Positions 1 to 64,000 of a DNA stretch of 64,000 bases are shown here, piece by piece. Below the pieces are notes generated by a model. The model saw only the letters and a program-made list of their open reading frames with translations, was not told where the DNA came from and did no database searches. Source of the DNA: Lentisphaera marina (GTDB taxonomy: Bacteria; Verrucomicrobiota; Lentisphaeria; Lentisphaerales; Lentisphaeraceae); the NCBI RefSeq assembly GCF_028745505.1, contig NZ_JAQZZL010000002.1, forward strand, positions 1,488,001 through 1,552,000, in the 5' to 3' direction. Positions within the stretch are counted from its first letter, which is position 1; each line of letters starts with the position of its first letter. Both the position numbers and the translations under genes were made by a program.

Positions 1-12
1 AGAAATTCGAGA

Positions 13-738
13 TTAAATTTCGAATTCAGAACCCAAGTAGATTTCACGAGCATTCTTATCGTTCACCAAGAAATCACTTGTGCCTTCACACAGAAGCTCC
101 CCCTTGTTCATGATGTAGCCATAATCTACAATAGAAAGCATGTCACGAACTGAGTGGTCCGTAATAAGAATCGAGATACCGCGATCTTTAAGGCGGCGAA
201 TAATTTTTTGTACTTCACTAACAGCAATCGGATCGACCCCTGCAAAAGGTTCGTCCAACATCAAGAAGCTCGGGTTAGTTACGAGTGCACGAGCAATTTC
301 CAAACGACGGCGTTCTCCACCAGACAGGGTTACTGCCGCTTGATCTGCCACTTTTTCGAGGCCAAGTTCATCAATTAAATTATGCATGCGTTTAAGGCGT
401 TCAGCCTTATCTAATTTGAGCATTTCCAGGATTGCCATGATATTATCTTTCACGGTCAAACGTCTAAAAACTGACGGCTCTTGCGCTAGGTAACCCATGC
501 CCATACGAGCACGTTTGTACATGGGAAGTTTGGTCACGTTCTCGCCATTAAAAAGCACTTTGCCTTCTTCTGGACGAACGAGTCCCACAACCATGTAAAA
601 AGAAGTCGTTTTGCCGGCGCCATTAGGACCAAGTAAACCAACGATCTGACCCTTTTCAACGTTAAAGGAAACCCCTTTAACCACACGTTTCTTTTTATAT
701 TCTTTAACGAGCCCTTCGGCTTTAATAATGTATTCCAC
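13..738 (-). CDS. lptB: LPS export ABC transporter ATP-binding protein LptB
   Basis: Cytoplasmic ATPase of the LptB2FGC complex that powers LPS extraction from the inner membrane. The 241-aa protein has the full ABC set: Walker A GPNGAGKTT (residues 37-45), Q-loop Gln86, signature LSGGERRR (138-145), Walker B FLMLDEP (158-164) and the H-loop His195 in TDHSVRD. Length and the LSGGERRR form fit LptB rather than a generic importer ATPase. Its start touches the stop of the LptA-like gene by one base, and the LptC-like gene and kdsB lie upstream, so it is the last visible gene of an LPS operon. LptF/LptG are not in the window. Confidence 0.95.
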   Translation of the reverse strand: MEYIIKAEGLVKEYKKKRVVKGVSFNVEKGQIVGLLGPNGAGKTTSFYMVVGLVRPEEGKVLFNGENVTKLPMYKRARMGMGYLAQEPSVFRRLTVKDNIMAILEMLKLDKAERLKRMHNLIDELGLEKVADQAAVTLSGGERRRLEIARALVTNPSFLMLDEPFAGVDPIAVSEVQKIIRRLKDRGISILITDHSVRDMLSIVDYGYIMNKGELLCEGTSDFLVNDKNAREIYLGSEFEI

Positions 739-1367
739 TACTTCGCCTTCTCTAAGCTAGCGTCACTCTCGATAGTAACAGGACCAGATTCAATTGTTTC
801 AGTTTCGCGGTGAATAATGAAATGATCTGATTTCATTTTTTGGCCATCCTCACCGATCAAAACTGGATTGCCCGTTAGGGTAATCGTTTGGTCAGTCAGT
901 AAGTAAACGGCCTTGTCAGAAGTTGCCGTATTGGGAGATTGACGAATTTTTACATTGTCGATTGCAACAATTTTTTCTATCCCACCTTTTTTTGTTTTAG
1001 TCGCCTTACTATAAAAAACGTGCATTTCATCACATTCTAAGTAAAAATCACCATCTTCTACAACGACGTTACGCTTAAAAATGGCCAAGCCTTTTTTTCC
1101 GTTATAACTCGATGATTCAGATTTAATACGCAAAGGAACCTTTTTCTTCTCTACTTTCTTTTCTTCATCTTTTTTAGCTTCAGTGTCTGATGATTTTTCA
1201 GTATCAGCCTTTTCAGTTTTAGTTTCTGAGCTCTCTTCCGTTTCTTTGGCCTTTTCAACTTCCTGCTCTGTAGGCTCAGGCTCACTAGTTTTTAAGGGTT
1301 CACCTAAACTCAGTTCTTGCGCTTGAAGCACTAAACCGAAACATAAAATCAATAAAAATTGTTTCAT
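738..1367 (-). CDS. lptA: LptA/OstA-like periplasmic LPS transport protein
   Basis: Probable periplasmic bridge protein for LPS transport. It has an N-terminal signal peptide (MKQFLLILCFGLVLQAQ), a strongly charged Glu/Lys/Ser/Thr stretch at about residues 25-75, and then an OstA-type beta domain of about 125 residues. The long charged linker between signal and domain is not part of the standard compact LptA and may act as a spacer. The start overlaps the stop of the LptC-like gene by 4 bases, implying translational coupling. Assignment rests on domain character and on position between lptC-like and lptB genes. Confidence 0.8.
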   Translation of the reverse strand: MKQFLLILCFGLVLQAQELSLGEPLKTSEPEPTEQEVEKAKETEESSETKTEKADTEKSSDTEAKKDEEKKVEKKKVPLRIKSESSSYNGKKGLAIFKRNVVVEDGDFYLECDEMHVFYSKATKTKKGGIEKIVAIDNVKIRQSPNTATSDKAVYLLTDQTITLTGNPVLIGEDGQKMKSDHFIIHRETETIESGPVTIESDASLEKAK

Positions 1368-1765
1368 TTCTTTTTCTCTTCTTTACTTACTTTAAAAACT
1401 GCTTTCACTTGGCTACGAATACGAATATTCTGCTCATTTACGGCAACGTCGTAACCGACACCATCAATTTTTCCTTCATTGAAAATGATTTTGACTTTTT
1501 CTGTGGACTTAATTTTTTGTGTTGATTGATCATAAAAACACATCGGACTTTTCACTAATACTGGAGTCCCTTTCTTCTGGTATATATTTAAGGTGTAATT
1601 TATCAGTTTAATATCCTGACCAAAGAGGCGTGCTTCATCAGCAATTAAGTCCATTTTCTTAAAGCCCGTATCATCTATGTCAGAGTAACGCGCATTCTTA
1701 ATTTTTAACTGCGTTTCTGCATGTGCACAAAATATGATAAACATCAAGACACAAAAAAATCTCAT
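1364..1765 (-). CDS. LptC-like / OstA-fold secreted protein
   Basis: A 133-aa protein with a hydrophobic N-terminal signal or anchor (MRFFCVLMFIIFCAHA) followed by about 115 residues of alternating beta-strand character. Its place between kdsB and the LptA-like gene, with a 1-base overlap upstream and a 4-base overlap downstream, suggests it is the LptC-equivalent component that hands LPS from the inner-membrane complex to LptA. It is shorter than typical LptC (about 190 aa), so the family call is from context and fold character, not from a diagnostic motif. Confidence 0.6.
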   Translation of the reverse strand: MRFFCVLMFIIFCAHAETQLKIKNARYSDIDDTGFKKMDLIADEARLFGQDIKLINYTLNIYQKKGTPVLVKSPMCFYDQSTQKIKSTEKVKIIFNEGKIDGVGYDVAVNEQNIRIRSQVKAVFKVSKEEKKK

Positions 1766-2499
1766 TAGACTTCTTCCTTTAGTAGTTTTTCTACTTTAGC
1801 AATATCTTCTGGAGCATCAACCCCCACACTTTCTTGGTCACTTATTGCAACAAGTATTTTCTCACCATGTTCCAAAACACGTAATTGTTCAAGTGATTCA
1901 ATTTTTTCTAATGTTCCTTGAGGCCAAGTTATGAAGTCAAAAAGTAATTGACGACGATAAGCATAAATCCCCCAGTGAAGGTAAATACTCGCATCTTGAT
2001 CTGGTGTATTTCGACTGAAAGGAATTGAGCAGCGTGAAAAATAAAGTGCTTGCTGATTCTTATCCAAAACTACTTTAACATTATTCGGATTTGTATATTC
2101 TTCACCATCAAAAGACTTCTTTACAGCCACAGTACCCATGTTGACTTCTGGCGAGTTCTTCATACGCTCTACTAATTCATCAATAACCGCTGTTGGTAAA
2201 AGAGGTTCATCTCCCTGTAAATTGATGATTAGATCACATTCTATATCTTTTATAGCTTCTGCAATTCTATCTGTCCCCGTGGGATGATCACTACGAGTCA
2301 TCACCACTTCACCGCCGAATTCTTTGACACAATTAAAAATTTTCTCGTCATCTGTGGCGACTATAACACGATCAAGCTTGGATGCTGCCGCTTTTTCATA
2401 AGTCCACTGAATCATTGGGCGCCCTGCAATCAAGGCCAGAGGTTTACCTGGAAAACGTGTACTTCCGAATCGTGCTGGAATTACGGCTACTGTAGTCAT
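1765..2499 (-). CDS. kdsB: 3-deoxy-manno-octulosonate cytidylyltransferase
   Basis: Activates KDO with CTP to CMP-KDO for lipid A-core synthesis in the cytoplasm. The N-terminal nucleotide-binding motif is IPARFGSTRFPGKPL; further family features are TDDEKI, LQGDEPL and FSRCSIPFSR. The reading frame opens 24 bases further upstream, but the ATG giving MTTVAVIPARFGS is the better start because conserved sequence begins directly after it and the extra eight residues are not family-like. It is the first gene of the kdsB-lptC-like-lptA-lptB operon; the intergenic space to the divergent membrane-protein gene (2500-2626) should hold both promoters. Confidence 0.93.
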   Translation of the reverse strand: MTTVAVIPARFGSTRFPGKPLALIAGRPMIQWTYEKAAASKLDRVIVATDDEKIFNCVKEFGGEVVMTRSDHPTGTDRIAEAIKDIECDLIINLQGDEPLLPTAVIDELVERMKNSPEVNMGTVAVKKSFDGEEYTNPNNVKVVLDKNQQALYFSRCSIPFSRNTPDQDASIYLHWGIYAYRRQLLFDFITWPQGTLEKIESLEQLRVLEHGEKILVAISDQESVGVDAPEDIAKVEKLLKEEV

Positions 2500-2626
2500 T
2501 TGCTTCCTCGTTTTGTATCGCACTTGCTATATAAAAGCGTCAATGTATCCTGAATCTCTTATTTTTCACTTGTCTTTTAGACTGATGTGGGCAAATTGTG
2601 GCTACTAAATCACCTAGGAAAACTTA

Positions 2627-3151
2627 ATGACTCTGCAAATCACTGCACTACTTATGGCTCTCTGCTTGATTGCACCCGGCATCGTACTTTTTTGTGCTAA
2701 AAATGAAAAAACTAAACGCATGCCCCGCGAACGTATTATCGGAAGTGTTTTAACACTCGCATCATTTGCTTGGGCAGGCCTCCAAGGTTATACACTTTTA
2801 AAAGAAGATTTCACTTCTATTGCCCGCATCCTTCCCTACGCAGTTCCAGCTTTGGCCATTGCCTCCTGTTTATTCATGGATTACCTCTTTACTCGTGGCC
2901 TGGGTTTTGCCTTATGTTTGCTAAGTACGCAATACCTAAACCAACTTTTTGCCGCGGACCCCAGTGCCCGCTTGCTCGCCTCTTTCGCAGGATATGTCGC
3001 TATAATTACGGGAATGTTTTTAGTCGGTCATCCATGGATGTTTCGCAAAGCCTTAGAAAAATGCCAAGCTGAAGAAAAATGGCGCAAATTACTGCCATCA
3101 GCTTTTGCGCTTACCGCAATTATTCTTGTCATCATACCTCTCAGCGCATGA
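2627..3151 (+). CDS. hypothetical integral membrane protein
   Basis: A 174-aa very hydrophobic protein with about six predicted membrane spans (near residues 4-24, 36-57, 66-85, 87-108, 114-134 and 153-173). I do not recognise a family. The ATG is preceded by AGGA at suitable spacing. The stop overlaps the rsmG start in an ATGA arrangement, so it is translationally coupled to rsmG and in the same operon as sfsA; this gives no clear functional hint. Confidence 0.75.
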   Translation: MTLQITALLMALCLIAPGIVLFCAKNEKTKRMPRERIIGSVLTLASFAWAGLQGYTLLKEDFTSIARILPYAVPALAIASCLFMDYLFTRGLGFALCLLSTQYLNQLFAADPSARLLASFAGYVAIITGMFLVGHPWMFRKALEKCQAEEKWRKLLPSAFALTAIILVIIPLSA

Positions 3152-3819
3152 TCAACCTACAAGAAAGCGATGCTCCCTTACAGGAGCTTAAAGTCAAGTT
3201 ACCCGATGGTTTTTCAGCAAAAGCTGAAGAAATCTACCAAGTTGTCACAGCTATTAATGAGACCCATAACCTCACTAGAATTACTTCTCCCGAAGACTTT
3301 AAGATTCGTCATTTAATTGATAGTATCTGTTCCGTCGCCTTCTACCCAGAACTGGCGACAGAGAGTCTCAAAATACTCGACCTCGGTTGTGGCGGCGGTT
3401 TCCCTTGTATTCCACTTTCAGCCTATAATCCAAACTTGAATATTACTGGTTTAGATTCTGAAGGAACTAAAGTCAAATGTGTAGCTCAAGCCGCAAGTGA
3501 ACTCGGACTCGACAATCTAAAAACCATCCATGCTAGAGGCCGCGAACTCGCCATTAAGGAAGAACATAAAGCTCAGTATGATATTGTAACGGCTCGTGCG
3601 GTTGCTACTGCTGACAAACTCATTAAAGAATGTCGTCAATTTCTTAAACCAAAAGGTCGCATCCTGCTCTACAAAACTCCTGAGGCAATTAAGAAAGAAG
3701 AAAAACTCACTTTACGTGAAGCCAAGAAATATAAATTCGACATAGAACTTAGCCCTATTTTCACTTTACCTAATGATGCTGGCCAACGTCAATTTATTGT
3801 TTTTCATTCGCAAAGATGA
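3148..3819 (+). CDS. rsmG: 16S rRNA (guanine527-N7)-methyltransferase RsmG
   Basis: SAM-dependent methyltransferase that modifies G527 of 16S rRNA (GidB family). The SAM-binding motif LDLGCGGGFPCIPL is followed by the acidic loop and then TARAVA and LKPKGRILLYK, all typical of RsmG. The frame is open upstream to 3079, but the ATG at 3148 overlaps the preceding stop (ATGA) and gives a 223-aa protein of family length, so it is preferred. It overlaps sfsA by 4 bases. Confidence 0.92.
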   Translation: MINLQESDAPLQELKVKLPDGFSAKAEEIYQVVTAINETHNLTRITSPEDFKIRHLIDSICSVAFYPELATESLKILDLGCGGGFPCIPLSAYNPNLNITGLDSEGTKVKCVAQAASELGLDNLKTIHARGRELAIKEEHKAQYDIVTARAVATADKLIKECRQFLKPKGRILLYKTPEAIKKEEKLTLREAKKYKFDIELSPIFTLPNDAGQRQFIVFHSQR

Positions 3820-4508
3820 ACTTTGAATCCCCTTTGATTGCGGGAAAACTCATTCGTCGATGGAATCGTTTCCTCTCTGAAATCGAACTCGAAAATGGCG
3901 ACATTGTTCGTGCTCATTGTGCCAACTCAGGACGAATGACGACTTGTTGCACACCTGGGTCAGATGTCCTGATTAGATTTGTCGATGACCCAAAAAGAAA
4001 ACTCAAGTACACTTGGGAATACATTCATACGGGGAGTCATTGGGTTTGCATTAACACGAGCCGCGCTAATCAAGTGGTCAAAGAAGCTTTGATAAATCAA
4101 TCAATCGCTGAGTTTAGCGACTTCCCCAAAGTGCGACCCGAATTTAAAATCGGCCAATCTCGCATCGATTTTTTAGTCGAAAACAAAGATCAAAAATGTT
4201 TTATCGAAGTCAAATCCGTCAGTTATATAGAGGGTGAAAAATGCTGTTTCCCCGACGCGGTTACGACCAGAGGACTCAAACATTTAAATGAACTGATGGA
4301 GATCAAAAAGCAAGGAGACCGTGCCGCCATGCTCTATCTTGTCATGTCCGATGAACCCCAAAGTTTTAGCCCTGCCGATCACGTTGATCCTGAATACGGC
4401 AAAGCTTTGCGAAAAGCGCAAAAAGCAGGTGTAGAAATCTATGTCTACACCTGCATCACTTCAGAACTTGCGATAAAACTTGGAAAAAGTATTCCCTACT
4501 CTCTGTAA
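3816..4508 (+). CDS. sfsA: SfsA family DNA/RNA nuclease-like protein
   Basis: A 230-aa SfsA protein (sugar fermentation stimulation family), with an N-terminal OB-like part and a C-terminal PD-(D/E)XK-like core. Visible family features are RWNRFLSEIELENG, AHCANSGRM, IDFLVEN followed by the catalytic-type FIEVKSV, and the PDAVTTRGLKHL segment. The physiological role of SfsA is poorly defined. Its ATG overlaps the rsmG stop by 4 bases. The gene is convergent with the DUF1592 gene, whose stop lies only 3 bases away. Confidence 0.92.
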   Translation: MNFESPLIAGKLIRRWNRFLSEIELENGDIVRAHCANSGRMTTCCTPGSDVLIRFVDDPKRKLKYTWEYIHTGSHWVCINTSRANQVVKEALINQSIAEFSDFPKVRPEFKIGQSRIDFLVENKDQKCFIEVKSVSYIEGEKCCFPDAVTTRGLKHLNELMEIKKQGDRAAMLYLVMSDEPQSFSPADHVDPEYGKALRKAQKAGVEIYVYTCITSELAIKLGKSIPYSL

Positions 4509-4511
4509 ATT

Positions 4512-7500
4512 CTAAAGAATGTACTGACGGATAATCGCGGTGTACAAATCACCGACTCTATAGCCCTCATCCTTACACTCAGTAAGTATTGCATCCAACT
4601 TGGACTCATCTTGAACACCTGTTTCACGACCGTAGATATAAGCAATCAATTTTTTACTAAAAGCACGTGCAGTTGCAGCTTCATATTTTGACAAATACTG
4701 CTTTAATTCCACAAAGCTAGAAATCTTTTGCCCATTGATTTTTACTGGATCATTTACATAGTGATTGTTTTCACCACCAATTGAATCAAAACGATCCATA
4801 ATTATCGCCAGTGAATCCATACGCTTGTGACAACTATTACACGCAGGGTTTTGTGCATGAACAGCCAAACGCTCTCTGAGAGTTTTTGCATTATGATCCG
4901 CCTCAAATTGTTCAACATCTACATCAGGAGGTGTCGGCAAAGGTGAATCTAATATATTTTCAGATATCCAAGCAGCTCTTTTCAAAGGGAGGGGATCCAC
5001 ACCATTTCCTGTCGTTGTCAAAAAGGCTCCCATACTTAAAATACCACCGCGGTTTTCATCACTAATTTTTTTCATGGAGAAATCTGATTCAGACACTACT
5101 GGAGGTTTGTCCCGACCACGAAGCTTCGCCCAACCTACGCCATTATAAAAATCTTCTAAATCTGGATTAAGCATGGCGTAATCAGCTAAAACTAAATCTT
5201 TAATCGGACGATTATCTTTAAATAATTTTTGAACAAATAACTCTGCCTCAATTCTATAAGCATTCTCAAAGTTCTTGGCATAATATGTACTAAAAGCTTC
5301 TTCATCAGGCAAGTTATTTTTGATCTCGCCAAGTTTTAACCACTGATAAGTAAAGGGGGTAATAAAACGGCGGAAATGGTGATGCTTTCTAAGGTGATCA
5401 CTCAAAAGTTGTGGGTTACGTGTCTTTTTTGCCTGATCGTAAACTTTTACATACTCTTCATTCGGAGGACTTTTCAATAAAGCATATGAACTAAAACGAA
5501 CTAACTCCTCTTTCGTCTTTGGTGTATTATCGACAACTAAAAACTGCGGTGATAAAAAGAACATCATCATTGCATTTCTATACGCATCCTCATATTCGAG
5601 CTTATCGACTTGGAAGTCCTTAAACATATATTGATAGATTATATTATTCTTTAGACCGGCCAATTTGTGCAAAATCTTAAATTTGTCTCCGACTTGAGAA
5701 ACACCTATATGTTTTTTACGCTGTTCTTCGTCAAATGAAAGTGGGTGCACCTGAACATCATATGGTCCTTCGATACTGACTCGTTTTAAACGCACCATGG
5801 GGAAGTCATACTTAATTGTGCGAAAATACTTCTGTCCCATTTCTTCTCTAGCTTTTTGATCGGCCTCTTCACCATATTTATGATAAGCTAAATCCCTTGC
5901 TAAACTAGCTTCATTAGGGTAATCCACATCTAAAGTGAAGCCAATAGCCGCACGACGTTTAAGCGTAAACTCAAGAGCATATTCACCTGCTGATGCAACT
6001 TCAATTGTTTCTAAATATTGCGTACTTGCATAAGCATCACCCACGCCAGGAGGTGCAATAAAAAACTTAATTGGTAAGCCGTAAGTATTTTCACCAATGC
6101 GCTCTTTCCACTCCTTGAAGGTATCAACTAAACTTTCACCATACTTTTTCTCAGTGACTTTTGATAAGTCCATATTCAGCGCTTCACCATGAAATCTCAA
6201 AGTATAAGTTCCCGGAGGTAAACTGTTTTTCAACATCAAGGCTTGCACTGCTGTATTTTCGTCAGCTGTGACTTTCCTTGATTGTTTAGCCGTAACTTTC
6301 TTTTCATCTAAATGTTTATAAGTCACTAAATCTATTCTATTTTGCCAATTCCAACGCAGATCTAAATAGTTTTTCCCATTAACGGATGTATGGACATTTC
6401 TACTGAGGGTCGGTTTCAGATTAAGTTTTTCTACCTGAGGTTTTAAGCCGACAAAACTTTTTAGTACATCATACATAATATGATAATACTGAGCTAAGTA
6501 ATAAGGACTTAAAACCTTCCTTTGATGGGTATAAAACTCTTTATTTGAATAAGCTGTGTGTAGAGAGTCAAAAGGATTATAACTTCCCATATCAAAGTCA
6601 AATAGGTCCACCATGGTATTCTGTATTTCAAATGGTGTAAGTACGCGAGTATTGTTAGTTATCTTAAGTCCTTCATGCAAAAGTTTGATAGAACTTAAGA
6701 CGAGTTCTTTTTCTTCTTCTTCAAGTTCTTTAGCATCAAGGTCATCTTGCGGAGGCATTTCTCCTTTATTAACACTGCGATAAACTTTTGCCCACGCACG
6801 AGTATTTAATGATTTAGAATTCATTAAAGCTACTATGTTGAAGTCACCTTCAATTTCTTTACCTTTTTCACCATGACAAGAAATACACTTATCTTTTAAG
6901 ATCTGATTAAAGCTGTAATGCTTTAATTCACCCGTAAAAAGGTTTTCAACTACTTCGACAACTTCCTCAGGCTCTTCTTCTATCTTAACTTCCACTTTTG
7001 GCTTTGGCTTTGCTTTTGGCTTTGCTTTTGGCTTCGGTTTTGGCTTTGCTTTTGGCTTCGGCCTATTGCGCTCTGCCAGTTCATCACGTTGTTTTTGAAC
7101 GTACTCCATAATAGGCTTAAAATTGTAGCCTATTGCGCCAATAATGGCGATGAAAATAATTAAGCCAACAGGTATTTTTTTCTTTTGCTGTGCTCGAGGG
7201 ATTTTAGTTGGTACTTTAAGTTTTTTCTTCCTCGCACCTGCTTTAGAACTTTTTCTTTTTACATCAGTCTTAACTTTACTTTTTGAATTAGATTTATTGA
7301 CTGACTTATTTTTTGTGGGCTTCGTTTCTAATTTTCTAGCTTCACCGTGGTTCTCTGCTAATGCTTCAGTCCCTAGATCTGATTTTTCAGACATAGGCTT
7401 AAGGTCTTCATTTAAGCTTATTTTAACTTCTGATTTTTCTTTTTTAAGCTTATCATCCCAAGGCTTTAAGTTTTGACTAGATTTCACAACTTTTAAACCT

Positions 7501-7856
7501 TCTAGTTCATTCGCTTCAGAGCTTTTTGAAGCAGGAACTTCCTCTTTTACTTCGGCTACTTTACCACTGTCACAGAGCATGCTTTCAATTTCTTCAACTT
7601 CTAAGGGTTCTTTGACAAGCTCGACGACTTCTTCTGCTGAAACCGCATTTTGACTCAGTACACGTTCTTCAATTTGGTTTAATTCATCCAAGACCTGACT
7701 CATTAGGCCTGAGGCATTTTCTTCTGATAATTCGCCTTTGGCGACTTTATCTTCTAAAATCTCTAGTTCTGCAAGTTTAAGTCTAAGGAGTTCCTTATCC
7801 TCTGCAGTCATTTGAATGAGGTTCTCTTCATTTTGTGCCATATCTTCTTCGCTCAT
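4512..7856 (-). CDS. membrane-anchored DUF1592/DUF1588/DUF1585 cytochrome c-type protein
   Basis: A very large (about 1114 aa) protein of the planctomycete-type cytochrome family (DUF1587/DUF1592/DUF1588/DUF1585). Order: an acidic and then Lys-rich N-terminal region of about 225 residues, one membrane span (about 229-247, PVGLIIFIAIIGAIGY), a Pro-Lys repeat linker (about 266-290), a heme motif CISCH (about 321), the long DUF1592 region, and a second CNSCH motif (about 1006) in DUF1588/1585. The N-terminus therefore looks cytoplasmic and the heme part external. The ATG at 7856 is chosen over an upstream TTG because GGAG lies just before it. It directly follows the DUF1552 gene, the usual partner, whose role is unknown. 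Confidence 0.85.
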   Translation of the reverse strand: MSEEDMAQNEENLIQMTAEDKELLRLKLAELEILEDKVAKGELSEENASGLMSQVLDELNQIEERVLSQNAVSAEEVVELVKEPLEVEEIESMLCDSGKVAEVKEEVPASKSSEANELEGLKVVKSSQNLKPWDDKLKKEKSEVKISLNEDLKPMSEKSDLGTEALAENHGEARKLETKPTKNKSVNKSNSKSKVKTDVKRKSSKAGARKKKLKVPTKIPRAQQKKKIPVGLIIFIAIIGAIGYNFKPIMEYVQKQRDELAERNRPKPKAKPKPKPKAKPKAKPKPKVEVKIEEEPEEVVEVVENLFTGELKHYSFNQILKDKCISCHGEKGKEIEGDFNIVALMNSKSLNTRAWAKVYRSVNKGEMPPQDDLDAKELEEEEKELVLSSIKLLHEGLKITNNTRVLTPFEIQNTMVDLFDFDMGSYNPFDSLHTAYSNKEFYTHQRKVLSPYYLAQYYHIMYDVLKSFVGLKPQVEKLNLKPTLSRNVHTSVNGKNYLDLRWNWQNRIDLVTYKHLDEKKVTAKQSRKVTADENTAVQALMLKNSLPPGTYTLRFHGEALNMDLSKVTEKKYGESLVDTFKEWKERIGENTYGLPIKFFIAPPGVGDAYASTQYLETIEVASAGEYALEFTLKRRAAIGFTLDVDYPNEASLARDLAYHKYGEEADQKAREEMGQKYFRTIKYDFPMVRLKRVSIEGPYDVQVHPLSFDEEQRKKHIGVSQVGDKFKILHKLAGLKNNIIYQYMFKDFQVDKLEYEDAYRNAMMMFFLSPQFLVVDNTPKTKEELVRFSSYALLKSPPNEEYVKVYDQAKKTRNPQLLSDHLRKHHHFRRFITPFTYQWLKLGEIKNNLPDEEAFSTYYAKNFENAYRIEAELFVQKLFKDNRPIKDLVLADYAMLNPDLEDFYNGVGWAKLRGRDKPPVVSESDFSMKKISDENRGGILSMGAFLTTTGNGVDPLPLKRAAWISENILDSPLPTPPDVDVEQFEADHNAKTLRERLAVHAQNPACNSCHKRMDSLAIIMDRFDSIGGENNHYVNDPVKINGQKISSFVELKQYLSKYEAATARAFSKKLIAYIYGRETGVQDESKLDAILTECKDEGYRVGDLYTAIIRQYIL

Positions 7857-7857
7857 T

Positions 7858-9066
7858 TTAAGCTCCAAAAAGTTCTGGAATTACAGCAGTATTGCCATTA
7901 AAAGTGAGATCTCTAAAACCAGACTGTTTGAGAACACTAGAAAACAATTGCGAACTAGTGATTTTGACGTCTTTCCCTTCAGCACACTGCAAATGATTCT
8001 TATGTTTAAAACCACCACCAAATAAGAAGGCTGCTCCATTTTTATTCGTGTGTTTACTGGCATCCGCCATACCACAGTGAAATAGAACGATGGTATCTTC
8101 TAATAGGTCACCTTCTTTTAAATCTCTGATAAAAGTTCTTAAACCACCTAATATTTTGTCATCTATAACTTCCAGTTCATATATTCTTTCAGGATAACCA
8201 CCATGATGACTCAAAGTATGGTAGCCATGAGTGATTCCCGGAAGGTTACGAGTTAAGCCTCCACCAAATTGCAAAACAGCAATCTTAGATTGCTGATGTT
8301 TTAGCGCTTCATAAACCAAGCGGTAATTATGATGACAATTGGGTAAAGGAGATTGTTCTGCCGATTCAGAAAATTGTTTTTTAAGATAAGGTTTTTTAAC
8401 CTTCAACCATTTTTCTCGTTCATTGAGGACTTCAATCTGATAAGCAACTGAAGCTTTCAAGTCTGCATCTTGCGGTCTACCCTTACTGTAGCGACGTAGA
8501 TTACGCGCTAGAGATTCAAGGATATCTCGTTCTCTTTTTATGTAAGCTTTTTGTTTATTTAAATCAGTTTCCCCAAAAATTTGTTCGTGAAAGGCATTCA
8601 AACCTTGAGTCGCGGGCATGGGTTGAGCAAATTGATTCCAAGAGACAAATTTGCCCTTATTGACTTGATGATATAAGAGTTTATTTCGTGTTTCTTGAAC
8701 TGACCCCATGGCTAGGCGCTGATCTAGACTAATGTACTGACGCTCCGGATAATGACTTCTATCTTTATAAGCTAAACCAGTAAAAGTCCCCTCTTCCACT
8801 TCATGACCTCCACCGAGTCCTGGCTGCGAGATTCCCTGTAAAAAGGTCATATCATTTTTAAACTCAGAAAAATATTGGGTCATGTATTTACATGACGCAC
8901 CACCTTCTCTATGATTTCCTGCATATAAACCTAAATCGAGGCAGACTAAAACTACATTTTTCTTTAATTTAACTCTTGGGCCATAACTCTTAGTGGCTGC
9001 CAACATCTGGCTAGGTAACGCCATACCCATGGCTGAAAGTTTAAGTAAATCACGTCTATCAATCAT
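7858..9066 (-). CDS. DUF1552 domain protein
   Basis: A 402-aa protein of the DUF1552 family, related to the DUF1501/alkaline-phosphatase-like group found beside DUF1592 genes. The N-terminus (MIDRRDLLKLSAMGMALPSQMLAA) resembles a Tat-type signal with an RR pair, so export as a folded protein is likely. Recognisable family stretches are GGGHEVEEG, GGLTRNLPGITHGYHTLSHHGG and a C-terminal TIVLFHCGMADAS. The ATG at 9066 is preferred over GTG 9072 because AAGGTG sits at good spacing. It is the first gene of a two-gene operon with the cytochrome-type gene. Confidence 0.82.
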   Translation of the reverse strand: MIDRRDLLKLSAMGMALPSQMLAATKSYGPRVKLKKNVVLVCLDLGLYAGNHREGGASCKYMTQYFSEFKNDMTFLQGISQPGLGGGHEVEEGTFTGLAYKDRSHYPERQYISLDQRLAMGSVQETRNKLLYHQVNKGKFVSWNQFAQPMPATQGLNAFHEQIFGETDLNKQKAYIKRERDILESLARNLRRYSKGRPQDADLKASVAYQIEVLNEREKWLKVKKPYLKKQFSESAEQSPLPNCHHNYRLVYEALKHQQSKIAVLQFGGGLTRNLPGITHGYHTLSHHGGYPERIYELEVIDDKILGGLRTFIRDLKEGDLLEDTIVLFHCGMADASKHTNKNGAAFLFGGGFKHKNHLQCAEGKDVKITSSQLFSSVLKQSGFRDLTFNGNTAVIPELFGA

Positions 9067-9152
9067 TATCACACCTTATTAATCATCAATCAGCATTACC
9101 GTGAAATCGTGTTCCACAGCATCATTTAGTATCTAATGTCTATCTAAGAGAA

Positions 9153-9188
9153 AAAGTTGACAGCAATATTATTTTTATTGCCAACTTT
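9153..9188. repeat. imperfect stem-loop upstream of the DUF1552 operon
   Basis: AAAGTTG-ACA-GCAATA pairs with TATTGC-CAACTTT across a 7-base loop: 13 pairs with a 3-base bulge. It lies about 90 bases 5' of the DUF1552 start. It could be a terminator remnant, a 5' leader structure or an operator; no T-run follows directly. Confidence 0.5.
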
Positions 9189-9234
9189 CTTCTAAATAAC
9201 ACACCGCATGATGAGATATGACTGGGATTTAGAA

Positions 9235-9265
9235 TTTTTATGAGTTTTTTTTCTACTCATAAAAA
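9235..9265. terminator. AT-rich bidirectional hairpin
   Basis: TTTTTATGAGT pairs perfectly with ACTCATAAAAA (11 bp) around a T-rich loop. Flanking A and T runs allow it to work as a terminator or insulator in either direction, between two divergent transcription units. Confidence 0.5.
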
Positions 9266-9462
9266 AAACTAAATAAACTTTAGCTGAGATTTTTAATTTC
9301 TTATATCAAGAGTTCATAACTCATATAAGTCGTCTTTAAAGACAAAATAAGATTTACACTCAAACCTTTGATTCTATACTAGGCTACAGTTCTTGTCATT
9401 AGTATATTCTGACCATAGGTCTATCTTTATAAATTAATAAGTAAATTACCTATAGACTACAC

Positions 9463-10476
9463 ATGAACTGGCCCGAAATTAACAAATTTTTACTTCAACT
9501 TGGAGAAGCGATTGCCATCCATGCACACACAAAAATATGCACCACTAATTCACAGCACCTCAGTCGTGTCCACACGGTTTCAAATAGTGATACTATTTAC
9601 CAAATTGATCATTATGCAGAACAAGTAATTGTCGAGTTTTTGGAAGAACATGCCGAACGATTTGGTGGGATAGTTTTAATTGCTGAGGGTATTGGGACCG
9701 ATGAAATTAGTTCATATCCCAATAAGCGCAGTCATCAAGATTGCGCACTTCGCATCATTATGGATCCCATCGATGGAACGCGCGGCCTCATGTATGATAA
9801 ACGTTCTGCTTTCTTCCTTGCCGGTGCCGCAAAAAACCTAGGCCCACAGACTTGCTTAGGAGATATCAAAACTGCAGTCATGGTGGAAATCCCCACGAGC
9901 AAAATGATTTATGCCGATAGTTTAAGTGCCATCAAAAGTGAAGGTATTTGCGCTTATCGCAAAAATTTATTAAGCAATGAAAAAACTCCTTTCACAATTT
10001 CTCCTTCCACTGAAAATCACCTGCGGGGTGGTTTTGCGCAAATCGCAAGATTTTTTTCACCTGGTCGAACTGAACTCGCCCAAATTGAAGAGGAACTGAT
10101 CTCAGGCCTATATCCAGATGCAAAAGATGGCGAGATCCTCAACTTCGAAGATCAGTATATCTCAACGGGAGGTCAACTCTACGAAATACTCATGGGAAAA
10201 GATCGCTTCATTGCAGATGTCCGCCCTGCGCTTTACAAGAGTATGAAACATTTAAGAAAAGGACATATTTGTCATCCCTATGATATGGCGGCGCTATTAA
10301 TTGCCGAAGAAGCTGGAATCATCATTACTGATATTGATGAGAATCCCTTAAATGCCCCTATGGATACCCATTCTCCTGTCAATTGGATTGCTTACGCCAA
10401 CAAGGCTATTCACCAAGAAGTATCTCCTCTCTTCCATGAAATCTTAAAGTCTCATGGTTTAATTAAATTAAATTAA
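9463..10476 (+). CDS. inositol monophosphatase family protein
   Basis: A 337-aa metal-dependent sugar/inositol-phosphatase-fold protein. The key motif is MDPIDGT (around residues 103-109), with the upstream acidic stretch LIAEGIGTDEIS providing a likely metal ligand and a downstream PYDMAALLIAEEAG corresponding to the second family motif. It is longer than IMPase (about 265 aa) and CysQ, so the substrate is open: inositol phosphate, PAP or a sugar bisphosphate. A PAP phosphatase role would suit a sulfur-rich lifestyle but is only a guess. The last codons run into a pentanucleotide repeat. Confidence 0.8.
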   Translation: MNWPEINKFLLQLGEAIAIHAHTKICTTNSQHLSRVHTVSNSDTIYQIDHYAEQVIVEFLEEHAERFGGIVLIAEGIGTDEISSYPNKRSHQDCALRIIMDPIDGTRGLMYDKRSAFFLAGAAKNLGPQTCLGDIKTAVMVEIPTSKMIYADSLSAIKSEGICAYRKNLLSNEKTPFTISPSTENHLRGGFAQIARFFSPGRTELAQIEEELISGLYPDAKDGEILNFEDQYISTGGQLYEILMGKDRFIADVRPALYKSMKHLRKGHICHPYDMAALLIAEEAGIIITDIDENPLNAPMDTHSPVNWIAYANKAIHQEVSPLFHEILKSHGLIKLN

Positions 10477-10505
10477 ATTAAATTAAATTAAATTAAATTA
10501 AATTA
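10461..10505. repeat. (AATTA)9 pentanucleotide tandem repeat
   Basis: Nine perfect AATTA units. The first three contain the final codons and stop of the inositol-phosphatase-family gene and the rest is 3' untranslated. All three frames of this repeat carry TAA, so copy-number change would alter only the last few residues. Confidence 0.95.
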
Positions 10506-10594
10506 GCTAAAACACGAATTAAATCCTTTCAAGTGTAAAGATTTTCATTTTCAGTCTAGTATATAATTTATAAAAAAAATATCGGAGTCCCATT

Positions 10595-12112
10595 TTGAAA
10601 CAACTTAGCTTTATTACTCTTTCCATTCTTTCTTTATTTTGCCATGCTGTGGATAGGCCCAACGTCATTATTTTCCTCGTCGATGACATGGGGATGATGG
10701 ACACATCGGTCCCCTTTATTACTGACTCACAGGGAACACCACAAATCCAAGAACTCAACAAGTTTTTTCGAACCCCCGCAATGGAAAAATTAGCTAGTCA
10801 GGGAATCCGCTTTAATCAATTTTGCGCTCAAAGTGTTTGCTCACCTAGTCGCGCATCAATCATAAGTGGACAAAATGCCACTCGCCATCATACAACTACC
10901 TGGATTAATCCCTCACGCAATAACCGCGGAAACTTTGGTCCCCAAGGCTGGAATTGGACTGGTATCGAACCTGGCTCTCCCGTTTTACCAAAAGTATTTG
11001 CAGATGCGGGCTACACAACTATCCATATTGGCAAAGCGCATTTTGGCAATAAACAAGCAGCAGCCAACGATCCACTCAAGATTGGTTTCCAATACAATGT
11101 CGGAGGTGCTTGCTGGGGGCGTCCAAAAAGCTATTACTCAGAAGATCACTACGGTAATCACCCAAAATATAAAAATGGCAAAAAACCTGTAACTCATAAT
11201 GTGCCTCACTTAGAAAAATATTATGACTCTGGAACTTTTTTAACTGAAGCACTCACGCTTGAAACACTTCCCTTAATTGAAAAATCAGTACAGGATAAAA
11301 AACCCTTTTTCCTCCACATGTCTCACTACGCTCTCCACAGTCCTTTCAATTCAGACCCTCGCTATGCTGAAAATTATAAGAATAGTGGAAAAGCTAAAAA
11401 TGCTCAAGCTTTTGCAACTCTCGTGGAAGGCATGGATAAATCCCTCGGCGATGTCATGACAAAACTTAATGATTTAAACATTGCGGAAGATACTCTGATC
11501 ATTTTCTTAGGAGATAATGGTTCCGATGCTCCCCTTGGCGGTACGCATGAAACCATTTGTGCAGCCCCCCTTAAAGGAAAGAAAGGCACACACTATGAAG
11601 GAGGCATGCGCATCCCATTTATAGCGGCTTGGGCAAAAGTAAACCCTGAGAACAAATTCCAAAAATCTTTACCCATTGCGCAAAACGCCATCCAAACACA
11701 AATAGCAACTATTATGGATATCTACCCCACTGTTCTCGAACTTGCGAATATCACAAGTCCAGACAGCCATATCGTCGATGGCAAATCTCTCAAAAAACTC
11801 ATGACCGGTCAAAAAGACTCAGCTCACCCAAAAACTTTCCTCATGCATTTCCCTCACGAACACCGCAGTAGTTATTACACGACTTATCGCACGCAAGATT
11901 GGAAAATCATCTATCATTACAATCCCAAAAACGGCAAAGCTAATATTGAGCTTTATCATTTGAAAGAGGATCCTTACGAGACCAATAACCTCGCCCAAAA
12001 GAACCCTGAAAAAGCTGGTGCTTTAATCAAAGCGATGAATGCTCAACTCAAAGCAGAAGGTGCTTTATTCCCCACAGATAAAAATGGCAAGGAACTTAAG
12101 CCCATTCTTTAA
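10595..12112 (+). CDS. secreted sulfatase (formylglycine type)
   Basis: A 505-aa S1-family sulfatase that hydrolyses sulfate esters, presumably of a marine polysaccharide, outside the cytoplasm. It has a signal peptide (to about residue 19), metal-binding VDDMG, the formylglycine site VCSPSRAS with Cys82 as the residue to be oxidised, GKAHFG, and FLGDNGSDAPLGG. Start is TTG at 10595 with GGAG seven bases upstream. The second half carries the usual ELYHLKEDPYETNNLA C-terminal subdomain. Two prepilin-like genes follow in the same direction, separated by a strong hairpin. Confidence 0.93.
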   Translation: MKQLSFITLSILSLFCHAVDRPNVIIFLVDDMGMMDTSVPFITDSQGTPQIQELNKFFRTPAMEKLASQGIRFNQFCAQSVCSPSRASIISGQNATRHHTTTWINPSRNNRGNFGPQGWNWTGIEPGSPVLPKVFADAGYTTIHIGKAHFGNKQAAANDPLKIGFQYNVGGACWGRPKSYYSEDHYGNHPKYKNGKKPVTHNVPHLEKYYDSGTFLTEALTLETLPLIEKSVQDKKPFFLHMSHYALHSPFNSDPRYAENYKNSGKAKNAQAFATLVEGMDKSLGDVMTKLNDLNIAEDTLIIFLGDNGSDAPLGGTHETICAAPLKGKKGTHYEGGMRIPFIAAWAKVNPENKFQKSLPIAQNAIQTQIATIMDIYPTVLELANITSPDSHIVDGKSLKKLMTGQKDSAHPKTFLMHFPHEHRSSYYTTYRTQDWKIIYHYNPKNGKANIELYHLKEDPYETNNLAQKNPEKAGALIKAMNAQLKAEGALFPTDKNGKELKPIL

Positions 12113-12147
12113 AAAGTATTTTTTTTTAATATTCTTGTCACCTCTAC

Positions 12148-12194
12148 TTATCTGCACCTGTTTATAATATATTAAGTAAAACAGGTGCAGATAA
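12148..12194 (+). promoter_or_regulatory. 16-bp perfect hairpin enclosing ribosome site and start base of prepilin gene 1
   Basis: TTATCTGCACCTGTTT (12148-12163) and AAACAGGTGCAGATAA (12179-12194) are perfect inverted repeats around a 15-base loop. The right arm contains the AGGTG ribosome-binding site, and its last base is the A of the ATG start. In mRNA this would block initiation, or it may act as a terminator or attenuator after the sulfatase gene. Confidence 0.85.
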
Positions 12195-12850
12195 TGAAAA
12201 AAAAATTTTCTCTCATAGAGCTACTCGTTGTTGTTGCCATTATAGGTATACTTGCTAGCATGCTACTCCCAGCACTAGGGCAAGCACGAAAAGCGGCTCA
12301 AGCAGCTTCATGTAAAAATAATATTAAACAAATTACTTTAGCTATTTTCAGCTACAGTATGGACAACGAAAGTTATGCCCCAACTGACAATAAGTCGAAT
12401 TCAGCGTCAAACTTACAATGGCATCGAACACTATCGGAAAAAAATTATGTAGAGTTTAACACGGATATTGAAAACCCTGTTTATCATTGCCCTAATGGTC
12501 TTTCAATTTCCGAAAACTGGCACAATAACTATGCCATGAATTTCCGTCTTGTCCGAGGAGACAATCTTGGATCTTATGACCCATCACCTTTAAGCTACAA
12601 TTACCTGTCTAGTCTTGAAAGTAGCCATGCCTCAGTCACTATGTTACTTCTCGATGGTTACAACAACAACCGCATACTTCAAAGTTCTGAAATAAACTCT
12701 AATAATATTTTCACTCTCGCTTCAGACTCAAAGATTGCCCGTCATAAAGATAAGCTCAACATCTCCTATCTCGATGGTCATATTGAGTCAATTGCCGGGT
12801 CAACTTTACTTCCAGAAACAAATTACCGAAGTGATTTCTGGACGCCTTAA
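12194..12850 (+). CDS. prepilin-like H-X9-DG protein 1
   Basis: A 218-aa protein with a type IV prepilin/pseudopilin N-terminus: short basic leader, [19 protein letters not shown], Glu at position +5 of the processed form, then a hydrophobic helix. The C-terminal half has the planctomycete/lentisphaere H-X9-DG signature ([16 protein letters not shown]). Such proteins are multi-copy in these phyla and are thought to be exported by type II-secretion-like machinery; their role is unknown. The ATG at 12194 is chosen over the frame start at 12185 because the prepilin leader begins there and AGGTG precedes it. Its initiation region lies in a hairpin. Confidence 0.88.
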
Positions 12851-12929
12851 TTCCGTCTTAAATTCTAATAAACAAAAAGCTTTATTTTCCATTTAATAAA
12901 TTATTCATCATTATAATTTTATTTGTCAC

Positions 12930-12981
12930 TATTCTTGGGCACTCCTGTTTTCTTGAATATGTTTAATGATAGCCAGGAATA
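12930..12981 (+). promoter_or_regulatory. weaker stem over the ribosome site of prepilin gene 2
   Basis: TATTCTTGG (12930-12938) can pair with CCAGGAATA (12973-12981), with one G-U pair, over a 34-base loop. The right arm contains the AGGA ribosome site of the next gene. The structure is marginal on its own; it is listed because the paralogous gene has a much stronger version in the same place. Confidence 0.35.
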
Positions 12982-12984
12982 TTA

Positions 12985-13629
12985 ATGAAAAAGAAATTCA
13001 CTCTCATAGAGCTATTAGTCGTCATTGCCATCATAGGCATTTTGGCTAGCCTACTTCTACCTGCCTTAGGGAAAGCTCGAAAAAAGGCTCAATCGACCGT
13101 ATGTAAAAACAACCTTAAGCAAATTAGTATGGCTTCATTGACTTATGCCCATGACAACGACTACCTTGCTCCGGCTGACCTCGATTCCGGCTTATCAAGC
13201 ACTCAATGGCCTGTTACACTATCAAACCTTAATTATCTACCCTATAACCCTCAAAATAGCAACACCTCTTATCACTGCCCCCAAGGAACTCCATTCACAA
13301 ACGTATGGGAAAGTAACTACGCTTTAAACTTTCGTTTTGGTCGTTATACGGATGATGGTACTGACACACCGTGGAATTCACATGACGACCTATTCACTAT
13401 TCAAAGTAATCATGCCTCATCTACCTTATTCCTCATTGATAGTGCCAATACACAGCGGTGGATATGGAGTAATTTGAACGCCAATACACTATATAATTTG
13501 GGTACAGGAAGTGTAGCTAGACATAACAACTCGGCCAATTTAGCATACTTAGATGGACACGTCAGTAGTTTATCGGGCACCGCAATACTATCTCGAAATG
13601 GCTTCGAAAATGAGTTTTGGATGCCCTAA
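12985..13629 (+). CDS. prepilin-like H-X9-DG protein 2
   Basis: A 214-aa paralogue of the preceding gene, with leader [22 protein letters not shown], similar spacing of a Cys-rich middle ([17 protein letters not shown]) and a C-terminal [16 protein letters not shown] that fits H-X9-DG. The two genes are tandem duplicates with their own ribosome sites and a 134-base gap, so they can be regulated separately. The gene is convergent with the RND exporter gene and the stop codons overlap by a few bases. Function unknown. Confidence 0.9.
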
Positions 13630-15869
13630 AGTTTTTCTTTCAAACTCAATAATGCAGGTAAGAACAAACAACTCGCAACAAGCCCACACAGCAAGGTCAA
13701 GGCCCCACTTAAACCAAATTCGCGCATCGGTGGGTAAGGAGAAAAACAAAACAAAGCAAAGCACACACTCAAGATTAATGAGGTACAAATCATCGGCTTC
13801 AATTTTGTTTGAAAGCAATTGGCTAAAGATGATTGCGCTGAATGCCCCTGCTCAATTGAATGGCGATAATAAGATAAAAAATGAATCGCATCATCAACGA
13901 CAATGCCCAAGAGGATTGTGCCACTCATCACCGTAATAGAATTAAGCTTAATATCGGCGATATACATAACTAAAATCAAGCTACACAGCGCACTCGCTGC
14001 AGTCAAAAAAGCGTAAACTGCGTACTTGCCACTGCGCCATAAGACAAGTAAAAGCACCAGCATACTCAATAAACTCAGCATTAAACTATCGAGCTGCGTC
14101 TCCAAAATTTCTTGATCTGATTTCAAAATAGATTGTAAGCCATTAGGAACAACAATCTCTAAGCCATCAGGCAAATTCTGTTTAGATATTTTGATAAACT
14201 CCTCAGCAATTTGAATAAATTCATGTGATCTCACATCATCAGTTCTCAAAATAAATAAACTCTCTGTCAGTTCATCATTTTGTAAAACATCTCTAAAGGG
14301 AAAGCGCTGACTATTGAGAATTAAGTTGTAGGTAAATAATGCCTCCTCGGGCGGAAACACGTTTCCGTGAGATAAACTATCTCCTAAAAATAGCTGATGA
14401 ATTGTCGTATAAAACTGCGAGTAAGTATAGGCATTGCGAACCCCCGGCATCTTCATCGCGCGATTTCTTAAATCATGTAGGTATTTCACATTCTCATACT
14501 TTTGAATCCCCCCTTTATTCTTACTCACCACTTTCAGCTGAAAAATATTTAAGCCTCCAAAATGATCGTTCACTAGCTCCAAGGATTCTCGCGTTTCACT
14601 TTTAGGGGTTAAAAACTCACGCGCTCGCATATCCGTCTCTAAATCTGAAAAGAGAAAGAAACTAATCGTAAACAAAAGCGTTGCTCCCAAGTATAAAAAA
14701 TACTTTCCTTTGATGATCGGCTTAGATAAAAAATGATGTGAGCTCTCTTTATCCTGCCAATCTGAATGCTCATCTTCATCACTTTTTTCATTGCGTGATA
14801 CAAAATAAAAAGGAGCAAAACTCAAAACAAATACGAGCAACAAGTACTGCAGCCCCAACTGCCCCAAAACTTTTAAAACTTGTACTTCACTCAATAATAA
14901 ACTTCCGAAGGCAATGAACGAAGTGAGCAAAGCAATGCAAGACGGCCTAAAAACTCGACTCAAGGCATAGGTCCATGGTCTTTTTGATTTCTTTTGCACC
15001 TGCTGATAAACCGCAAAAAAATGCACTAAAAATGTGAGCTGTAAGGAAAGAACTAGGGGGATGAGTATGCAAGTATAAACATTCAGATCGCAGTTATTTA
15101 AATAAAAAATCACCGGACAAATCATCGCTCCAAGTAACTCCAGAGCAAGCATCCACGCCAATATTTTTAATGACTTAAAACTCAGGAGAATAATGATAAA
15201 GATCAGTACTAAGCCTGCCAATAAAGTGTGACTGACAAAATCCTTGGTTAGATTAAAAAATTCTGCACTGAGTATCGGCTCACTAAGAAAAGATATGGCA
15301 ATGCCTTGATCTTCAAATTCTTTGACATTTGATTGTAACTCATCCCACAAAAGCTTTTTGTCTTGGAGTTTCATCTCACTATTTTTAAGACGAGCTAAAA
15401 CCATGGTGTATTGCCCATCGGCAGATATCATCAAATCGCGCGTCATGGGATAATGACAAATAAAATCTTTGAGTTCGGCCCATTGCTCGGGAGTTTTTTT
15501 CTCTAAATTCAGAAATACTTCCAGGCGGATATTTTTGCGAATATCAAAATGACTGCCTCGTTTAACGGGCCGAGCTGCATGAGTTAAACTGCGAATATCC
15601 ACGAGTTCGGGCATATTCTTCAGCTTCTCACTTATCGCATAAAGTTTGCGTACCCCTGCATCAGAAAAGAGGTCATCAATCTTACATATGGCTAAAACAA
15701 CTGTGCGCTCTTTAAAGGCCTCATCCATCTTTTCATAAGTCGCACGACTACGATGGTCTGTCCCCATAATGGCATTGACAGAGGTATCTAAACTAAGTTT
15801 TTGTAAGGAAAACCATGAACTTGCGACTATCGCAATCAGGGATATCAATATTGCAAAACGAAGCTTCAT
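13626..15869 (-). CDS. RND/MMPL family exporter
   Basis: A 747-aa inner-membrane transporter with the classic repeated RND layout: one N-terminal span, a large external loop (about residues 30-210), a cluster of five spans, a second external loop, and a second cluster. The second half carries [22 protein letters not shown], the acidic span motif of MMPL/hopanoid-exporter-type RND proteins. At about 750 aa it is closer to lipid/hydrophobe exporters (MMPL, HpnN-like) than to drug efflux pumps of about 1040 aa. No membrane-fusion or outer-membrane partner is adjacent. Substrate unknown, most likely a lipid. Confidence 0.85.
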
Positions 15870-15872
15870 TTT

Positions 15873-16706
15873 TTAATTGAGTTTTGTACCGCCATCAACA
15901 AAATCAATCAACTTCTTTTTGTATAAAGCCCCCAAAGCTTTTTTAAACACTTTGCGACTCACGCCAAAAGTTTCCTGAACCATTTCAGCTGAAGATTTCG
16001 AATCCAAAGCCATAAACGAGTCATTATTTTTGAGCTGATTGATGATGAAAGATTCTAAATCATCTTGGACTGCATAATGAGGTGGAAATAAGGTAACATC
16101 CAGTTTCCCATCATTGCGTATTCCCTTAATGAAAACGTTGAGCACGTCTCCCTTTTCGGGTTGCTCCGTAAAATCACTATTAAAGATCATGGCATGATAT
16201 TTATGGTCAACAACCATGCGCCAGCCCAATTCATGCTCTTCGTAAACAATTCCCTTGAAAGCTTCTCCAACTTCTAGTTGACTCACGTCATTTTTCAGTT
16301 GATTACGCACTTTACCTGTGCCAATCACACGCTGACTCACATCATCATATTTTAAGTAAACAAAAGCTTTTTGACCAAGGTTAAACTTATAAGGCTGGTG
16401 AGCAAAGGGAACAAAAAGATCTTTACTTAGTCCCCAATCCAAAAAGGCTCCAAAATCATTAACGTCTTTGACTTCCAGAAAAGCACATTCGCCAATGCGC
16501 GCCAAGGGCTTTTCAGTGGTCGCAATTATTCTATCTTCAGAATCAGTATACACAAAGACTTCTATCTCGTCACCCAATTTTAAATCTTTCGGAAAATAGC
16601 GTTTTGGAAGCAGGACTTCGCCTACTGTTTCAATGTTACCCAAGTAGGCTCCAAAGTCCACAAAGCGTGCCACGGGCAAAGTATTGTAGTCACCAATTTT
16701 AATCAT
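15873..16706 (-). CDS. CvfB/YitL-like S1 RNA-binding protein
   Basis: A 277-aa cytoplasmic protein of tandem S1-like beta-barrel domains (about residues 1-65, 70-135 and 145-215) and a C-terminal winged helix (about 225-277) ending VFKKALGALYKKKLIDFVDGGTKLN. This matches CvfB (conserved virulence factor B)/YitL, an RNA-binding regulator. Typical blocks are PVARFVDFGAYLG, VLLPKRYFP and DFGAFLDWGLSKDLFVPFAHQ. It stands between the exporter (3 bases downstream) and recQ (58 bases upstream), all on the minus strand. Confidence 0.85.
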   Translation of the reverse strand: MIKIGDYNTLPVARFVDFGAYLGNIETVGEVLLPKRYFPKDLKLGDEIEVFVYTDSEDRIIATTEKPLARIGECAFLEVKDVNDFGAFLDWGLSKDLFVPFAHQPYKFNLGQKAFVYLKYDDVSQRVIGTGKVRNQLKNDVSQLEVGEAFKGIVYEEHELGWRMVVDHKYHAMIFNSDFTEQPEKGDVLNVFIKGIRNDGKLDVTLFPPHYAVQDDLESFIINQLKNNDSFMALDSKSSAEMVQETFGVSRKVFKKALGALYKKKLIDFVDGGTKLN

Positions 16707-16764
16707 ATGTATTTACTCATTTTAATTTGTGCGCTAATCTAGTGCTCGAGGTGACTTAACAAAA

Positions 16765-19077
16765 TCATTTCCCAGCAATAAGCTCTAAAAAGTCTTTTCC
16801 ATAACGAGCCGCACGGTAATCACCCACACCCTTAATTTTTCTAAAAGCATCCAAATCTTTGGGCTTTTCATCTTCCAAGGCTTTTAGTGCCGCATTGCTC
16901 AAAACTAACCAAGGTTCCACATCATCGCGCTTGGCAAGCTGATTGCGTAATTGACGCATTTCCTCATACAGATCACCACCCTCCACTTTCTTTTTGCGCT
17001 GAAGTGCCGCTGTGGCACGAGAGGGTTCACGTTTAATTCTTTGCTTTTTACCGGGAACCATAAGCTCAAGTGCTTTAGGCCTTTCGATAAACTCATGCCC
17101 CATGGTCGTCACTTTGAGAACGGGGTACTTGTCTTTAGTTCTTTTCACTAAGCCCTTGCCTTCCAAGCTCTGTAAAAGTTCACGGACATGAGATTGATCA
17201 AGCATATCTAGGCAACCATAATGATCGGAATCTTTAAGTCGGCTCCCCAGTATAGAGGCATCGCGACTCCCCGTTACCAACATCGCAATCTTAGATAAGC
17301 CCAAGTAACCACTAAAGTTATCGACGGCTTCCATCAAACGCAAAGTTTGACGTGTTTCGACTTCAGTTAAGCGGCGGTACTCACCTCCCGTTCCCGAAGA
17401 TGGTTGACAACGATCACAAGTCCCACAACGCCATGTCGAATCATCTGCACCAAAATATTTGATCAAGTAATCCTGGCGGCAATCACGAGTGTGAACATAG
17501 GAAATCATTTCGTCTAAGCGTTCAATTTCCGACTCACGTCTCTTGCGTAAACCAGTGAAATCAATCTCTAGTTCTTCTTGTGATAAAACTTCAAAACTTC
17601 TACCAGAAAAAGGTGGTTCCCAATGAATTTGCTCGCCTTTCAAGGCATTAACCACACGCTTAACTTGTTCCGGTTTTAAACCGGTGATCGAGCACATTTG
17701 ATAATAGGAAATATCGATCATCGCGCCATTCATAATCGTTTCACCATAGCGTTCTATAAAGCGGTGAATAAAGATAGCGCGCTGTGTTTTTGCCGTTGGA
17801 AAGTCAGCCAAAAGCTCTTCTCGACTCTTAGCAAAGCCCATCTTACCCGTATTTTCTTGGCGAAAGCCACGGCGAATATAATTACTTTTCTCGAGTTCTT
17901 TCATAACGCCAGAAAGTTGTTGGTCGCCTTTTGCTTTGGGAATAGCCTCAGCTAATTCACTCAGGGTCATCTCGAAATAGTTTTCTCCCGTATCACGGCA
18001 CATCTTGCGCAGCGTATCCCAAGTACTTTTTATAATGGATTCATCGGGATTATTGAGGTCAATTAAAAATTCATGTGTGTAGCGATCGGCAAAAGAAAAA
18101 AGTAAAACACAAGTCGATTGTTCACCATCGCGACCTGCACGTCCAACTTCTTGGTAATAAGCTTCAATAGCTCCTGGGAAATTATAGTGAATAACCTGAC
18201 GAATATCTGCACGGTCAATGCCCATACCAAAAGCATTAGTCGCGGCTAAAACGGGATTGGGGTCATATAAAAAGTAATCTTGCGCATCATTTCGATCTTT
18301 ATCACTCATCCCACCATGATAACCACGTACCGATAAACCATCCATCACTTCTTCTACAGCTTTGCGAGTCGCGCAATAGATAATCGTGGGTTTGCGTTCC
18401 TCCATGTGCTCGCGGATCTTTTCTAATTTCTGATCTTTCTTTGAACAATCTTCTATACTCAAGCTCAAATTCGGACGAGCAAAACCGGTGACGACCACAT
18501 CCATTTGCGGGCGTCGCAATTGTGTCTTTATATCATCTCTAACTCGCGGAGTTGCCGTCGCCGTAAAGGCGCAAATTTGTTTAATACCCAGTTTTTCAGC
18601 GGCTTCACCTAAACGTGTATAATCGGGACGAAAATCGTGCCCCCATTGCGAGATACAGTGAGCTTCATCGACGACTAGACTTACGGGAGGATAATCTCTA
18701 ATCAAGTCGCGAAAAGCTTGCGAACGCATTCTTTCGGGCGCTACATAAAGTAATTTGATCATCCCCTGTTGAGCTTGCATCAAAATGGCATTTTGCATGC
18801 TTTGGCTTTGGGTACTATTGATGTACTCGGCAACAATACCCTTATTTTTCAGCGCATCCACTTGGTCTTTCATCAAAGCAATCAAGGGAGAAATCACCAC
18901 CGTATAACCGGGTCTAACTAAGGCCGGCAACTGATAACAAAGGGATTTACCCGCACCAGTAGGCATGACAACACAAATGTCATCCCCCTGATAAACTCTT
19001 TCTATTACCTGATCTTGACCTTCCAGGAAGGTATCAAAGGAGAAGAACTTTTTTAGTCCCTCACGCAGTTCCTTCAT
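16765..19077 (-). CDS. recQ: ATP-dependent DNA helicase RecQ
   Basis: A 3'-5' DNA helicase of recombination and replication repair. In order: Walker A MPTGAGKSLCYQLPAL (near 37-52), DEAH box VVDEAHCISQWGHDFRPDY, TATATPRVRDDI, helicase C with HYNFPGAIEAYYQEVGRAGRDGE, a zinc-binding cluster (CRQDYLIKYFG...CGTCDRC), a winged-helix RQC region, and a C-terminal HRDC-like domain (about 690-770). The 770-aa length exceeds the usual 600-700 mainly through the RQC-HRDC linker. It starts 3 bases after the stop of the upstream regulator gene, so the two are probably cotranscribed. Confidence 0.95.
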   Translation of the reverse strand: MKELREGLKKFFSFDTFLEGQDQVIERVYQGDDICVVMPTGAGKSLCYQLPALVRPGYTVVISPLIALMKDQVDALKNKGIVAEYINSTQSQSMQNAILMQAQQGMIKLLYVAPERMRSQAFRDLIRDYPPVSLVVDEAHCISQWGHDFRPDYTRLGEAAEKLGIKQICAFTATATPRVRDDIKTQLRRPQMDVVVTGFARPNLSLSIEDCSKKDQKLEKIREHMEERKPTIIYCATRKAVEEVMDGLSVRGYHGGMSDKDRNDAQDYFLYDPNPVLAATNAFGMGIDRADIRQVIHYNFPGAIEAYYQEVGRAGRDGEQSTCVLLFSFADRYTHEFLIDLNNPDESIIKSTWDTLRKMCRDTGENYFEMTLSELAEAIPKAKGDQQLSGVMKELEKSNYIRRGFRQENTGKMGFAKSREELLADFPTAKTQRAIFIHRFIERYGETIMNGAMIDISYYQMCSITGLKPEQVKRVVNALKGEQIHWEPPFSGRSFEVLSQEELEIDFTGLRKRRESEIERLDEMISYVHTRDCRQDYLIKYFGADDSTWRCGTCDRCQPSSGTGGEYRRLTEVETRQTLRLMEAVDNFSGYLGLSKIAMLVTGSRDASILGSRLKDSDHYGCLDMLDQSHVRELLQSLEGKGLVKRTKDKYPVLKVTTMGHEFIERPKALELMVPGKKQRIKREPSRATAALQRKKKVEGGDLYEEMRQLRNQLAKRDDVEPWLVLSNAALKALEDEKPKDLDAFRKIKGVGDYRAARYGKDFLELIAGK

Positions 19078-19080
19078 TGA

Positions 19081-20625
19081 TTAGAAACGGTTACTCGAAG
19101 ACTTCTTAAAGTCTTTGAGATTAATATTGAGCTTATTGAACTTATAATTAAGGACGCGAGGTGTCGTATTTAAGGCACGCGCTGCAGCGGCCGCATTACC
19201 ACGATGACGCTTTAGGGCTTCGACTAAAAGCTCTCTTTCATAAGTCTCTAATGAGGCCTGTAAATCCGTCACCGTATTATTATCGGGATCATCTTCATTT
19301 AAACCAGCCGCTTGAAGTGAGGGTGGTAAATTATAACCGTGAATTACGTCATCATCTGTACTAAGCACTGCACGTTCAATACAGTTCTTTAATTCGAGAA
19401 CGTTACCAGGCCAGTGGTAGGCCATGATCATATTGATTGCCGGTGTTGAAATACGAACAACTTTTTTACCGTAGGAACGGTTAAATTCGTCTAAAAAGTA
19501 ATCGGCTAAAAGGGTGATATCGGATTTGCGGTCACGAAGTGGTGGAACCACGAGTGTATTCACGCTCAAACGGTAGTAAAAGCTCTCAGAAATCTCTTCG
19601 CTTTCAATAGCTTCATCCACATCTTTATAAGTACCAACGATTAAACGAACATTGGAATTCAAAGTCTCGGTGCCACCTACTCTCTTAAAAGTCTGATTTT
19701 GTAAGTAGTCCTCTAACTGATGCTGGATTTCCATTGACGTATCAGTGAGCTCATCAATATAAAGTGTTCCACCATGAGCTTTCTCAAGCATACCAGCTTT
19801 AATCAAGCGACCATCACGTTCAACACCAAAGAGTTCTTTTTCAACCATATTGATCGGTAGACCACTACAGTTTAAGGAAAGGAAGGTGCTCATCTTGCGG
19901 ATACCGCTAAAGTGAATCGCACGCGAAGTCAACTCTTTACCAACACCACTTTCACCCATGATCAAAATTGATCCGTGGTTATTTCCCATGAGGTTGATAT
20001 TTTCAAAAACTTTCTGCATAACGCGTGAGTTACCAACCATATTACTAGGATTATAACGGTTGCCCAATTCTTTTTGTAAGCGGCTATTTTCTGTCTTCAG
20101 AGTATTTTTTTCTTCTATGCCTTCACGGATCTGGAAAATGGCATCAGCAAGTAAGTTCGCAATAATCTCTAAAAGTTGCTTTTTACGCTCCCAGTCAATA
20201 TCCGGAGTCGCTTCTAAATCCACAGAAATCGTGCCAATTAATTCATCATTGCGCATTACGGGAACACAGACAAAACCGATATCATTGCGTTTTCTCGCAC
20301 GCGTTCTATCTAAAAAGCTTTCTTCTTCAGCAATATTTGGTATGACAATTGCTTGACGATTAAGACCCACTAAACCCGTCACACCCTCACCCAAGGAATA
20401 TCGGCCACGAGCTTTCTCTTGGGCGCTTAAGCCTTTTGAAGCCTCAATAATCAGTGCATTTTCATTAACGTGAAATAAAGTCAAAGTGGCACGTTCTGTT
20501 TCCATCTCAGTTTCTAGGATATCTAAAACCTCGTTGAGTAGAGTATTGACATTCTTGTGCCTCAATAAAGACTGAGAAATCTTGTAAATGATCAAAAGAT
20601 CGTTGGAAAACTTAGAACTTGCCAT
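19081..20625 (-). CDS. GAF-AAA+-Fis regulator lacking the GAFTGA loop
   Basis: A 514-aa NifA-like regulator: GAF domain (about 10-165), a short coiled linker, an AAA+ domain with Walker A GESGVGKE and Walker B GGTLYIDEL, arginine-finger region SFYYRLSV, PLRDRKSDI, and a C-terminal Fis helix-turn-helix (RHRGNAAAAARALNT). In place of the canonical ELFG.EKGAFTGA it reads ELFGVERDGRLIKAGM, so the loop that contacts sigma54 is absent. It may act as a DNA-binding regulator without sigma54 activation. ATG 20625 is preferred to the upstream TTG because a G-rich ribosome site precedes it. Confidence 0.88.
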   Translation of the reverse strand: MASSKFSNDLLIIYKISQSLLRHKNVNTLLNEVLDILETEMETERATLTLFHVNENALIIEASKGLSAQEKARGRYSLGEGVTGLVGLNRQAIVIPNIAEEESFLDRTRARKRNDIGFVCVPVMRNDELIGTISVDLEATPDIDWERKKQLLEIIANLLADAIFQIREGIEEKNTLKTENSRLQKELGNRYNPSNMVGNSRVMQKVFENINLMGNNHGSILIMGESGVGKELTSRAIHFSGIRKMSTFLSLNCSGLPINMVEKELFGVERDGRLIKAGMLEKAHGGTLYIDELTDTSMEIQHQLEDYLQNQTFKRVGGTETLNSNVRLIVGTYKDVDEAIESEEISESFYYRLSVNTLVVPPLRDRKSDITLLADYFLDEFNRSYGKKVVRISTPAINMIMAYHWPGNVLELKNCIERAVLSTDDDVIHGYNLPPSLQAAGLNEDDPDNNTVTDLQASLETYERELLVEALKRHRGNAAAAARALNTTPRVLNYKFNKLNINLKDFKKSSSNRF

Positions 20626-20833
20626 TTTGGCCCCCAAAAATAAAAAAGATTACAAAAATTGTATAAAATTATCATAAACTATACACTAGTCGTATTTTTT
20701 CTAGTTGTATCCTAAGCAGAAAAACGGAAAAAAATGTAATTTTTACAATTTCAAAATAATTTACTTAAAAAATCACAATTTTAGTGTTGCAGTAAATATT
20801 TTCTGAATTAACATAAGGCACTTCAAAACCCCT

Positions 20834-20915
20834 GGTGGGGTTCCCGAGCGGTCAAAGGGAGCAGACTGTAAATCTGCCGGCTACGCCTTCGAAGGTTCGA
20901 ATCCTTCCCCCACCA
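20834..20915 (+). tRNA. tRNA-Tyr (GTA)
   Basis: Class II tRNA of 82 nt. The acceptor stem GGTGGGG pairs with CCCCACC, the anticodon arm GCAGA-CTGTAAA-TCTGC gives anticodon GTA, a long variable arm follows, and the T arm is GAAGG-TTCGAAT-CCTTC. The discriminator is A; the full CCA end is not encoded. It is transcribed opposite to both flanking genes and has its own terminator. Confidence 0.97.
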
Positions 20916-20919
20916 CTTC

Positions 20920-20948
20920 AAAGCCTTGACTTATTCAAGGCTTTTTTT
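20920..20948 (+). terminator. rho-independent terminator of tRNA-Tyr
   Basis: AAAGCCTTGA, loop CTTAT, TCAAGGCTTT: a perfect 10-bp stem followed by a T run. It starts 5 bases after the tRNA. Confidence 0.92.
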
Positions 20949-20959
20949 GTGCCCCAATA

Positions 20960-22630
20960 CTACACGCCAAAGGCCTGATCGACTAAATCATTAATTTGTT
21001 CTTTAACACGATCATCAAAAACTCCCAAATCATAAGTCTTTTTAACTAAGTCAATAATTGCTCGTGCGATTTCCCCCTGCGGATTGGGCAAAGGAAACTC
21101 TTTCACATACTGCGTAATAAAGCGACGACGACCTGAATAAAGTTTATTGTTAAACTTCGCATCATAAAACTGCTCAATGAAACGCGAGTTCCCCACCGCC
21201 AAAGCGAGATAAATCATATCCAAATTTTCCAAACCCATACTTGACAACCAATAACAATCCCCATTCACCACGGCACCAGATTTATCTAACCAAAACAAAG
21301 GTTTGGCAGAAATGTCCCGAAAGACAATCTTGGCATGCTTCCATTTTTCTGGATCGTGAGCCACCCAAATCTCGTACCAACGACGAGTCTTTGATTCCTG
21401 TAAATACTTTCGAGCTTTTAAAATTTTTGCATGAGCTTCTAAATAGGCTTTTGTTTTGGGATAAGTTTCCAGTTCAATCACTCGCTTATGCCCATCCCTG
21501 TATTCATGTGTATATAAAACTAATGATGCAGGATTGACTTCGGCAATATATTGCGCTGCTTCATAATGAGTAATCAAGGGCTTCAAGACTTCTGGTCGCT
21601 CATTTTCATCCATGGCTAACCAATCTTGTTTGATAAAAACCTTATCTGCCGTGCTTTTTATGCCTACCGAAATCTTGTTGATATCTCCAAAACGACAAAA
21701 AGTATGTTTCTCTACCTCTTGTAACCACCCATCTTTAATTGCCGTTTTTTGCGCCCAACGCGAATGCTCCCCTTGATCAAAGTCTAAATCCCCTTGCGTA
21801 ATTCGCAAAGTCATACCTTGATAATTGACGACCTGATCTTTATCTAGCGCCTCAAACAAATCCATTTCCAAAGGCTTGCTTGAATCATGTGATTTGTCTT
21901 CATAAATCGTCGTGAAGGGACAAGCAGACTTCATGCGCCCCAAACCTGCCACAAACACGAGAGGTAAAACAGCCGCCTGAAATAACTTACTATCGCCAAA
22001 ATCCCACACATGATCTACCTTAAAATTATCAACCATGTATTCACGTAGTGCCCAAGCCCCCTTTAAACTCAACAAGCGATTACTCACAAGTACAGCAAAT
22101 TTACTCGTCTTTTTTAGGGACATCCCCATTGCCAAGATAAACGCATGCGATAAATCCAAACTACCCGACAAGTTAAATTCATTTGCCAAAGCTCGAGAAA
22201 GTTCAGCACCCAATTCCTGAGATCTCACATAGGGAGGGTTACTGATAATCAAATCGTATTTTTTCTTTCTTTTTTTAGCGAGAAAACCCTCTAAAAAGTC
22301 CTCATTGAAAAAACTAAACTTCACCTCGGGGTACATCGCTATGAGGCTTTGTTTACAATGCCTGATTGCTTCTAAGTCAGTATCATAAGCACTGACATGA
22401 ATATTTATAAAGCCTTTTTTAATGAGCTCTTTGAGTAGGGAATGAATCAATTGACCATCACCTACAGCAGGATCTAAGACCTTTACTAAACTCTGCTTAT
22501 CGACTCCTAGCCAAGACTTGAGAAGCTGCTGCGTCATAAAATCCGATAAACGACTCGGCGTATAATGGGCTCCAGTAGATTTTCGCTCCACTAAAGTTTT
22601 GTGTCCCTGTAGTTTTTTCGGGCCGCGCAT
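20960..22630 (-). CDS. solitary N6-adenine DNA methyltransferase (Eco57I-like)
   Basis: A 556-aa DNA methyltransferase. The N-terminal KSTGAHYTPSRLSDFM and SAM motif LDPAVGDG (52-59) are followed by the catalytic SNPPYVRSQ (NPPY at 131-134), typical of N6-adenine gamma-class enzymes. The C-terminal part (about 300-556) includes NNKLYSGRRRFITQYVKEFPLPNP, the target-recognition region of Eco57I/TaqI-like enzymes. No restriction endonuclease gene or N-terminal nuclease domain is visible, so it is an orphan methylase or the survivor of a restriction-modification system; an IS1182 element sits just upstream. Specificity unknown. Confidence 0.88.
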   Translation of the reverse strand: MRGPKKLQGHKTLVERKSTGAHYTPSRLSDFMTQQLLKSWLGVDKQSLVKVLDPAVGDGQLIHSLLKELIKKGFINIHVSAYDTDLEAIRHCKQSLIAMYPEVKFSFFNEDFLEGFLAKKRKKKYDLIISNPPYVRSQELGAELSRALANEFNLSGSLDLSHAFILAMGMSLKKTSKFAVLVSNRLLSLKGAWALREYMVDNFKVDHVWDFGDSKLFQAAVLPLVFVAGLGRMKSACPFTTIYEDKSHDSSKPLEMDLFEALDKDQVVNYQGMTLRITQGDLDFDQGEHSRWAQKTAIKDGWLQEVEKHTFCRFGDINKISVGIKSTADKVFIKQDWLAMDENERPEVLKPLITHYEAAQYIAEVNPASLVLYTHEYRDGHKRVIELETYPKTKAYLEAHAKILKARKYLQESKTRRWYEIWVAHDPEKWKHAKIVFRDISAKPLFWLDKSGAVVNGDCYWLSSMGLENLDMIYLALAVGNSRFIEQFYDAKFNNKLYSGRRRFITQYVKEFPLPNPQGEIARAIIDLVKKTYDLGVFDDRVKEQINDLVDQAFGV

Positions 22631-22759
22631 AATAAGCTCTCATAAATTCCAATCAAAAAACGAATGTAATCGACTCAGCACATCTTACAAGATTCATGCC
22701 TTAAGTCCTCGCATAAAATCACTTTGCGATCTCCCCATTGTCGATGTAAAACGATTGTG

Positions 22760-22794
22760 CCATAGGCACTGAGCATAACTCAGCCTATGGTTTT
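22760..22794 (+). terminator. hairpin with T-tract interrupted by IS1182
   Basis: CCATAGGC-AC-TGAG, loop CATAA, CTCA-GCCTATGG, then TTTT. The IS1182 terminal repeat begins immediately after the four T residues, so the element sits in the tail of a terminator-like hairpin. Confidence 0.6.
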
Positions 22795-24480
22795 AGAGAC
22801 TGTGTGAAAAAGATCTGCCTTTGTATCAAACTAGAATAATTAGTGAGTTTGTATAACTATTTCGTCTGAGGAGTAATTTCATCACTTTCATACTCAAATA
22901 AGGACTGATTAACAAGTGATTGTGAATATATTTTAGAAAAACCCCCTGTATATCCTTGAGTAAGGACATTAATTCTGAAAACTTCATAATATTAAGAACT
23001 CGGTTCAAATTATAAACAAGTTGTGCCAATGAAGTCTCGGCCTGTACAGATTCTTTTCCAGTTAGATTATACCCACCAGTAAGAATATGTTCTTTAATTG
23101 TTCCAAATGGGTGCTCAACAATTGCAGCTCGTCGTTTCATTACCCCTGGTTTGGCTTTCATCCTTTTTCGAACATTTTCTAAAACGTATTCGTGTTCCCA
23201 CCGTTGAATACTTCGGCTTTTTGATGTTGTACATTTTGCTTTTAGGGAGCAGTTGATACAAGCTTCGGGCGTTTTATAGATCCAAAATTGTTTGCTTCCT
23301 CGTTTCTTGTTTTGAAATTTGGCAAGGCTTTTTCCCGCAGGACAAATGTAGCTGTCATTATGCTTATCGTAAATAAAGTCGTCTTTCCCATATAAGCCTC
23401 GACCTTCCATAGGATCTCCCTGTTCAGGAACATAACAGGTATAGCCATTATCTTCACAAGCTTTGATATCTTCATTGCTGAAATAACCTTTATCTGCCAA
23501 GACATTGCTTCCTTTTCCTTCTTCAATAACATCACTTGTTGCTTTTAAAGTTGAATAAAGTGAACCAAGATCATTAACCTGCGATGTTACTTCAGCTGCG
23601 ACAATCAAGTAGTTTTTATCATCCACAGCGTGTTGAACATTATAACCGACTGTACTTTTTCGTCCTTTTTTAATCGGGCGACTTTCAGGGTCATTAAAAC
23701 TAATGCTCTCTTTGCCCGTCGCTTCTAGTTGGTTTTTGATTTTTGTTAATTCTTGAGATAGTTTCTGATTTATTACCAGTGAATTTTTTAGTTTTTGTTG
23801 TTTATCTTCCTTTTTTGGAGATGGATACTTATCCAGTTCCTCTAAATCCTTTAGATATTTTTCTGCCTCTTGTTCGTACTTATTAAGAGCCGAGTTCAGT
23901 TTATTTTTTGTCCAGCTTTTACTTATATTATTTACGGCTTTGATACTCGTGCCATCAACGGCTATAAAATCACCAGAAATCAACTTAAGTTTACTACACA
24001 AAAGAGTGAATTGGGCACTGACCTTTTTAAAGGCCTTACGATTACTCAGTCTAAAATCACATATAGTTTTAAAATCAGGCTTCAGTTTACCCATGAGCCA
24101 AATCACCTCAAGGTTCACTTTACAAGACCTTTCGAGTTTACGTCCACTGCGAATTCCATAAGAATAGCCATAGATAAACAGTTTCAATAAATCGGCTGGA
24201 TCATAAGCAGGTCGACCTCGTCCATCGATTCTTTCTTTGGGATAAATAAAACCACATTCTCTCAAGTCTAAACCATTAACAAACTCATCTATAAAGCGAA
24301 CTTTATTGTTTTCGTCTACATAATCATCAAGACAGTCCGGCAATAATAAAACCTGATCGCGTGACACTCTTTTTATAAAGCTCATAAATTCCTCACAGCA
24401 GTTACTGAAAATTCTATATGCTATAATATATAAGCTTATTAAAGTAAGTGTATGTGGATAATGTTTTTCACACAGTCTCT
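22795..24480 (-). mobile_element. IS1182-family insertion sequence
   Basis: Bounded by a perfect 17-bp inverted repeat, AGAGACTGTGTGAAAAA (22795-22811 and its complement at 24464-24480), around one transposase gene on the minus strand. The outer flanks are also inverted copies (CCTATGGTT on the left; its complement on the right at 24483-24491), either an extended repeat or a palindromic target. No clear target duplication is visible. The transposase is full length, so the copy may be active. Confidence 0.9.
22826..24385 (-). CDS. IS1182-family transposase
   Basis: A 519-aa DDE transposase. The N-terminal block (DYVDENNKVRFIDEFV, GRPAYDPADLLKLFIYGYS, RSGRKLERSC, NLEVIWLMGKLKPDFKTICDFR) is diagnostic of the IS1182 family; FIAVDGTSIKA carries the first catalytic Asp, VLADKGYFSNEDI the second, and RAAIVEHPFGTIKEHI the Glu region. 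A Cys cluster (CINCSLKAKC) precedes the last motif. It fills nearly the whole element. Confidence 0.95.
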   Translation of the reverse strand: MSFIKRVSRDQVLLLPDCLDDYVDENNKVRFIDEFVNGLDLRECGFIYPKERIDGRGRPAYDPADLLKLFIYGYSYGIRSGRKLERSCKVNLEVIWLMGKLKPDFKTICDFRLSNRKAFKKVSAQFTLLCSKLKLISGDFIAVDGTSIKAVNNISKSWTKNKLNSALNKYEQEAEKYLKDLEELDKYPSPKKEDKQQKLKNSLVINQKLSQELTKIKNQLEATGKESISFNDPESRPIKKGRKSTVGYNVQHAVDDKNYLIVAAEVTSQVNDLGSLYSTLKATSDVIEEGKGSNVLADKGYFSNEDIKACEDNGYTCYVPEQGDPMEGRGLYGKDDFIYDKHNDSYICPAGKSLAKFQNKKRGSKQFWIYKTPEACINCSLKAKCTTSKSRSIQRWEHEYVLENVRKRMKAKPGVMKRRAAIVEHPFGTIKEHILTGGYNLTGKESVQAETSLAQLVYNLNRVLNIMKFSELMSLLKDIQGVFLKYIHNHLLISPYLSMKVMKLLLRRNSYTNSLIILV

Positions 24481-24700
24481 TTAACCATAGGAATTATGTT
24501 TAAGAAGAATTTCCGTTCTGAAGGAACGGCGTATAAATGATTTTTGACGCTTAGCTGCATAGTCCTGAACAATTTTGCTCCCATAAAAGATATCAAAACG
24601 AGACTTTTTATAAAAAAAAGCATTTTTTTTCTCTTCTGACATCCAAAGACTAAAAGCACAGGCGCATATAGTATCAACTGAATAAAAAATTAGGTGCTAC

Positions 24701-26227
24701 ATGAAGACAAAACCATTCCTTTTAGCTGCAGCAACAACTCTATTTTCCCCATTCATTTCTGCTGACACAAGTAAACCCAATGTCATCCTCATCATGGCCG
24801 ATGACCTTGGCTGGGGAGACACTGGCTTCAATGGTAGCCCCGTCATCAAAACTCCACACCTCGACCAAATGGCCGCTGAAGGCTTGCAACTCGACCGCTT
24901 TTATTCAGCTTCCAGTGTCTGTTCCCCTACTCGTGCCAGCGTACTCTCTGGCCGCAATCCCTATCGCACCGGTGTTCCAACTGCCAATCAGGGCTTTCTC
25001 CGTCCTGAAGAACTTGTTCTCCCAGAAATCCTCAAGGAACAAGGTTACGCAACAGGTCACTTCGGCAAATGGCACCTTGGTACCTTGACTCACACTGAAA
25101 AAGACGCCAACCGCGGTAAACCTGGCAATACAAAGGATTTCAACCCTCCCAAACTCCACGGCTATGACGATGCCTTTGTGACTGAATCAAAAATTCCGAC
25201 TTACGACCCCATGATTTACCCCGCTTCTTTTTCAGAAGGTGAAAATAAACACCTTGGTTGGGAATACGTCAAAGAAGGACAAGAAAGCAAGCCCTATGGA
25301 ACCTTTTACTGGGACATTGATGGTAATAAAGTAAACGATAACCTCAAAGGCGATGATAGCCGTGTGATCATGGACCGTGTCTTGCCTTTTATCGATCAAT
25401 CCATTTCTGAAGAAAAGCCTTTCCTCTCCGTAGTTTGGTTCCACACGCCTCACCTCCCCTGTGTTGCAGGCCCTCGTCATCAGGAGATGTACAAAGATCA
25501 TCCCATTCACCTCCGTAATTACGCGGGTTGCATCACGGCTATGGATGAGCAAATTGGTCGCCTTAGGAAACACCTTGCTGATAAAGGCATTGCCGATAAC
25601 ACCATGATTTGGTTCTGTTCCGATAATGGCCCCGAAAGTAAAGAGCGCCCTGATAATGGTAGCGCAGGTCATTTCCGTGGTCGCAAACGCGATCTCTACG
25701 AAGGTGGCGTCCGCGTCCCTGCAGTCATGGTCTGGCCCGCAAAAGTCAAAGAAGCTCGAAAAATCACTGAACCCTGTATCACATCCGATTACCTTCCCAC
25801 TATTCTCGATGCCTTAGACATCAAACACCCTAAGCCTTCCTACACTCTGGATGGTCGTTCACTAATGCCAATCATCAATAATGAAGACTTTAAAAGAGAC
25901 AAAGAAATCGGCATCATGTATAGCTCGCGCATCGTCTGGCACAAAAATGAAAACAAACTCGTCTCCTATGATGGAGGAAAAACTTATGAACTCTACAATC
26001 TCGAAACTGATCCCTCAGAAAAATCTGATATCGCGGCTCATAACCCCGAACTCGTAGAACAACTCAAAAAAGATATGATTGCTTGGCACGACTCAGTTAA
26101 AAGTAGTTTCGAGGGTGCCGAATATGGCACAAAATCACTTGAACGCTTAGGAAAAAACTGGTCTTCTCCCTTGACGGCGAAAGCAAAAAAGCCTAAAAAT
26201 AAGAAAACTAAAAAGGAGAAAAAGTAA
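24701..26227 (+). CDS. secreted sulfatase A of the three-gene operon
   Basis: A 508-aa arylsulfatase A-like (S1) enzyme: signal peptide to about residue 21, metal site MADDLGWGD, formylglycine site CSPTRAS with Cys74, GKWHLG, WFCSDNGPESKE and a C-terminal ELYNLETDPSEKSDIA. It ends in a lysine-rich tail (AKKPKNKKTKKEKK). The arrangement resembles N-acetylgalactosamine/galactose-6-sulfatase-like enzymes, but the substrate cannot be fixed. Start is ATG 24701 after AGGTG. It is the first gene of an operon; its stop overlaps the next start by one base (TAATG). The 220-base leader after the IS1182 end (24481-24700) holds a small hairpin and presumably the promoter. Confidence 0.93.
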   Translation: MKTKPFLLAAATTLFSPFISADTSKPNVILIMADDLGWGDTGFNGSPVIKTPHLDQMAAEGLQLDRFYSASSVCSPTRASVLSGRNPYRTGVPTANQGFLRPEELVLPEILKEQGYATGHFGKWHLGTLTHTEKDANRGKPGNTKDFNPPKLHGYDDAFVTESKIPTYDPMIYPASFSEGENKHLGWEYVKEGQESKPYGTFYWDIDGNKVNDNLKGDDSRVIMDRVLPFIDQSISEEKPFLSVVWFHTPHLPCVAGPRHQEMYKDHPIHLRNYAGCITAMDEQIGRLRKHLADKGIADNTMIWFCSDNGPESKERPDNGSAGHFRGRKRDLYEGGVRVPAVMVWPAKVKEARKITEPCITSDYLPTILDALDIKHPKPSYTLDGRSLMPIINNEDFKRDKEIGIMYSSRIVWHKNENKLVSYDGGKTYELYNLETDPSEKSDIAAHNPELVEQLKKDMIAWHDSVKSSFEGAEYGTKSLERLGKNWSSPLTAKAKKPKNKKTKKEKK

Positions 26228-27726
26228 TGTTACTGCGCTCACTACTCATTATTTTCATTGGCAGTTTCACACTGCAAGCTCGTGAAGCTAGTGATAAGCC
26301 CAATATCATTTTTGTCCTACTCGATGACTTAGGCAAAGAATGGCTCAATTGCTATGGGGGAGAAAATATAAAGACCCCTCGTATTGATCAACTCGCAGCA
26401 CAAGGGATTAAATTTGACAATGCTTATTCAATGCCACAATGCACCCCTAGTCGGGTCGCCTTCATGACTGGCCAATACCCCTATCGCAGTGGTTGGGTTA
26501 ATCACTGGGATGCTCCACGCTGGGGCGCTGGTTATTATGACTGGAAATCAAATCCATCTATTGCCCGCACCATGAAATCTGCTGGTTACACCACTGCCGT
26601 AGCAGGTAAATGGCAACTCAATGACTTCCGCATTCACCCCGACGCTATGGTCAAACATGGTTTTGATGACTATTGCATGTGGACGGGTTGCGAAGGTTCC
26701 ACTGATAAAAAACATGAACAAACTAGTACACAACGTTACTGGAATCCCTACATTCACACCAAAGAAGGCAGCAAAACTTATCCCGGTGAATTTGGTCCAG
26801 ATATCTATAATCAGTTTGTCCTTGACTTTATCAGCGAAAATAAAGACAAGCCCTTTTTCATTTATTACCCCATGACATTACCCCACGGCCCCTTAGTTCA
26901 CACTCCCCTCGAACCTGATGTCAAAGACAAATATGCTAAACATAAAGCCATGGTTCACTATATTGACCTACTTACCGGTAAACTCATTGACCAACTCGAA
27001 AAACTCCAGATCCGTGAAAATACCATTATTGTGTGGACTTGTGATAACGGCACTTCCGGTGGCATCAATAACAAAATGAATGGCCGTGAAGTCAAAGGTG
27101 GTAAAACTCAAACCACTGAGAATGGCGTCAATACTCCCTTCATTGTTAGCTGCCCAGGACTCATCCCCGAAGGTAAAACAACTAAGGCTATTGTCGATTT
27201 CACCGATATGCATCAAACTTTTGCGGACTTCGCAGGAACTCAACTCAACTCGCAATACACCTACGATGGCAAATCGGCTAAAGCAGTTTTCCTCGGCAAA
27301 GAAAAAAGTGATCGTGATTGGATTATGGCCATGGGATCTAAGCCCGCACGCATGACTGATGCTGGCGTTGAGAACGTCTACTACTTCCGTGATCGCGTTG
27401 TTCGTGATGCTCGCTACAAACTTTTTGTGAGCACCGACCGCAAGCCCGAAAAACTCATTGATCTAGAAAAAGACCCCGCTGAACAAAACAACCTTATCAA
27501 TAATCCAGAGTACAAAGCCGTTCTCGACCGCTTGAGCCTGGCCATCGAAACTTTCCCAGAAAGCGATGCCGACCCCACCTACGCGAAACTAAGCACTAAT
27601 CCCTGGGATAAAAAAGCCACTTTCCCCAGCAAGCTTCACAAGCAAGGTCACCCCAATCAAGTTGAAAAACATAAAGTCAAAGAAACATCTAAGAAAAAGA
27701 AAAAATCCAAAAAGGAGAAAAAATGA
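26227..27726 (+). CDS. secreted sulfatase B of the three-gene operon
   Basis: A 499-aa S1 sulfatase with signal peptide (to about residue 18), VLLDDLGKEWLNCYGG, formylglycine site QCTPSRVAF (Cys72), GKWQLND, WTCDNGTSGG and C-terminal LIDLEKDPAEQNNLI. The C-terminus is again an extreme lysine tail (SKKKKKSKKEKK). It overlaps the upstream sulfatase by one base and the next by four (ATGA), so the three are translationally coupled and likely act together on one polymer. Sequence divergence between the three points to different sulfate positions rather than recent duplication. Confidence 0.93.
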   Translation: MLLRSLLIIFIGSFTLQAREASDKPNIIFVLLDDLGKEWLNCYGGENIKTPRIDQLAAQGIKFDNAYSMPQCTPSRVAFMTGQYPYRSGWVNHWDAPRWGAGYYDWKSNPSIARTMKSAGYTTAVAGKWQLNDFRIHPDAMVKHGFDDYCMWTGCEGSTDKKHEQTSTQRYWNPYIHTKEGSKTYPGEFGPDIYNQFVLDFISENKDKPFFIYYPMTLPHGPLVHTPLEPDVKDKYAKHKAMVHYIDLLTGKLIDQLEKLQIRENTIIVWTCDNGTSGGINNKMNGREVKGGKTQTTENGVNTPFIVSCPGLIPEGKTTKAIVDFTDMHQTFADFAGTQLNSQYTYDGKSAKAVFLGKEKSDRDWIMAMGSKPARMTDAGVENVYYFRDRVVRDARYKLFVSTDRKPEKLIDLEKDPAEQNNLINNPEYKAVLDRLSLAIETFPESDADPTYAKLSTNPWDKKATFPSKLHKQGHPNQVEKHKVKETSKKKKKSKKEKK

Positions 27727-29168
27727 GCCGATTTCTAGCTGGCCTCTGTACCGCCCTAATGATTTTGAGCCTGCAAGCTCAAAACGAAAAACCTAACTTC
27801 CTCTTCATCTTTGCTGATGACATGAGTCTCGACACTATTGGTGCCATGCAACGCTACAGTTGTAAAACGCCCCACCTCGACAAAATGATGGCCTCTGGAG
27901 CTAGCTTTAACCGTGCCTATAACATGGGTGCTTGGGGTGGAGCTGTCTGTGTCGCTAGTCGCGCCATGCTCAACTCTGGTCTCTTTGTCAATAAGGCTCA
28001 AAAAGGCATTAATGAATTCCCCCATTGGTCGGAAATCATGAAAGCCAATGGTTACAAAACTTACATGACGGGTAAATGGCACGTTCCTGGCAACCCTCGC
28101 TTTGACGTCGTTCGCGATCCTCGCGGTGGTATGCCCAAGGGCTCAGGCTACAATCGTCCCAAGGATATGGATGACTATCTCAATGGCTGGAAGCCTTGGG
28201 ATCCAGCTCATGGTGGTTTTTGGCAAGGTGGAACTCACTGGTCAGAAGTTACTGCAAATCATGGTGTAGACTTCATCAATGAAGCCGCAAAAGATGACAC
28301 GCCCTTCTTTATGTACATTGCCTTCAATGCTACACATGATCCTCGTCAGGCTCCAAAAGAGTTTATCGACATGTACCCCCTCGACTCAATCAAAGTTCCC
28401 GAAAGCTTCCTAAGTAACTACCCATACGACGAAGAAATGGGCTGCAACCCAACAGGTCTTCGCGACGAGCGCCTCATGCCCTCTCCTCGTACCGAGTTTG
28501 CCGTTAAAGTTCACCGTCAGGAATACTTCGCACTCGCAACACATATGGACCGTGAAATTGGTCGCGTTTTTGAAGCCCTCGAAAAAAGTGGCAAAGCTGA
28601 TAATACCTACATCATCTTTACTGCTGACCACGGCCTCTCAGTTGGTCACCACGGACTCGTTGGTAAGCAAAGCATGTATGATCACTCCATGCAGGTTCCC
28701 TTCTTCATCTCTGGCCCTGGCATTAAAGCTGAGCAAGAATTCAACATGCCCATTTACCTTCAAGATGCCATGGCTACCACCCTTGATCTTGCGAAGATCG
28801 CAAAACCTGAGCATGTACAATTCAATTCAGTTATGCCCCTTATTGAAGGTAAAAAGAAAGTTCAGTACGCCCCTATCTATGGTAAGTACACCCATACGCA
28901 GCGCATGATTCAAGAAGGCGATTTCAAATTAATTGTTTACCCAACCATCAAAGTTAGCCGTCTCTATAATACCTCAAAAGACCCCCAAGAGATGAATGAC
29001 CTCGCTAAAAACCCTGAGTACGCCGCTAAAATTCAAGAGCTCACAGTGAAACTCAAAAAGCTCATGAAAGATATGGACGATGACATGGATCTCGATAATC
29101 CAAAGAAAGCAGCTGGCAATAAAAAGAAAAAAACTAAGAGCAAAAAGAAGAAAAAAGACGATCACTAA
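27723..29168 (+). CDS. secreted sulfatase C of the three-gene operon
   Basis: A 481-aa S1 sulfatase: signal peptide to about residue 20, FADDMSLDTIG, formylglycine site VCVASRAML (Cys76; the C-x-A-x-R form also accepted by maturases), TGKWHVPGNP, FTADHGLSVGHHGLVGKQ. The 'AWGGAVC' lead-in and HHGLVGKQSMYDHSMQVP block resemble choline-sulfatase/heparan-sulfatase-like branches. The C-terminus is lysine-rich (KKKKTKSKKKKKDDH). Last gene of the operon; a strong terminator follows 30 bases downstream. Confidence 0.92.
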   Translation: MSRFLAGLCTALMILSLQAQNEKPNFLFIFADDMSLDTIGAMQRYSCKTPHLDKMMASGASFNRAYNMGAWGGAVCVASRAMLNSGLFVNKAQKGINEFPHWSEIMKANGYKTYMTGKWHVPGNPRFDVVRDPRGGMPKGSGYNRPKDMDDYLNGWKPWDPAHGGFWQGGTHWSEVTANHGVDFINEAAKDDTPFFMYIAFNATHDPRQAPKEFIDMYPLDSIKVPESFLSNYPYDEEMGCNPTGLRDERLMPSPRTEFAVKVHRQEYFALATHMDREIGRVFEALEKSGKADNTYIIFTADHGLSVGHHGLVGKQSMYDHSMQVPFFISGPGIKAEQEFNMPIYLQDAMATTLDLAKIAKPEHVQFNSVMPLIEGKKKVQYAPIYGKYTHTQRMIQEGDFKLIVYPTIKVSRLYNTSKDPQEMNDLAKNPEYAAKIQELTVKLKKLMKDMDDDMDLDNPKKAAGNKKKKTKSKKKKKDDH

Positions 29169-29198
29169 TTTGCTAGAATCGCAAAACTAAGAATCATC

Positions 29199-29230
29199 AA
29201 GCCCCGATTTTCTAATCGGGGCTTTTTTTA
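29199..29230 (+). terminator. terminator of the three-sulfatase operon
   Basis: AAGCCCCGATT, loop TTCT, AATCGGGGCTT: a perfect 11-bp GC-rich stem followed by seven T residues. Confidence 0.95.
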
Positions 29231-29288
29231 TATCCAAAGTCACTCCCACTTTCATCCCTCGGCTTGGCATTTCCGGACAAAAAGTACC

Positions 29289-29336
29289 TTAGTTCTTAGT
29301 TCTTAGTTCTTGGTTCTTAGTTCTTAGTTCTTAGTG
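29289..29336. repeat. TTAGTTC heptamer tandem repeat
   Basis: About 6.8 copies of the 7-mer TTAGTTC with one A-to-G variant (fourth copy). The outer IS3 element begins inside the last copy, and AGTTCC continues beyond its other end at 32078, so the element inserted into this repeat tract. Confidence 0.92.
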
Positions 29337-29483
29337 TCTTGTCCTGATATAGGTTGTCATCTAAATCAGGAACAACCCATGAAAGATACAATAAGTGTTA
29401 CGCTTCAGTTGAAATAGGACCCATCACTTTTTTTCTTAGTTGAGTTACTTTAAAATTGTAACCCTCCGAAAAGGAAATGAATT

Positions 29484-29792
29484 ATGTCTAAAAAACGCCG
29501 TTATTTTAGTGCCGACCAGAAAGTTGTCGCCATTCGTAAACACCTACTTGAGCGAACTCCTGTATCTGATATTTGTGATGAACTCAATATTACAACGACG
29601 CTATTTTATCGTTGGCAAAAAGAGTTCTTTGAAAATGGTTCTCGAGCCTTCACCAAGGATAACGATAGTAATTTAAAGAAGGTAGAAAAAGAAAATACAC
29701 TACTCCAAGCGACTACTTCACAGAAAAATGATGTTATCGCTGAACTCGTGGCGGAGAATATAAGCTTAAAAAAGAAACGTGGCCTGATCTAA
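29484..29792 (+). CDS. inner IS3 OrfA (helix-turn-helix protein)
   Basis: A 102-aa OrfA: HTH_Tnp-type N-terminus (RRYFSADQKVVAIRKHLLER, DICDELNI, FYRWQKEFFENG) and a C-terminal coiled coil (LKKVEKENTLLQATTSQKNDVIAELVAENISLKKK) for multimerisation. Ribosome site AAGGAA precedes ATG 29484. Near its end, at 29768-29774, it reads A AAA AAG in frame, the classical -1 slip site that would join it to OrfB. Confidence 0.9.
   Translation: MSKKRRYFSADQKVVAIRKHLLERTPVSDICDELNITTTLFYRWQKEFFENGSRAFTKDNDSNLKKVEKENTLLQATTSQKNDVIAELVAENISLKKKRGLI
29768..29774 (+). promoter_or_regulatory. -1 programmed frameshift heptamer A AAA AAG
   Basis: Read in the orfA frame as TTA AAA AAG. A -1 slip here enters the orfB frame at GAA ACG TGG, which is open with no stop through to 30748, giving an OrfAB fusion. 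This is the known IS3-family mechanism for making the transposase. Confidence 0.85.
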
Positions 29793-29881
29793 ATGGAAAC
29801 TGGGTTAGTAAAAACATCCGAGATCAGGTCGTTCAATACCTGTATAGTTGGCATGAGCGTACGCAAATCAGTCTTCGTAGT

Positions 29882-30748
29882 ATGCTCAAAACCTTAGCCC
29901 TTCATCCTAGTAAATTTTATCAATGGAAAATACGAGAAGGCAAGGATAATCAACATAATGGTAAACAACCCAAGGATTTTTGGATTACTGAAGATGAAAA
30001 ACGAACTGTCATTGAGTATTACCAGTCTCATCATCAAGAAGGCTACCGAGCTGTGACGTATATGATGATTGATGAAGATATTGCGTATATGAGTTGCTCC
30101 TCTGTTTATCGTATTTTATCAGATGTAGGGCTTATGCGTACTAAAACCACAAAGAAATCCAGTAAAGGAAATGGATTTGAGCAACCACTACAAGCTCATG
30201 AACACTGGCATACTGATATATCTTACGTGAAGATCAATAAAAGGTTTTACTTCTTTATAGGCGTCTTAGATGGTTATAGTCGTTGTTTACTTCATTGGGA
30301 AATTCGAGAATCAATGGATGAGCAGGATGCCGAAATAGTGGTTAAAAGATCTTTGGAGAAGTTTCCAGAAGCAAGACCTAGGATTATTACTGATAATGGT
30401 TCTCAGTATACAGGGCAGGAATTCAAAAAATTCATTGCCATCCATGGTCTCACTCATGTTAGAACTTCTCCATATTATCCACAGAGCAATGGAAAGTTAG
30501 AACGTTTTCATTACACTTTGAAAGAGGGCTCAATCCGGCCAAAAGTTCCCTTGAGTGTAGAGGATGCGAGAAGAGTTGTCACGCAGTACGTGGAGTACTA
30601 TAACAACACCCGTCTTCATAGTTCTATTGGCTTCATTACTCCAAGCGATAAACTTATTGGTAAAGATGTGAGTATTATTCAAGAAAGAAAAAGAAAACTC
30701 GCTGAGGCAAAAATTCGTAGGTTAGAGTTCTTTGCAGAAGCTTCATAA
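29882..30748 (+). CDS. inner IS3 OrfB (integrase-core transposase)
   Basis: A DDE integrase-core protein: HWHTDISYVKI (first Asp), IITDNGSQYTG (second Asp), SNGKLERFHYTLKEG (Glu) and the C-terminal YYNNTRLHSSIGFITP. The first internal ATG is 29882, but the frame is open back through the slip site, and the conserved N-terminal HTH_21-like part (QVVQYLYSWHERTQISLRSM) lies upstream of that ATG, so the active product is the OrfAB fusion rather than OrfB alone. Confidence 0.92.
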   Translation: MLKTLALHPSKFYQWKIREGKDNQHNGKQPKDFWITEDEKRTVIEYYQSHHQEGYRAVTYMMIDEDIAYMSCSSVYRILSDVGLMRTKTTKKSSKGNGFEQPLQAHEHWHTDISYVKINKRFYFFIGVLDGYSRCLLHWEIRESMDEQDAEIVVKRSLEKFPEARPRIITDNGSQYTGQEFKKFIAIHGLTHVRTSPYYPQSNGKLERFHYTLKEGSIRPKVPLSVEDARRVVTQYVEYYNNTRLHSSIGFITPSDKLIGKDVSIIQERKRKLAEAKIRRLEFFAEAS

Positions 30749-31183
30749 GCCAGTAATGTAACAAATCTCAGCTAAGAAAAAATGCCTAACTGTCTAATTT
30801 CCGCTGAAGCAGCACATAAGATATAGTGAATCATTTAAACAAAAAGTGGTAAACGAAATCTCCAAAGGTAAATTTATAAGCTGTGGAGAAGCTAGCCAAG
30901 CTTATGGGATATCAGGCTCTTGTACAGTAAGAGGCTGGGTCAAAAAGTATGGTAGAACAGACTTATTACCAAAGGTGATTAAAGTGGAATCAGAAAATGA
31001 TATTGATGAAATTAAAGCTCTTAAAAAGCATATTGCTGAGTTAGAGAAAACAGTAACTGAACTAGCTATAAGTGATGTTATGAATAAAGCTTACTTTGAT
31101 ATAGCGTGTGATAAGTTCGGTGTGTCAGATAAAGTCGCATTCAAAAAAAAAGTCGATGCGAAGCTGTCTGGAGAGTCAGAGAA

Positions 31184-32020
31184 ATGAACAAATCTTTCAC
31201 TGTTAAGCAACTCTGTGAGTATTTAAAAATGAGTCGGCAAAACTTCTATAAACATAGATCAATTAGCACTAAAAAAGAAGTGGATCAAAAGCTTATAGTC
31301 GAACTGATCAAAGAACAACGCTGCATCCAGTCAGAGCTCGGAGTTCGAAAGCTACATCATATATTAGCGGATGACTTCAAAGAGAATTCTATAAAAGTAG
31401 GACGAGATCGCTTGTTCGATATAGCTCGTGAAGAGCGACTATTAATCAAAAGAAAGAAGAAGTACTGTCGCACAACCGATTCTAGGCATTGTTTTAAAGT
31501 TTATAGAAACCTCATCAAAGATATGAATTTAACATCTCCTAACCAGGTTTGGGTATGCGATATCACCTATATTAGAGTAGTAAAAAGCTTTGTTTATTTA
31601 GCATTGATTACTGATGCATACTCTAGAAAAATCATTGCTTATAATGTGGGAGAGAACTTAGAAGCTGTTGGATGTATCAAGGCGTTGAAAATGGTTTTAA
31701 AAGATCTACCTAAAGGTTCTCACCCGATCCATCACTCTGACAGGGGGTCGCAGTATTGTTGTTATGACTATGTCGATATTCTAAAAAAGAAAAACCTTCT
31801 GATTAGTATGACAGAAGAAAATCATTGTTATGAAAACTCAAAAGCTGAAAGGGTTAATGGGATCCTAAAATATGAGTACCATTTGAGAAATACATTCAAT
31901 GATCTAAAGAGCGCAAAAACAGCTATTAAACAAGCTATCTATTTGTATAATAATTGCCGTCCACACATCGCTTTGGGTTACTCATTCCCAAGTACTGTTC
32001 ACGACAGACAATGTGCATAA
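31184..32020 (+). CDS. outer IS3 OrfB (integrase-core transposase)
   Basis: A 278-aa IS3-type OrfB: N-terminal HTH (VKQLCEYLKMSRQNFYKHRS, RCIQSELGVRKLHHIL), WVCDITYIRV (Asp), HHSDRGSQYCC (Asp), NSKAERVNGILKYEY (Glu), ending NNCRPHIALGY. It overlaps orfA by four bases (ATGA), a coupled arrangement unlike the inner element's frameshift, so the two elements belong to different IS3 subgroups. Intact in sequence, but its orfA partner is interrupted. Confidence 0.92.
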   Translation: MNKSFTVKQLCEYLKMSRQNFYKHRSISTKKEVDQKLIVELIKEQRCIQSELGVRKLHHILADDFKENSIKVGRDRLFDIAREERLLIKRKKKYCRTTDSRHCFKVYRNLIKDMNLTSPNQVWVCDITYIRVVKSFVYLALITDAYSRKIIAYNVGENLEAVGCIKALKMVLKDLPKGSHPIHHSDRGSQYCCYDYVDILKKKNLLISMTEENHCYENSKAERVNGILKYEYHLRNTFNDLKSAKTAIKQAIYLYNNCRPHIALGYSFPSTVHDRQCA

Positions 32021-32344
32021 CAAAACAACAAAACAACAAAACAACAAATTGTGACAACTATTTTTCAGGACTTGACAAGTTCCAATTCAAAATTGAGAAT
32101 TTAAAATTAAACATTGCAACTCTGTTCCTTCATCTGTCACATCTGATCGATCTGTGGTTTATGTGACTCAACTACTGATCCAGCAATTCAAAATTGAGAA
32201 TTTAAAATTAAACATTGCAACTCTCTTGCGTCACCTCAGCAACTCTGTTGCGTTCTACATAAAAACTACGGCAACAAGGTCGACAACTTGCTATAGAAAG
32301 TTTTGATCATCACCGAGATCATTAACAGCGTGTCTCAGACGAGT
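32021..32344. other. non-coding repeat region left of the AbiE pair
   Basis: Holds an A/C-rich CAAAACAA tandem repeat at about 32020-32047, the end of the outer IS3 element, and the left copy of repeats that recur right of the AbiE genes. I see no gene here. Confidence 0.6.
32131..32224. repeat. left 94-bp direct repeat flanking the AbiE pair
   Basis: Matches 33996-34089 over 94 bases with four mismatches and no gaps by eye. A shorter 25-bp A/T-rich box beginning AATTCAAAATTGAG occurs at 32084 and 32185 here and at 33934 and 34050 on the other side. Confidence 0.9.
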
Positions 32345-33265
32345 TTATTTCTCAATAAATGCCCAGGGCCCTTTGACCGGCCACGTGGCGTTAAAATCTT
32401 TTTGCTTTACCAATGCGTCTAGCACGGGTCCGATAAATTGTTTAATAAGGCTAATAATATCTTTGATATCCGCCGGAAGGTCTTCCTGCTTGAGCTTGCG
32501 TCGAAAGGCCGTCCATTGAACTTGTTTAGCATCTGTAAAAGCCTCAGTAAAAGCGGTTAATTCTACTTCCGCTTCAGTCTCTCTGTGTTGTAGTGTTTTG
32601 GAAATAGCCTCTGCCAGTACTGAGCCTTCATAACTAAAGTTGGAAGCTAATAAGAAGATATCATAAAAATCCTTCATTCGGCTATTGAGCATACCTAGAG
32701 CCATCATCGCTTGTAGCTTTTCGGCAATGACACTCTCTCGAGGATAACAGGCTAAAGAGGCCGCAGGAAGTTTAAGTAAGGGACTCAATGTTTCAGTGAT
32801 AAAACCGGGATGAATAACATCCCCAAAGCCCACATCAATCTGCATACGGACCTTCGCAGTACCGAGCGAAGAAAAAAAGGTCAGACGCACGCCTTCGTAG
32901 TCAGCGTCTTCTTTAATTCTTAGAGCTTGCATCCGCTCACCAGCAAAGCTCAAACCATCTTCTTTACAATTGACTTGGCAGACTTCTTGAAAAATCCCTT
33001 TCAGTACTTCTAGCTCGTTTGAGCTATACGCCAGTAAATCAATATCCATAGTTGGACGTGTGACCGGACTATTCCAAACGTACAGCATCAGGCCACCTTT
33101 GAGAATAAAGCGATCCGCATAGTCAGAGCAGGACAAGCGATAGAGGTAACGCTCCATGGCATAGTACTGTAAAATTTCATTAAAGGGACGTTTCTCTTCA
33201 CGAGCTTTATTCAATAGACGCTGCTTCACTGAGTGCGCCGTATTCTTAAACTGGCTGGAGCTCAT
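32345..33265 (-). CDS. abiEii: AbiEii-family nucleotidyltransferase toxin
   Basis: Toxin of a type IV AbiE toxin-antitoxin/phage-abortive-infection pair, about 306 aa. The nucleotidyltransferase core is RFILKGGLMLYVWNS followed by RPTMDIDLLAY (GG...DxD active site); ESVIAEKLQAMM and MKDFYDIFLL are typical later blocks. The frame opens 45 bases earlier, but ATG 33265 overlaps the antitoxin stop (ATGA) and gives MSSSQFKN, so it is preferred. Coupled to the antitoxin gene and bracketed by direct repeats. Confidence 0.88.
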   Translation of the reverse strand: MSSSQFKNTAHSVKQRLLNKAREEKRPFNEILQYYAMERYLYRLSCSDYADRFILKGGLMLYVWNSPVTRPTMDIDLLAYSSNELEVLKGIFQEVCQVNCKEDGLSFAGERMQALRIKEDADYEGVRLTFFSSLGTAKVRMQIDVGFGDVIHPGFITETLSPLLKLPAASLACYPRESVIAEKLQAMMALGMLNSRMKDFYDIFLLASNFSYEGSVLAEAISKTLQHRETEAEVELTAFTEAFTDAKQVQWTAFRRKLKQEDLPADIKDIISLIKQFIGPVLDALVKQKDFNATWPVKGPWAFIEK

Positions 33266-33855
33266 AGCGAGGCCTCCAGGTACGGCATTATTACTTTTTC
33301 TACACGGCAAAGCTGTGCATACTCAATTAGTTTATCAACTTGTAGCTTCCGTTTAAATTTATACATTTTCAGGGCCTCTAGAACTACATCCAGCCCTATT
33401 TTATTACGGTATTTAAAGCAGTCTACTAGAGTTTTTTCCATACAGTAGACCTTCACATCCATTCCATCTATTTTATGTGTTTCAATTCCGGCTTCGTAAG
33501 CTTTTTTTGAGAATTGATAATAATCCACGGGAGGAAAATCAATCTTGGGACGCCAACTACCTCGAAGAACTGCTATGGACACACTATGAGGAATTTGAGT
33601 AGTGATATCATGATACGCCAGAGCGGAAATCAGACAGAGGACACCTTCTGGACAACGAGAACTTACAGTTAGGAGGTCGAGGTCTGACGGTTCGGGTAGT
33701 TCCCGAAGACGGTAAAGACCACGACTAATACACTCAAGCTCCCCACTATCACGTAGAGCATAAAGCTGAGCACGATTGATCCCCAGCGTCAGTGCATCGC
33801 TCATTCTAAGTGTCCCACCCTCACGGCGGAATATATCAATTGCTTTTTCTTTCAT
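33262..33855 (-). CDS. abiEi: AbiEi-family antitoxin
   Basis: A 197-aa antitoxin with an N-terminal winged helix (EKAIDIFRREGGTLRMSDALTLGINRAQLYALRDSGELECISRGLYRL) and a C-terminal domain containing the conserved YCMEKTLVDCFKYRNKIGLDVVLEALK. AbiEi proteins repress their own promoter and oppose the AbiEii toxin. ATG 33855 is chosen because AAAGG lies seven bases upstream; a TTG at 33873 is the only longer option. A perfect inverted repeat lies 25 bases upstream, a likely operator. Confidence 0.88.
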   Translation of the reverse strand: MKEKAIDIFRREGGTLRMSDALTLGINRAQLYALRDSGELECISRGLYRLRELPEPSDLDLLTVSSRCPEGVLCLISALAYHDITTQIPHSVSIAVLRGSWRPKIDFPPVDYYQFSKKAYEAGIETHKIDGMDVKVYCMEKTLVDCFKYRNKIGLDVVLEALKMYKFKRKLQVDKLIEYAQLCRVEKVIMPYLEASL

Positions 33856-33879
33856 AACAAGACCTTTAGACAAAAACTA

Positions 33880-33899
33880 CTCATATATTATTATATGAG
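33880..33899 (-). promoter_or_regulatory. candidate AbiEi operator (8-bp inverted repeat)
   Basis: CTCATATA, spacer TTAT, TATATGAG: perfect 8-bp arms just upstream of the antitoxin start. AbiEi antitoxins are known to bind inverted repeats in their own promoter. Confidence 0.6.
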
Positions 33900-33995
33900 G
33901 ATGATTTGTCTTTTCAAGCTTGCTCTTGTCTTTAATTCAAAATTGAGAATTTAAAATTTCAACTCTCTTGCTTCACCTCAGCAACTCTGTTACGT

Positions 33996-34089
33996 CATCT
34001 GTCTCATCTGATCGATCTGTGGTTTATATGACTCAACTGCTGATCCAGCAATTCAAAATTGAGAATTTAAAATTAAAAATTGCAACTCT
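33996..34089. repeat. right 94-bp direct repeat flanking the AbiE pair
   Basis: Same-orientation copy of 32131-32224, four mismatches. The interval 33900-34277 has no gene that I can support; it carries this repeat, two of the 25-bp boxes and the leader of recC. Confidence 0.9.
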
Positions 34090-34277
34090 GTTGCGTCAGC
34101 GCAGCGTCACCTACCCAACTCATTCACTACGATATTTGATAAGTTTTCATCTCCAATCAGCAGATAAATACATGAAAAGCCTTTTCTAGTACTCTCTTTG
34201 TATTGCGTATCAGATATAAGAGGAGTAAAATTTTTGACTTGTTAATGTACCGACTTTTTACCTAGGAGGAATCGTCT

Positions 34278-37200
34278 ATGAAAATTTTTGCCAGCAACCG
34301 ATTGGAAACACTGGCTGCGCGACTAGCCGACTCACTAGTTTATGAAAAAAGCTCACCAGATCAACTCTTTTCAAAAGCCAATGATTTAGTCATCATCCAA
34401 AGTCGTGGCATGGCTAAATGGGTGGACTTACAAATTGCTGACAAAAACAACATTGCAACGCGCATTGATTACCCCTTCATTCGAACTTTCATCTCCCGAA
34501 TCCTAGTTAAATGCGGCTACTCCCCTAAAGAAGATATTTGGGATCGCGAATCTCTAACGTGGAGAATTTTCAATACCCTACCCCAAGTTGAAGAAAGATT
34601 CACCGTTATCAATGACTACGTGAAGAAGAACAACTCACTGCGCTACCAATTGGCAGAGCAACTCTCTTCTCTCATAGATGAATACATGATTTACCGTCAG
34701 GATTGGTTAAATGCTTGGGAGAAGGGTTTCAATGCTAAGCAAAACTTCAAAGAACTCGGCAGTTCTAATGAAGAATGGCAGAAGTACCTTTGGCAAATTC
34801 TCTGCAAGGATGAACAAAACTCCTTTCAAAACGCCCTGAATAATTTCTTTGAGTCAGATTTCCAATCTCTCCCCGACTTAGAACTGCCTCATAAAATTTC
34901 TATCTTTGGCATCACCAATATGCCACCAGTCTTTATCACGTTCTTTGAAAAGCTCTCCGAAAATCACCAAGTCACACTCTACCACTTCAATCCTTGCCAG
35001 GAGTATTGGGGCGATGTTAAAAAAGACCAATTCTCCGGCATCCCCATTGAAAATAATCCTTCCCTGGGATTAAAAGACTCGATATTTTTCCGTGAAGAAG
35101 AAAATCAGGTCCCTGACCTCCCTCATTCCCTGCTAAAATCCATGGGACTGCTGGGACGCGATTTCCTCAACTTACTTATTGAAAACACCAACTTTGATTC
35201 GCTAGAAGACTACACAGAAACTTCTTCAGATAAACTTCTTCATCGTATCCAGAATGGCATTCTAAATATGAGTTTCGAATTTGAGTCAAAACTCGCAGTC
35301 GATAAAAGCATTAGCATTAACGCATGCCATTCCCCTCGGAGAGAGCTTGAGGTTCTCCATGATTATTTAGTCGAAGTTTTGGAGAGTGATCCAGAACTAC
35401 GTCCTCAAGATATTGTTGTCATGGCTCCCAACATCCAGGATTATGCCCCCCACATCTCCGGAGTCTTTTCACACCCAGATGATAACCCCATAGAATTTTC
35501 CATTTCTGACCAACAAGTCAGTAGCAGACCCCTCGTCACAAGTTTCCTCAAAGTTCTAAAGCTTCATAAAACACGCTTAACAGCCAATAATATCTTGGAG
35601 ATCATTGAATGTCCGGAATTTTTAGAGGCCTTTAATTTGGAGATTGATGCGATTGGAACCATCCGAACTTGGTTGGAAGAAACCCGTATACGCTGGGCTA
35701 AAGATGAAAAACAAAGAAAGGAATGGGGATTACCTGAATTTGAACAGAACTCCTGGAAGTTTGGCTTAGATCGCCTCCTCTCTGGCTATGCTTTTGATGA
35801 TACTCTGATCTATGAAAATTCACTTGTCTACCCCGTAGCAGGCGATGGGCTACTACTCGGAAAATTCAAATCCGCAGTCGACGCACTTTTTAAAATTCAC
35901 AGCACTCTGGAAAAGGAAAAGTTAAACCTCTTAAATTGGTCTGCCTTTTTCGCAAAATCACTAGAAGAATGCTTCATCAAAAGCCCTGATAGCCAAAATG
36001 AGTACTATATCATTTTGCAAAGCCTGCAAAAAATGACTGAGCATTCTGAGTTCCTAGATCCAGATAAAGTATTCGAAGCGGATGTCGCCATCAAGGCACT
36101 TGAGACCTCGCTTCAGGAGCAAAATAGTTCACATGGATTTATTTCCAGAGGAATAACTTTCTGTTCACTTCTGCCCATGCGTAGCATCCCCGTAAAAGTC
36201 ATCTGCATGATTGGCCTCAACGAAGGCGCCTACCCACGCCATCGCCAACGCACGGGCTTTGACCTCATGAGTCGTCATTGGCGACAAGGCGATCGTACCA
36301 TGAACCTAGATGATCGCTACCTCTTTCTCGAGAGTCTGATTTCTGCTAGGGACAAATTTTATTTATCCTACATAGGGAAAAGCAACAAGGATAATGAAGA
36401 AATTCCGCCCTCGGTTATCCTCGCGGAATTCATTGATTATTTAAACAAAATCACCTCAGATTTTAAAGTTCAAAAACACAAGCTCAATGTTTTCAATCCC
36501 CATTATTTTTATGATCAAAGTGAAGTCAAATCATTCTCACGCTTACATTATCAAGCGGCCCAAAGCCTAGCTCACCAAAAAGATCAAAGTGATTTTGAGT
36601 TTTGCCCTGATCAACTTGAGCTCCCCAAAGGTATTCGCGATTCCGAGGGTTACATAAATATTCAACTCAATGACCTAGCGAATTTCTTTAAGAGCCCCGC
36701 AAAAACTTTCCTTAAAAACCAATTGGGAACCGCTCTCTGGAAAGAAGAAATTAGCGAGTTAGCTGAAACTGAAGCTTTCGAACAAGTCGATAGCCTTGAA
36801 AAATGGAAGCTGAAAGATCAAATCCTGACAAACATCCTCACTTCACAGCTTCCCGAAGAAGAATTAGAGAACCATATCCGTGCACAGGTCTTAGCCGATG
36901 GTCTATTACCCTATGCCGATAGAGGTGAAGAGTGTTTTAATGAAGTCTACAGCAAATCAAATGACTTAGCTCAAAAGATCCTGCCTTTCATTGAAGAACA
37001 CGAAGAGGATCAAGTAAATTTTACTTTGAAATTCACCTCCCCCGACAAGCTTAAGCTCCACTGTTCCATATCACAAATTTATAGCTCCAACTACCTGAGC
37101 TACCACTGTGGGGCCGATAAGCAAAAACATTACATGAGTAAACTCATTAGCTACTTAGCCTTAATTCAGAAAAGACCCGAACTTCACCTGAAATTCTGTA

Positions 37201-37550
37201 ATGAAGAACATGTGCATGACTTATCGCCCTCAACTCAAAGTTCAAAAGCTTTAGAAGAAATTCTAGCTTTGTATTTAGAGGGTTTGCGGAAACCCTTGAA
37301 CTTCTTTCCTGAATGTTACCAGGAATACTTTGAGAAAAGACAGCAAACGCCACCCGCTGACCATGACACAGCCATGCAGGCTGCCGCCGACAAGTGGCCA
37401 CACGACACTTATAATAACCCCTTTGCCGATAGTACTAAAGCTGAAAATAAAGTCTGCTTTGGCAAAGATTTCCCCCATGATTCAGCTTCAGCTACATTCG
37501 AGGCTGTTTACAATATTGTTGAGAGTCTGAAAACCAAGGAAGTGGAATAA
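34278..37550 (+). CDS. recC: exodeoxyribonuclease V subunit gamma (RecC)
   Basis: The 1090-aa Chi-recognition/scaffold subunit of RecBCD. N-terminal SNRLETLAARLADSL, QSRGMAKWVDLQIADKNNIA and PLVTSFLKVL blocks are typical RecC; the middle has FCSLLPMRSIPVKVICMIGLNEGAYPR and DDRYLFLESLISARDKFYLSYIG, and the C-terminal inactive nuclease-like part ends near HDTYNNPFADSTKA. A strong AGGAGG ribosome site precedes the ATG. The stop overlaps the recB ATG by one base. It is transcribed as recC-recB-recD, opposite to the AbiE pair. Confidence 0.94.
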   Translation: MKIFASNRLETLAARLADSLVYEKSSPDQLFSKANDLVIIQSRGMAKWVDLQIADKNNIATRIDYPFIRTFISRILVKCGYSPKEDIWDRESLTWRIFNTLPQVEERFTVINDYVKKNNSLRYQLAEQLSSLIDEYMIYRQDWLNAWEKGFNAKQNFKELGSSNEEWQKYLWQILCKDEQNSFQNALNNFFESDFQSLPDLELPHKISIFGITNMPPVFITFFEKLSENHQVTLYHFNPCQEYWGDVKKDQFSGIPIENNPSLGLKDSIFFREEENQVPDLPHSLLKSMGLLGRDFLNLLIENTNFDSLEDYTETSSDKLLHRIQNGILNMSFEFESKLAVDKSISINACHSPRRELEVLHDYLVEVLESDPELRPQDIVVMAPNIQDYAPHISGVFSHPDDNPIEFSISDQQVSSRPLVTSFLKVLKLHKTRLTANNILEIIECPEFLEAFNLEIDAIGTIRTWLEETRIRWAKDEKQRKEWGLPEFEQNSWKFGLDRLLSGYAFDDTLIYENSLVYPVAGDGLLLGKFKSAVDALFKIHSTLEKEKLNLLNWSAFFAKSLEECFIKSPDSQNEYYIILQSLQKMTEHSEFLDPDKVFEADVAIKALETSLQEQNSSHGFISRGITFCSLLPMRSIPVKVICMIGLNEGAYPRHRQRTGFDLMSRHWRQGDRTMNLDDRYLFLESLISARDKFYLSYIGKSNKDNEEIPPSVILAEFIDYLNKITSDFKVQKHKLNVFNPHYFYDQSEVKSFSRLHYQAAQSLAHQKDQSDFEFCPDQLELPKGIRDSEGYINIQLNDLANFFKSPAKTFLKNQLGTALWKEEISELAETEAFEQVDSLEKWKLKDQILTNILTSQLPEEELENHIRAQVLADGLLPYADRGEECFNEVYSKSNDLAQKILPFIEEHEEDQVNFTLKFTSPDKLKLHCSISQIYSSNYLSYHCGADKQKHYMSKLISYLALIQKRPELHLKFCNEEHVHDLSPSTQSSKALEEILALYLEGLRKPLNFFPECYQEYFEKRQQTPPADHDTAMQAAADKWPHDTYNNPFADSTKAENKVCFGKDFPHDSASATFEAVYNIVESLKTKEVE

Positions 37551-40500
37551 TGCAGGACGAAGGACAAATGAAAGAACTCAACTTAAAAGAAAAGATCAGC
37601 GACTCCGGTATCACCCTCATCGAAGCAAGTGCGGGGACGGGAAAGACCTATTCCATCTCCAATATCTTTCTACATTTCATCCTCAAGGGCAAACAGGTTT
37701 CAGAAATCCTTGTGGTCACTTTTACTGAAGATGCCACCAAAGAACTGCGCGACCGCATTCGCACAAACCTTAGTCAAGCACTCAGTCAACATCACGGATC
37801 TGCAGAAAAAGATGACCCCACTATTTCGAGCATCCTAGATCTCTATACTAGCTCAGACATCAAACATCTCCTTGAACTTGCCTTGGTTAATTTTGATCAG
37901 GCGGCCATCTTTACTATACATAGCTTTTGTAAACGCATGCTCAAGGAAAATGCCTTCGAGAGTCATTCCACCTTTGATATGGAACTCATCCAAGATGACA
38001 AGAAAATCGTTGAGGAGGCCATCCATGATTTCATAAGGACCGAAAGCTATGTTGATCAAGTCTTTAAAGAAAAGGATTATTCACACCTCAAAGACCTGAC
38101 GAAGTATATTCAACTCATCCCTCCGGCCTCCATAAACCGAGATCAAGCATTAGCTAAAGCTGCCCAACTCAATAAACTCGATAGTCGCAGCAATGATTTA
38201 AACAGAGACATCATCACCTACCTAGCTCCATTAAAGAATCTGCAAAGCCAATTAATTAATCAAACGAAGTCCAATCAATTTCTAGATGAACTCAGCGATT
38301 TAGTGGATGGACTAAAGGGCGTCGATTACAACGCAAAATTAGAGCTCACTATCTCAGGTTTACTGGCTGCATTACCCAAATTCCCTAAAGGCTTTAAAAG
38401 TAAAGTTTCCAAATTCTCTCAATCAGTCATCACTGCGAAAGGCGGACCTGATCATGAGTTTTTCAGAGGCTGCCAAAGCTTGTGTGACTCAGAGCTCGGA
38501 TACAAAGAATTAACTGAAGAGCTCAAACAAATCAACGATGAAAAAAAGCTCATTAAAGAGGAACTCCACCTCTATTCCAAATCGGCATTTGCAGCTTATT
38601 TCCAAGCATCTTTCCAAAAGAAAAAGGACCTACTCAACGTCCTCACTTTTGATGACCTCATCAACAAATTACATGATGAGCTGCAAAACGAGGGGGCGCA
38701 TGGCCCACTGCATCAAATCATCCGCAATAAATTCAAAGTCGCATTAGTAGATGAATTTCAAGATACCGATCCCATTCAGTATAAGATCTTCAAAAGCCTC
38801 TTTGGTGATCCTCAGCACTCACAAAAGCATGCTTTCTACATGATTGGCGACCCCAAGCAGAGTATCTACCGCTTCCGCGGCGCTGATATCTTTGCCTACC
38901 TCAATGCCAAAAATGATGCCGATGAGGCCTACACTTTAAAGGACAACTACCGCTCTGAACAAAGCATGGTCGATGCCGTCAATAGCTTCTTTGATTTCAA
39001 GGGCAAAAACGAGGCCTTTGCCTATGCACCGGAAGACGGAAAAGCGGGTATCACTTTTGAAGTCGTCGGCGCAAAAGCTGACAAGACCCCACTCATCATA
39101 GAAGGCCACAATGAAGCTTTACAACTGCACTGGCTCATCCCCGACGAACTTGACCCAGTGACAGAACAGAAAAAAACAACTATGCGTCCGCTCATGACAA
39201 AGCGCGTCAGTGAGGACATTATAAACCTTCTCAATCTTTCTCAAGATGGCAAGGCCTATTTTGGGCAAGAAGAAAGAGAGCCACTTAAACCCGGCGACAT
39301 CTGTGTGCTTGTCAATATTAACAAGCAAGCCAGAGAAATTAAAAAACTACTTAACAGCGCGGGTATACCTGCGGTCGTCGCAAAATCGGGCAATATCTTT
39401 GATACTGAAGAAGCACAGGCCTTAGAGTGTTTTCTAGATGTCATACTCAATCCAAAAGAATCCACCATCACTCCTTTACTGCTGAGCTGTTTCTTTAATT
39501 TCACCGCTAAAGAACTTAAATCACTTGATGATAAGCAACGCTTTGATTACCTCATCGAATTCAAAGATTACAAAAAAGAATGGGAACGCCACGGTTTTTT
39601 GCGCAGCCTGCAAAAATTTATTGACAAGCATAATCTCTATACCGAGGGAGTGAAAAAAGATCAAGGCGAAAGACACATTGCCAATCTCTTTCAATTACGG
39701 GAAATCCTCCATTCCGAAGAACAAACAAAAGGGCTCGGCCCCGCTGGTCTACTCCGCTTCATCAAAGAAAAAATGCAGTCTAAAGATAAAGATGATGAGC
39801 AGTACCTGCAACGCCTAGAAACAGATGAAGATGCGGTCAAACTCATGACCATCCACAAATCCAAAGGCTTAGAATTCCCCATCGTTTTCTGCCCCTTCAT
39901 GTGGGAGGAAAGCTACATGGAAACATCTGAAAAAGCTTATGGTGAGAAAAAGAAAGCGAATGACTTCGCCTTTCACAAGGAAGATGGTCAGGCAATGCTG
40001 AGCATAGATCCCAGTAGCCCCAAAAGAGAATTAAACAGAAAATTATGGCGCCGTGAAATTCTCGGCGACAAATTGCGCCTGCTCTATGTGGCCATGACTC
40101 GCTCCGCGAATCGCTGCTACCTCTACTGGGGGAATGTAGCGAATCAAAGAAAAACAAAAACGGGCTATTCCTCCAGTAATCAAAGCCCCTCCGTTTTCGA
40201 GTACCTTGTCAATGAAACATTAAAAGGCTCGCACATTGCTCAGCAAAACCCTACTTACCTAAGTCTTGGCGAACGGCGCTCTGCTTGGGAACAAAAGCTA
40301 GCGGGCTCAAACAGCAATATTGGCTTTCAAGAACTGCTCCCTGTAAAAGAATTAAGCAGCTGTCACTACAAGCCTAAAAAACAGCAGGAACTCAAAGAAC
40401 CTCAAGCAATTGAACTGAGTTTCCCCTTGTGGATGGATGGCAGTTATTCAGCGCTTATTCGTAGCCATGCCAAAGTTCAGTTCACTCCTGATCTAGCGCC

Positions 40501-41329
40501 CCTGAATGACGAAGACGAACGCATCAAACCTAGTAATCAAGATGAAAAAGAAAACCCCGAGGGCTTCTTTGCTTTCCCCCGTGGTGCTATGCCGGGAACA
40601 TGCATTCACGAAATCTTTGAACACATCAATTTCCAGAGTGAAGAAAAGTGGGATGAAGTCATCTCAGACAAACTCAAAAAGTATTACCTCCACGGCCCCC
40701 ATCGATCCGATCACGAAGACTTCTTTACTCAACGAATCAATGACTGCAAAGATATGCTGCGCACCGTGCTGGGCACCCAACTTAAAAACTGTGATTTTTC
40801 TCTGAGTGCCGTCCCTTTCAAGCAACGCATGGATGAACTGGAATTTCATTACCCAGTAAAAGATATTAACTTGCACAAACTCCAGGCAATTTTCAGCAAG
40901 CATTACCAAGGAACGGATAAGCAAGACTACGCCCAGGACCTCAGTAATCTGAATTATAATATGGAAGAAGGTTACCTAAATGGTTCCATTGACCTCACTT
41001 TTCAGCATGATGGCAAGTTCTATATCGTCGACTGGAAGAGCAACTACCTGGGATCAAAATCGGAATATTACCATGAAGAAGAACTCAACAAAGCCGTTCG
41101 TGAGCATTTTTATTTTCTTCAGTATCACATCTACTCCCTGGCCTTACACCTCTACCTGGAGTCCAACTTGCAGGACTATGATTATGAAAACCATTTCGGT
41201 GCATGCATCTATGCCTTTGTCCGCGGCTTTAAAGACGGCACTAATTATGGCATGCACTATGATCGCGTCCCCCTTGACTTAATCAATGACCTTAAAGACT
41301 TTATCCTCACAGGAGCTGCCCATGTCTAA
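37550..41329 (+). CDS. recB: exodeoxyribonuclease V subunit beta (RecB)
   Basis: A 1259-aa helicase-nuclease. UvrD-type helicase motifs: Walker A EASAGTGKTYSI (about 26-37), VVTFTEDATKELRDRI, VDEFQDTDPIQYKIF, MIGDPKQSIYRFRGADI, LMTIHKSKGLEFPIVF and LRLLYVAMTRSANRCYLYWG. The C-terminal nuclease has GSIDLTF and FYIVDWKSNYLG, the Asp and DWK catalytic residues of RecB nucleases. ATG 37550 has AGGAAG upstream; a second ATG at 37568 is possible. Confidence 0.96.
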   Translation: MQDEGQMKELNLKEKISDSGITLIEASAGTGKTYSISNIFLHFILKGKQVSEILVVTFTEDATKELRDRIRTNLSQALSQHHGSAEKDDPTISSILDLYTSSDIKHLLELALVNFDQAAIFTIHSFCKRMLKENAFESHSTFDMELIQDDKKIVEEAIHDFIRTESYVDQVFKEKDYSHLKDLTKYIQLIPPASINRDQALAKAAQLNKLDSRSNDLNRDIITYLAPLKNLQSQLINQTKSNQFLDELSDLVDGLKGVDYNAKLELTISGLLAALPKFPKGFKSKVSKFSQSVITAKGGPDHEFFRGCQSLCDSELGYKELTEELKQINDEKKLIKEELHLYSKSAFAAYFQASFQKKKDLLNVLTFDDLINKLHDELQNEGAHGPLHQIIRNKFKVALVDEFQDTDPIQYKIFKSLFGDPQHSQKHAFYMIGDPKQSIYRFRGADIFAYLNAKNDADEAYTLKDNYRSEQSMVDAVNSFFDFKGKNEAFAYAPEDGKAGITFEVVGAKADKTPLIIEGHNEALQLHWLIPDELDPVTEQKKTTMRPLMTKRVSEDIINLLNLSQDGKAYFGQEEREPLKPGDICVLVNINKQAREIKKLLNSAGIPAVVAKSGNIFDTEEAQALECFLDVILNPKESTITPLLLSCFFNFTAKELKSLDDKQRFDYLIEFKDYKKEWERHGFLRSLQKFIDKHNLYTEGVKKDQGERHIANLFQLREILHSEEQTKGLGPAGLLRFIKEKMQSKDKDDEQYLQRLETDEDAVKLMTIHKSKGLEFPIVFCPFMWEESYMETSEKAYGEKKKANDFAFHKEDGQAMLSIDPSSPKRELNRKLWRREILGDKLRLLYVAMTRSANRCYLYWGNVANQRKTKTGYSSSNQSPSVFEYLVNETLKGSHIAQQNPTYLSLGERRSAWEQKLAGSNSNIGFQELLPVKELSSCHYKPKKQQELKEPQAIELSFPLWMDGSYSALIRSHAKVQFTPDLAPLNDEDERIKPSNQDEKENPEGFFAFPRGAMPGTCIHEIFEHINFQSEEKWDEVISDKLKKYYLHGPHRSDHEDFFTQRINDCKDMLRTVLGTQLKNCDFSLSAVPFKQRMDELEFHYPVKDINLHKLQAIFSKHYQGTDKQDYAQDLSNLNYNMEEGYLNGSIDLTFQHDGKFYIVDWKSNYLGSKSEYYHEEELNKAVREHFYFLQYHIYSLALHLYLESNLQDYDYENHFGACIYAFVRGFKDGTNYGMHYDRVPLDLINDLKDFILTGAAHV

Positions 41330-43160
41330 GCTTAAAGAACTCAAAATATTTTCCGATATTGACCGTCATTTTAGTGAGTTCATTTGTGAAAAACAAGCAG
41401 ACCTCAATGAAGAGAACAAAAATCTCCTAGAAGAATTGGCCATTTGTTTAAGCTACTACGCTAATCAACAGCATAGTGTCTTACCCCTGTCGGAAATAAA
41501 ACTTGACTACAGCGATGAGGAAGAAAAGCATCAGGCCAAAGTCCTTTCCTTTCAACTCACTGAGGCAGACCTCAATAAGTTCAATCGGGTCATGGGCACT
41601 GATGCCGATCCCCTACCACTCATTTTAGACCTCGACAATCAATTCCTCTACCTCAACAAGTATTACCGCGCCGAAAAAGCCGTCGCTGATTTTATTAGAG
41701 AAACTGCAGGTCAAACTGAAATAATTTCTTCCGAACTCACTGAGCAAGTCAACAAAGTTTTTGAAAACACCGTAAAAAACACCGGCGCAATTAATTGGCA
41801 GAAAATCGCCGCATTCATGGCCTTGCGCAGCCGCTTTTGCGTCATTTCTGGCGGGCCGGGCACAGGTAAAACCACCACAGTGGGAAAAATCCTTGCCCTG
41901 CTTCTGGAACAAAACCCCTCAACCAATATAGATTTGGTCGCTCCCACGGGCAAAGCCGCCGATCGCCTCGGTGGCTCTATCCGAAACTTTATTAACTCCG
42001 AAGAAAGCAGCGCACTCTTTGATCCGAGTACTCTAGCAAAAATCCCCGACTGCGCCCAAACTATCCACCGTTACCTGGGCTTTAATCCCGGGGGTGGATT
42101 TAAGCACAATACGCAAAATAAAACCGCATCAGATATCTTGCTCATTGATGAAAGCTCTATGGTTCCTCTCATCCTCTTTCGCTCTATTATCGATGCACTG
42201 CAAAGTGATTGTCGCGTCATTCTACTTGGTGATAAAGATCAGCTCGCAGCCGTGGAAACGGGCAATGTCTTAGGCGACCTAACTTCCGGCGAATCCATCA
42301 ATGCTTTTTCTCAGACTTTTAATCAGCAGCTCAATAAGCTAAACAAGCATCTCGATATTGAAGTTGAAGAAGCCCCGAGCCCTCTTCAGGATATCATGGT
42401 CAAACTCGAGCATAGCTTCCGTTTTGACGCCGATTCGGGCATTGGCAATCTCGCAAGAGATGTCAATGACTGCCCCCATCCTCACCCCCTGGAAGACCTC
42501 GGCTACTTTGATCAATATCAGGATATAGAACTCCTCAAGCTTCCTGAAAAAGTTGAAAACCTACTGAAAAACGAATTGTTAAAAGATTTTAATCATTACA
42601 AAAATCTAGTGCAAAAAAGTACTGCAAAGGAAGCCAAACAAATCCTAGAAGCACTCAATAAATTCCGCATTCTTTGCGCTGGGCGCAATGGTTATTTCGG
42701 TTCCGAAAACCTCAATGAAATGATCAGTAAAAAAATCTTTAAGTGCTTGGATGATTCCCTCTATTTGGGACGAGCTATTATGATTACCCGCAATGACTAT
42801 GGCATCAGCCTCTTTAATGGCGATATCGGCGTCATCCTAGAAGATGATGATCAACTACCCAAAGCCTATTTCACCGACGCCGATGGCGAAGTCCGCGCTT
42901 TCCCGCCTTCTGTGCTTCCCGATTACGAAACCGCCTTTGCCATGACCATCCATAAATCTCAGGGATCTGAATATAAAAATGTCTATCTACTCCTATCTGA
43001 CAAATCCGAACGCCTACTCGGCAAAGAACTCATCTACACCGGTATAACACGCGCCAAAGAGAAGGTCACCCTCTACAGCGATCACGCCCCCTTGCTTCAA
43101 GCATGCAAAAAAGTCACTAAACGCCATTCAGGATTAAGTTTAAGAATAGAAAACCAGTAA
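41322..43160 (+). CDS. recD: exodeoxyribonuclease V subunit alpha (RecD)
   Basis: A 612-aa 5'-3' helicase subunit. Walker A ISGGPGTGKTTTVGKI, DLVAPTGKAADRL, LLIDESSMVPLILF, VILLGDKDQLAAVETGNVLGDL and the C-terminal AMTIHKSQGSEYKNV and ELIYTGITRAKEKVTLY are standard RecD motifs. The ATG at 41322 overlaps the recB 3' end by 8 bases and has AGGAG seven bases upstream; the frame start at 41286 lacks such a site. A hairpin follows the stop. Confidence 0.95.
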   Translation: MSKLKELKIFSDIDRHFSEFICEKQADLNEENKNLLEELAICLSYYANQQHSVLPLSEIKLDYSDEEEKHQAKVLSFQLTEADLNKFNRVMGTDADPLPLILDLDNQFLYLNKYYRAEKAVADFIRETAGQTEIISSELTEQVNKVFENTVKNTGAINWQKIAAFMALRSRFCVISGGPGTGKTTTVGKILALLLEQNPSTNIDLVAPTGKAADRLGGSIRNFINSEESSALFDPSTLAKIPDCAQTIHRYLGFNPGGGFKHNTQNKTASDILLIDESSMVPLILFRSIIDALQSDCRVILLGDKDQLAAVETGNVLGDLTSGESINAFSQTFNQQLNKLNKHLDIEVEEAPSPLQDIMVKLEHSFRFDADSGIGNLARDVNDCPHPHPLEDLGYFDQYQDIELLKLPEKVENLLKNELLKDFNHYKNLVQKSTAKEAKQILEALNKFRILCAGRNGYFGSENLNEMISKKIFKCLDDSLYLGRAIMITRNDYGISLFNGDIGVILEDDDQLPKAYFTDADGEVRAFPPSVLPDYETAFAMTIHKSQGSEYKNVYLLLSDKSERLLGKELIYTGITRAKEKVTLYSDHAPLLQACKKVTKRHSGLSLRIENQ

Positions 43161-43164
43161 ACTC

Positions 43165-43183
43165 AGCAGGCGTCCCGCCTGCT
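43165..43183 (+). terminator. hairpin after recD
   Basis: AGCAGGCG, loop TCC, CGCCTGCT: perfect 8-bp GC-rich stem 4 bases after the recD stop. The following T content is modest, so efficiency is uncertain. Confidence 0.65.
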
Positions 43184-43196
43184 TAATTCTTCCTCA

Positions 43197-43216
43197 TTGG
43201 GTACGCCAAGCACCAG
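43197..43216 (+). repeat. 20-bp inverted repeat, left copy
   Basis: TTGGGTACGCCAAGCACCAG; its exact reverse complement occurs at 47880-47899, bracketing the IS30, IS110, tRNA and IS256 segment. Confidence 0.9.
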
Positions 43217-43260
43217 CTTCCATGAGAAGGCATTTACAAGTTACGGTTTGCATTAAAGGC

Positions 43261-44375
43261 TGAATTCGAGTAGTAAGTGCAACACTTCTGTTAGTCACTA
43301 GTATGTAAGATATCGAGTAAAACAAGACTCAGATGTAATCTGTATTAGTGACCAAACTAAACACAGAGGAGACTATCATGTCCTATAAACACCTGAGTCT
43401 TGAAGAAAGACATTACCTTGAGTTAGAGCGAAAGGCAGGCGAATCACTCAATAAAATAGCAAAAAAGCTCAGTCGTTCAACAAGTACGTTATCACGTGAG
43501 ATTAATCGTAATATAGGCCAACGTGGATATCGTAATAAACAGGCTAATGAACTAGCTCAAAGGCGACAAAAAGAGAAAGCGAAAGCAGTTAAGTTAAACG
43601 TTGAGATTAAGACTTATATCAATGAACATCTTGAAATGGATTGGAGCCCTGAACAAATAGTAGGTCGATTAAAAGATGATAAGGCAGTGTCTCTTCATCA
43701 TGAAACCATTTACCAATACATTCTCAAAGACAAGCAGTCTGGAGGCGAATTGTATAAATTGCTTCGACATCAAGGTAAACCTTACCGTAAGCGATATGGT
43801 AACCAACACAGTAGGAATGGCATTCCCAACAGAGTTGATATAGATCAGCGCCCTGAAGCGGCTAATAAAAGAGAACGAGTTGGTGATTGGGAGCTTGATA
43901 CAATCATAGGGAAAGCTCATAAAGGCGCAATAGTAACAATGGATGACCGTAAATCAAAAGTACGATTAGCACTGCCTGTTTCTCAAAAAAAGGCTTCTTT
44001 AGTTAGTGAAGCCATCATTAATTTGTTAAAACCCATTAAAGAACAAGTTCATACCCTAACATTTGATAATGGGAAAGAATTTGCTAAACATGAAAGTATT
44101 TCTGAAATCTTGGAATGTAAAAGCTATTTTGCTAAACCATATCATTCATGGGAGCGAGGGCAGAATGAAAATGCCAATGGTTTGCTACGTCAATATTTCC
44201 CTAAGAATATGCCTCTTGATAAAGTTAATGTTTCAGAGGTTGAAATTGCTGTTCACAAGCTTAATAATAGACCTCGAAAATGCTTGAAGTTTAAAACACC
44301 TTATGAAGTATTTCAGAAACTAACTGGAATTGATTTAACAAAAAAAGTGGGTGTTGCACTTATGAGTTGAATTCA
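43261..44375 (+). mobile_element. IS30-family insertion sequence
   Basis: Imperfect 25-bp inverted repeats: TGAATTCGAGTAGTAAGTGC plus AACAC (43261-43285) and the complement of TGAATTCAACTCATAAGTGC plus AACAC (44351-44375), about 20 of 25 matching. The right repeat overlaps the transposase stop. No convincing target duplication is visible. Confidence 0.85.
43378..44370 (+). CDS. IS30-family transposase
   Basis: A 330-aa DDE transposase: N-terminal HTH (YKHLSLEERHYLELERKAGESLNKIAKKLSRSTSTLSREI), GDWELDTIIGKAHKG (first Asp), LTFDNGKEFAKHE (second Asp), and SWERGQNENANGLLRQYFPK (Glu). This order is diagnostic of IS30. ATG 43378 is preceded by GAGGAG, so the longer frame from 43348 is not used. 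Confidence 0.94.
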   Translation: MSYKHLSLEERHYLELERKAGESLNKIAKKLSRSTSTLSREINRNIGQRGYRNKQANELAQRRQKEKAKAVKLNVEIKTYINEHLEMDWSPEQIVGRLKDDKAVSLHHETIYQYILKDKQSGGELYKLLRHQGKPYRKRYGNQHSRNGIPNRVDIDQRPEAANKRERVGDWELDTIIGKAHKGAIVTMDDRKSKVRLALPVSQKKASLVSEAIINLLKPIKEQVHTLTFDNGKEFAKHESISEILECKSYFAKPYHSWERGQNENANGLLRQYFPKNMPLDKVNVSEVEIAVHKLNNRPRKCLKFKTPYEVFQKLTGIDLTKKVGVALMS

Positions 44376-44662
44376 AGAAGTTATATTTTTCTGAGAATTG
44401 AGAAAACCAGTTTTCAAATGCCATCAAATTGTCTTGCTTCCATTCGCATTCTTTTATGGACTGCCTAGTCCGATGCATGATTGTATCCTATTTGATGCTG
44501 CAATCTTGGCAACGAACTTTCAACAAGGTCTGGCCAACCTATCGTTCAGCTGGTGCTCCGCAGTCATCGCATAAGACATTTGATAAACTCTTTTCTTTTT
44601 AAATTTCTTCCTTAATTGTGATTATAAGAAATATTGGGGAGGTTGGCTGGATTGGTGGATAA
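44376..44662. other. intergenic between IS30 and the IS110 transposase
   Basis: No gene recognised in this stretch of nearly 300 bases. It may include the 3' side of the IS110 element, whose boundaries I cannot define because these elements lack terminal inverted repeats. Confidence 0.4.
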
Positions 44663-45742
44663 TCATGATGCTTTTTTTAAAGCCTGTTTGTGGAGTGGTT
44701 CATAATTATCGCCACTGACCCAAAGTCGATGCATTAAAACAGCTAGCTTCCTAGCTATGGCTACTTTTGCTTTTTTTCTCCCCGCGCTACCACCTCGTGA
44801 GGCAATTCGATGTCCGTACCTCTTCAAATCAGAATCCGGGGATCTATCGCTAAAAATATGTTGAGCACAAATAACCAGTAATGATCTCAAGTACCTATCT
44901 CCATGCTTTGTTATTCTTAGTTGTTTATCTTTTTCTCCCGATTGGTCCCGCTTTGGAGTTAGGCCTAAAAAAGCACCTATATCACGACTCTTATTAAAAC
45001 GGGTTGGATCATCAATAGTTAAAACAAATGCCAAGGCAGTAACTGGTCCCACTCCAGGAATCTGCCGCAGGTGCTGAGCCTCGGGACAAGACTCTTCACT
45101 AATCAGTTCAATTCGATCATCCAACCTCTCTATTCGATCAGTCAGTTCTTGACATTCGTATAGCATCTCACCTAAAGTTGGCAATAAATCATCACTTACA
45201 TATTCATACATCTTTTCACTGAAACGATTAGCTTCGCACTTAGGGAGATCACTAACTCCTAAACTCTTTAGTATACCCCTTAATGAATTCATCGTTTGGG
45301 TTCGCATCTTCACAAAATGCTCACGAGCACGCAACACTGTAAGCATTTGCTGGGAGTCCATACTTCGGTGTTGAATGCCGTACAAAAGTGATGGATCCAT
45401 TCGGGCTACCCGTGCTATTTTTTCAGCGTCTTTTTCATCGCACTTATTCGTGCTGTCCCATATCATTCGGAGCTTACGAGCATTTGCTACAATTACATTG
45501 AAGCCCATACTTTTGAGTTTGCTCGATATCCATAAAGAGCTACTTCCTACTTCTAGAGCTACTCGGATTTTATGAGGGCGTTCATAATTCGAAAAATATA
45601 CACTTAACGATTCCAGATTATTTTCAATTTTTGCTTGTTCGACGATTTTACCTTCAGAATTTAAAACACAAATATCGTGTTTTTGATTTCCAAGATCCAT
45701 TCCAATTGTTATTTCAGGTACACTGATAGTAGTTTTAGGCAT
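44663..45742 (-). CDS. IS110-family transposase (DEDD recombinase)
   Basis: A 359-aa IS110-type recombinase: N-terminal RuvC-like DEDD domain (TIGMDLGNQKHDICVL; VALEVGSSSLWISSKL; DSTNKCDEKDAEKIARVA) and a C-terminal Transposase_20 domain (LRQIPGVGPVTALAFVL, GAFLGLTPKRDQSGEKDKQLRITKHGDRYLRSLL, SRGGSAGRKKAKVAIARKLAV with the likely catalytic Ser). IS110 elements insert using a bridge RNA encoded in non-coding sequence next to the gene; a stem-loop candidate lies just 5' of it. The element's exact ends are not determined. Confidence 0.93.
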   Translation of the reverse strand: MPKTTISVPEITIGMDLGNQKHDICVLNSEGKIVEQAKIENNLESLSVYFSNYERPHKIRVALEVGSSSLWISSKLKSMGFNVIVANARKLRMIWDSTNKCDEKDAEKIARVARMDPSLLYGIQHRSMDSQQMLTVLRAREHFVKMRTQTMNSLRGILKSLGVSDLPKCEANRFSEKMYEYVSDDLLPTLGEMLYECQELTDRIERLDDRIELISEESCPEAQHLRQIPGVGPVTALAFVLTIDDPTRFNKSRDIGAFLGLTPKRDQSGEKDKQLRITKHGDRYLRSLLVICAQHIFSDRSPDSDLKRYGHRIASRGGSAGRKKAKVAIARKLAVLMHRLWVSGDNYEPLHKQALKKAS

Positions 45743-45862
45743 GGCAGTTCTCCGTTAATTTTGGTCGTAACTTAATTAATGTCAGGCAAGGTCTGCTAGC
45801 AAGTGGACTTTGCCGAGGGCTGCCTTCTCATACTATCTTGGCAAACAGTTCAAAAGAATTAA
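45743..45862 (-). ncRNA. candidate IS110 bridge RNA region
   Basis: About 120 non-coding bases between the transposase start and tRNA-Cys. On the plus strand GGCAAGGTC (45785-45793) pairs with GACTTTGCC (45806-45814), one mismatch-type G-T pair, around a loop containing the palindrome TGCTAGCA. IS110-group elements encode their bridge RNA upstream of the transposase, so position and shape fit, but the guide loops were not assigned. Confidence 0.35.
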
Positions 45863-45934
45863 AGAGCGTTGGGAGAATCGAACTCCCCTTTCTGGTTTTG
45901 CAGACCAGCACCTAAACCACTCGGCCAAACGCTC
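45863..45934 (-). tRNA. tRNA-Cys (GCA)
   Basis: On the minus strand the acceptor GAGCGTT pairs with AACGCTC, the anticodon arm CTGGT-CTGCAAA-ACCAG gives GCA, and the T arm is GGGAG-TTCGATT-CTCCC. Last of three adjacent tRNA genes. Confidence 0.95.
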
Positions 45935-45937
45935 AAA

Positions 45938-46008
45938 CTACTCTGTCGGGATTTGAACCTGAACTTCCTCAGTCAAAGTGAGGCGTGCTACCTTTACACT
46001 ACAGAGCA
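45938..46008 (-). tRNA. tRNA-Gln (TTG)
   Basis: On the minus strand TGCTCTG pairs with CAGAGTA (U1-A72 as expected for Gln), the anticodon arm CCTCA-CTTTGAC-TGAGG gives TTG, and the T loop is TTCAAAT. Three bases from tRNA-Cys. Confidence 0.93.
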
Positions 46009-46012
46009 TTAG

Positions 46013-46085
46013 CACTCACGGCTGGACTTGAACCAGCAACATCCGGATTAACAGTCCGGCGGTCTACCAATTGACCTACATGAGT
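46013..46085 (-). tRNA. tRNA-Asn (GTT)
   Basis: On the minus strand ACTCATG pairs with CGTGAGT, the anticodon arm CCGGA-CTGTTAA-TCCGG gives GTT, and the T arm is GCTGG-TTCAAGT-CCAGC. First gene of the Asn-Gln-Cys cluster; its promoter should lie in 46086-46165. Confidence 0.95.
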
Positions 46086-46164
46086 ATGTTTTTAATTGAG
46101 ATCTCCTTTGTTTTGATTTGTGATAAATGATTTACTTGGTATCAAATTTTGCCTGTTAGACAAT

Positions 46165-46198
46165 AAAAAAGCCCCGGATCGCAAACGATCCGGGGCTT
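46165..46198 (-). terminator. strong terminator upstream of the tRNA cluster
   Basis: AAGCCCCGGATCG, 4-base loop, CGATCCGGGGCTT: a perfect 13-bp stem with a T run on the minus strand. It ends a minus-strand transcript that comes from 46.2 kb or beyond, not the tRNA transcript. Confidence 0.93.
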
Positions 46199-46225
46199 CA
46201 AATTGGGGGTGATTAAATTAATTAA

Positions 46226-46300
46226 TCACGACAGAACAAAGCATCCAGATCCCTCGCCGGGATTGGTCTGACAATTATTCTGCTGTTGACATCTCAACAT
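46226..46300 (-). CDS. possible 24-residue cysteine-containing peptide
   Basis: ATG at 46300 with AAGGA ten bases upstream opens a 24-codon frame with three Cys and three Gln in a row near the start, Gly-rich toward the end, and a stop 28 bases before the strong terminator. Short frames arise easily by chance and I recognise no homologue. The DNA inside also forms a hairpin (46245-46266), so an untranslated RNA is an equal alternative. Confidence 0.25.
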   Translation of the reverse strand: MLRCQQQNNCQTNPGEGSGCFVLS

Positions 46301-46389
46301 TATTTTTTAATCCTTAAAATTGTTTAATTCACTATGAATTTCTTTACTCATAAAACCCAAACAGATGATTATCAAGTCTGTTTTTATTT

Positions 46390-46397
46390 TTTTATGA
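46390..46397. repeat. IS256 target-site duplication, left
   Basis: TTTTATGA; the same 8 bases occur directly after the other end at 47792-47799. Confidence 0.92.
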
Positions 46398-47791
46398 GAT
46401 AGAGTCCCGTTGTTTCTGTAAATTGGTGTTGACCAATTTTAGTTAAACAGACAGATAAACTCTTTTTGTAGCTATCCAGGTTTCATCTAATTCCATAAGA
46501 ATAGCGGACGCTAATCTAAGCAGTGAAGCTTCATTTGGGAAAATAGACACGGTTCTAGTTCGCCTTAGAATTTCTCGATTCTGTCTTTCAATCATATTGG
46601 TGGTTCTCAGTTTTGTCCAACAAGAACGATCTAAATCAAATACAGAAAAGCCTTCAGGAAGTGCGGATTCCATCCATTCAGATAATTGAGAAGCACTGTT
46701 TTCATACTTTAAGCAAGTAAGCTTTAAAAGTCTTTCGGCGTCCTGTTTTGAAGGGGTATTAAAGATATCTCGAATGTCTTGTGCAACTTCTGAACGCATC
46801 GCTTTCTTAGGCACATAAGCCCCCGCATTCTGCTGTAAATGAAATTGACACCTCTGCCATGGGATTGACCCAAAGACAGTTGTTAAAGCGGCTTTCAGTC
46901 CCGAATGACTGTCGCTCGTGATCATCTTAAGACCATGAAGTCCTCGAGCATTCAATGATAGGAAAAAGTTTCTCCAATGAACCTCAGCTTCACTTAAAGA
47001 GACACTTGTACCTAAAACTGAGCGTTTTCCTGATTCATCTATCCCATAAGCAATTAACAAAGCACAATCTCGAACAGTCTTATCTACTCTAACTTTTTCG
47101 TATCTCGCATCCACCAAAAGGTAATGATATTTCCCTAAAGGACGGTTACGCCACTTTTCTAAGCTTTCATCTAGCTCAGATACAACTCGTGACACCTGTG
47201 ATTTACTCACGGAAAGACCACACATTTTCTCTAGAAGTTTCGTGACTTTTCTTGTCGAAGTTCCCTGAATATAACTCTCGGCCATAGCTGTCATCAAAGC
47301 TCGCTCACTTCGTAAGCCTTTTTCTAAAGAACTTGGATAAAAATCGATTTCACCTCTGACTTGAGGAATGTTGAGCTTCATTGCTCCAAGTCGAGTGTTT
47401 ACGGTTTTGTTTTTATAGCCATTAGCATAACCTAAGCGATTTTCATTGCGTTCATATGGAGCAGCATCAAGAGAATTACTTCTCTCTACTTTCATCGCTT
47501 CATTTAGTAATACTCTCATAGCTTCAAGCATTCCGCTTTCGCCGTTTTCTGTGACTTGGTGGATCATTTCTAATAAGACACTACTGTTCTCGTGTGTAGA
47601 GTGGTGCATAATAATTCCTTGTGGGTTGTTTTGGTGCAACACCACTCTGCATCTTCTTTACCCCGAGTTACAAACAACTTCCTCAATTTCGCTCCGACGA
47701 GAAAGTTCCCATTCTCGCGAAGTCTCGGAAGCTATTCATAACTCTTAAAGTAGAGCTATAGCAGAATTTACAGAAAATTTGGGACACTACC
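46398..47791 (-). mobile_element. IS256-family insertion sequence
   Basis: Bounded by imperfect inverted repeats starting GATAGAGTCCC (left) and, on the complement, GGTAGTGTCCC (right), both containing TTTCTGTAAATT. Flanked by an exact 8-bp duplication TTTTATGA, the size expected for IS256. The intact transposase and clean duplication suggest a recent insertion. Confidence 0.95.
46443..47609 (-). CDS. IS256-family (mutator-type) transposase
   Basis: A 388-aa transposase: N-terminal RLGYANGYKNKTVNTRLGAMKLNIPQVR, TRKVTKLLEKMCGLSVSKSQVSRV, LLVDARYEKVR (first Asp), GLKMITSDSHSGLKAAL (second Asp), WQRCQFHLQQN, and the C-terminal Glu region WTKLRTTNMIERQNREILRRTR. ATG 47609 is chosen because AAGGA lies just upstream; the frame start at 47645 lacks one. 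Confidence 0.94.
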   Translation of the reverse strand: MHHSTHENSSVLLEMIHQVTENGESGMLEAMRVLLNEAMKVERSNSLDAAPYERNENRLGYANGYKNKTVNTRLGAMKLNIPQVRGEIDFYPSSLEKGLRSERALMTAMAESYIQGTSTRKVTKLLEKMCGLSVSKSQVSRVVSELDESLEKWRNRPLGKYHYLLVDARYEKVRVDKTVRDCALLIAYGIDESGKRSVLGTSVSLSEAEVHWRNFFLSLNARGLHGLKMITSDSHSGLKAALTTVFGSIPWQRCQFHLQQNAGAYVPKKAMRSEVAQDIRDIFNTPSKQDAERLLKLTCLKYENSASQLSEWMESALPEGFSVFDLDRSCWTKLRTTNMIERQNREILRRTRTVSIFPNEASLLRLASAILMELDETWIATKRVYLSV

Positions 47792-47879
47792 TTTTATGAC
47801 ACAAAGTTGGATGATCAACTAACTAGCCTAAAGGCTAAATATATATCACTTAGTTGGAGTGTTTTTAGAAATTGCCAAA

Positions 47880-47899
47880 CTGGTGCTTGGCGTACCCAA
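47880..47899 (-). repeat. 20-bp inverted repeat, right copy
   Basis: Exact reverse complement of 43197-43216. A near-palindrome GCGGAGCT-GG-AGCTCCGC follows at 47922-47939. Confidence 0.9.
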
Positions 47900-47942
47900 G
47901 AGAATATTTTATAACTACAAAGCGGAGCTGGAGCTCCGCGGT

Positions 47943-48075
47943 CCGAATTAATACCTTGAGCGAAGCCATACCATGAGGACGTAGTCCGAATTAATACCTT
48001 GAGCGAAGCGATACCTTGAGGACGTAGTCCGAATTAATACCTTGAGCGAAGCGATACCTTGAGGACGTAGTCCGA
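47943..48075. repeat. 43-bp tandem repeat, three units
   Basis: Units 47943-47985, 47986-48028 and 48029-48071 plus the first bases of a fourth. Units 2 and 3 are identical; unit 1 has two substitutions. Each unit contains GGACGTAGTCC, a small palindrome. It abuts the 3' end of the GH5-like lipoprotein gene. No gene is seen in 47800-48078. Confidence 0.93.
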
Positions 48076-48078
48076 TAC

Positions 48079-50061
48079 TTATTTAACCACATACTTCCCT
48101 GGCTTAGCCATGAATTTGAGCGGTGAATTTTTTTCACTTTTCACTAGAACTTCCCTGCCCCTTTCTATACGATAAACCTGTACGTTAGGTGGCAAATCAA
48201 AGTCCAATTTCATAGCATGCTCTTTATGAAAAGTGAATTTATTGGAGAGCTGACGGCGGTATTTACTCATGTTGGAGTAATACTCCTTATTGCTGGAATA
48301 TGGCGGGTCATCATTCTTGGGTGCCTGACCATTTTCATTCAGCATTTTTCCTCCTGTAACCGGAGAGCGAACCCACTCAGTATCAGGCATAATTTCTATA
48401 GTTACTTCATCTTTATTTGAGCGATCAATAAAATAAAGTCCACTACCATAATATTTTACTAGTGGAGAACTTCCTAAACCAATAATTTCATCAAAGCCCC
48501 TAGCTACTTTTTGCGAAGTCAGCAAATGTTTTGTGTATGAATCTGGCATATCCCCTGAATAAATAAGGCTTTCATCATCTGCGTAAGCAGAAGTAAGGTG
48601 CTTAAAATCCAAAGCGGTATTTTTGAAATAATCAGCATCCTCAGCACTAGTCGTAAATTGCTGATAAAGAGGCGTATCTCTAAAAATTTTACCAGCGGCA
48701 ATAAAAGAAGCAGACTTAGCAGGCGTCCCTTTAAGACTCAGCATGTGTTGTGCGGCAGCATAGTTGATAAGTCTTGGTGGAATATAAGTCCACATTGTCG
48801 CAATTTGAGCCCCCTGAGCACGGAAGTATTTTGCCATAGCAGGGTACATGTAAGACGTCATTGTCGCATGAAGCTCCCATTCATATATGAAATGAGCTTT
48901 TTTGCGGAATTCGCTACTGTTAGCCCAGCCCTGATGAATTAGGCTATTATAAGCTTCGTTGAGATAGGGTAGTGAGTTAGTCACTTTATCCATTTTTCTC
49001 AGGTCTTTCTTTGGGTCGTGAACGTATTGATAAACCACACTCTGAGTTGGATAGGTAGAAAAACTCACTGAAGGAATTTTTGACGACAAACTCGCTTGCC
49101 ATTCAGCGTCACTGCCCGCATGCTTCATAGCCTGAACCCATTTATGCGACCAACCTACTGGAGTCTTACAGCCTATGCCCTCGATGAAATTACACATACT
49201 ATCCAGGTAACCTTTCACCATATCGCGACGCCATAGCTGGAAGTTTTTATCGTTATTTTTCTTACCCTGCTTTTTCAACCACTTGGTGTAAACCTTATGA
49301 TATTTTGTGTCGGGCTTATCTTCATGAGGTGTTTCCGGCTCATTTACCAACTCAATCAGACAAAAAGCCGGGTCGTCGATCATGCGCACACCATCGAACT
49401 GATTTTTTTTGATCAGCATATTTTTGATGTAGTTTTGTGAGCGTTTAATAAAATCTTGATCACTGAACCACTCAGTTTGTTCAAGCAAACCACCATCTCG
49501 ATCTTCCAAAAGGGTTCCCCAAGCATTTTTTTTAGTAGCTCCGAGGTGATTTAAAAAAGCAAAATAATAATAGAGCTTACGCTTACGACATTCAGCCATG
49601 AGGTATTCGAGAATCTTAAGATTATCCGACTGCTTCAATGAGCCATCAAAATTCGCTAGTTCATGAGGTGAAAGATGCACACGAACCACGTCGCAACCGA
49701 GCTTTTCAATTTCATCTAAACCTTCATCAATAATGCGATAATATTTTGGTGAATCAAATTCATTCCAATCGAGGATTCCTGCTTTAACAAAGCGATTCAT
49801 ACAGTAATTGAGCGAGACCTGATAATTCACTCCCCAAAGACTAACATCACTGCCATCTTCATAGACGAAACGACCATTTTTCACATAAATTCTTTGAAGT
49901 TCTTTTTCCTTAGGGACTTCTTTTACAACTTTCTGAGTTTTCTTTTCAGTAAGTTCCTGAGTTTTCTTTTCGATAGTTTTTGTGGACTGTGGAAGCTTAA
50001 TCCTCTGCTCACAGGATGTAAATATAAATAAACTAAGAAAACTAAAAACAAGTAATTTCAT
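48079..50061 (-). CDS. GH5-like glycoside hydrolase, lipoprotein
   Basis: A 660-aa probable surface or periplasmic polysaccharide hydrolase. The N-terminus ends in a lipobox (IFTSC, Cys17), followed by a charged linker (about 20-55) and a TIM-barrel enzyme beginning NGRFVYEDGSDVSLWGVNYQ. LVNEPETPHED (NEP at 240-242) is the acid/base motif of the GH5/clan A fold, and the later FIYEWELHA is a candidate nucleophile strand. A beta-rich C-terminal domain follows. It is paralogous to the gene at 51741-53402. A 158-base gap separates it from the sulfatase upstream, so it may have an extra promoter. Confidence 0.75.
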   Translation of the reverse strand: MKLLVFSFLSLFIFTSCEQRIKLPQSTKTIEKKTQELTEKKTQKVVKEVPKEKELQRIYVKNGRFVYEDGSDVSLWGVNYQVSLNYCMNRFVKAGILDWNEFDSPKYYRIIDEGLDEIEKLGCDVVRVHLSPHELANFDGSLKQSDNLKILEYLMAECRKRKLYYYFAFLNHLGATKKNAWGTLLEDRDGGLLEQTEWFSDQDFIKRSQNYIKNMLIKKNQFDGVRMIDDPAFCLIELVNEPETPHEDKPDTKYHKVYTKWLKKQGKKNNDKNFQLWRRDMVKGYLDSMCNFIEGIGCKTPVGWSHKWVQAMKHAGSDAEWQASLSSKIPSVSFSTYPTQSVVYQYVHDPKKDLRKMDKVTNSLPYLNEAYNSLIHQGWANSSEFRKKAHFIYEWELHATMTSYMYPAMAKYFRAQGAQIATMWTYIPPRLINYAAAQHMLSLKGTPAKSASFIAAGKIFRDTPLYQQFTTSAEDADYFKNTALDFKHLTSAYADDESLIYSGDMPDSYTKHLLTSQKVARGFDEIIGLGSSPLVKYYGSGLYFIDRSNKDEVTIEIMPDTEWVRSPVTGGKMLNENGQAPKNDDPPYSSNKEYYSNMSKYRRQLSNKFTFHKEHAMKLDFDLPPNVQVYRIERGREVLVKSEKNSPLKFMAKPGKYVVK

Positions 50062-50219
50062 TTCACGACCAACATTTAGATATTTTTACCACAGAGGGCA
50101 CTGAGCTCACTGAGGTTGATTTAATATTTATTATTAATTTTAGCATTTCATCAAATTCCTTTTGCAGAACAGCTATCTGTACCTACCTAAGAAATCTGTG
50201 GATTAAAAATCCAATGCAA

Positions 50220-51731
50220 TTATTCAGTAAATTCTCCGAAAGGGCGACCAATACTTTTCACGTAAGTAGAGAGCTGCTTTTGGAGCTGACGCATCTTTTT
50301 GGTGTACTCAGGATTTCTAGCTAAGTTACGCTCTTCCTTGGAGTCCTTGCGAAGGTCATATAGCTGATCTGGATCAACTATTCCACCGATATTATCGCGC
50401 GGTTGACCAAAGGGGTTTTTCTCCCAAAGAATTTTAAACGTACCCTTCTTCAAGTGCTCAGGAATAGTTCCACTTTGCGGAGGTATAAAACCGCGTTTAA
50501 GTGATTCTTTATTATAGCGAATAGCAATATATTTAAAGTCTTTGGTAATTACTCCTTTCGCAAAACCACTTTCAATGAGTATCGCCGATTTAAGCTCATC
50601 TGTTTCACCTCTCCAAACTGGCTGAATACTCATACCATCAATGATGGCGCCCTCAACTGGTTCAGCATTTGCGATATCTAAAAATGTCGCCGCCATATCA
50701 GTCACATCCACGAGCGTATCATTCTGAGTTTTAGCTTCGATAGCTTCTGGCCAACGGGCAATGAAAGGTATATTCGCACCTCTTTCGTAAGGTGATGCCT
50801 TTCCGTGATTTTGCTGATCGGAAAGGAAAATAATCAAGGTATTATCCATCTTGCCCTGAGCTTCTAACTTATCTAAAATAACGCCAACGCCGGCATCCAT
50901 CCAAGTAACCATTTCCTTCACCACATTGCGCCATTTAGCCGACTTATCGATAAACTTGCTGCGATCAGGCATAAGGCCAAAATGCTTCTCAGTGTAGCCC
51001 TGGGGAGTCATTCCCAAGCCAGCTGAATCAATGGGTTCGTGGGGGCCGTGAGCCACAGTAAAAGCCGTCCATAAAAAGAAAGGTTTTCCCTCTGGAACTT
51101 GATCAAGAAAATCCACTGCACCTTTGACTGTGTATTCCACATTATGGTGCTCTAAAGCCTTAGGGAAATGATCTAAATTACCGTCAGTGATGTACTCCGC
51201 ATAATCAAAACCGTACACATCTAGACGGCGGCGCAATTCATCCTGAACGGCTTTGAGCATCGCAATTACCTGAGGATCTTTTGGGTCGGCATCCTTGGGT
51301 ATTTTTTTCATCAAAGCTGCAAATTCTTTATCCAAGTCATTATGCCATTTCCCTGTAGCACCAGTGAAGTAACCGGCTTTTCGAAGAGCCTGAACCACCG
51401 TGCGATCCGTTTCACAAAAGGAGGAGCCATTGCGAATAGATGCATGACGAGTGAGGGGTCCATAAATCCAGTTTTTGCAGCGACTGGCGTAAGAGGCCGT
51501 CAAACAACTGTATCGTGCAGGCACACAGAGCGTCGCAGTGGTGTAAGCACGGTTGTGAACCACACCCTCGTTAGCTAGGCGATCGATATTTGGTGTTGAG
51601 TACTTACTGCCATACGCGCCAATACTATCTTTATTTTGATCATCGGTTATGAGAACCAAAATGTTTGGACGAGTATCCTCTGCCGTAAGACCTAGTACAA
51701 AAAGAAAAACAAATGCGGTAAATAACTTCAT
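50220..51731 (-). CDS. secreted sulfatase with CVPAR site
   Basis: A 503-aa S1 sulfatase: signal peptide to about residue 17, ITDDQNKDSIGAYG, formylglycine site CVPARYSCLTA (Cys69), ATGKWHND, FLSDQQNHGKASPYERGANIPFIARWP and C-terminal QLYDLRKDSKEERNLARNPEYT. The second Cys four residues after the site is unusual beside the consensus. Lies 9 bases downstream of the cytosolic GH5-like gene in the operon that starts with the sulfatase at 55242. Confidence 0.92.
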   Translation of the reverse strand: MKLFTAFVFLFVLGLTAEDTRPNILVLITDDQNKDSIGAYGSKYSTPNIDRLANEGVVHNRAYTTATLCVPARYSCLTASYASRCKNWIYGPLTRHASIRNGSSFCETDRTVVQALRKAGYFTGATGKWHNDLDKEFAALMKKIPKDADPKDPQVIAMLKAVQDELRRRLDVYGFDYAEYITDGNLDHFPKALEHHNVEYTVKGAVDFLDQVPEGKPFFLWTAFTVAHGPHEPIDSAGLGMTPQGYTEKHFGLMPDRSKFIDKSAKWRNVVKEMVTWMDAGVGVILDKLEAQGKMDNTLIIFLSDQQNHGKASPYERGANIPFIARWPEAIEAKTQNDTLVDVTDMAATFLDIANAEPVEGAIIDGMSIQPVWRGETDELKSAILIESGFAKGVITKDFKYIAIRYNKESLKRGFIPPQSGTIPEHLKKGTFKILWEKNPFGQPRDNIGGIVDPDQLYDLRKDSKEERNLARNPEYTKKMRQLQKQLSTYVKSIGRPFGEFTE

Positions 51732-51740
51732 ATAGGCTCC

Positions 51741-53402
51741 CTAAAAATTGATTGAGTAAGTTCCTGGAGCAGCGTTAAACCTTATGGGGTTACGTCCAGG
51801 TAATTTGAGTTCAAAAGGAAATTCAGTTTGATAATCCAGCTCCGTTACAATTCCTCCATCGGTGTGCCATTCACAGGGATTGCGGACGAATTCTGCATGA
51901 GGGTAAATTTCTATGTCTACTGATTCTTCATTAACATCGATAAAATAAAGCCCCCCACCCTCATAATTAACAAGTGGTGATGAACCAAAACCAATAATTT
52001 CTCTTAAGTCCTCTGATGGTAAGATCCCACACCAATCATTGTTACCAACACTAGCATAAACCCCACCGCGACTCATGAGACAGGAATCTGTTTCTCTCGA
52101 AAGAGCAAAACCACTAAAGCAGTCATCTTTGTCGCTGAAAATCTCAAAATTTGATCCACGATCCAGAGTTCTAAACACATTGCCGGCAATCATATAACTC
52201 AAAGCTTTTTTAGGTGTAGTCTTGAGATTAAGAACGTGGGAGCCACCTAAATACTGAGCATAAATATTAAAAGTATGAGTCCAACACATGGCCATTTGAA
52301 CACCTAAAGAACGAAAGAGTTTTGCAATGGCTGGATGTAAGTAAGCACTCTTGGGGTTATACATGGTTTCAAACTCATAAACAACTTTTGCTTTGTTCGC
52401 AAATTGCGGACTTCGCAACCAGCCTAAGTGATCAAAATCTTCATAACAAAATTTGAGGAAAGGCAAGTAATTACGATCGCTCATATCCGCGGGGTGTTCC
52501 ACAAAGGGAGCTGCCACATCATCCTGACCAGGGTATAGACAAAATGCCAATGCATCAGCTTTTGAATCTGCGATCCCCGCAAAAACATCTTTTCTTGAAT
52601 CGATCATTCTCGGCCAATTACAGTTCCAAATTACTGGCTGCTGAGCGCCCTCCGATCTGAGTAAATCGTGGAGTCCGTCGATGTAATCTCGAACGACTTC
52701 GCGACGGTATTTGGCATAGTAAACATCGTTGAAAGGAAAATCATTATTTTGGAGCCAGTCAAAGAAAAGTTTCTTTTGCTTAACACTTTCATTCATTTGC
52801 TGAAAAGTCATGTACTCGGGTTCATTAATCAGACCCCAAACAGCGACAACAGGATCGTCTTTAAGCTTGATCCCAGTATAGGGATTTTCATAATTGATTA
52901 ATTGACGAACCATATTGTGAGTACACTCAACGATTTCCGGATCAAAGATCCACTCTTCTCTTGTTGAATTAGCCACGAAGGATTCTTTAATTAATGTAAA
53001 ATCCATGTGATTGATAAAAGTCAGATAAACATAAACACCGTTTTCCCGTGCCTTGGCAATGGTGTAGGCCAACATATCCAACCACATATTGTGAACAAGG
53101 TTGCCTTTAGCATCAGAAAAATCTGCCGGGGTTAAATGACAACGGATAACGTCGCTAGCCATTTTTTTCATATCGGCAAAGCCATCGTCACACATATCCT
53201 GCATGACCTCCAAAGTCATGGGAATACCTGCATGCTCCATGCGAAATTTATATTCCCAATAAAGATTTGGCTGAAAGTTATGCCCCCAAAGAGTTACCTC
53301 ATCACCATTTTCGTAGCGAAGAACCCCCTCCTCTACTTTCATGAACATGAAGTCTTTTTGAAAATTTTTCAGGAACTCGTCCTCAATCATCACTGCTTCC
53401 AT
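51741..53402 (-). CDS. GH5-like glycoside hydrolase, no signal peptide
   Basis: A 553-aa paralogue of the lipoprotein at 48079-50061: EGVLRYENGDEVTLWGHNFQPNLYWEYKF, LINEPEYMTF (NEP at 193-195), VVYEFETMYNPKSAYLHPAIAKLF and a similar C-terminal region with EIIGFGSSPLVNYEGGGLYFID. It lacks any visible signal peptide, so it may act on imported oligosaccharides in the cytoplasm, or be misannotated at its start, though no better upstream start exists within the operon spacing. One base separates it from the upstream sulfatase stop; AAAGGGG is its ribosome site. Confidence 0.75.
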   Translation of the reverse strand: MEAVMIEDEFLKNFQKDFMFMKVEEGVLRYENGDEVTLWGHNFQPNLYWEYKFRMEHAGIPMTLEVMQDMCDDGFADMKKMASDVIRCHLTPADFSDAKGNLVHNMWLDMLAYTIAKARENGVYVYLTFINHMDFTLIKESFVANSTREEWIFDPEIVECTHNMVRQLINYENPYTGIKLKDDPVVAVWGLINEPEYMTFQQMNESVKQKKLFFDWLQNNDFPFNDVYYAKYRREVVRDYIDGLHDLLRSEGAQQPVIWNCNWPRMIDSRKDVFAGIADSKADALAFCLYPGQDDVAAPFVEHPADMSDRNYLPFLKFCYEDFDHLGWLRSPQFANKAKVVYEFETMYNPKSAYLHPAIAKLFRSLGVQMAMCWTHTFNIYAQYLGGSHVLNLKTTPKKALSYMIAGNVFRTLDRGSNFEIFSDKDDCFSGFALSRETDSCLMSRGGVYASVGNNDWCGILPSEDLREIIGFGSSPLVNYEGGGLYFIDVNEESVDIEIYPHAEFVRNPCEWHTDGGIVTELDYQTEFPFELKLPGRNPIRFNAAPGTYSINF

Positions 53403-53403
53403 A

Positions 53404-55242
53404 TTACTGCCCCTTTTTAGTGATATTCAGACTCCAGAAAGACATTTTCTTAAGTGCTTTTTTATCGTCAACGGCTAGAAGTTTAAAGCTCAAATCCTGA
53501 ACACCTTTACTGAGATCTAAAACACCTAAGTCATGAAACTTGCCCTTACCGAGTTCAAAAGTCTTATTGACACCTTTGCCATTGAGTTGGAACTGAGTTC
53601 CATCGGGAGCATCTGTTGCACGAAGCATAACTTTGTATTTTCCTGCAGTGCGCACATCAACTTTCAAAACTTGCTCAGCACCAATTTCACCAAAGAAAGT
53701 ATTAGCCCAGCTCACGCGGTTTTTACCTTTGGTTTTATACATACTTTCGATTTCTACATAAGAAGTTTTTTGATCTGGAAAACCAATGACCTGAACAGGT
53801 GCCGTGTAGGCATGAGCATCATTTAAAATTTCCTGCTTCTTAAGCTCATAACGCTCTTTCATCACTGCAAATTTTTCCGGCATGGATTTCTTAAGGTTTT
53901 TGACCTGACGGGGATCTTTAGCTAAGTTGAATAAGCCCCAGCTACCATTGTCATTCACCACAACCCAGTCACCGCTATAATAAGCACTGCAACGCTGATT
54001 AAATGGTAGTGTATTTTTTGTAAAGCGATGATCGTAGCCGTCTTCACCTGGAGTCGATTGCGGTGAACCAGTTTCTGCACAAAAGTACTCACGCTCAGGC
54101 CATTTCGATTTAGCATCTTTTAAAAGTGGTAAGAGACTTTTTCCGCTGAGTTTTGGTGCAGATGATTTTGCTGACAAACCTGCCATATCCAGGAGCGTTG
54201 GGTAGATGTCCATAACCAAGGAGAAATCATTGCTCACACGCCCTTTAAATTTTGCCGGCCAATACACTGAGAGACGATTACGAACGCCATTTTCCCAGGC
54301 AGTTGCTTTCTTAGATCTTAATCCAGAGGGGTTACGTTGCTTCCATTCCTCTTCATTTAAGTCATAAAATTTACCATTCTGCCAATAACCATGCTCATCT
54401 TCACGGAGTAAACGCGTGGTTGGAGTTGGACCGTTATCACCAAGGTAAAGAATTACTGTGTTATCGGAAATCCCTTCATCTTCAACGGCCTGCATAACAC
54501 GGCCAACCTGGCTATCGAGATGCTCCATCATGCCCATGAACATGGCGTAGCTCTCGCCCAAACCTTTGTCTAAATACTTATGATGATATTCTTTAGGACA
54601 GATCCACGGCTCATGGGGCTGCGCATAAGGAAGATAGAGAAAAAATGGCGCCTGCTTATTTTCTTTAATAAATTTGATAGCCTTATCAGTAACAATTTCA
54701 GCCTGCCAGCCCTTTTCACGACCTGCATATTTACCGTTGTGGAAAAATGGCGGATTAAAATGCTCGTAACGGCCATAGCTACGAATATCTTGGCGAACCA
54801 CCGGCCAAGCTTCATCAAATCCGCGACGAGAAGGGAGGTCAGCATCTGCCAAGCCCAGGTTCCATTTACCCATCATGCCAGTTTTATAACCGCCATCTCT
54901 TAGGGCTTCACTCAAATAATACTCATTTAGATGGGGACTTTCTGCACCAAAACCCACTGATGCAGTACTAACGCGCATAAAATCACGACCCGTCATCAAA
55001 GCTGCACGAGTTGGCGCACAAGCTGGTGCCGTATAGAAATTATCGAAACGCACGCCCTCTTGAGCCAACTTATCCATAAATGGCGTTTCAAGTTTATCCT
55101 GAACAAAGCCGTAATCGTCGTAACCTTGATCATCGGTGAGAATTAAAATGATGTTGGGGCGCTGATCCGCCGCAGACATGGCAAGAGCCGCCGTAAAAAC
55201 AAAAGCTGTACCGAGCTTAATGAGCATATTTTTAAAATTCAT
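53404..55242 (-). CDS. secreted sulfatase with C-terminal carbohydrate-binding-like domain
   Basis: A 612-aa S1 sulfatase: signal peptide (to about residue 25), LTDDQGYDDYGF, formylglycine site CAPTRAALMTG (Cys75), GKWNLG, LYLGDNGPTPTTR. After the usual sulfatase C-terminus (about residue 480) comes an extra region of about 120 residues (YVEIESMYKTKGKNRVSWANTF ... DLSFKLLAVDDKK) that looks like a beta-sandwich binding module. ATG 55242 is chosen because AAGGGAAG precedes it and the signal peptide starts there. First gene of the operon; an AAATG-N5-CATTT site lies about 85 bases upstream. Confidence 0.9.
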   Translation of the reverse strand: MNFKNMLIKLGTAFVFTAALAMSAADQRPNIILILTDDQGYDDYGFVQDKLETPFMDKLAQEGVRFDNFYTAPACAPTRAALMTGRDFMRVSTASVGFGAESPHLNEYYLSEALRDGGYKTGMMGKWNLGLADADLPSRRGFDEAWPVVRQDIRSYGRYEHFNPPFFHNGKYAGREKGWQAEIVTDKAIKFIKENKQAPFFLYLPYAQPHEPWICPKEYHHKYLDKGLGESYAMFMGMMEHLDSQVGRVMQAVEDEGISDNTVILYLGDNGPTPTTRLLREDEHGYWQNGKFYDLNEEEWKQRNPSGLRSKKATAWENGVRNRLSVYWPAKFKGRVSNDFSLVMDIYPTLLDMAGLSAKSSAPKLSGKSLLPLLKDAKSKWPEREYFCAETGSPQSTPGEDGYDHRFTKNTLPFNQRCSAYYSGDWVVVNDNGSWGLFNLAKDPRQVKNLKKSMPEKFAVMKERYELKKQEILNDAHAYTAPVQVIGFPDQKTSYVEIESMYKTKGKNRVSWANTFFGEIGAEQVLKVDVRTAGKYKVMLRATDAPDGTQFQLNGKGVNKTFELGKGKFHDLGVLDLSKGVQDLSFKLLAVDDKKALKKMSFWSLNITKKGQ

Positions 55243-55326
55243 ATTCTTCCCTTTTGCTAAAATCATAAATCTATATAAACCCAAAACTTAGCCGCTTCAA
55301 GTTTTAAATGATTAATTTTTTAAATT

Positions 55327-55341
55327 AAATGTTAAACATTT
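55327..55341 (-). promoter_or_regulatory. candidate GntR operator 1
   Basis: AAATGTTAAACATTT, perfect AAATG/CATTT arms. A half-site-like AAATGATTAATTTTT is 20 bases away (55306-55320). Upstream of the sulfatase-GH5-sulfatase operon. Confidence 0.55.
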
Positions 55342-55388
55342 GTTATTTTCACAGAAAAAAGCAGAGTTTCACCCCCTGCTCTATTCTA

Positions 55389-56954
55389 TTACTTAAATTG
55401 CTTTGACTGTGTAAAGGCCATGTGTTCTTTGTGAAGCTTAGCCATTTTCTTCAAAATACCTGAATACTCCGAATTATCAGCCAGATTAGCTTTCTCTTCC
55501 GGATCTTTATCGTAATCATAGAGCTCCACATGCTCAGGGTTCTTCACGTACATATTACCTTTCGTAGCCTTATTTCTCCAGCCTTTGTACCAGGCGGTGT
55601 AACGGTAACGCTTGGTGCGAATTGTAATTCCCCAGCGCTTATCGTGAGTATAAATACTAGCTGCATATTCCTGCACGTCTTTCGAGCTATCTTTTAAAAC
55701 CGGAACCAAGCTTTTACCATCAAGATTTACAGGCGTTTTAATTCCACTTAATTCACACACAGTTGGGAAAATATCGATGAGGTTCGCAGGCGTATTAGTC
55801 TTCTTTCCACATGGTAAACCTGCATTGGCGATAATTAAAGGTGTACGCGTTGCCTGTTCGTAATTGGTGTGTTTCGTCCACAGACCTTTATCACCGAGGT
55901 GAAAACCGTGATCCCCCCAAAAGACGATAACTGTATTTTTGTCCAAACCCGTTTCTTTTAATTTTTTCATGACTTTTCCAATCTGGGCATCCACATAAGA
56001 AACACAAGCCAGGTATCCATGGAGAAGTTCACGTTGAGTTGCTTCGTCAATTTTGCCTTTTGCCGGCACGCCGCCGTAACCACGAGCTTCAACATATTCT
56101 GTTTCAGCACATTTCGGCGCACCTTTAGGGTAAGACTGGTACTCCGCTAAGGGTAAGCTTGAACGGTCATATAAATCCCAATATTTTTTAGGCGCCACAA
56201 AAGGTAAATGAGGCTTTAAAAAGCCAAGAGCAAGAAAAAAAGGTTTATCTGAATTCTTTAGTTTCTCGAGTTGTTCTATGCCGCGATTAGCCACTCCGCC
56301 ATCTTTGTAGGCATCATCGGGAACATCATAGCTTTCAACGGCAGGGCCGGCGCCATGCTCGCGCATGTAAAAACGCAAGGGTTTACCTTTTAGACCTTTA
56401 GCCTTCCCCTCTTTTTCAACTTGTTTCCCAAGTTTTATAATTTCTGGATTGTGGTAATGTCCCGCTTTTGGTGGACCTGTTTTTTTATTGTAGGGATTAG
56501 TTCCAAAAAACTCAGTCCAGGAAATTTTATCCTGTGGACCATGCCAATCATCTTCCACATTGCGAGGATCAAAAATCTTACCTGTTCCTAAGGTGATGTA
56601 GCCCTGATTTTTAAAGTGAAGAGGCAAGGTCAGTATATCCGGGTACCATTCGCGAAGAACAAATTTACCAGCTGCCATTCCGTAAATTCCAGTGGTATCC
56701 GGATAGTATCCTGTGAGTAAACTAATTCGAGAAGGCCCGCAGACAGCTTGCTGACAATGAGCATTCAGAAAGGCTGTGCCCGACTGGGCTAATTTATCTA
56801 TATTGGGCGAGATTGCGTAATCGTAACCATAACAATTCAAAATGGGCTTAAGGTCATCTACGGCGATAAACAAAACATTCTTTGGCTTTGCGGAAGCCGC
56901 AAAACACATACCAAAGAATACACTCAGAGAAACTAATTTTTTTAATATCATCAT
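55389..56954 (-). CDS. secreted iduronate-2-sulfatase-like sulfatase 1
   Basis: A 521-aa S1 sulfatase: signal peptide (to about residue 22), AVDDLKPILNCYG, formylglycine site CGPSRISLLTGYYPDTTG (Cys72), FFLALGFLKPHLPFVAPKKYWDLYDR and FWGDHGFHLGDKGLWTKHTNYEQATRTPLI. The KPHLPF...LYD and HLGDKGLWTKHTN blocks are those of iduronate-2-sulfatase relatives. It follows its tandem paralogue by 6 bases. Confidence 0.92.
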   Translation of the reverse strand: MMILKKLVSLSVFFGMCFAASAKPKNVLFIAVDDLKPILNCYGYDYAISPNIDKLAQSGTAFLNAHCQQAVCGPSRISLLTGYYPDTTGIYGMAAGKFVLREWYPDILTLPLHFKNQGYITLGTGKIFDPRNVEDDWHGPQDKISWTEFFGTNPYNKKTGPPKAGHYHNPEIIKLGKQVEKEGKAKGLKGKPLRFYMREHGAGPAVESYDVPDDAYKDGGVANRGIEQLEKLKNSDKPFFLALGFLKPHLPFVAPKKYWDLYDRSSLPLAEYQSYPKGAPKCAETEYVEARGYGGVPAKGKIDEATQRELLHGYLACVSYVDAQIGKVMKKLKETGLDKNTVIVFWGDHGFHLGDKGLWTKHTNYEQATRTPLIIANAGLPCGKKTNTPANLIDIFPTVCELSGIKTPVNLDGKSLVPVLKDSSKDVQEYAASIYTHDKRWGITIRTKRYRYTAWYKGWRNKATKGNMYVKNPEHVELYDYDKDPEEKANLADNSEYSGILKKMAKLHKEHMAFTQSKQFK

Positions 56955-56960
56955 GACTCC

Positions 56961-58472
56961 CTACTTTTTATTCTTTTTAGAGTGCGGGCCAAACGCAGCT
57001 TCTTTGCCCCATGGTACAAAAGGTGGTGCAACAGGATTATTGGAATTGTTCACAATACCTTTTGGTAACGCTGCTTTCCAACCTGCTTTAAGTTGCTTTT
57101 TAAGTTCAGCTACTACCGATTTATACTCCGGTGTGTTGGCTACATTGCGCGATTCTATGGCATCGTTTTTATGATCATAAAGTTCATGGCTTTTGAATGA
57201 TCCATCCAGTTCGCGCCACTCAATGTAATGATAACGATCCGTTCTGATGGAAAAGCCCTCAAATTTTGCCTTCGGATAACCGCGTGGATACTGGCTAAAT
57301 GCAGCAGACTTCCACTCTCTTTGCGGATTCCGCAAAAGCGGTTTTACGCTATTACCTTCCAAGTACTGGGGTACTTTAATTCCAGCAAGATCACAAAGAG
57401 TTGGGTAAACGTCAACATACTCAACTAAGGCCTTTGTTTTAGTACCTTGCGTATAACCAGGAGTCGATACAATCATTGGTGCGCGATTTGAGTTCTCAAA
57501 ATTCGTAGATTTACCCCAGTGATTTTGGTCACCTAAATGCCAGCCGTGATCAGAAATAAAAGCAATGATAGTCTTTTCCTTTAAGCCTAAACGCTCAAGT
57601 TCAGCCATAACAATACCAATCTGAGCATCGATGTAAGACACGCAAGCAAAGTAAGCATGCTTCATTTTGCGGGCATATTCATCGTCACCCACTATGCGAC
57701 CATTGCTTGGCTTGGGAATATTATATTTTTGTAAATTCGCCCAATCACGAGCGTACTTTGGAGCATCAATTGGCAAATCTTTGACTTCTGCTAAATCTAT
57801 TTTTTCACGATCATATAGATCCCAGTATTTTTTGGGTGCATTCCAGGGTAAATGAGGCTTCCAATAACCTAGAGCAAGGAAAAATGGCTTATCCTGTTTG
57901 GCCATTCTACGGAGTGTTTTCAAAGCCTCTAAGGTATTTTGACCATCGTCATAAGCATCATCTTCCACATCCTCACATTCATAAGGGGGAAGCTCGCTTT
58001 TTTTCTTCCCTTTGGCAAAATTGACATACTTAGTTCCCCAGCCGGCACTCACAGATTTTTCAGTGAAATCCTCGTTATATACGTGGTGAATTTTTCCAAC
58101 TGAACGAACGTAATAACCCTCATTCATAAAATGACGCATGACTGATGGGCGATTACCCTCCAAAAGCTCTTCAACCGTGTAGATTGAATAAGGATAATCA
58201 GAACCAGTGCTATCCGGTCTTAAACCAGTTAAAAAGCTGGCTCGCGATGCAGTACAAACCGGCTGCTGAACATAGGCACGCTCAAACAAAACCCCCTGCT
58301 CAGCGAGTTTATCAATATTCGGACTATGAATATACTCAGCACCATAGCAGTTCAGTTCAGGTCGCAGATCATCGACAACAATAAATAATACATTCTTTGG
58401 CTTCGCTTGAACAAAACTCAGTGCGAGAACCGCAAGAAATAAAAAGGCTCTTCCAGGGGATAACACAGTCAT
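56961..58472 (-). CDS. secreted iduronate-2-sulfatase-like sulfatase 2
   Basis: A 503-aa S1 sulfatase and tandem paralogue of the next gene: signal peptide (to about residue 23), VVDDLRPELNCYGAEY, formylglycine site PVCTASRASFLTGLRPDSTG (Cys73, C-x-A-x-R form), FFLALGYWKPHLPWNAPKKY and ISDHGWHLGDQNHWGKSTNFENSNRAPM. It ends in a short basic tail (HSKKNKK). First gene of a two-sulfatase unit with an AAATG-N5-CATTT site about 80 bases upstream. Confidence 0.92.
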   Translation of the reverse strand: MTVLSPGRAFLFLAVLALSFVQAKPKNVLFIVVDDLRPELNCYGAEYIHSPNIDKLAEQGVLFERAYVQQPVCTASRASFLTGLRPDSTGSDYPYSIYTVEELLEGNRPSVMRHFMNEGYYVRSVGKIHHVYNEDFTEKSVSAGWGTKYVNFAKGKKKSELPPYECEDVEDDAYDDGQNTLEALKTLRRMAKQDKPFFLALGYWKPHLPWNAPKKYWDLYDREKIDLAEVKDLPIDAPKYARDWANLQKYNIPKPSNGRIVGDDEYARKMKHAYFACVSYIDAQIGIVMAELERLGLKEKTIIAFISDHGWHLGDQNHWGKSTNFENSNRAPMIVSTPGYTQGTKTKALVEYVDVYPTLCDLAGIKVPQYLEGNSVKPLLRNPQREWKSAAFSQYPRGYPKAKFEGFSIRTDRYHYIEWRELDGSFKSHELYDHKNDAIESRNVANTPEYKSVVAELKKQLKAGWKAALPKGIVNNSNNPVAPPFVPWGKEAAFGPHSKKNKK

Positions 58473-58551
58473 TCATTAATCTCTTTTTTAAAATTCACAG
58501 ATAAAACTAAACGTTCACGGAGAAAATATCAAATGGTTATCTTAATATTTT

Positions 58552-58566
58552 AAATGATCAACATTT
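58552..58566 (-). promoter_or_regulatory. candidate GntR operator 2
   Basis: AAATGATCAACATTT, perfect arms. Lies between the small secreted-protein gene (stop at 58583) and the sulfatase start at 58472. Confidence 0.55.
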
Positions 58567-58582
58567 TAAATCTCCAAAAAAA

Positions 58583-59176
58583 TTAGATACTTGCCTCGAG
58601 CTCAGCCTTCTTAATATTTTCTTTTTTGGGTGCACGGCACTTGAAGCTAATCGTCACTTTTGTTCCTTCTTTAACTTCAATCCACTGCTGAACCCATTTA
58701 CTATTGCCGCCTGCAATAATATAATGCTCACCATTCGCCGCATCTCCTTTGATTAATTGATTGGAGTTAAATTTCCACCAACCTTCCGAAACTCCACTAT
58801 TCTTTAATTGCTCAAAATCGCCATTTACTATATCTGAGCCGCTTATTTTTAGGTCATCATATTCGATCCAGTTCACCTTCCCCGATTTCTCATGATGACG
58901 TCCAGTGATTTTCAGACGCACTTTCCCTGCCTTTGATGCACGAAAGCTAAATTGCATTTCCTGCCATTTTTTCTCAGGCTCTTCAACACTCCTAAAAATC
59001 ACCTTATTTTTTATGGCTTTATCATAATAATGATAGTCCATACCTTCACCAGGCTGAATCTTTACAAAATCAATTTCTTCCTTATCTCCGTAAAGGGTTA
59101 TAACTGCCCTAGGGAAGTCTTCAGCAAAGGCCTGCCCCATGAGCAAAAGCAATGCTGTGAATAATAATTTTTTCAT
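58583..59176 (-). CDS. small secreted protein, beta-sandwich-like
   Basis: A 197-aa protein with a signal peptide (MKKLLFTALLLLMGQAFAED). The middle, MQFSFRASKAGKVRLKITGRHHEKSGKVNWIEYDDLKISGSDIVNGDFEQ, resembles carbohydrate-binding-module-type beta sandwiches (CBM4/9-like), but no catalytic motif is seen. It may be a binding protein for the target polymer. It follows the regulator gene by 103 bases on the same strand and may be cotranscribed with it. Confidence 0.6.
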   Translation of the reverse strand: MKKLLFTALLLLMGQAFAEDFPRAVITLYGDKEEIDFVKIQPGEGMDYHYYDKAIKNKVIFRSVEEPEKKWQEMQFSFRASKAGKVRLKITGRHHEKSGKVNWIEYDDLKISGSDIVNGDFEQLKNSGVSEGWWKFNSNQLIKGDAANGEHYIIAGGNSKWVQQWIEVKEGTKVTISFKCRAPKKENIKKAELEASI

Positions 59177-59279
59177 TATTTCCTCTTTTCATTACGCATT
59201 AATTTTAGGAATAGACAAAACCATTCCTTTTAAAAACAGTTGTTATTTAAATCAGAGCCAGGCTCTGTGCAATGCAGAA

Positions 59280-60383
59280 TTAGTATTCTTTGATCTTAAC
59301 CGGAATACATTTTTCCACAGTTTTTGTCGGATCTTTTTCAAGATCTGACAAGAAGACTTGAACAGCCTGACGCCCCATTTCTTCAATATCCTGTTCCACA
59401 GAATATTTAACATTTGGAACAGATTCAATACTCTCAAAATCAAAAGTCGCCACAGGAAGTGATGCCAGTTTTTCAGTAGACTCATTGGGATAAAGTTTAC
59501 AGAAATCATTCATACCCTCGAGCATACTGCTATCATTTACAAAGAGTGCATCTGCCTCCAGGCGACGTGCTGCATAAAGACCTGCACATTCATTGCCCAC
59601 ATCTTCCAAGTAACTTAATGAATTACTGCATAAGATGTAGCGCTCATCAAATTCAAGACCATTTTTCTCGATAGCCGCCTTAAAGCCTTCGAGACGCTGC
59701 TTTCTTGCGAGAGTATTGAGATAGCCCCCCATGAAAGCAACTTTCTTAGCTCCATCATCTATCAGTTTCTGAGTTAGGTCAAAAGCCGCTTGGAAGTCAT
59801 CAATATCGACCTTGTGAATTCCCTCACGACTTTCCAAGCTGGAACCGGCCCAAACGCTTGGACATTTCAGGTCATCTAAGAAATCGATCAATTGATTATG
59901 AGTCGACATAAAGGGATCAATAACTAGAGCACCTTCACATTTCACGGCATTAAATAAATCGCGAATTCTATTAAAGTTCTTACCCACTTCCTCTTCTTCA
60001 TATTTGAAAGCGACATTCACTGTGGTGGCGTTGTTTAAAAGCGCCTCTGCATGAACCGCATATAGAAGTCTGGAGAAATACCAATTGGAGCTCTTTTCCC
60101 ATGATGGCCAAGGTGAGATTACCAATATCAATCTAGTGTTGCTAGAAGGAGGCTTACGAGTAACCACTGTTCCATAACCAGCGCGACGATTGATGTAGCC
60201 TTCTTTTTTTAGCCAGGCCAAAGCTTTTGAAACAGTAAGACGGTTTATTCCAAGGTCTTCTGCAATGGACTTTTCAGTAGGAAGAAGGTCCCCCTCATCA
60301 TACTTATCGGAACTTATCATTTCCCAGATATGATTGTAGGCAATCTCTTCTTTACGAGCAGGTTTTGACTTTTCTTCAGACAT
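59280..60383 (-). CDS. GntR-family regulator with LacI-type sensor domain
   Basis: A 367-aa regulator: N-terminal GntR winged helix (about 10-78: IAYNHIWEMISSDKYDEGDLLPTEKSIAEDLGINRLTVSKALAWLKKEGYINRRAGYGTVV), then a periplasmic-binding-protein-like sugar sensor (about 85-365), as in AraR-type repressors. It probably senses a sugar released by the surrounding enzymes. An AAATG-N5-CATTT palindrome 34 bases upstream of its own start and the same site before three sulfatase units suggest autoregulation and local control. Confidence 0.88.
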   Translation of the reverse strand: MSEEKSKPARKEEIAYNHIWEMISSDKYDEGDLLPTEKSIAEDLGINRLTVSKALAWLKKEGYINRRAGYGTVVTRKPPSSNTRLILVISPWPSWEKSSNWYFSRLLYAVHAEALLNNATTVNVAFKYEEEEVGKNFNRIRDLFNAVKCEGALVIDPFMSTHNQLIDFLDDLKCPSVWAGSSLESREGIHKVDIDDFQAAFDLTQKLIDDGAKKVAFMGGYLNTLARKQRLEGFKAAIEKNGLEFDERYILCSNSLSYLEDVGNECAGLYAARRLEADALFVNDSSMLEGMNDFCKLYPNESTEKLASLPVATFDFESIESVPNVKYSVEQDIEEMGRQAVQVFLSDLEKDPTKTVEKCIPVKIKEY

Positions 60384-60416
60384 AATTGTTTACTTTTTAA
60401 AATTAATCACGACTTA

Positions 60417-60431
60417 AAATGATTAACATTT
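60417..60431 (-). promoter_or_regulatory. candidate GntR operator 3 (autoregulatory)
   Basis: AAATGATTAACATTT, perfect arms, 34 bases 5' of the regulator start. Confidence 0.6.
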
Positions 60432-60457
60432 AGTTAATTACAAGGCTTTGAATTCAA

Positions 60458-62032
60458 TCACTGACCGAATTCACCGAAAGTGTGAGGCAAGCCTTTAACG
60501 AACTTGGATAATTCACCTTTTAGCGTTTCTAGAACTGGGCGATATTCAGGATTATTGATAAGGTTTTTCATTTCGTAAACATCTGCTTTTAGATTGTAGA
60601 GCTGATCGGAATCCCAGTAATGCTTATACATGCGTTCATTGCCGTAGTTGTGGTGATCCACACCAGTCCAAAAAACTTTCTTGGGGTTCGCTTTCATTTT
60701 CTTTTCAATCTCAGGCGTCACACGATTAACCAGTAATTTCCAATCTTTACTGAACACAGCTTTAGTGTTTCCAGCTTCAACAAACATATACTTGCGCCAG
60801 TCGGCAGGCTCACCATTGCCCGTTAACTGAGGTACAATACTCTTACTGTCCTGAGCCATATCTGCAGCTAACGTTCCACCTGCAACCTCGACTAAAGTTG
60901 CAGCCATGTCAATGTTACCGCAAAGGGTATCATGTCTTGTCCCTGGAGCTATTTTGCCAGGCCAAACGGCTATGAGTGGAACTTTTGAACCACCTTCATA
61001 GCAGCTGTTTTTTCCTCTTCCTCCGTGATCACTAGTGAAAATAACAAGCGTATTGTCTAGTAGATCATTTTTCTTTAATGCATCCATTACCGCACCCACG
61101 TAATCATCCATACGAGTTGCCATGGCATTTTGATCCGGCACACCTGCTGCTCTGGTTCGTTTGAACACATCTTCAACTTTAGGCAGGAAGTAAAGTGGCT
61201 CATCCAAAAGACCGTCGGAGGTTACACGTTGATTGTAGGTAGTGATATCATTATAATCAAAGTAATATTGACCGTGGGGAACAGGAAGTGAGCAGTATAG
61301 AAAAAAGGGCTGATCTTTACTCTCATTAATAAATTTTACAGCTCCTTCACACTGCCAGTCGAGGTTTACAATCGAGTTACCCCACTCCATTCTATCGACT
61401 ACGTCCCAACCAAAACCGTTGCTTAAATAATCAATTCCGGCTTGGTAATATTTCTTGATTGCTTTCTCAGATTTCTTAGTTTGCTCAAGGGTGGCATTTG
61501 GAGCATGATCTGCCTTTTTGCGCTTAGGCAGATCATTCCTTTTCATATTGTGCCACTTACCAATAATTCCCGTACGGTAGCCCTGCTTTTTCAATTCTTT
61601 AGGCAAGCTGGTCTCAGTATTGAGGATTGCTGGGCGCCACTCTAAAGTAGCATGAGTCCCCGCTGGATAATCATCTTGAAGCTCTATACCTCGAGTAGCG
61701 TAACGACCGGTGAGAAGACAGTAACGACTGGAACTACAAACGGTGGCATTTACGTAAAAGCGAGTCAAAATCATCCCTTCATCAGCAAGCTTGTCGATGT
61801 GAGGGGTTAATACCTTGGGAACTCCAGCTTTGTGACCTACACCATGAACTCTTTTCACACCACTGGGAGATGGCCAAATATCTACATCATTCATTGTGCA
61901 GTTGATCTCATCTGCATCCAGATCATCCGCATAAATAAAAACAATATTTGGCTTCTTATTTTCTGCATGAATACTAAATATTCCACTCAGCATAAATGCA
62001 ACTAGCGCAAAAGAGCTCATTAACTTGGTCAT
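60458..62032 (-). CDS. secreted sulfatase with atypical CSSSR site
   Basis: A 524-aa S1 sulfatase: signal peptide (to about residue 23), IYADDLDADEINC, site VCSSSRYCLLTGRYATRG (Cys99), IGKWHNMKRNDLP, FTSDHGGRGKNSCYEGGSKVPLIAVWP and QLYNLKADVYEMKNLI. The formylglycine motif reads C-S-S-S-R, with Ser in place of the usual Pro or Ala. A long insert precedes the site (about residues 45-75). ATG 62032 is chosen because the signal peptide begins there and AGGA precedes it; the longer frame adds a non-hydrophobic leader. Confidence 0.9.
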   Translation of the reverse strand: MTKLMSSFALVAFMLSGIFSIHAENKKPNIVFIYADDLDADEINCTMNDVDIWPSPSGVKRVHGVGHKAGVPKVLTPHIDKLADEGMILTRFYVNATVCSSSRYCLLTGRYATRGIELQDDYPAGTHATLEWRPAILNTETSLPKELKKQGYRTGIIGKWHNMKRNDLPKRKKADHAPNATLEQTKKSEKAIKKYYQAGIDYLSNGFGWDVVDRMEWGNSIVNLDWQCEGAVKFINESKDQPFFLYCSLPVPHGQYYFDYNDITTYNQRVTSDGLLDEPLYFLPKVEDVFKRTRAAGVPDQNAMATRMDDYVGAVMDALKKNDLLDNTLVIFTSDHGGRGKNSCYEGGSKVPLIAVWPGKIAPGTRHDTLCGNIDMAATLVEVAGGTLAADMAQDSKSIVPQLTGNGEPADWRKYMFVEAGNTKAVFSKDWKLLVNRVTPEIEKKMKANPKKVFWTGVDHHNYGNERMYKHYWDSDQLYNLKADVYEMKNLINNPEYRPVLETLKGELSKFVKGLPHTFGEFGQ

Positions 62033-62134
62033 AGGGGCATTCCTTAGTTTAATTTTCACGTCAAATTTCCGTATAATATGGCCTTGATGACGAAATATCA
62101 ATCGTTTTTGGTGAAATAATTATCATTATTTATT

Positions 62135-62149
62135 AAATGTTAATCATTT
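62135..62149 (-). promoter_or_regulatory. candidate GntR operator 4
   Basis: AAATGTTAATCATTT, exact reverse complement of operator 3, about 100 bases upstream of the CSSSR sulfatase. Confidence 0.6.
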
Positions 62150-62309
62150 TACCAGTTCATTCTTCTTTCATGTAGACTACATACACACAAAAAACATAGT
62201 GAAAGAATGAGAAAAAATTTACCATATAGTTTCCCTTAAGGATTAACTCTTATCAAACATTCTTGGAATTAAACGATAGAAGAATACAAAAAACACATCT
62301 ATATGAGCA

Positions 62310-62366
62310 AAAAAAGCGAGCTACAGAAATATGTATGTGGTGTCATTGACATATTCCTGTAGCTCG
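62310..62366 (-). terminator. terminator of the deacetylase-nagB transcript
   Basis: CGAGCTACAGAAATATGT (62317-62334) pairs with ACATATTCCTGTAGCTCG (62349-62366), 17 of 18 pairs, loop 14 bases. On the minus strand a run of seven T follows. It lies about 50 bases past the nagB stop. The rest of 62150-62413 has no gene that I can support. Confidence 0.85.
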
Positions 62367-62413
62367 TAAAACATGGCCTAGGGGGAAACCATTATTTTCC
62401 TAAACACACTAAC

Positions 62414-63199
62414 TTAGTGATAGACTTGCCACTCGGGTTCATTTTCGAATATACGATAATAATACTCTTTACCTTCGAGTTCTTCGGCTGCATCTTCATC
62501 GCAGATGATGACACAGTTGGGGTGCAATTGTAATGCCGATGCAGAAATCATAGAAGTGATCGGACCTTCAACTGCTTTGGCTAAAATTGAAGCTTTGGAT
62601 TTACCCGTCGCTAAAAGAATAATTTTCTTAGCATCAAGAATGGTGCCAACGCCCATAGTAAGAGCGCGCTTGGGCATTTCTTTTGGATCATCGAATAAAG
62701 GCCCATTTTGTTCAAGAGTAATGGGTGCTAAAGCTTTTTCTCGTGTACGGGAAGCCAAAGAGGACAAGGGCTCATTAAAGCCAATATGACCCGTATTACC
62801 AATACCCAAGAGTTGAATATCTATTCCACCTTTATCAGTAATTTTTTCTTCGTATTCCTTACACGCTTCAGCGAGATCGGCTGCCACACCATTTGGCAAA
62901 TAAGTCTCTTCTAGGTCAATATTAATTTTATTGAATAGTAAGTCGTTCATGTAATACCGATAAGACTGATTATGATCTGGAGCTAAGCCCACGTACTCGT
63001 CGAGATTGAATGTTGAACAGCGCGAGAAACTAACTTCACCTTGATCGTAACGTTGGACTATATTGGCATACAAATTTTCCATTGTACGCCCCGTTGCTAG
63101 ACCTAGAACACTATCTTTTTTATCTTGAACGGCATGGCAAATCAGACGAGCCGTGAGGTCAATGGCCGCGGCGGCATCTTTTTGAATTATAACTTCCAT
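62414..63199 (-). CDS. nagB: glucosamine-6-phosphate deaminase
   Basis: Converts glucosamine-6-phosphate to fructose-6-phosphate and ammonia, the last step of amino-sugar catabolism. 261 aa with LGLATGRTMENLY (substrate loop), STFNLDEYVGL (Asp67), LGIGNTGHIGFNEP (His138, Glu143) and ALTMGVGTILDAKKIILLATG. Length and motifs match NagB, not 6-phosphogluconolactonase. It lies 8 bases after the PIG-L deacetylase gene and near the sulfatase locus, suggesting that GlcNAc-containing material is used. Confidence 0.95.
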   Translation of the reverse strand: MEVIIQKDAAAAIDLTARLICHAVQDKKDSVLGLATGRTMENLYANIVQRYDQGEVSFSRCSTFNLDEYVGLAPDHNQSYRYYMNDLLFNKINIDLEETYLPNGVAADLAEACKEYEEKITDKGGIDIQLLGIGNTGHIGFNEPLSSLASRTREKALAPITLEQNGPLFDDPKEMPKRALTMGVGTILDAKKIILLATGKSKASILAKAVEGPITSMISASALQLHPNCVIICDEDAAEELEGKEYYYRIFENEPEWQVYH

Positions 63200-63207
63200 A
63201 TCGACTC

Positions 63208-64000
63208 CTAAGATAAGTTATCTAATTTACTGGTGACATCATTTTGAAAACGCTCAATGGTCGCTTTTACGTAGTCACTAATTGACAAATTCTCATCTTC
63301 AATCAAAGGACTTAAGTCCATGGCAAAATTCATTGAATCGCAAGCATCCACTTCATGAGAGGCAAAGTATGTCGCATTGGCAACTCGACGACCAACAGTC
63401 GCTAAATCATAACGTTTTCCTCCACTTACTTGAGAGTCAAAAACTGCAATGAGGGCCTGTGCAATATGAGGGTACTGATCTGTGGGAAGAACGACTTTTT
63501 CATCGTCCATCATCCAGTCCAAGTCACGCCAAACCTCACAGCCATAAACTTTCTTGGGGCGTTGCTCTTTTGGGAGTGAACGAACGGCCTCAATAGAGCG
63601 CAACATCGTCGCCACATGCGTATCGTGCTTGTCTGCTGGATTGTGTAAATACAGAACTTCGGGCTGTGCGACTTGAAGAATAGCCCGAAGTTCTGCCACA
63701 GTGTTTTTGTTCTGTGAATCTTTGATTTCCGAACTCGGGTACGCCAACTGAACTTGGACTGCGAAATCTCCAAGTGAAGCCGCTTTATTCTGCTCGTCAC
63801 GGCGAATCGCCTGCATCTCTTCATCTGAGTACTCGGCGTAAATCCCAGTACGTGGACTTCCTGAACCATTTGATAAAATAACGCTACTGAAATTGAGATC
63901 TTTTTGACCAAAACATTGTGCAATACCATTATATGCTAAAATCTCGGTATCGTCCTGGTGAGCGACAATCGCTAAATGAGTCGTACTTGAGAGTGCTGCC
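63208..64000 (-). CDS. PIG-L/LmbE-family deacetylase (5' end outside window)
   Basis: The frame is open from the window edge to 63208, about 264 codons, and lacks its first residues. The visible N-terminal part has STTHLAIVAHQDDTEILAYNGI, where AHQDD is the zinc motif of PIG-L/LmbE-type N-acetylglucosamine deacetylases (usual form HxDD). Further on, LYLHNPADKHDTHVATMLRSIEAV supplies the second His region. Directly upstream of nagB, it could deacetylate a GlcNAc derivative to feed NagB, a role usually filled by NagA. Internal ATG 63816 is not the start. Confidence 0.85.
   Translation of the reverse strand, partial: AALSSTTHLAIVAHQDDTEILAYNGIAQCFGQKDLNFSSVILSNGSGSPRTGIYAEYSDEEMQAIRRDEQNKAASLGDFAVQVQLAYPSSEIKDSQNKNTVAELRAILQVAQPEVLYLHNPADKHDTHVATMLRSIEAVRSLPKEQRPKKVYGCEVWRDLDWMMDDEKVVLPTDQYPHIAQALIAVFDSQVSGGKRYDLATVGRRVANATYFASHEVDACDSMNFAMDLSPLIEDENLSISDYVKATIERFQNDVTSKLDNLS

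Follow-up and report, generated by a model that had tools for sequence, protein, structure and literature searches.

A candidate AraR-like regulon of sulfatase and glycosidase genes at two loci of Lentisphaera marina

What does a GntR/LacI-type regulator encoded among the sulfatase genes of Lentisphaera marina control, and through which sites? The locus lies in a stretch of 64,000 nucleotides (the window, C2:1488001-1552000 of a 5.3 Mb genome in three contigs). The palindrome AAATG-N5-CATTT occurs there four times as an exact match, at 55327, 58552, 60417, and 62135, and is absent from the rest of the window. An earlier note on this DNA proposed that the regulator binds these palindromes and controls the sulfatases and its own gene. 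Comparative evidence supports that proposal, with binding itself read from sequence. The regulon appears larger than the note proposed, extending to a second chromosomal locus with genes for GH42, a GPH transporter, a GH5-like hydrolase, GH109, and nagA.

Palindromes and genes of the two loci

The four palindromes each lie in an intergenic gap and, as the note had it, precede three sulfatase units and the regulator gene, all on the minus strand. Their distances to the likely ATG are 86, 79, 33, and 103 bp for S626, S503, the regulator, and S547, respectively, within the 30-105 bp claimed. The predicted primary operator of sulfatase S547 (62135..62149, an exact match like the other three) is the one 103 bp 5' of an ATG; the S547 frame spans 60458..62101 with a likely ATG at 62031. 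The predicted operator of the regulator gene (60417..60431) is 33 bp 5' of that gene (59280..60383), whose 367-aa product joins a GntR winged helix at residues 15-74 to an effector domain of the LacI/GalR type. A 197-aa secreted-type protein with a weak CBM_4_9 match is encoded 3' of it (58583..59176). The third predicted operator (58552..58566) precedes a sulfatase operon headed by S503 (56961..58472), with S521 (55389..56954) following 6 bp past it. The fourth (55327..55341) precedes a unit led by S626 (53404..55284, likely ATG 55240), which includes GHx553 (51741..53402) and the sulfatase S503b (50220..51731). GHx660 (48079..50061), a second GH5-like hydrolase, lies beyond a 158-bp gap, and its membership of the S626 unit is uncertain. 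All these features are on the minus strand.

Five proteins of the locus are S1 sulfatases of the formylglycine type, each combining a PF00884 match with a Cys-type (C-x-P/S/A-x-R-like) active site. The motifs, read off the translations, are CSSSR (S547), CTASR (S503), CGPSR (S521), CAPTR (S626), and CVPAR (S503b). The GHx proteins are three paralogs of 550-660 aa without a Pfam match, encoded at 51741-53402 and 48079-50061 of the window and at L021:14270-16054. Their AlphaFold model (pLDDT 76) finds its best fold matches in GH5 mannanases (TMt 0.75 and E 2e-14 for 8gf3) and GH164. With a TIM barrel, an invariant N193-E194-P195 as expected around the acid/base Glu, and an invariant E343 as candidate nucleophile, they look like hydrolases of clan GH-A, an assignment made at the level of the clan and not of a family. 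In Opitutae they are again found alongside the regulator, and they may form a new GH subfamily.

The surroundings of the locus were also inspected. Genes for a nagB-like deaminase, a PIG-L deacetylase, and a kinase-like protein lead into it on the minus strand (window 62414-63999 and L022:12415-15454). No operator of the AAATG-N5-CATTT type adjoins these three genes, and a hairpin with a T-run near 62310-62375 may terminate their operon. On the other flank, at 43348-47645, are genes for transposases that by eye resemble those of IS30, IS110, and IS256.

Base composition is a poor explanation of the palindromes, as the note had argued: dinucleotide shuffles contain 0.35 of them on average, and none of 100 shuffles reached four. 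The word is AT-rich and relaxed versions of it are common, as a coincidence of AT-rich intergenic DNA would have it. However, the probability of four palindromes in 6.8 kb is about 3e-8 (taking the 23 scattered sites of the genome as background), the control for the strict word gives no match, and the word recurs independently before orthologous genes of other classes. Coincidence is thereby refuted.

To scan the genome, exact and degenerate patterns were counted, with the reversed patterns as controls. The palindrome occurs 30 times, versus 10 for the control: four copies in the window locus, three in one 1.6-kb stretch (C2:784218-785851), and 23 scattered, most of those with inspected surroundings falling inside ORFs. 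The claim that the palindromes are confined to one 7-kb stretch is thus true of the window only; in the genome, the second cluster lies 758 kb away. The genome-wide scan that the note had suggested, carried out as these counts, divides in the same way: the strict word AAATGWTNAWCATTT is confined to the two loci, whereas the looser palindrome is mostly dispersed. All six copies of the strict word in 5.3 Mb are in the two loci, with about 0.7 expected and none for the control. The seventh clustered site, AAATGGTTAACATTT, is one position off. With two mismatches allowed the scan does not discriminate (762 matches versus 589 for the control). One scattered site, C1:1478318, was considered as a regulon member; it precedes a gene for a LamG-like protein and then a large planctomycete-type gene, and was not convincing.

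The second cluster consists of sites at C2:784218, 785757, and 785837 (L021:9219, 10758, and 10838). The first precedes genes for a TIM-barrel sugar isomerase and a 3-keto-disaccharide hydrolase, and is also 116 bp from a divergent prepilin-like gene and the sulfatase S517. The other two precede a GH42 beta-galactosidase gene, followed in its operon by genes for a GPH-type symporter, a GH5-like protein, a GH109-type oxidoreductase, and nagA. Here (L021:10758-10852) GH42 has a tandem pair upstream and a third exact operator, which ends 15 bp before the likely ATG; an alternative ATG further upstream would leave a gap of about 3 bp. Two transposases and a group II intron reverse transcriptase (L021:120-3230 and 5217-6563) flank this locus. 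A sulfatase search of the genome returned 393 first-look candidates. In a genome so rich in sulfatases, a position upstream of a sulfatase is by itself weak evidence; the strong evidence is recurrence before specific orthologs.

The regulator and the word in other genomes

The regulator matches PF00392 (8.7e-13), PF00532 (2.6e-9), and PF13377 (1e-6). Its winged helix scores 48.2 bits against a PF00392 gathering cut-off of 27, which places it in the GntR family, and the combination of this DNA-binding domain with PF00532 and PF13377, both above cut-off, is that of the AraR subfamily. The solved structures nearest to its effector domain are those of CcpA. It has no close paralog in its own genome, the next match being 25% identical, and no ortholog at E<=1e-20 in 59 relatives, two genomes of the same genus included. 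Among 388 genomes of the phylum there is one good ortholog (48%). A contig search with the single protein found no orthologs; a profile from a two-sequence alignment recovered them in the genome collection, at 45-62% identity and only in scattered Opitutae and Pontiellaceae. The MAG of an uncultured Opitutae member (G392) has the closest (62%), followed by three Opitutae/Puniceicoccaceae genomes (55-56%), Pontiellaceae B12227 (48%), and Pontiella sulfatireligans (47%). Every ortholog found in the collection scan adjoins sulfatase genes. S521 is 67% identical to a sulfatase next to the B12227 ortholog, and S503b is 60-74% identical to sulfatases adjoining regulator orthologs.

In G392 and in two Puniceicoccaceae-type genomes (G393 and G394), orthologs of these genes are preceded by the same word. 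G392 alone of the three also has it before the regulator gene itself, as AAATGGTAAACATTT; sites preceding orthologous regulator genes are those at L073:9902 (one mismatch) and L078:9972 (two mismatches). Further sites in G392 precede an 83%-identical S547 ortholog (C6:4888), an MFS symporter ortholog (70% identical), and three operons that encode GH5-like proteins and sulfatases, and one lies between divergent orthologs of GH42 (57%) and S517 (66%). Five of its six exact copies of AAATGNTNANCATTT are regulon sites, the sixth (C5:34901) being away from regulon genes; with one mismatch allowed there is no enrichment in G392 (32 versus 31 for the control). Before one GH5-like/sulfatase operon of G392 two exact operators are 148 bp, or about 14 helical turns, apart (L103:2218 and 2366), a spacing compatible with DNA looping. 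In Puniceicoccaceae AG-913-J04 (G394, 1.8 Mb), the sole exact copy of AAATGNTNANCATTT lies 67 bp before the S547-S503-S521 operon (C1:178254; S547 ortholog 67% identical), and the only exact copy in G393 is at the same place. A one-mismatch copy in G394 precedes the run GHx553-MFS-GHx594-S517-S626-...-S503b-regulator. This run joins orthologs of both L. marina loci (50-87% identity) and so provides an independent tie between them.

The word is less well kept in Pontiella. In 21 kb of P. sulfatireligans a single match with up to two mismatches, the degenerate AAATGGTGATCTTTT, starts 26 bp 5' of the ATG of the regulator. Repeats resembling ATTTGNTCACNCTTTG, two or three per locus and about 33 bp apart, are found at both Pontiella loci (L077:2087-2200 and L078:9700-9850), between the regulator and a divergent gene for a 621-aa secreted protein. 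These repeats are perhaps the diverged operator of Pontiella. In the 59 relatives that have no ortholog at E<=1e-20, the word occurs zero to two times per genome (0 and 1 in the same-genus genomes) and forms no clusters. Exact sites in seven genomes of the same family or class (G002, G004, G005, G012, G017, G048, and G049) were rejected as a regulon, there being neither cluster nor regulator; those inspected are in or near unrelated genes.

The recurrence of the word before the same orthologs in three regulator-carrying genomes, together with the lack of clusters in the 59 relatives without such an ortholog, supports the GntR/LacI-type protein as the binder. Might some other transcription factor, such as a global catabolite regulator, bind the palindromes, the GntR/LacI gene being merely one of its targets? 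Sites do precede not only the regulator gene but also genes at a great distance from it. However, the exact word is limited to these loci, hence not global; in multiple copies it accompanies the regulator ortholog in more than one class, and close relatives without that ortholog do not have it in this form; and it matches the GntR consensus. We consider such a factor improbable, and the encoded regulator very probably binds the palindromic word, as judged from these comparisons. The flanking transposases at both loci and the lack of the regulator in congeners suggest acquired modules. We give an even chance to a reading in which regulator, operators, and targets moved together, as a single regulatory module, from one class of marine PVC bacteria to another.

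Predicted operator arrangement and the sign of control

The consensus of 17 sites is AAATG[T/A]T.A[A/T]CATTT, with T at position 6 in nine and A at position 10 in 14. Because the pattern itself picked the sites, conservation of the fixed columns is in part circular, which does not apply to the variable ones. GntR operators have the form NyGT-Nx-ACNy (PMC4494728), and the consensus AAATGTTNAACATTT is of this form, a GT-N3-AC core in AT-rich flanks; read as AAAT-GT-TNA-AC-ATTT, it has the spacing of the FadR group. A weaker copy is found 21 bp gene-proximal to the operator at S547 (TAATGATAATTATTT, 62114..62128, 12/14 fixed positions), S503 (58531..58545, 10/14), and S626 (AAAAATTAATCATTT in minus-strand reading, 55306..55320, 12/14), all on the minus strand, as well as at GH42 and one G392 GHx operon. 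At the G392 symporter it is at 22 bp. The offset +21 is the best of 92 tested, its value being reached in one of 500 shuffles, and +42 is next. The regulator gene has no good second copy near its operator. Since 21 bp makes two helical turns, the spacing suggests dimers side by side on the same face of the helix.

The +21 copies could instead be promoter parts, TTAACA in the operator serving as -35 and AATCAT or AATTAT in the copy as -10. The pairs TTAACA-16-AATTAT (S547) and TTAACA-16-AATCAT (S626 and G392 GHx) score 9/12. But the good copies mostly keep a far half with TG, needless for a -10 box (TAATG at S547, AAATG at GH42, AAATG at G392 GHx5, and ATATG at G392 MFS), and +42 echoes as the second best offset. 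We regard this explanation of the copies as doubtful. In the arrangement we propose, the 15-bp palindromes would be operators of the regulator encoded among them, each taking one dimer, and a second dimer would probably occupy the weaker copy at several target promoters. The regulator would act on the gene that encodes it, on the sulfatase and GH5-like units of the window locus, and, at the second locus, on the genes for the sugar isomerase and 3-keto-disaccharide hydrolase, GH42, the GPH transporter, and the GH5-like hydrolase. GH109 and nagA are probably included. The signal is likely a sugar freed from a sulfated glycan. A single common glycan for all the enzymes was considered but not adopted; GH42, GH109, and nagA hint at galactose and N-acetylhexosamine, and the GH5-like enzymes at beta-mannose or glucose.

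The regulator may repress or activate its targets. The main alternative to repression, which we rate as a serious though lesser possibility, is that the same protein activates its targets through the same operators while repressing its own gene. Tandem sites would then lie upstream of the -35 box at the targets, and a single site over the core promoter of the regulator. The best promoter-like pair of S547, TTGATA-17-TATTAT, starts 33 bp past the primary site, as does TTGACA at GH42 and at the G392 GHx operon; the regulator's own site is merely 33 bp before the ATG, and that of the G392 regulator ends 20 bp before a TATAAT. However, promoter-like pairs overlap or abut the site at G392 MFS, G394 S547, and the isomerase, GH42 carries its extra exact site just 5' of the start codon, and AraR, the characterized GntR/LacI chimera, is a repressor. 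Scans for consensus promoters are at chance (28 found versus 29.2 expected), so the direction of control cannot be read from where the operators lie. We lean, by the family precedent of AraR, modestly towards repression relieved by sugar.

Relation to known systems

AraR of Bacillus subtilis binds cooperatively at paired in-phase boxes and has a single box at its own gene (PMC4218819). Like the regulator here, it combines a GntR winged helix with a sugar-binding domain of the LacI/GalR kind. The regulons share AT-flanked palindromic boxes and, as predicted here, autoregulation (PMC4218819). The layout in L. marina looks similar, with probable in-phase pairs at several target promoters and a single box at the regulator's own gene. 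The kinship is nevertheless weak. Against the ortholog profile, the DNA-binding domain of AraR reaches only E=0.009, the effector domain here is closer to CcpA, the AraR box is 16 bp as opposed to a 15-bp operator with a GT-N3-AC core, and AraR serves arabinose use whereas the targets here are sulfatases and GH5-like and GH42 enzymes. On the first three of these differences, orthology with B. subtilis AraR was rejected. NagR (YvoA) and DasR, the GntR-HutC regulators of GlcNAc use, have a related winged helix, and nagA is in the second locus, but their operator is of another form (PMC4494728). No HutC-type effector domain was matched in the regulator. The LacI-family local glycan regulators resemble it in the LacI/GalR-type effector domain and in the logic of a local regulon. 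Their DNA-binding domain differs from the GntR domain here, and LacI operators usually have a central CG, which is missing from this operator.

The gene content resembles the sulfatase-rich polysaccharide clusters of Lentisphaera, Pontiella, and Rhodopirellula, and S1-type sulfatase arrays with glycosidases are known from marine PVC bacteria (PMC6388578, PMC7356697). A literature search found no operator or regulon described for such PVC clusters, and the paper on Kiritimatiellales sulfatases has no word starting with "regulat".

The comparative data support the predicted sites, the gene set, the association of regulator and site, and the 21-bp phasing; physical binding, the ligand, and the direction of control are inferred. 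Support is good for a direct regulon of AraR-like type that includes autoregulation, and we hold with considerable confidence the model as a whole, that of an AraR-type chimera acting through these operators on both loci. Marine PVC bacteria have hundreds of sulfatase genes, with substrates mostly unknown. If the reading of a module that moved between classes is true, this module, split into distant loci, keeps its 15-bp word, so that the word alone would mark sulfatase-like genes that act together, singling out the few among hundreds that serve one glycan. An operator word that selects a small co-regulated set, with glycosidases, a transporter, and a sensor, would lead to a testable pathway for one sulfated glycan.
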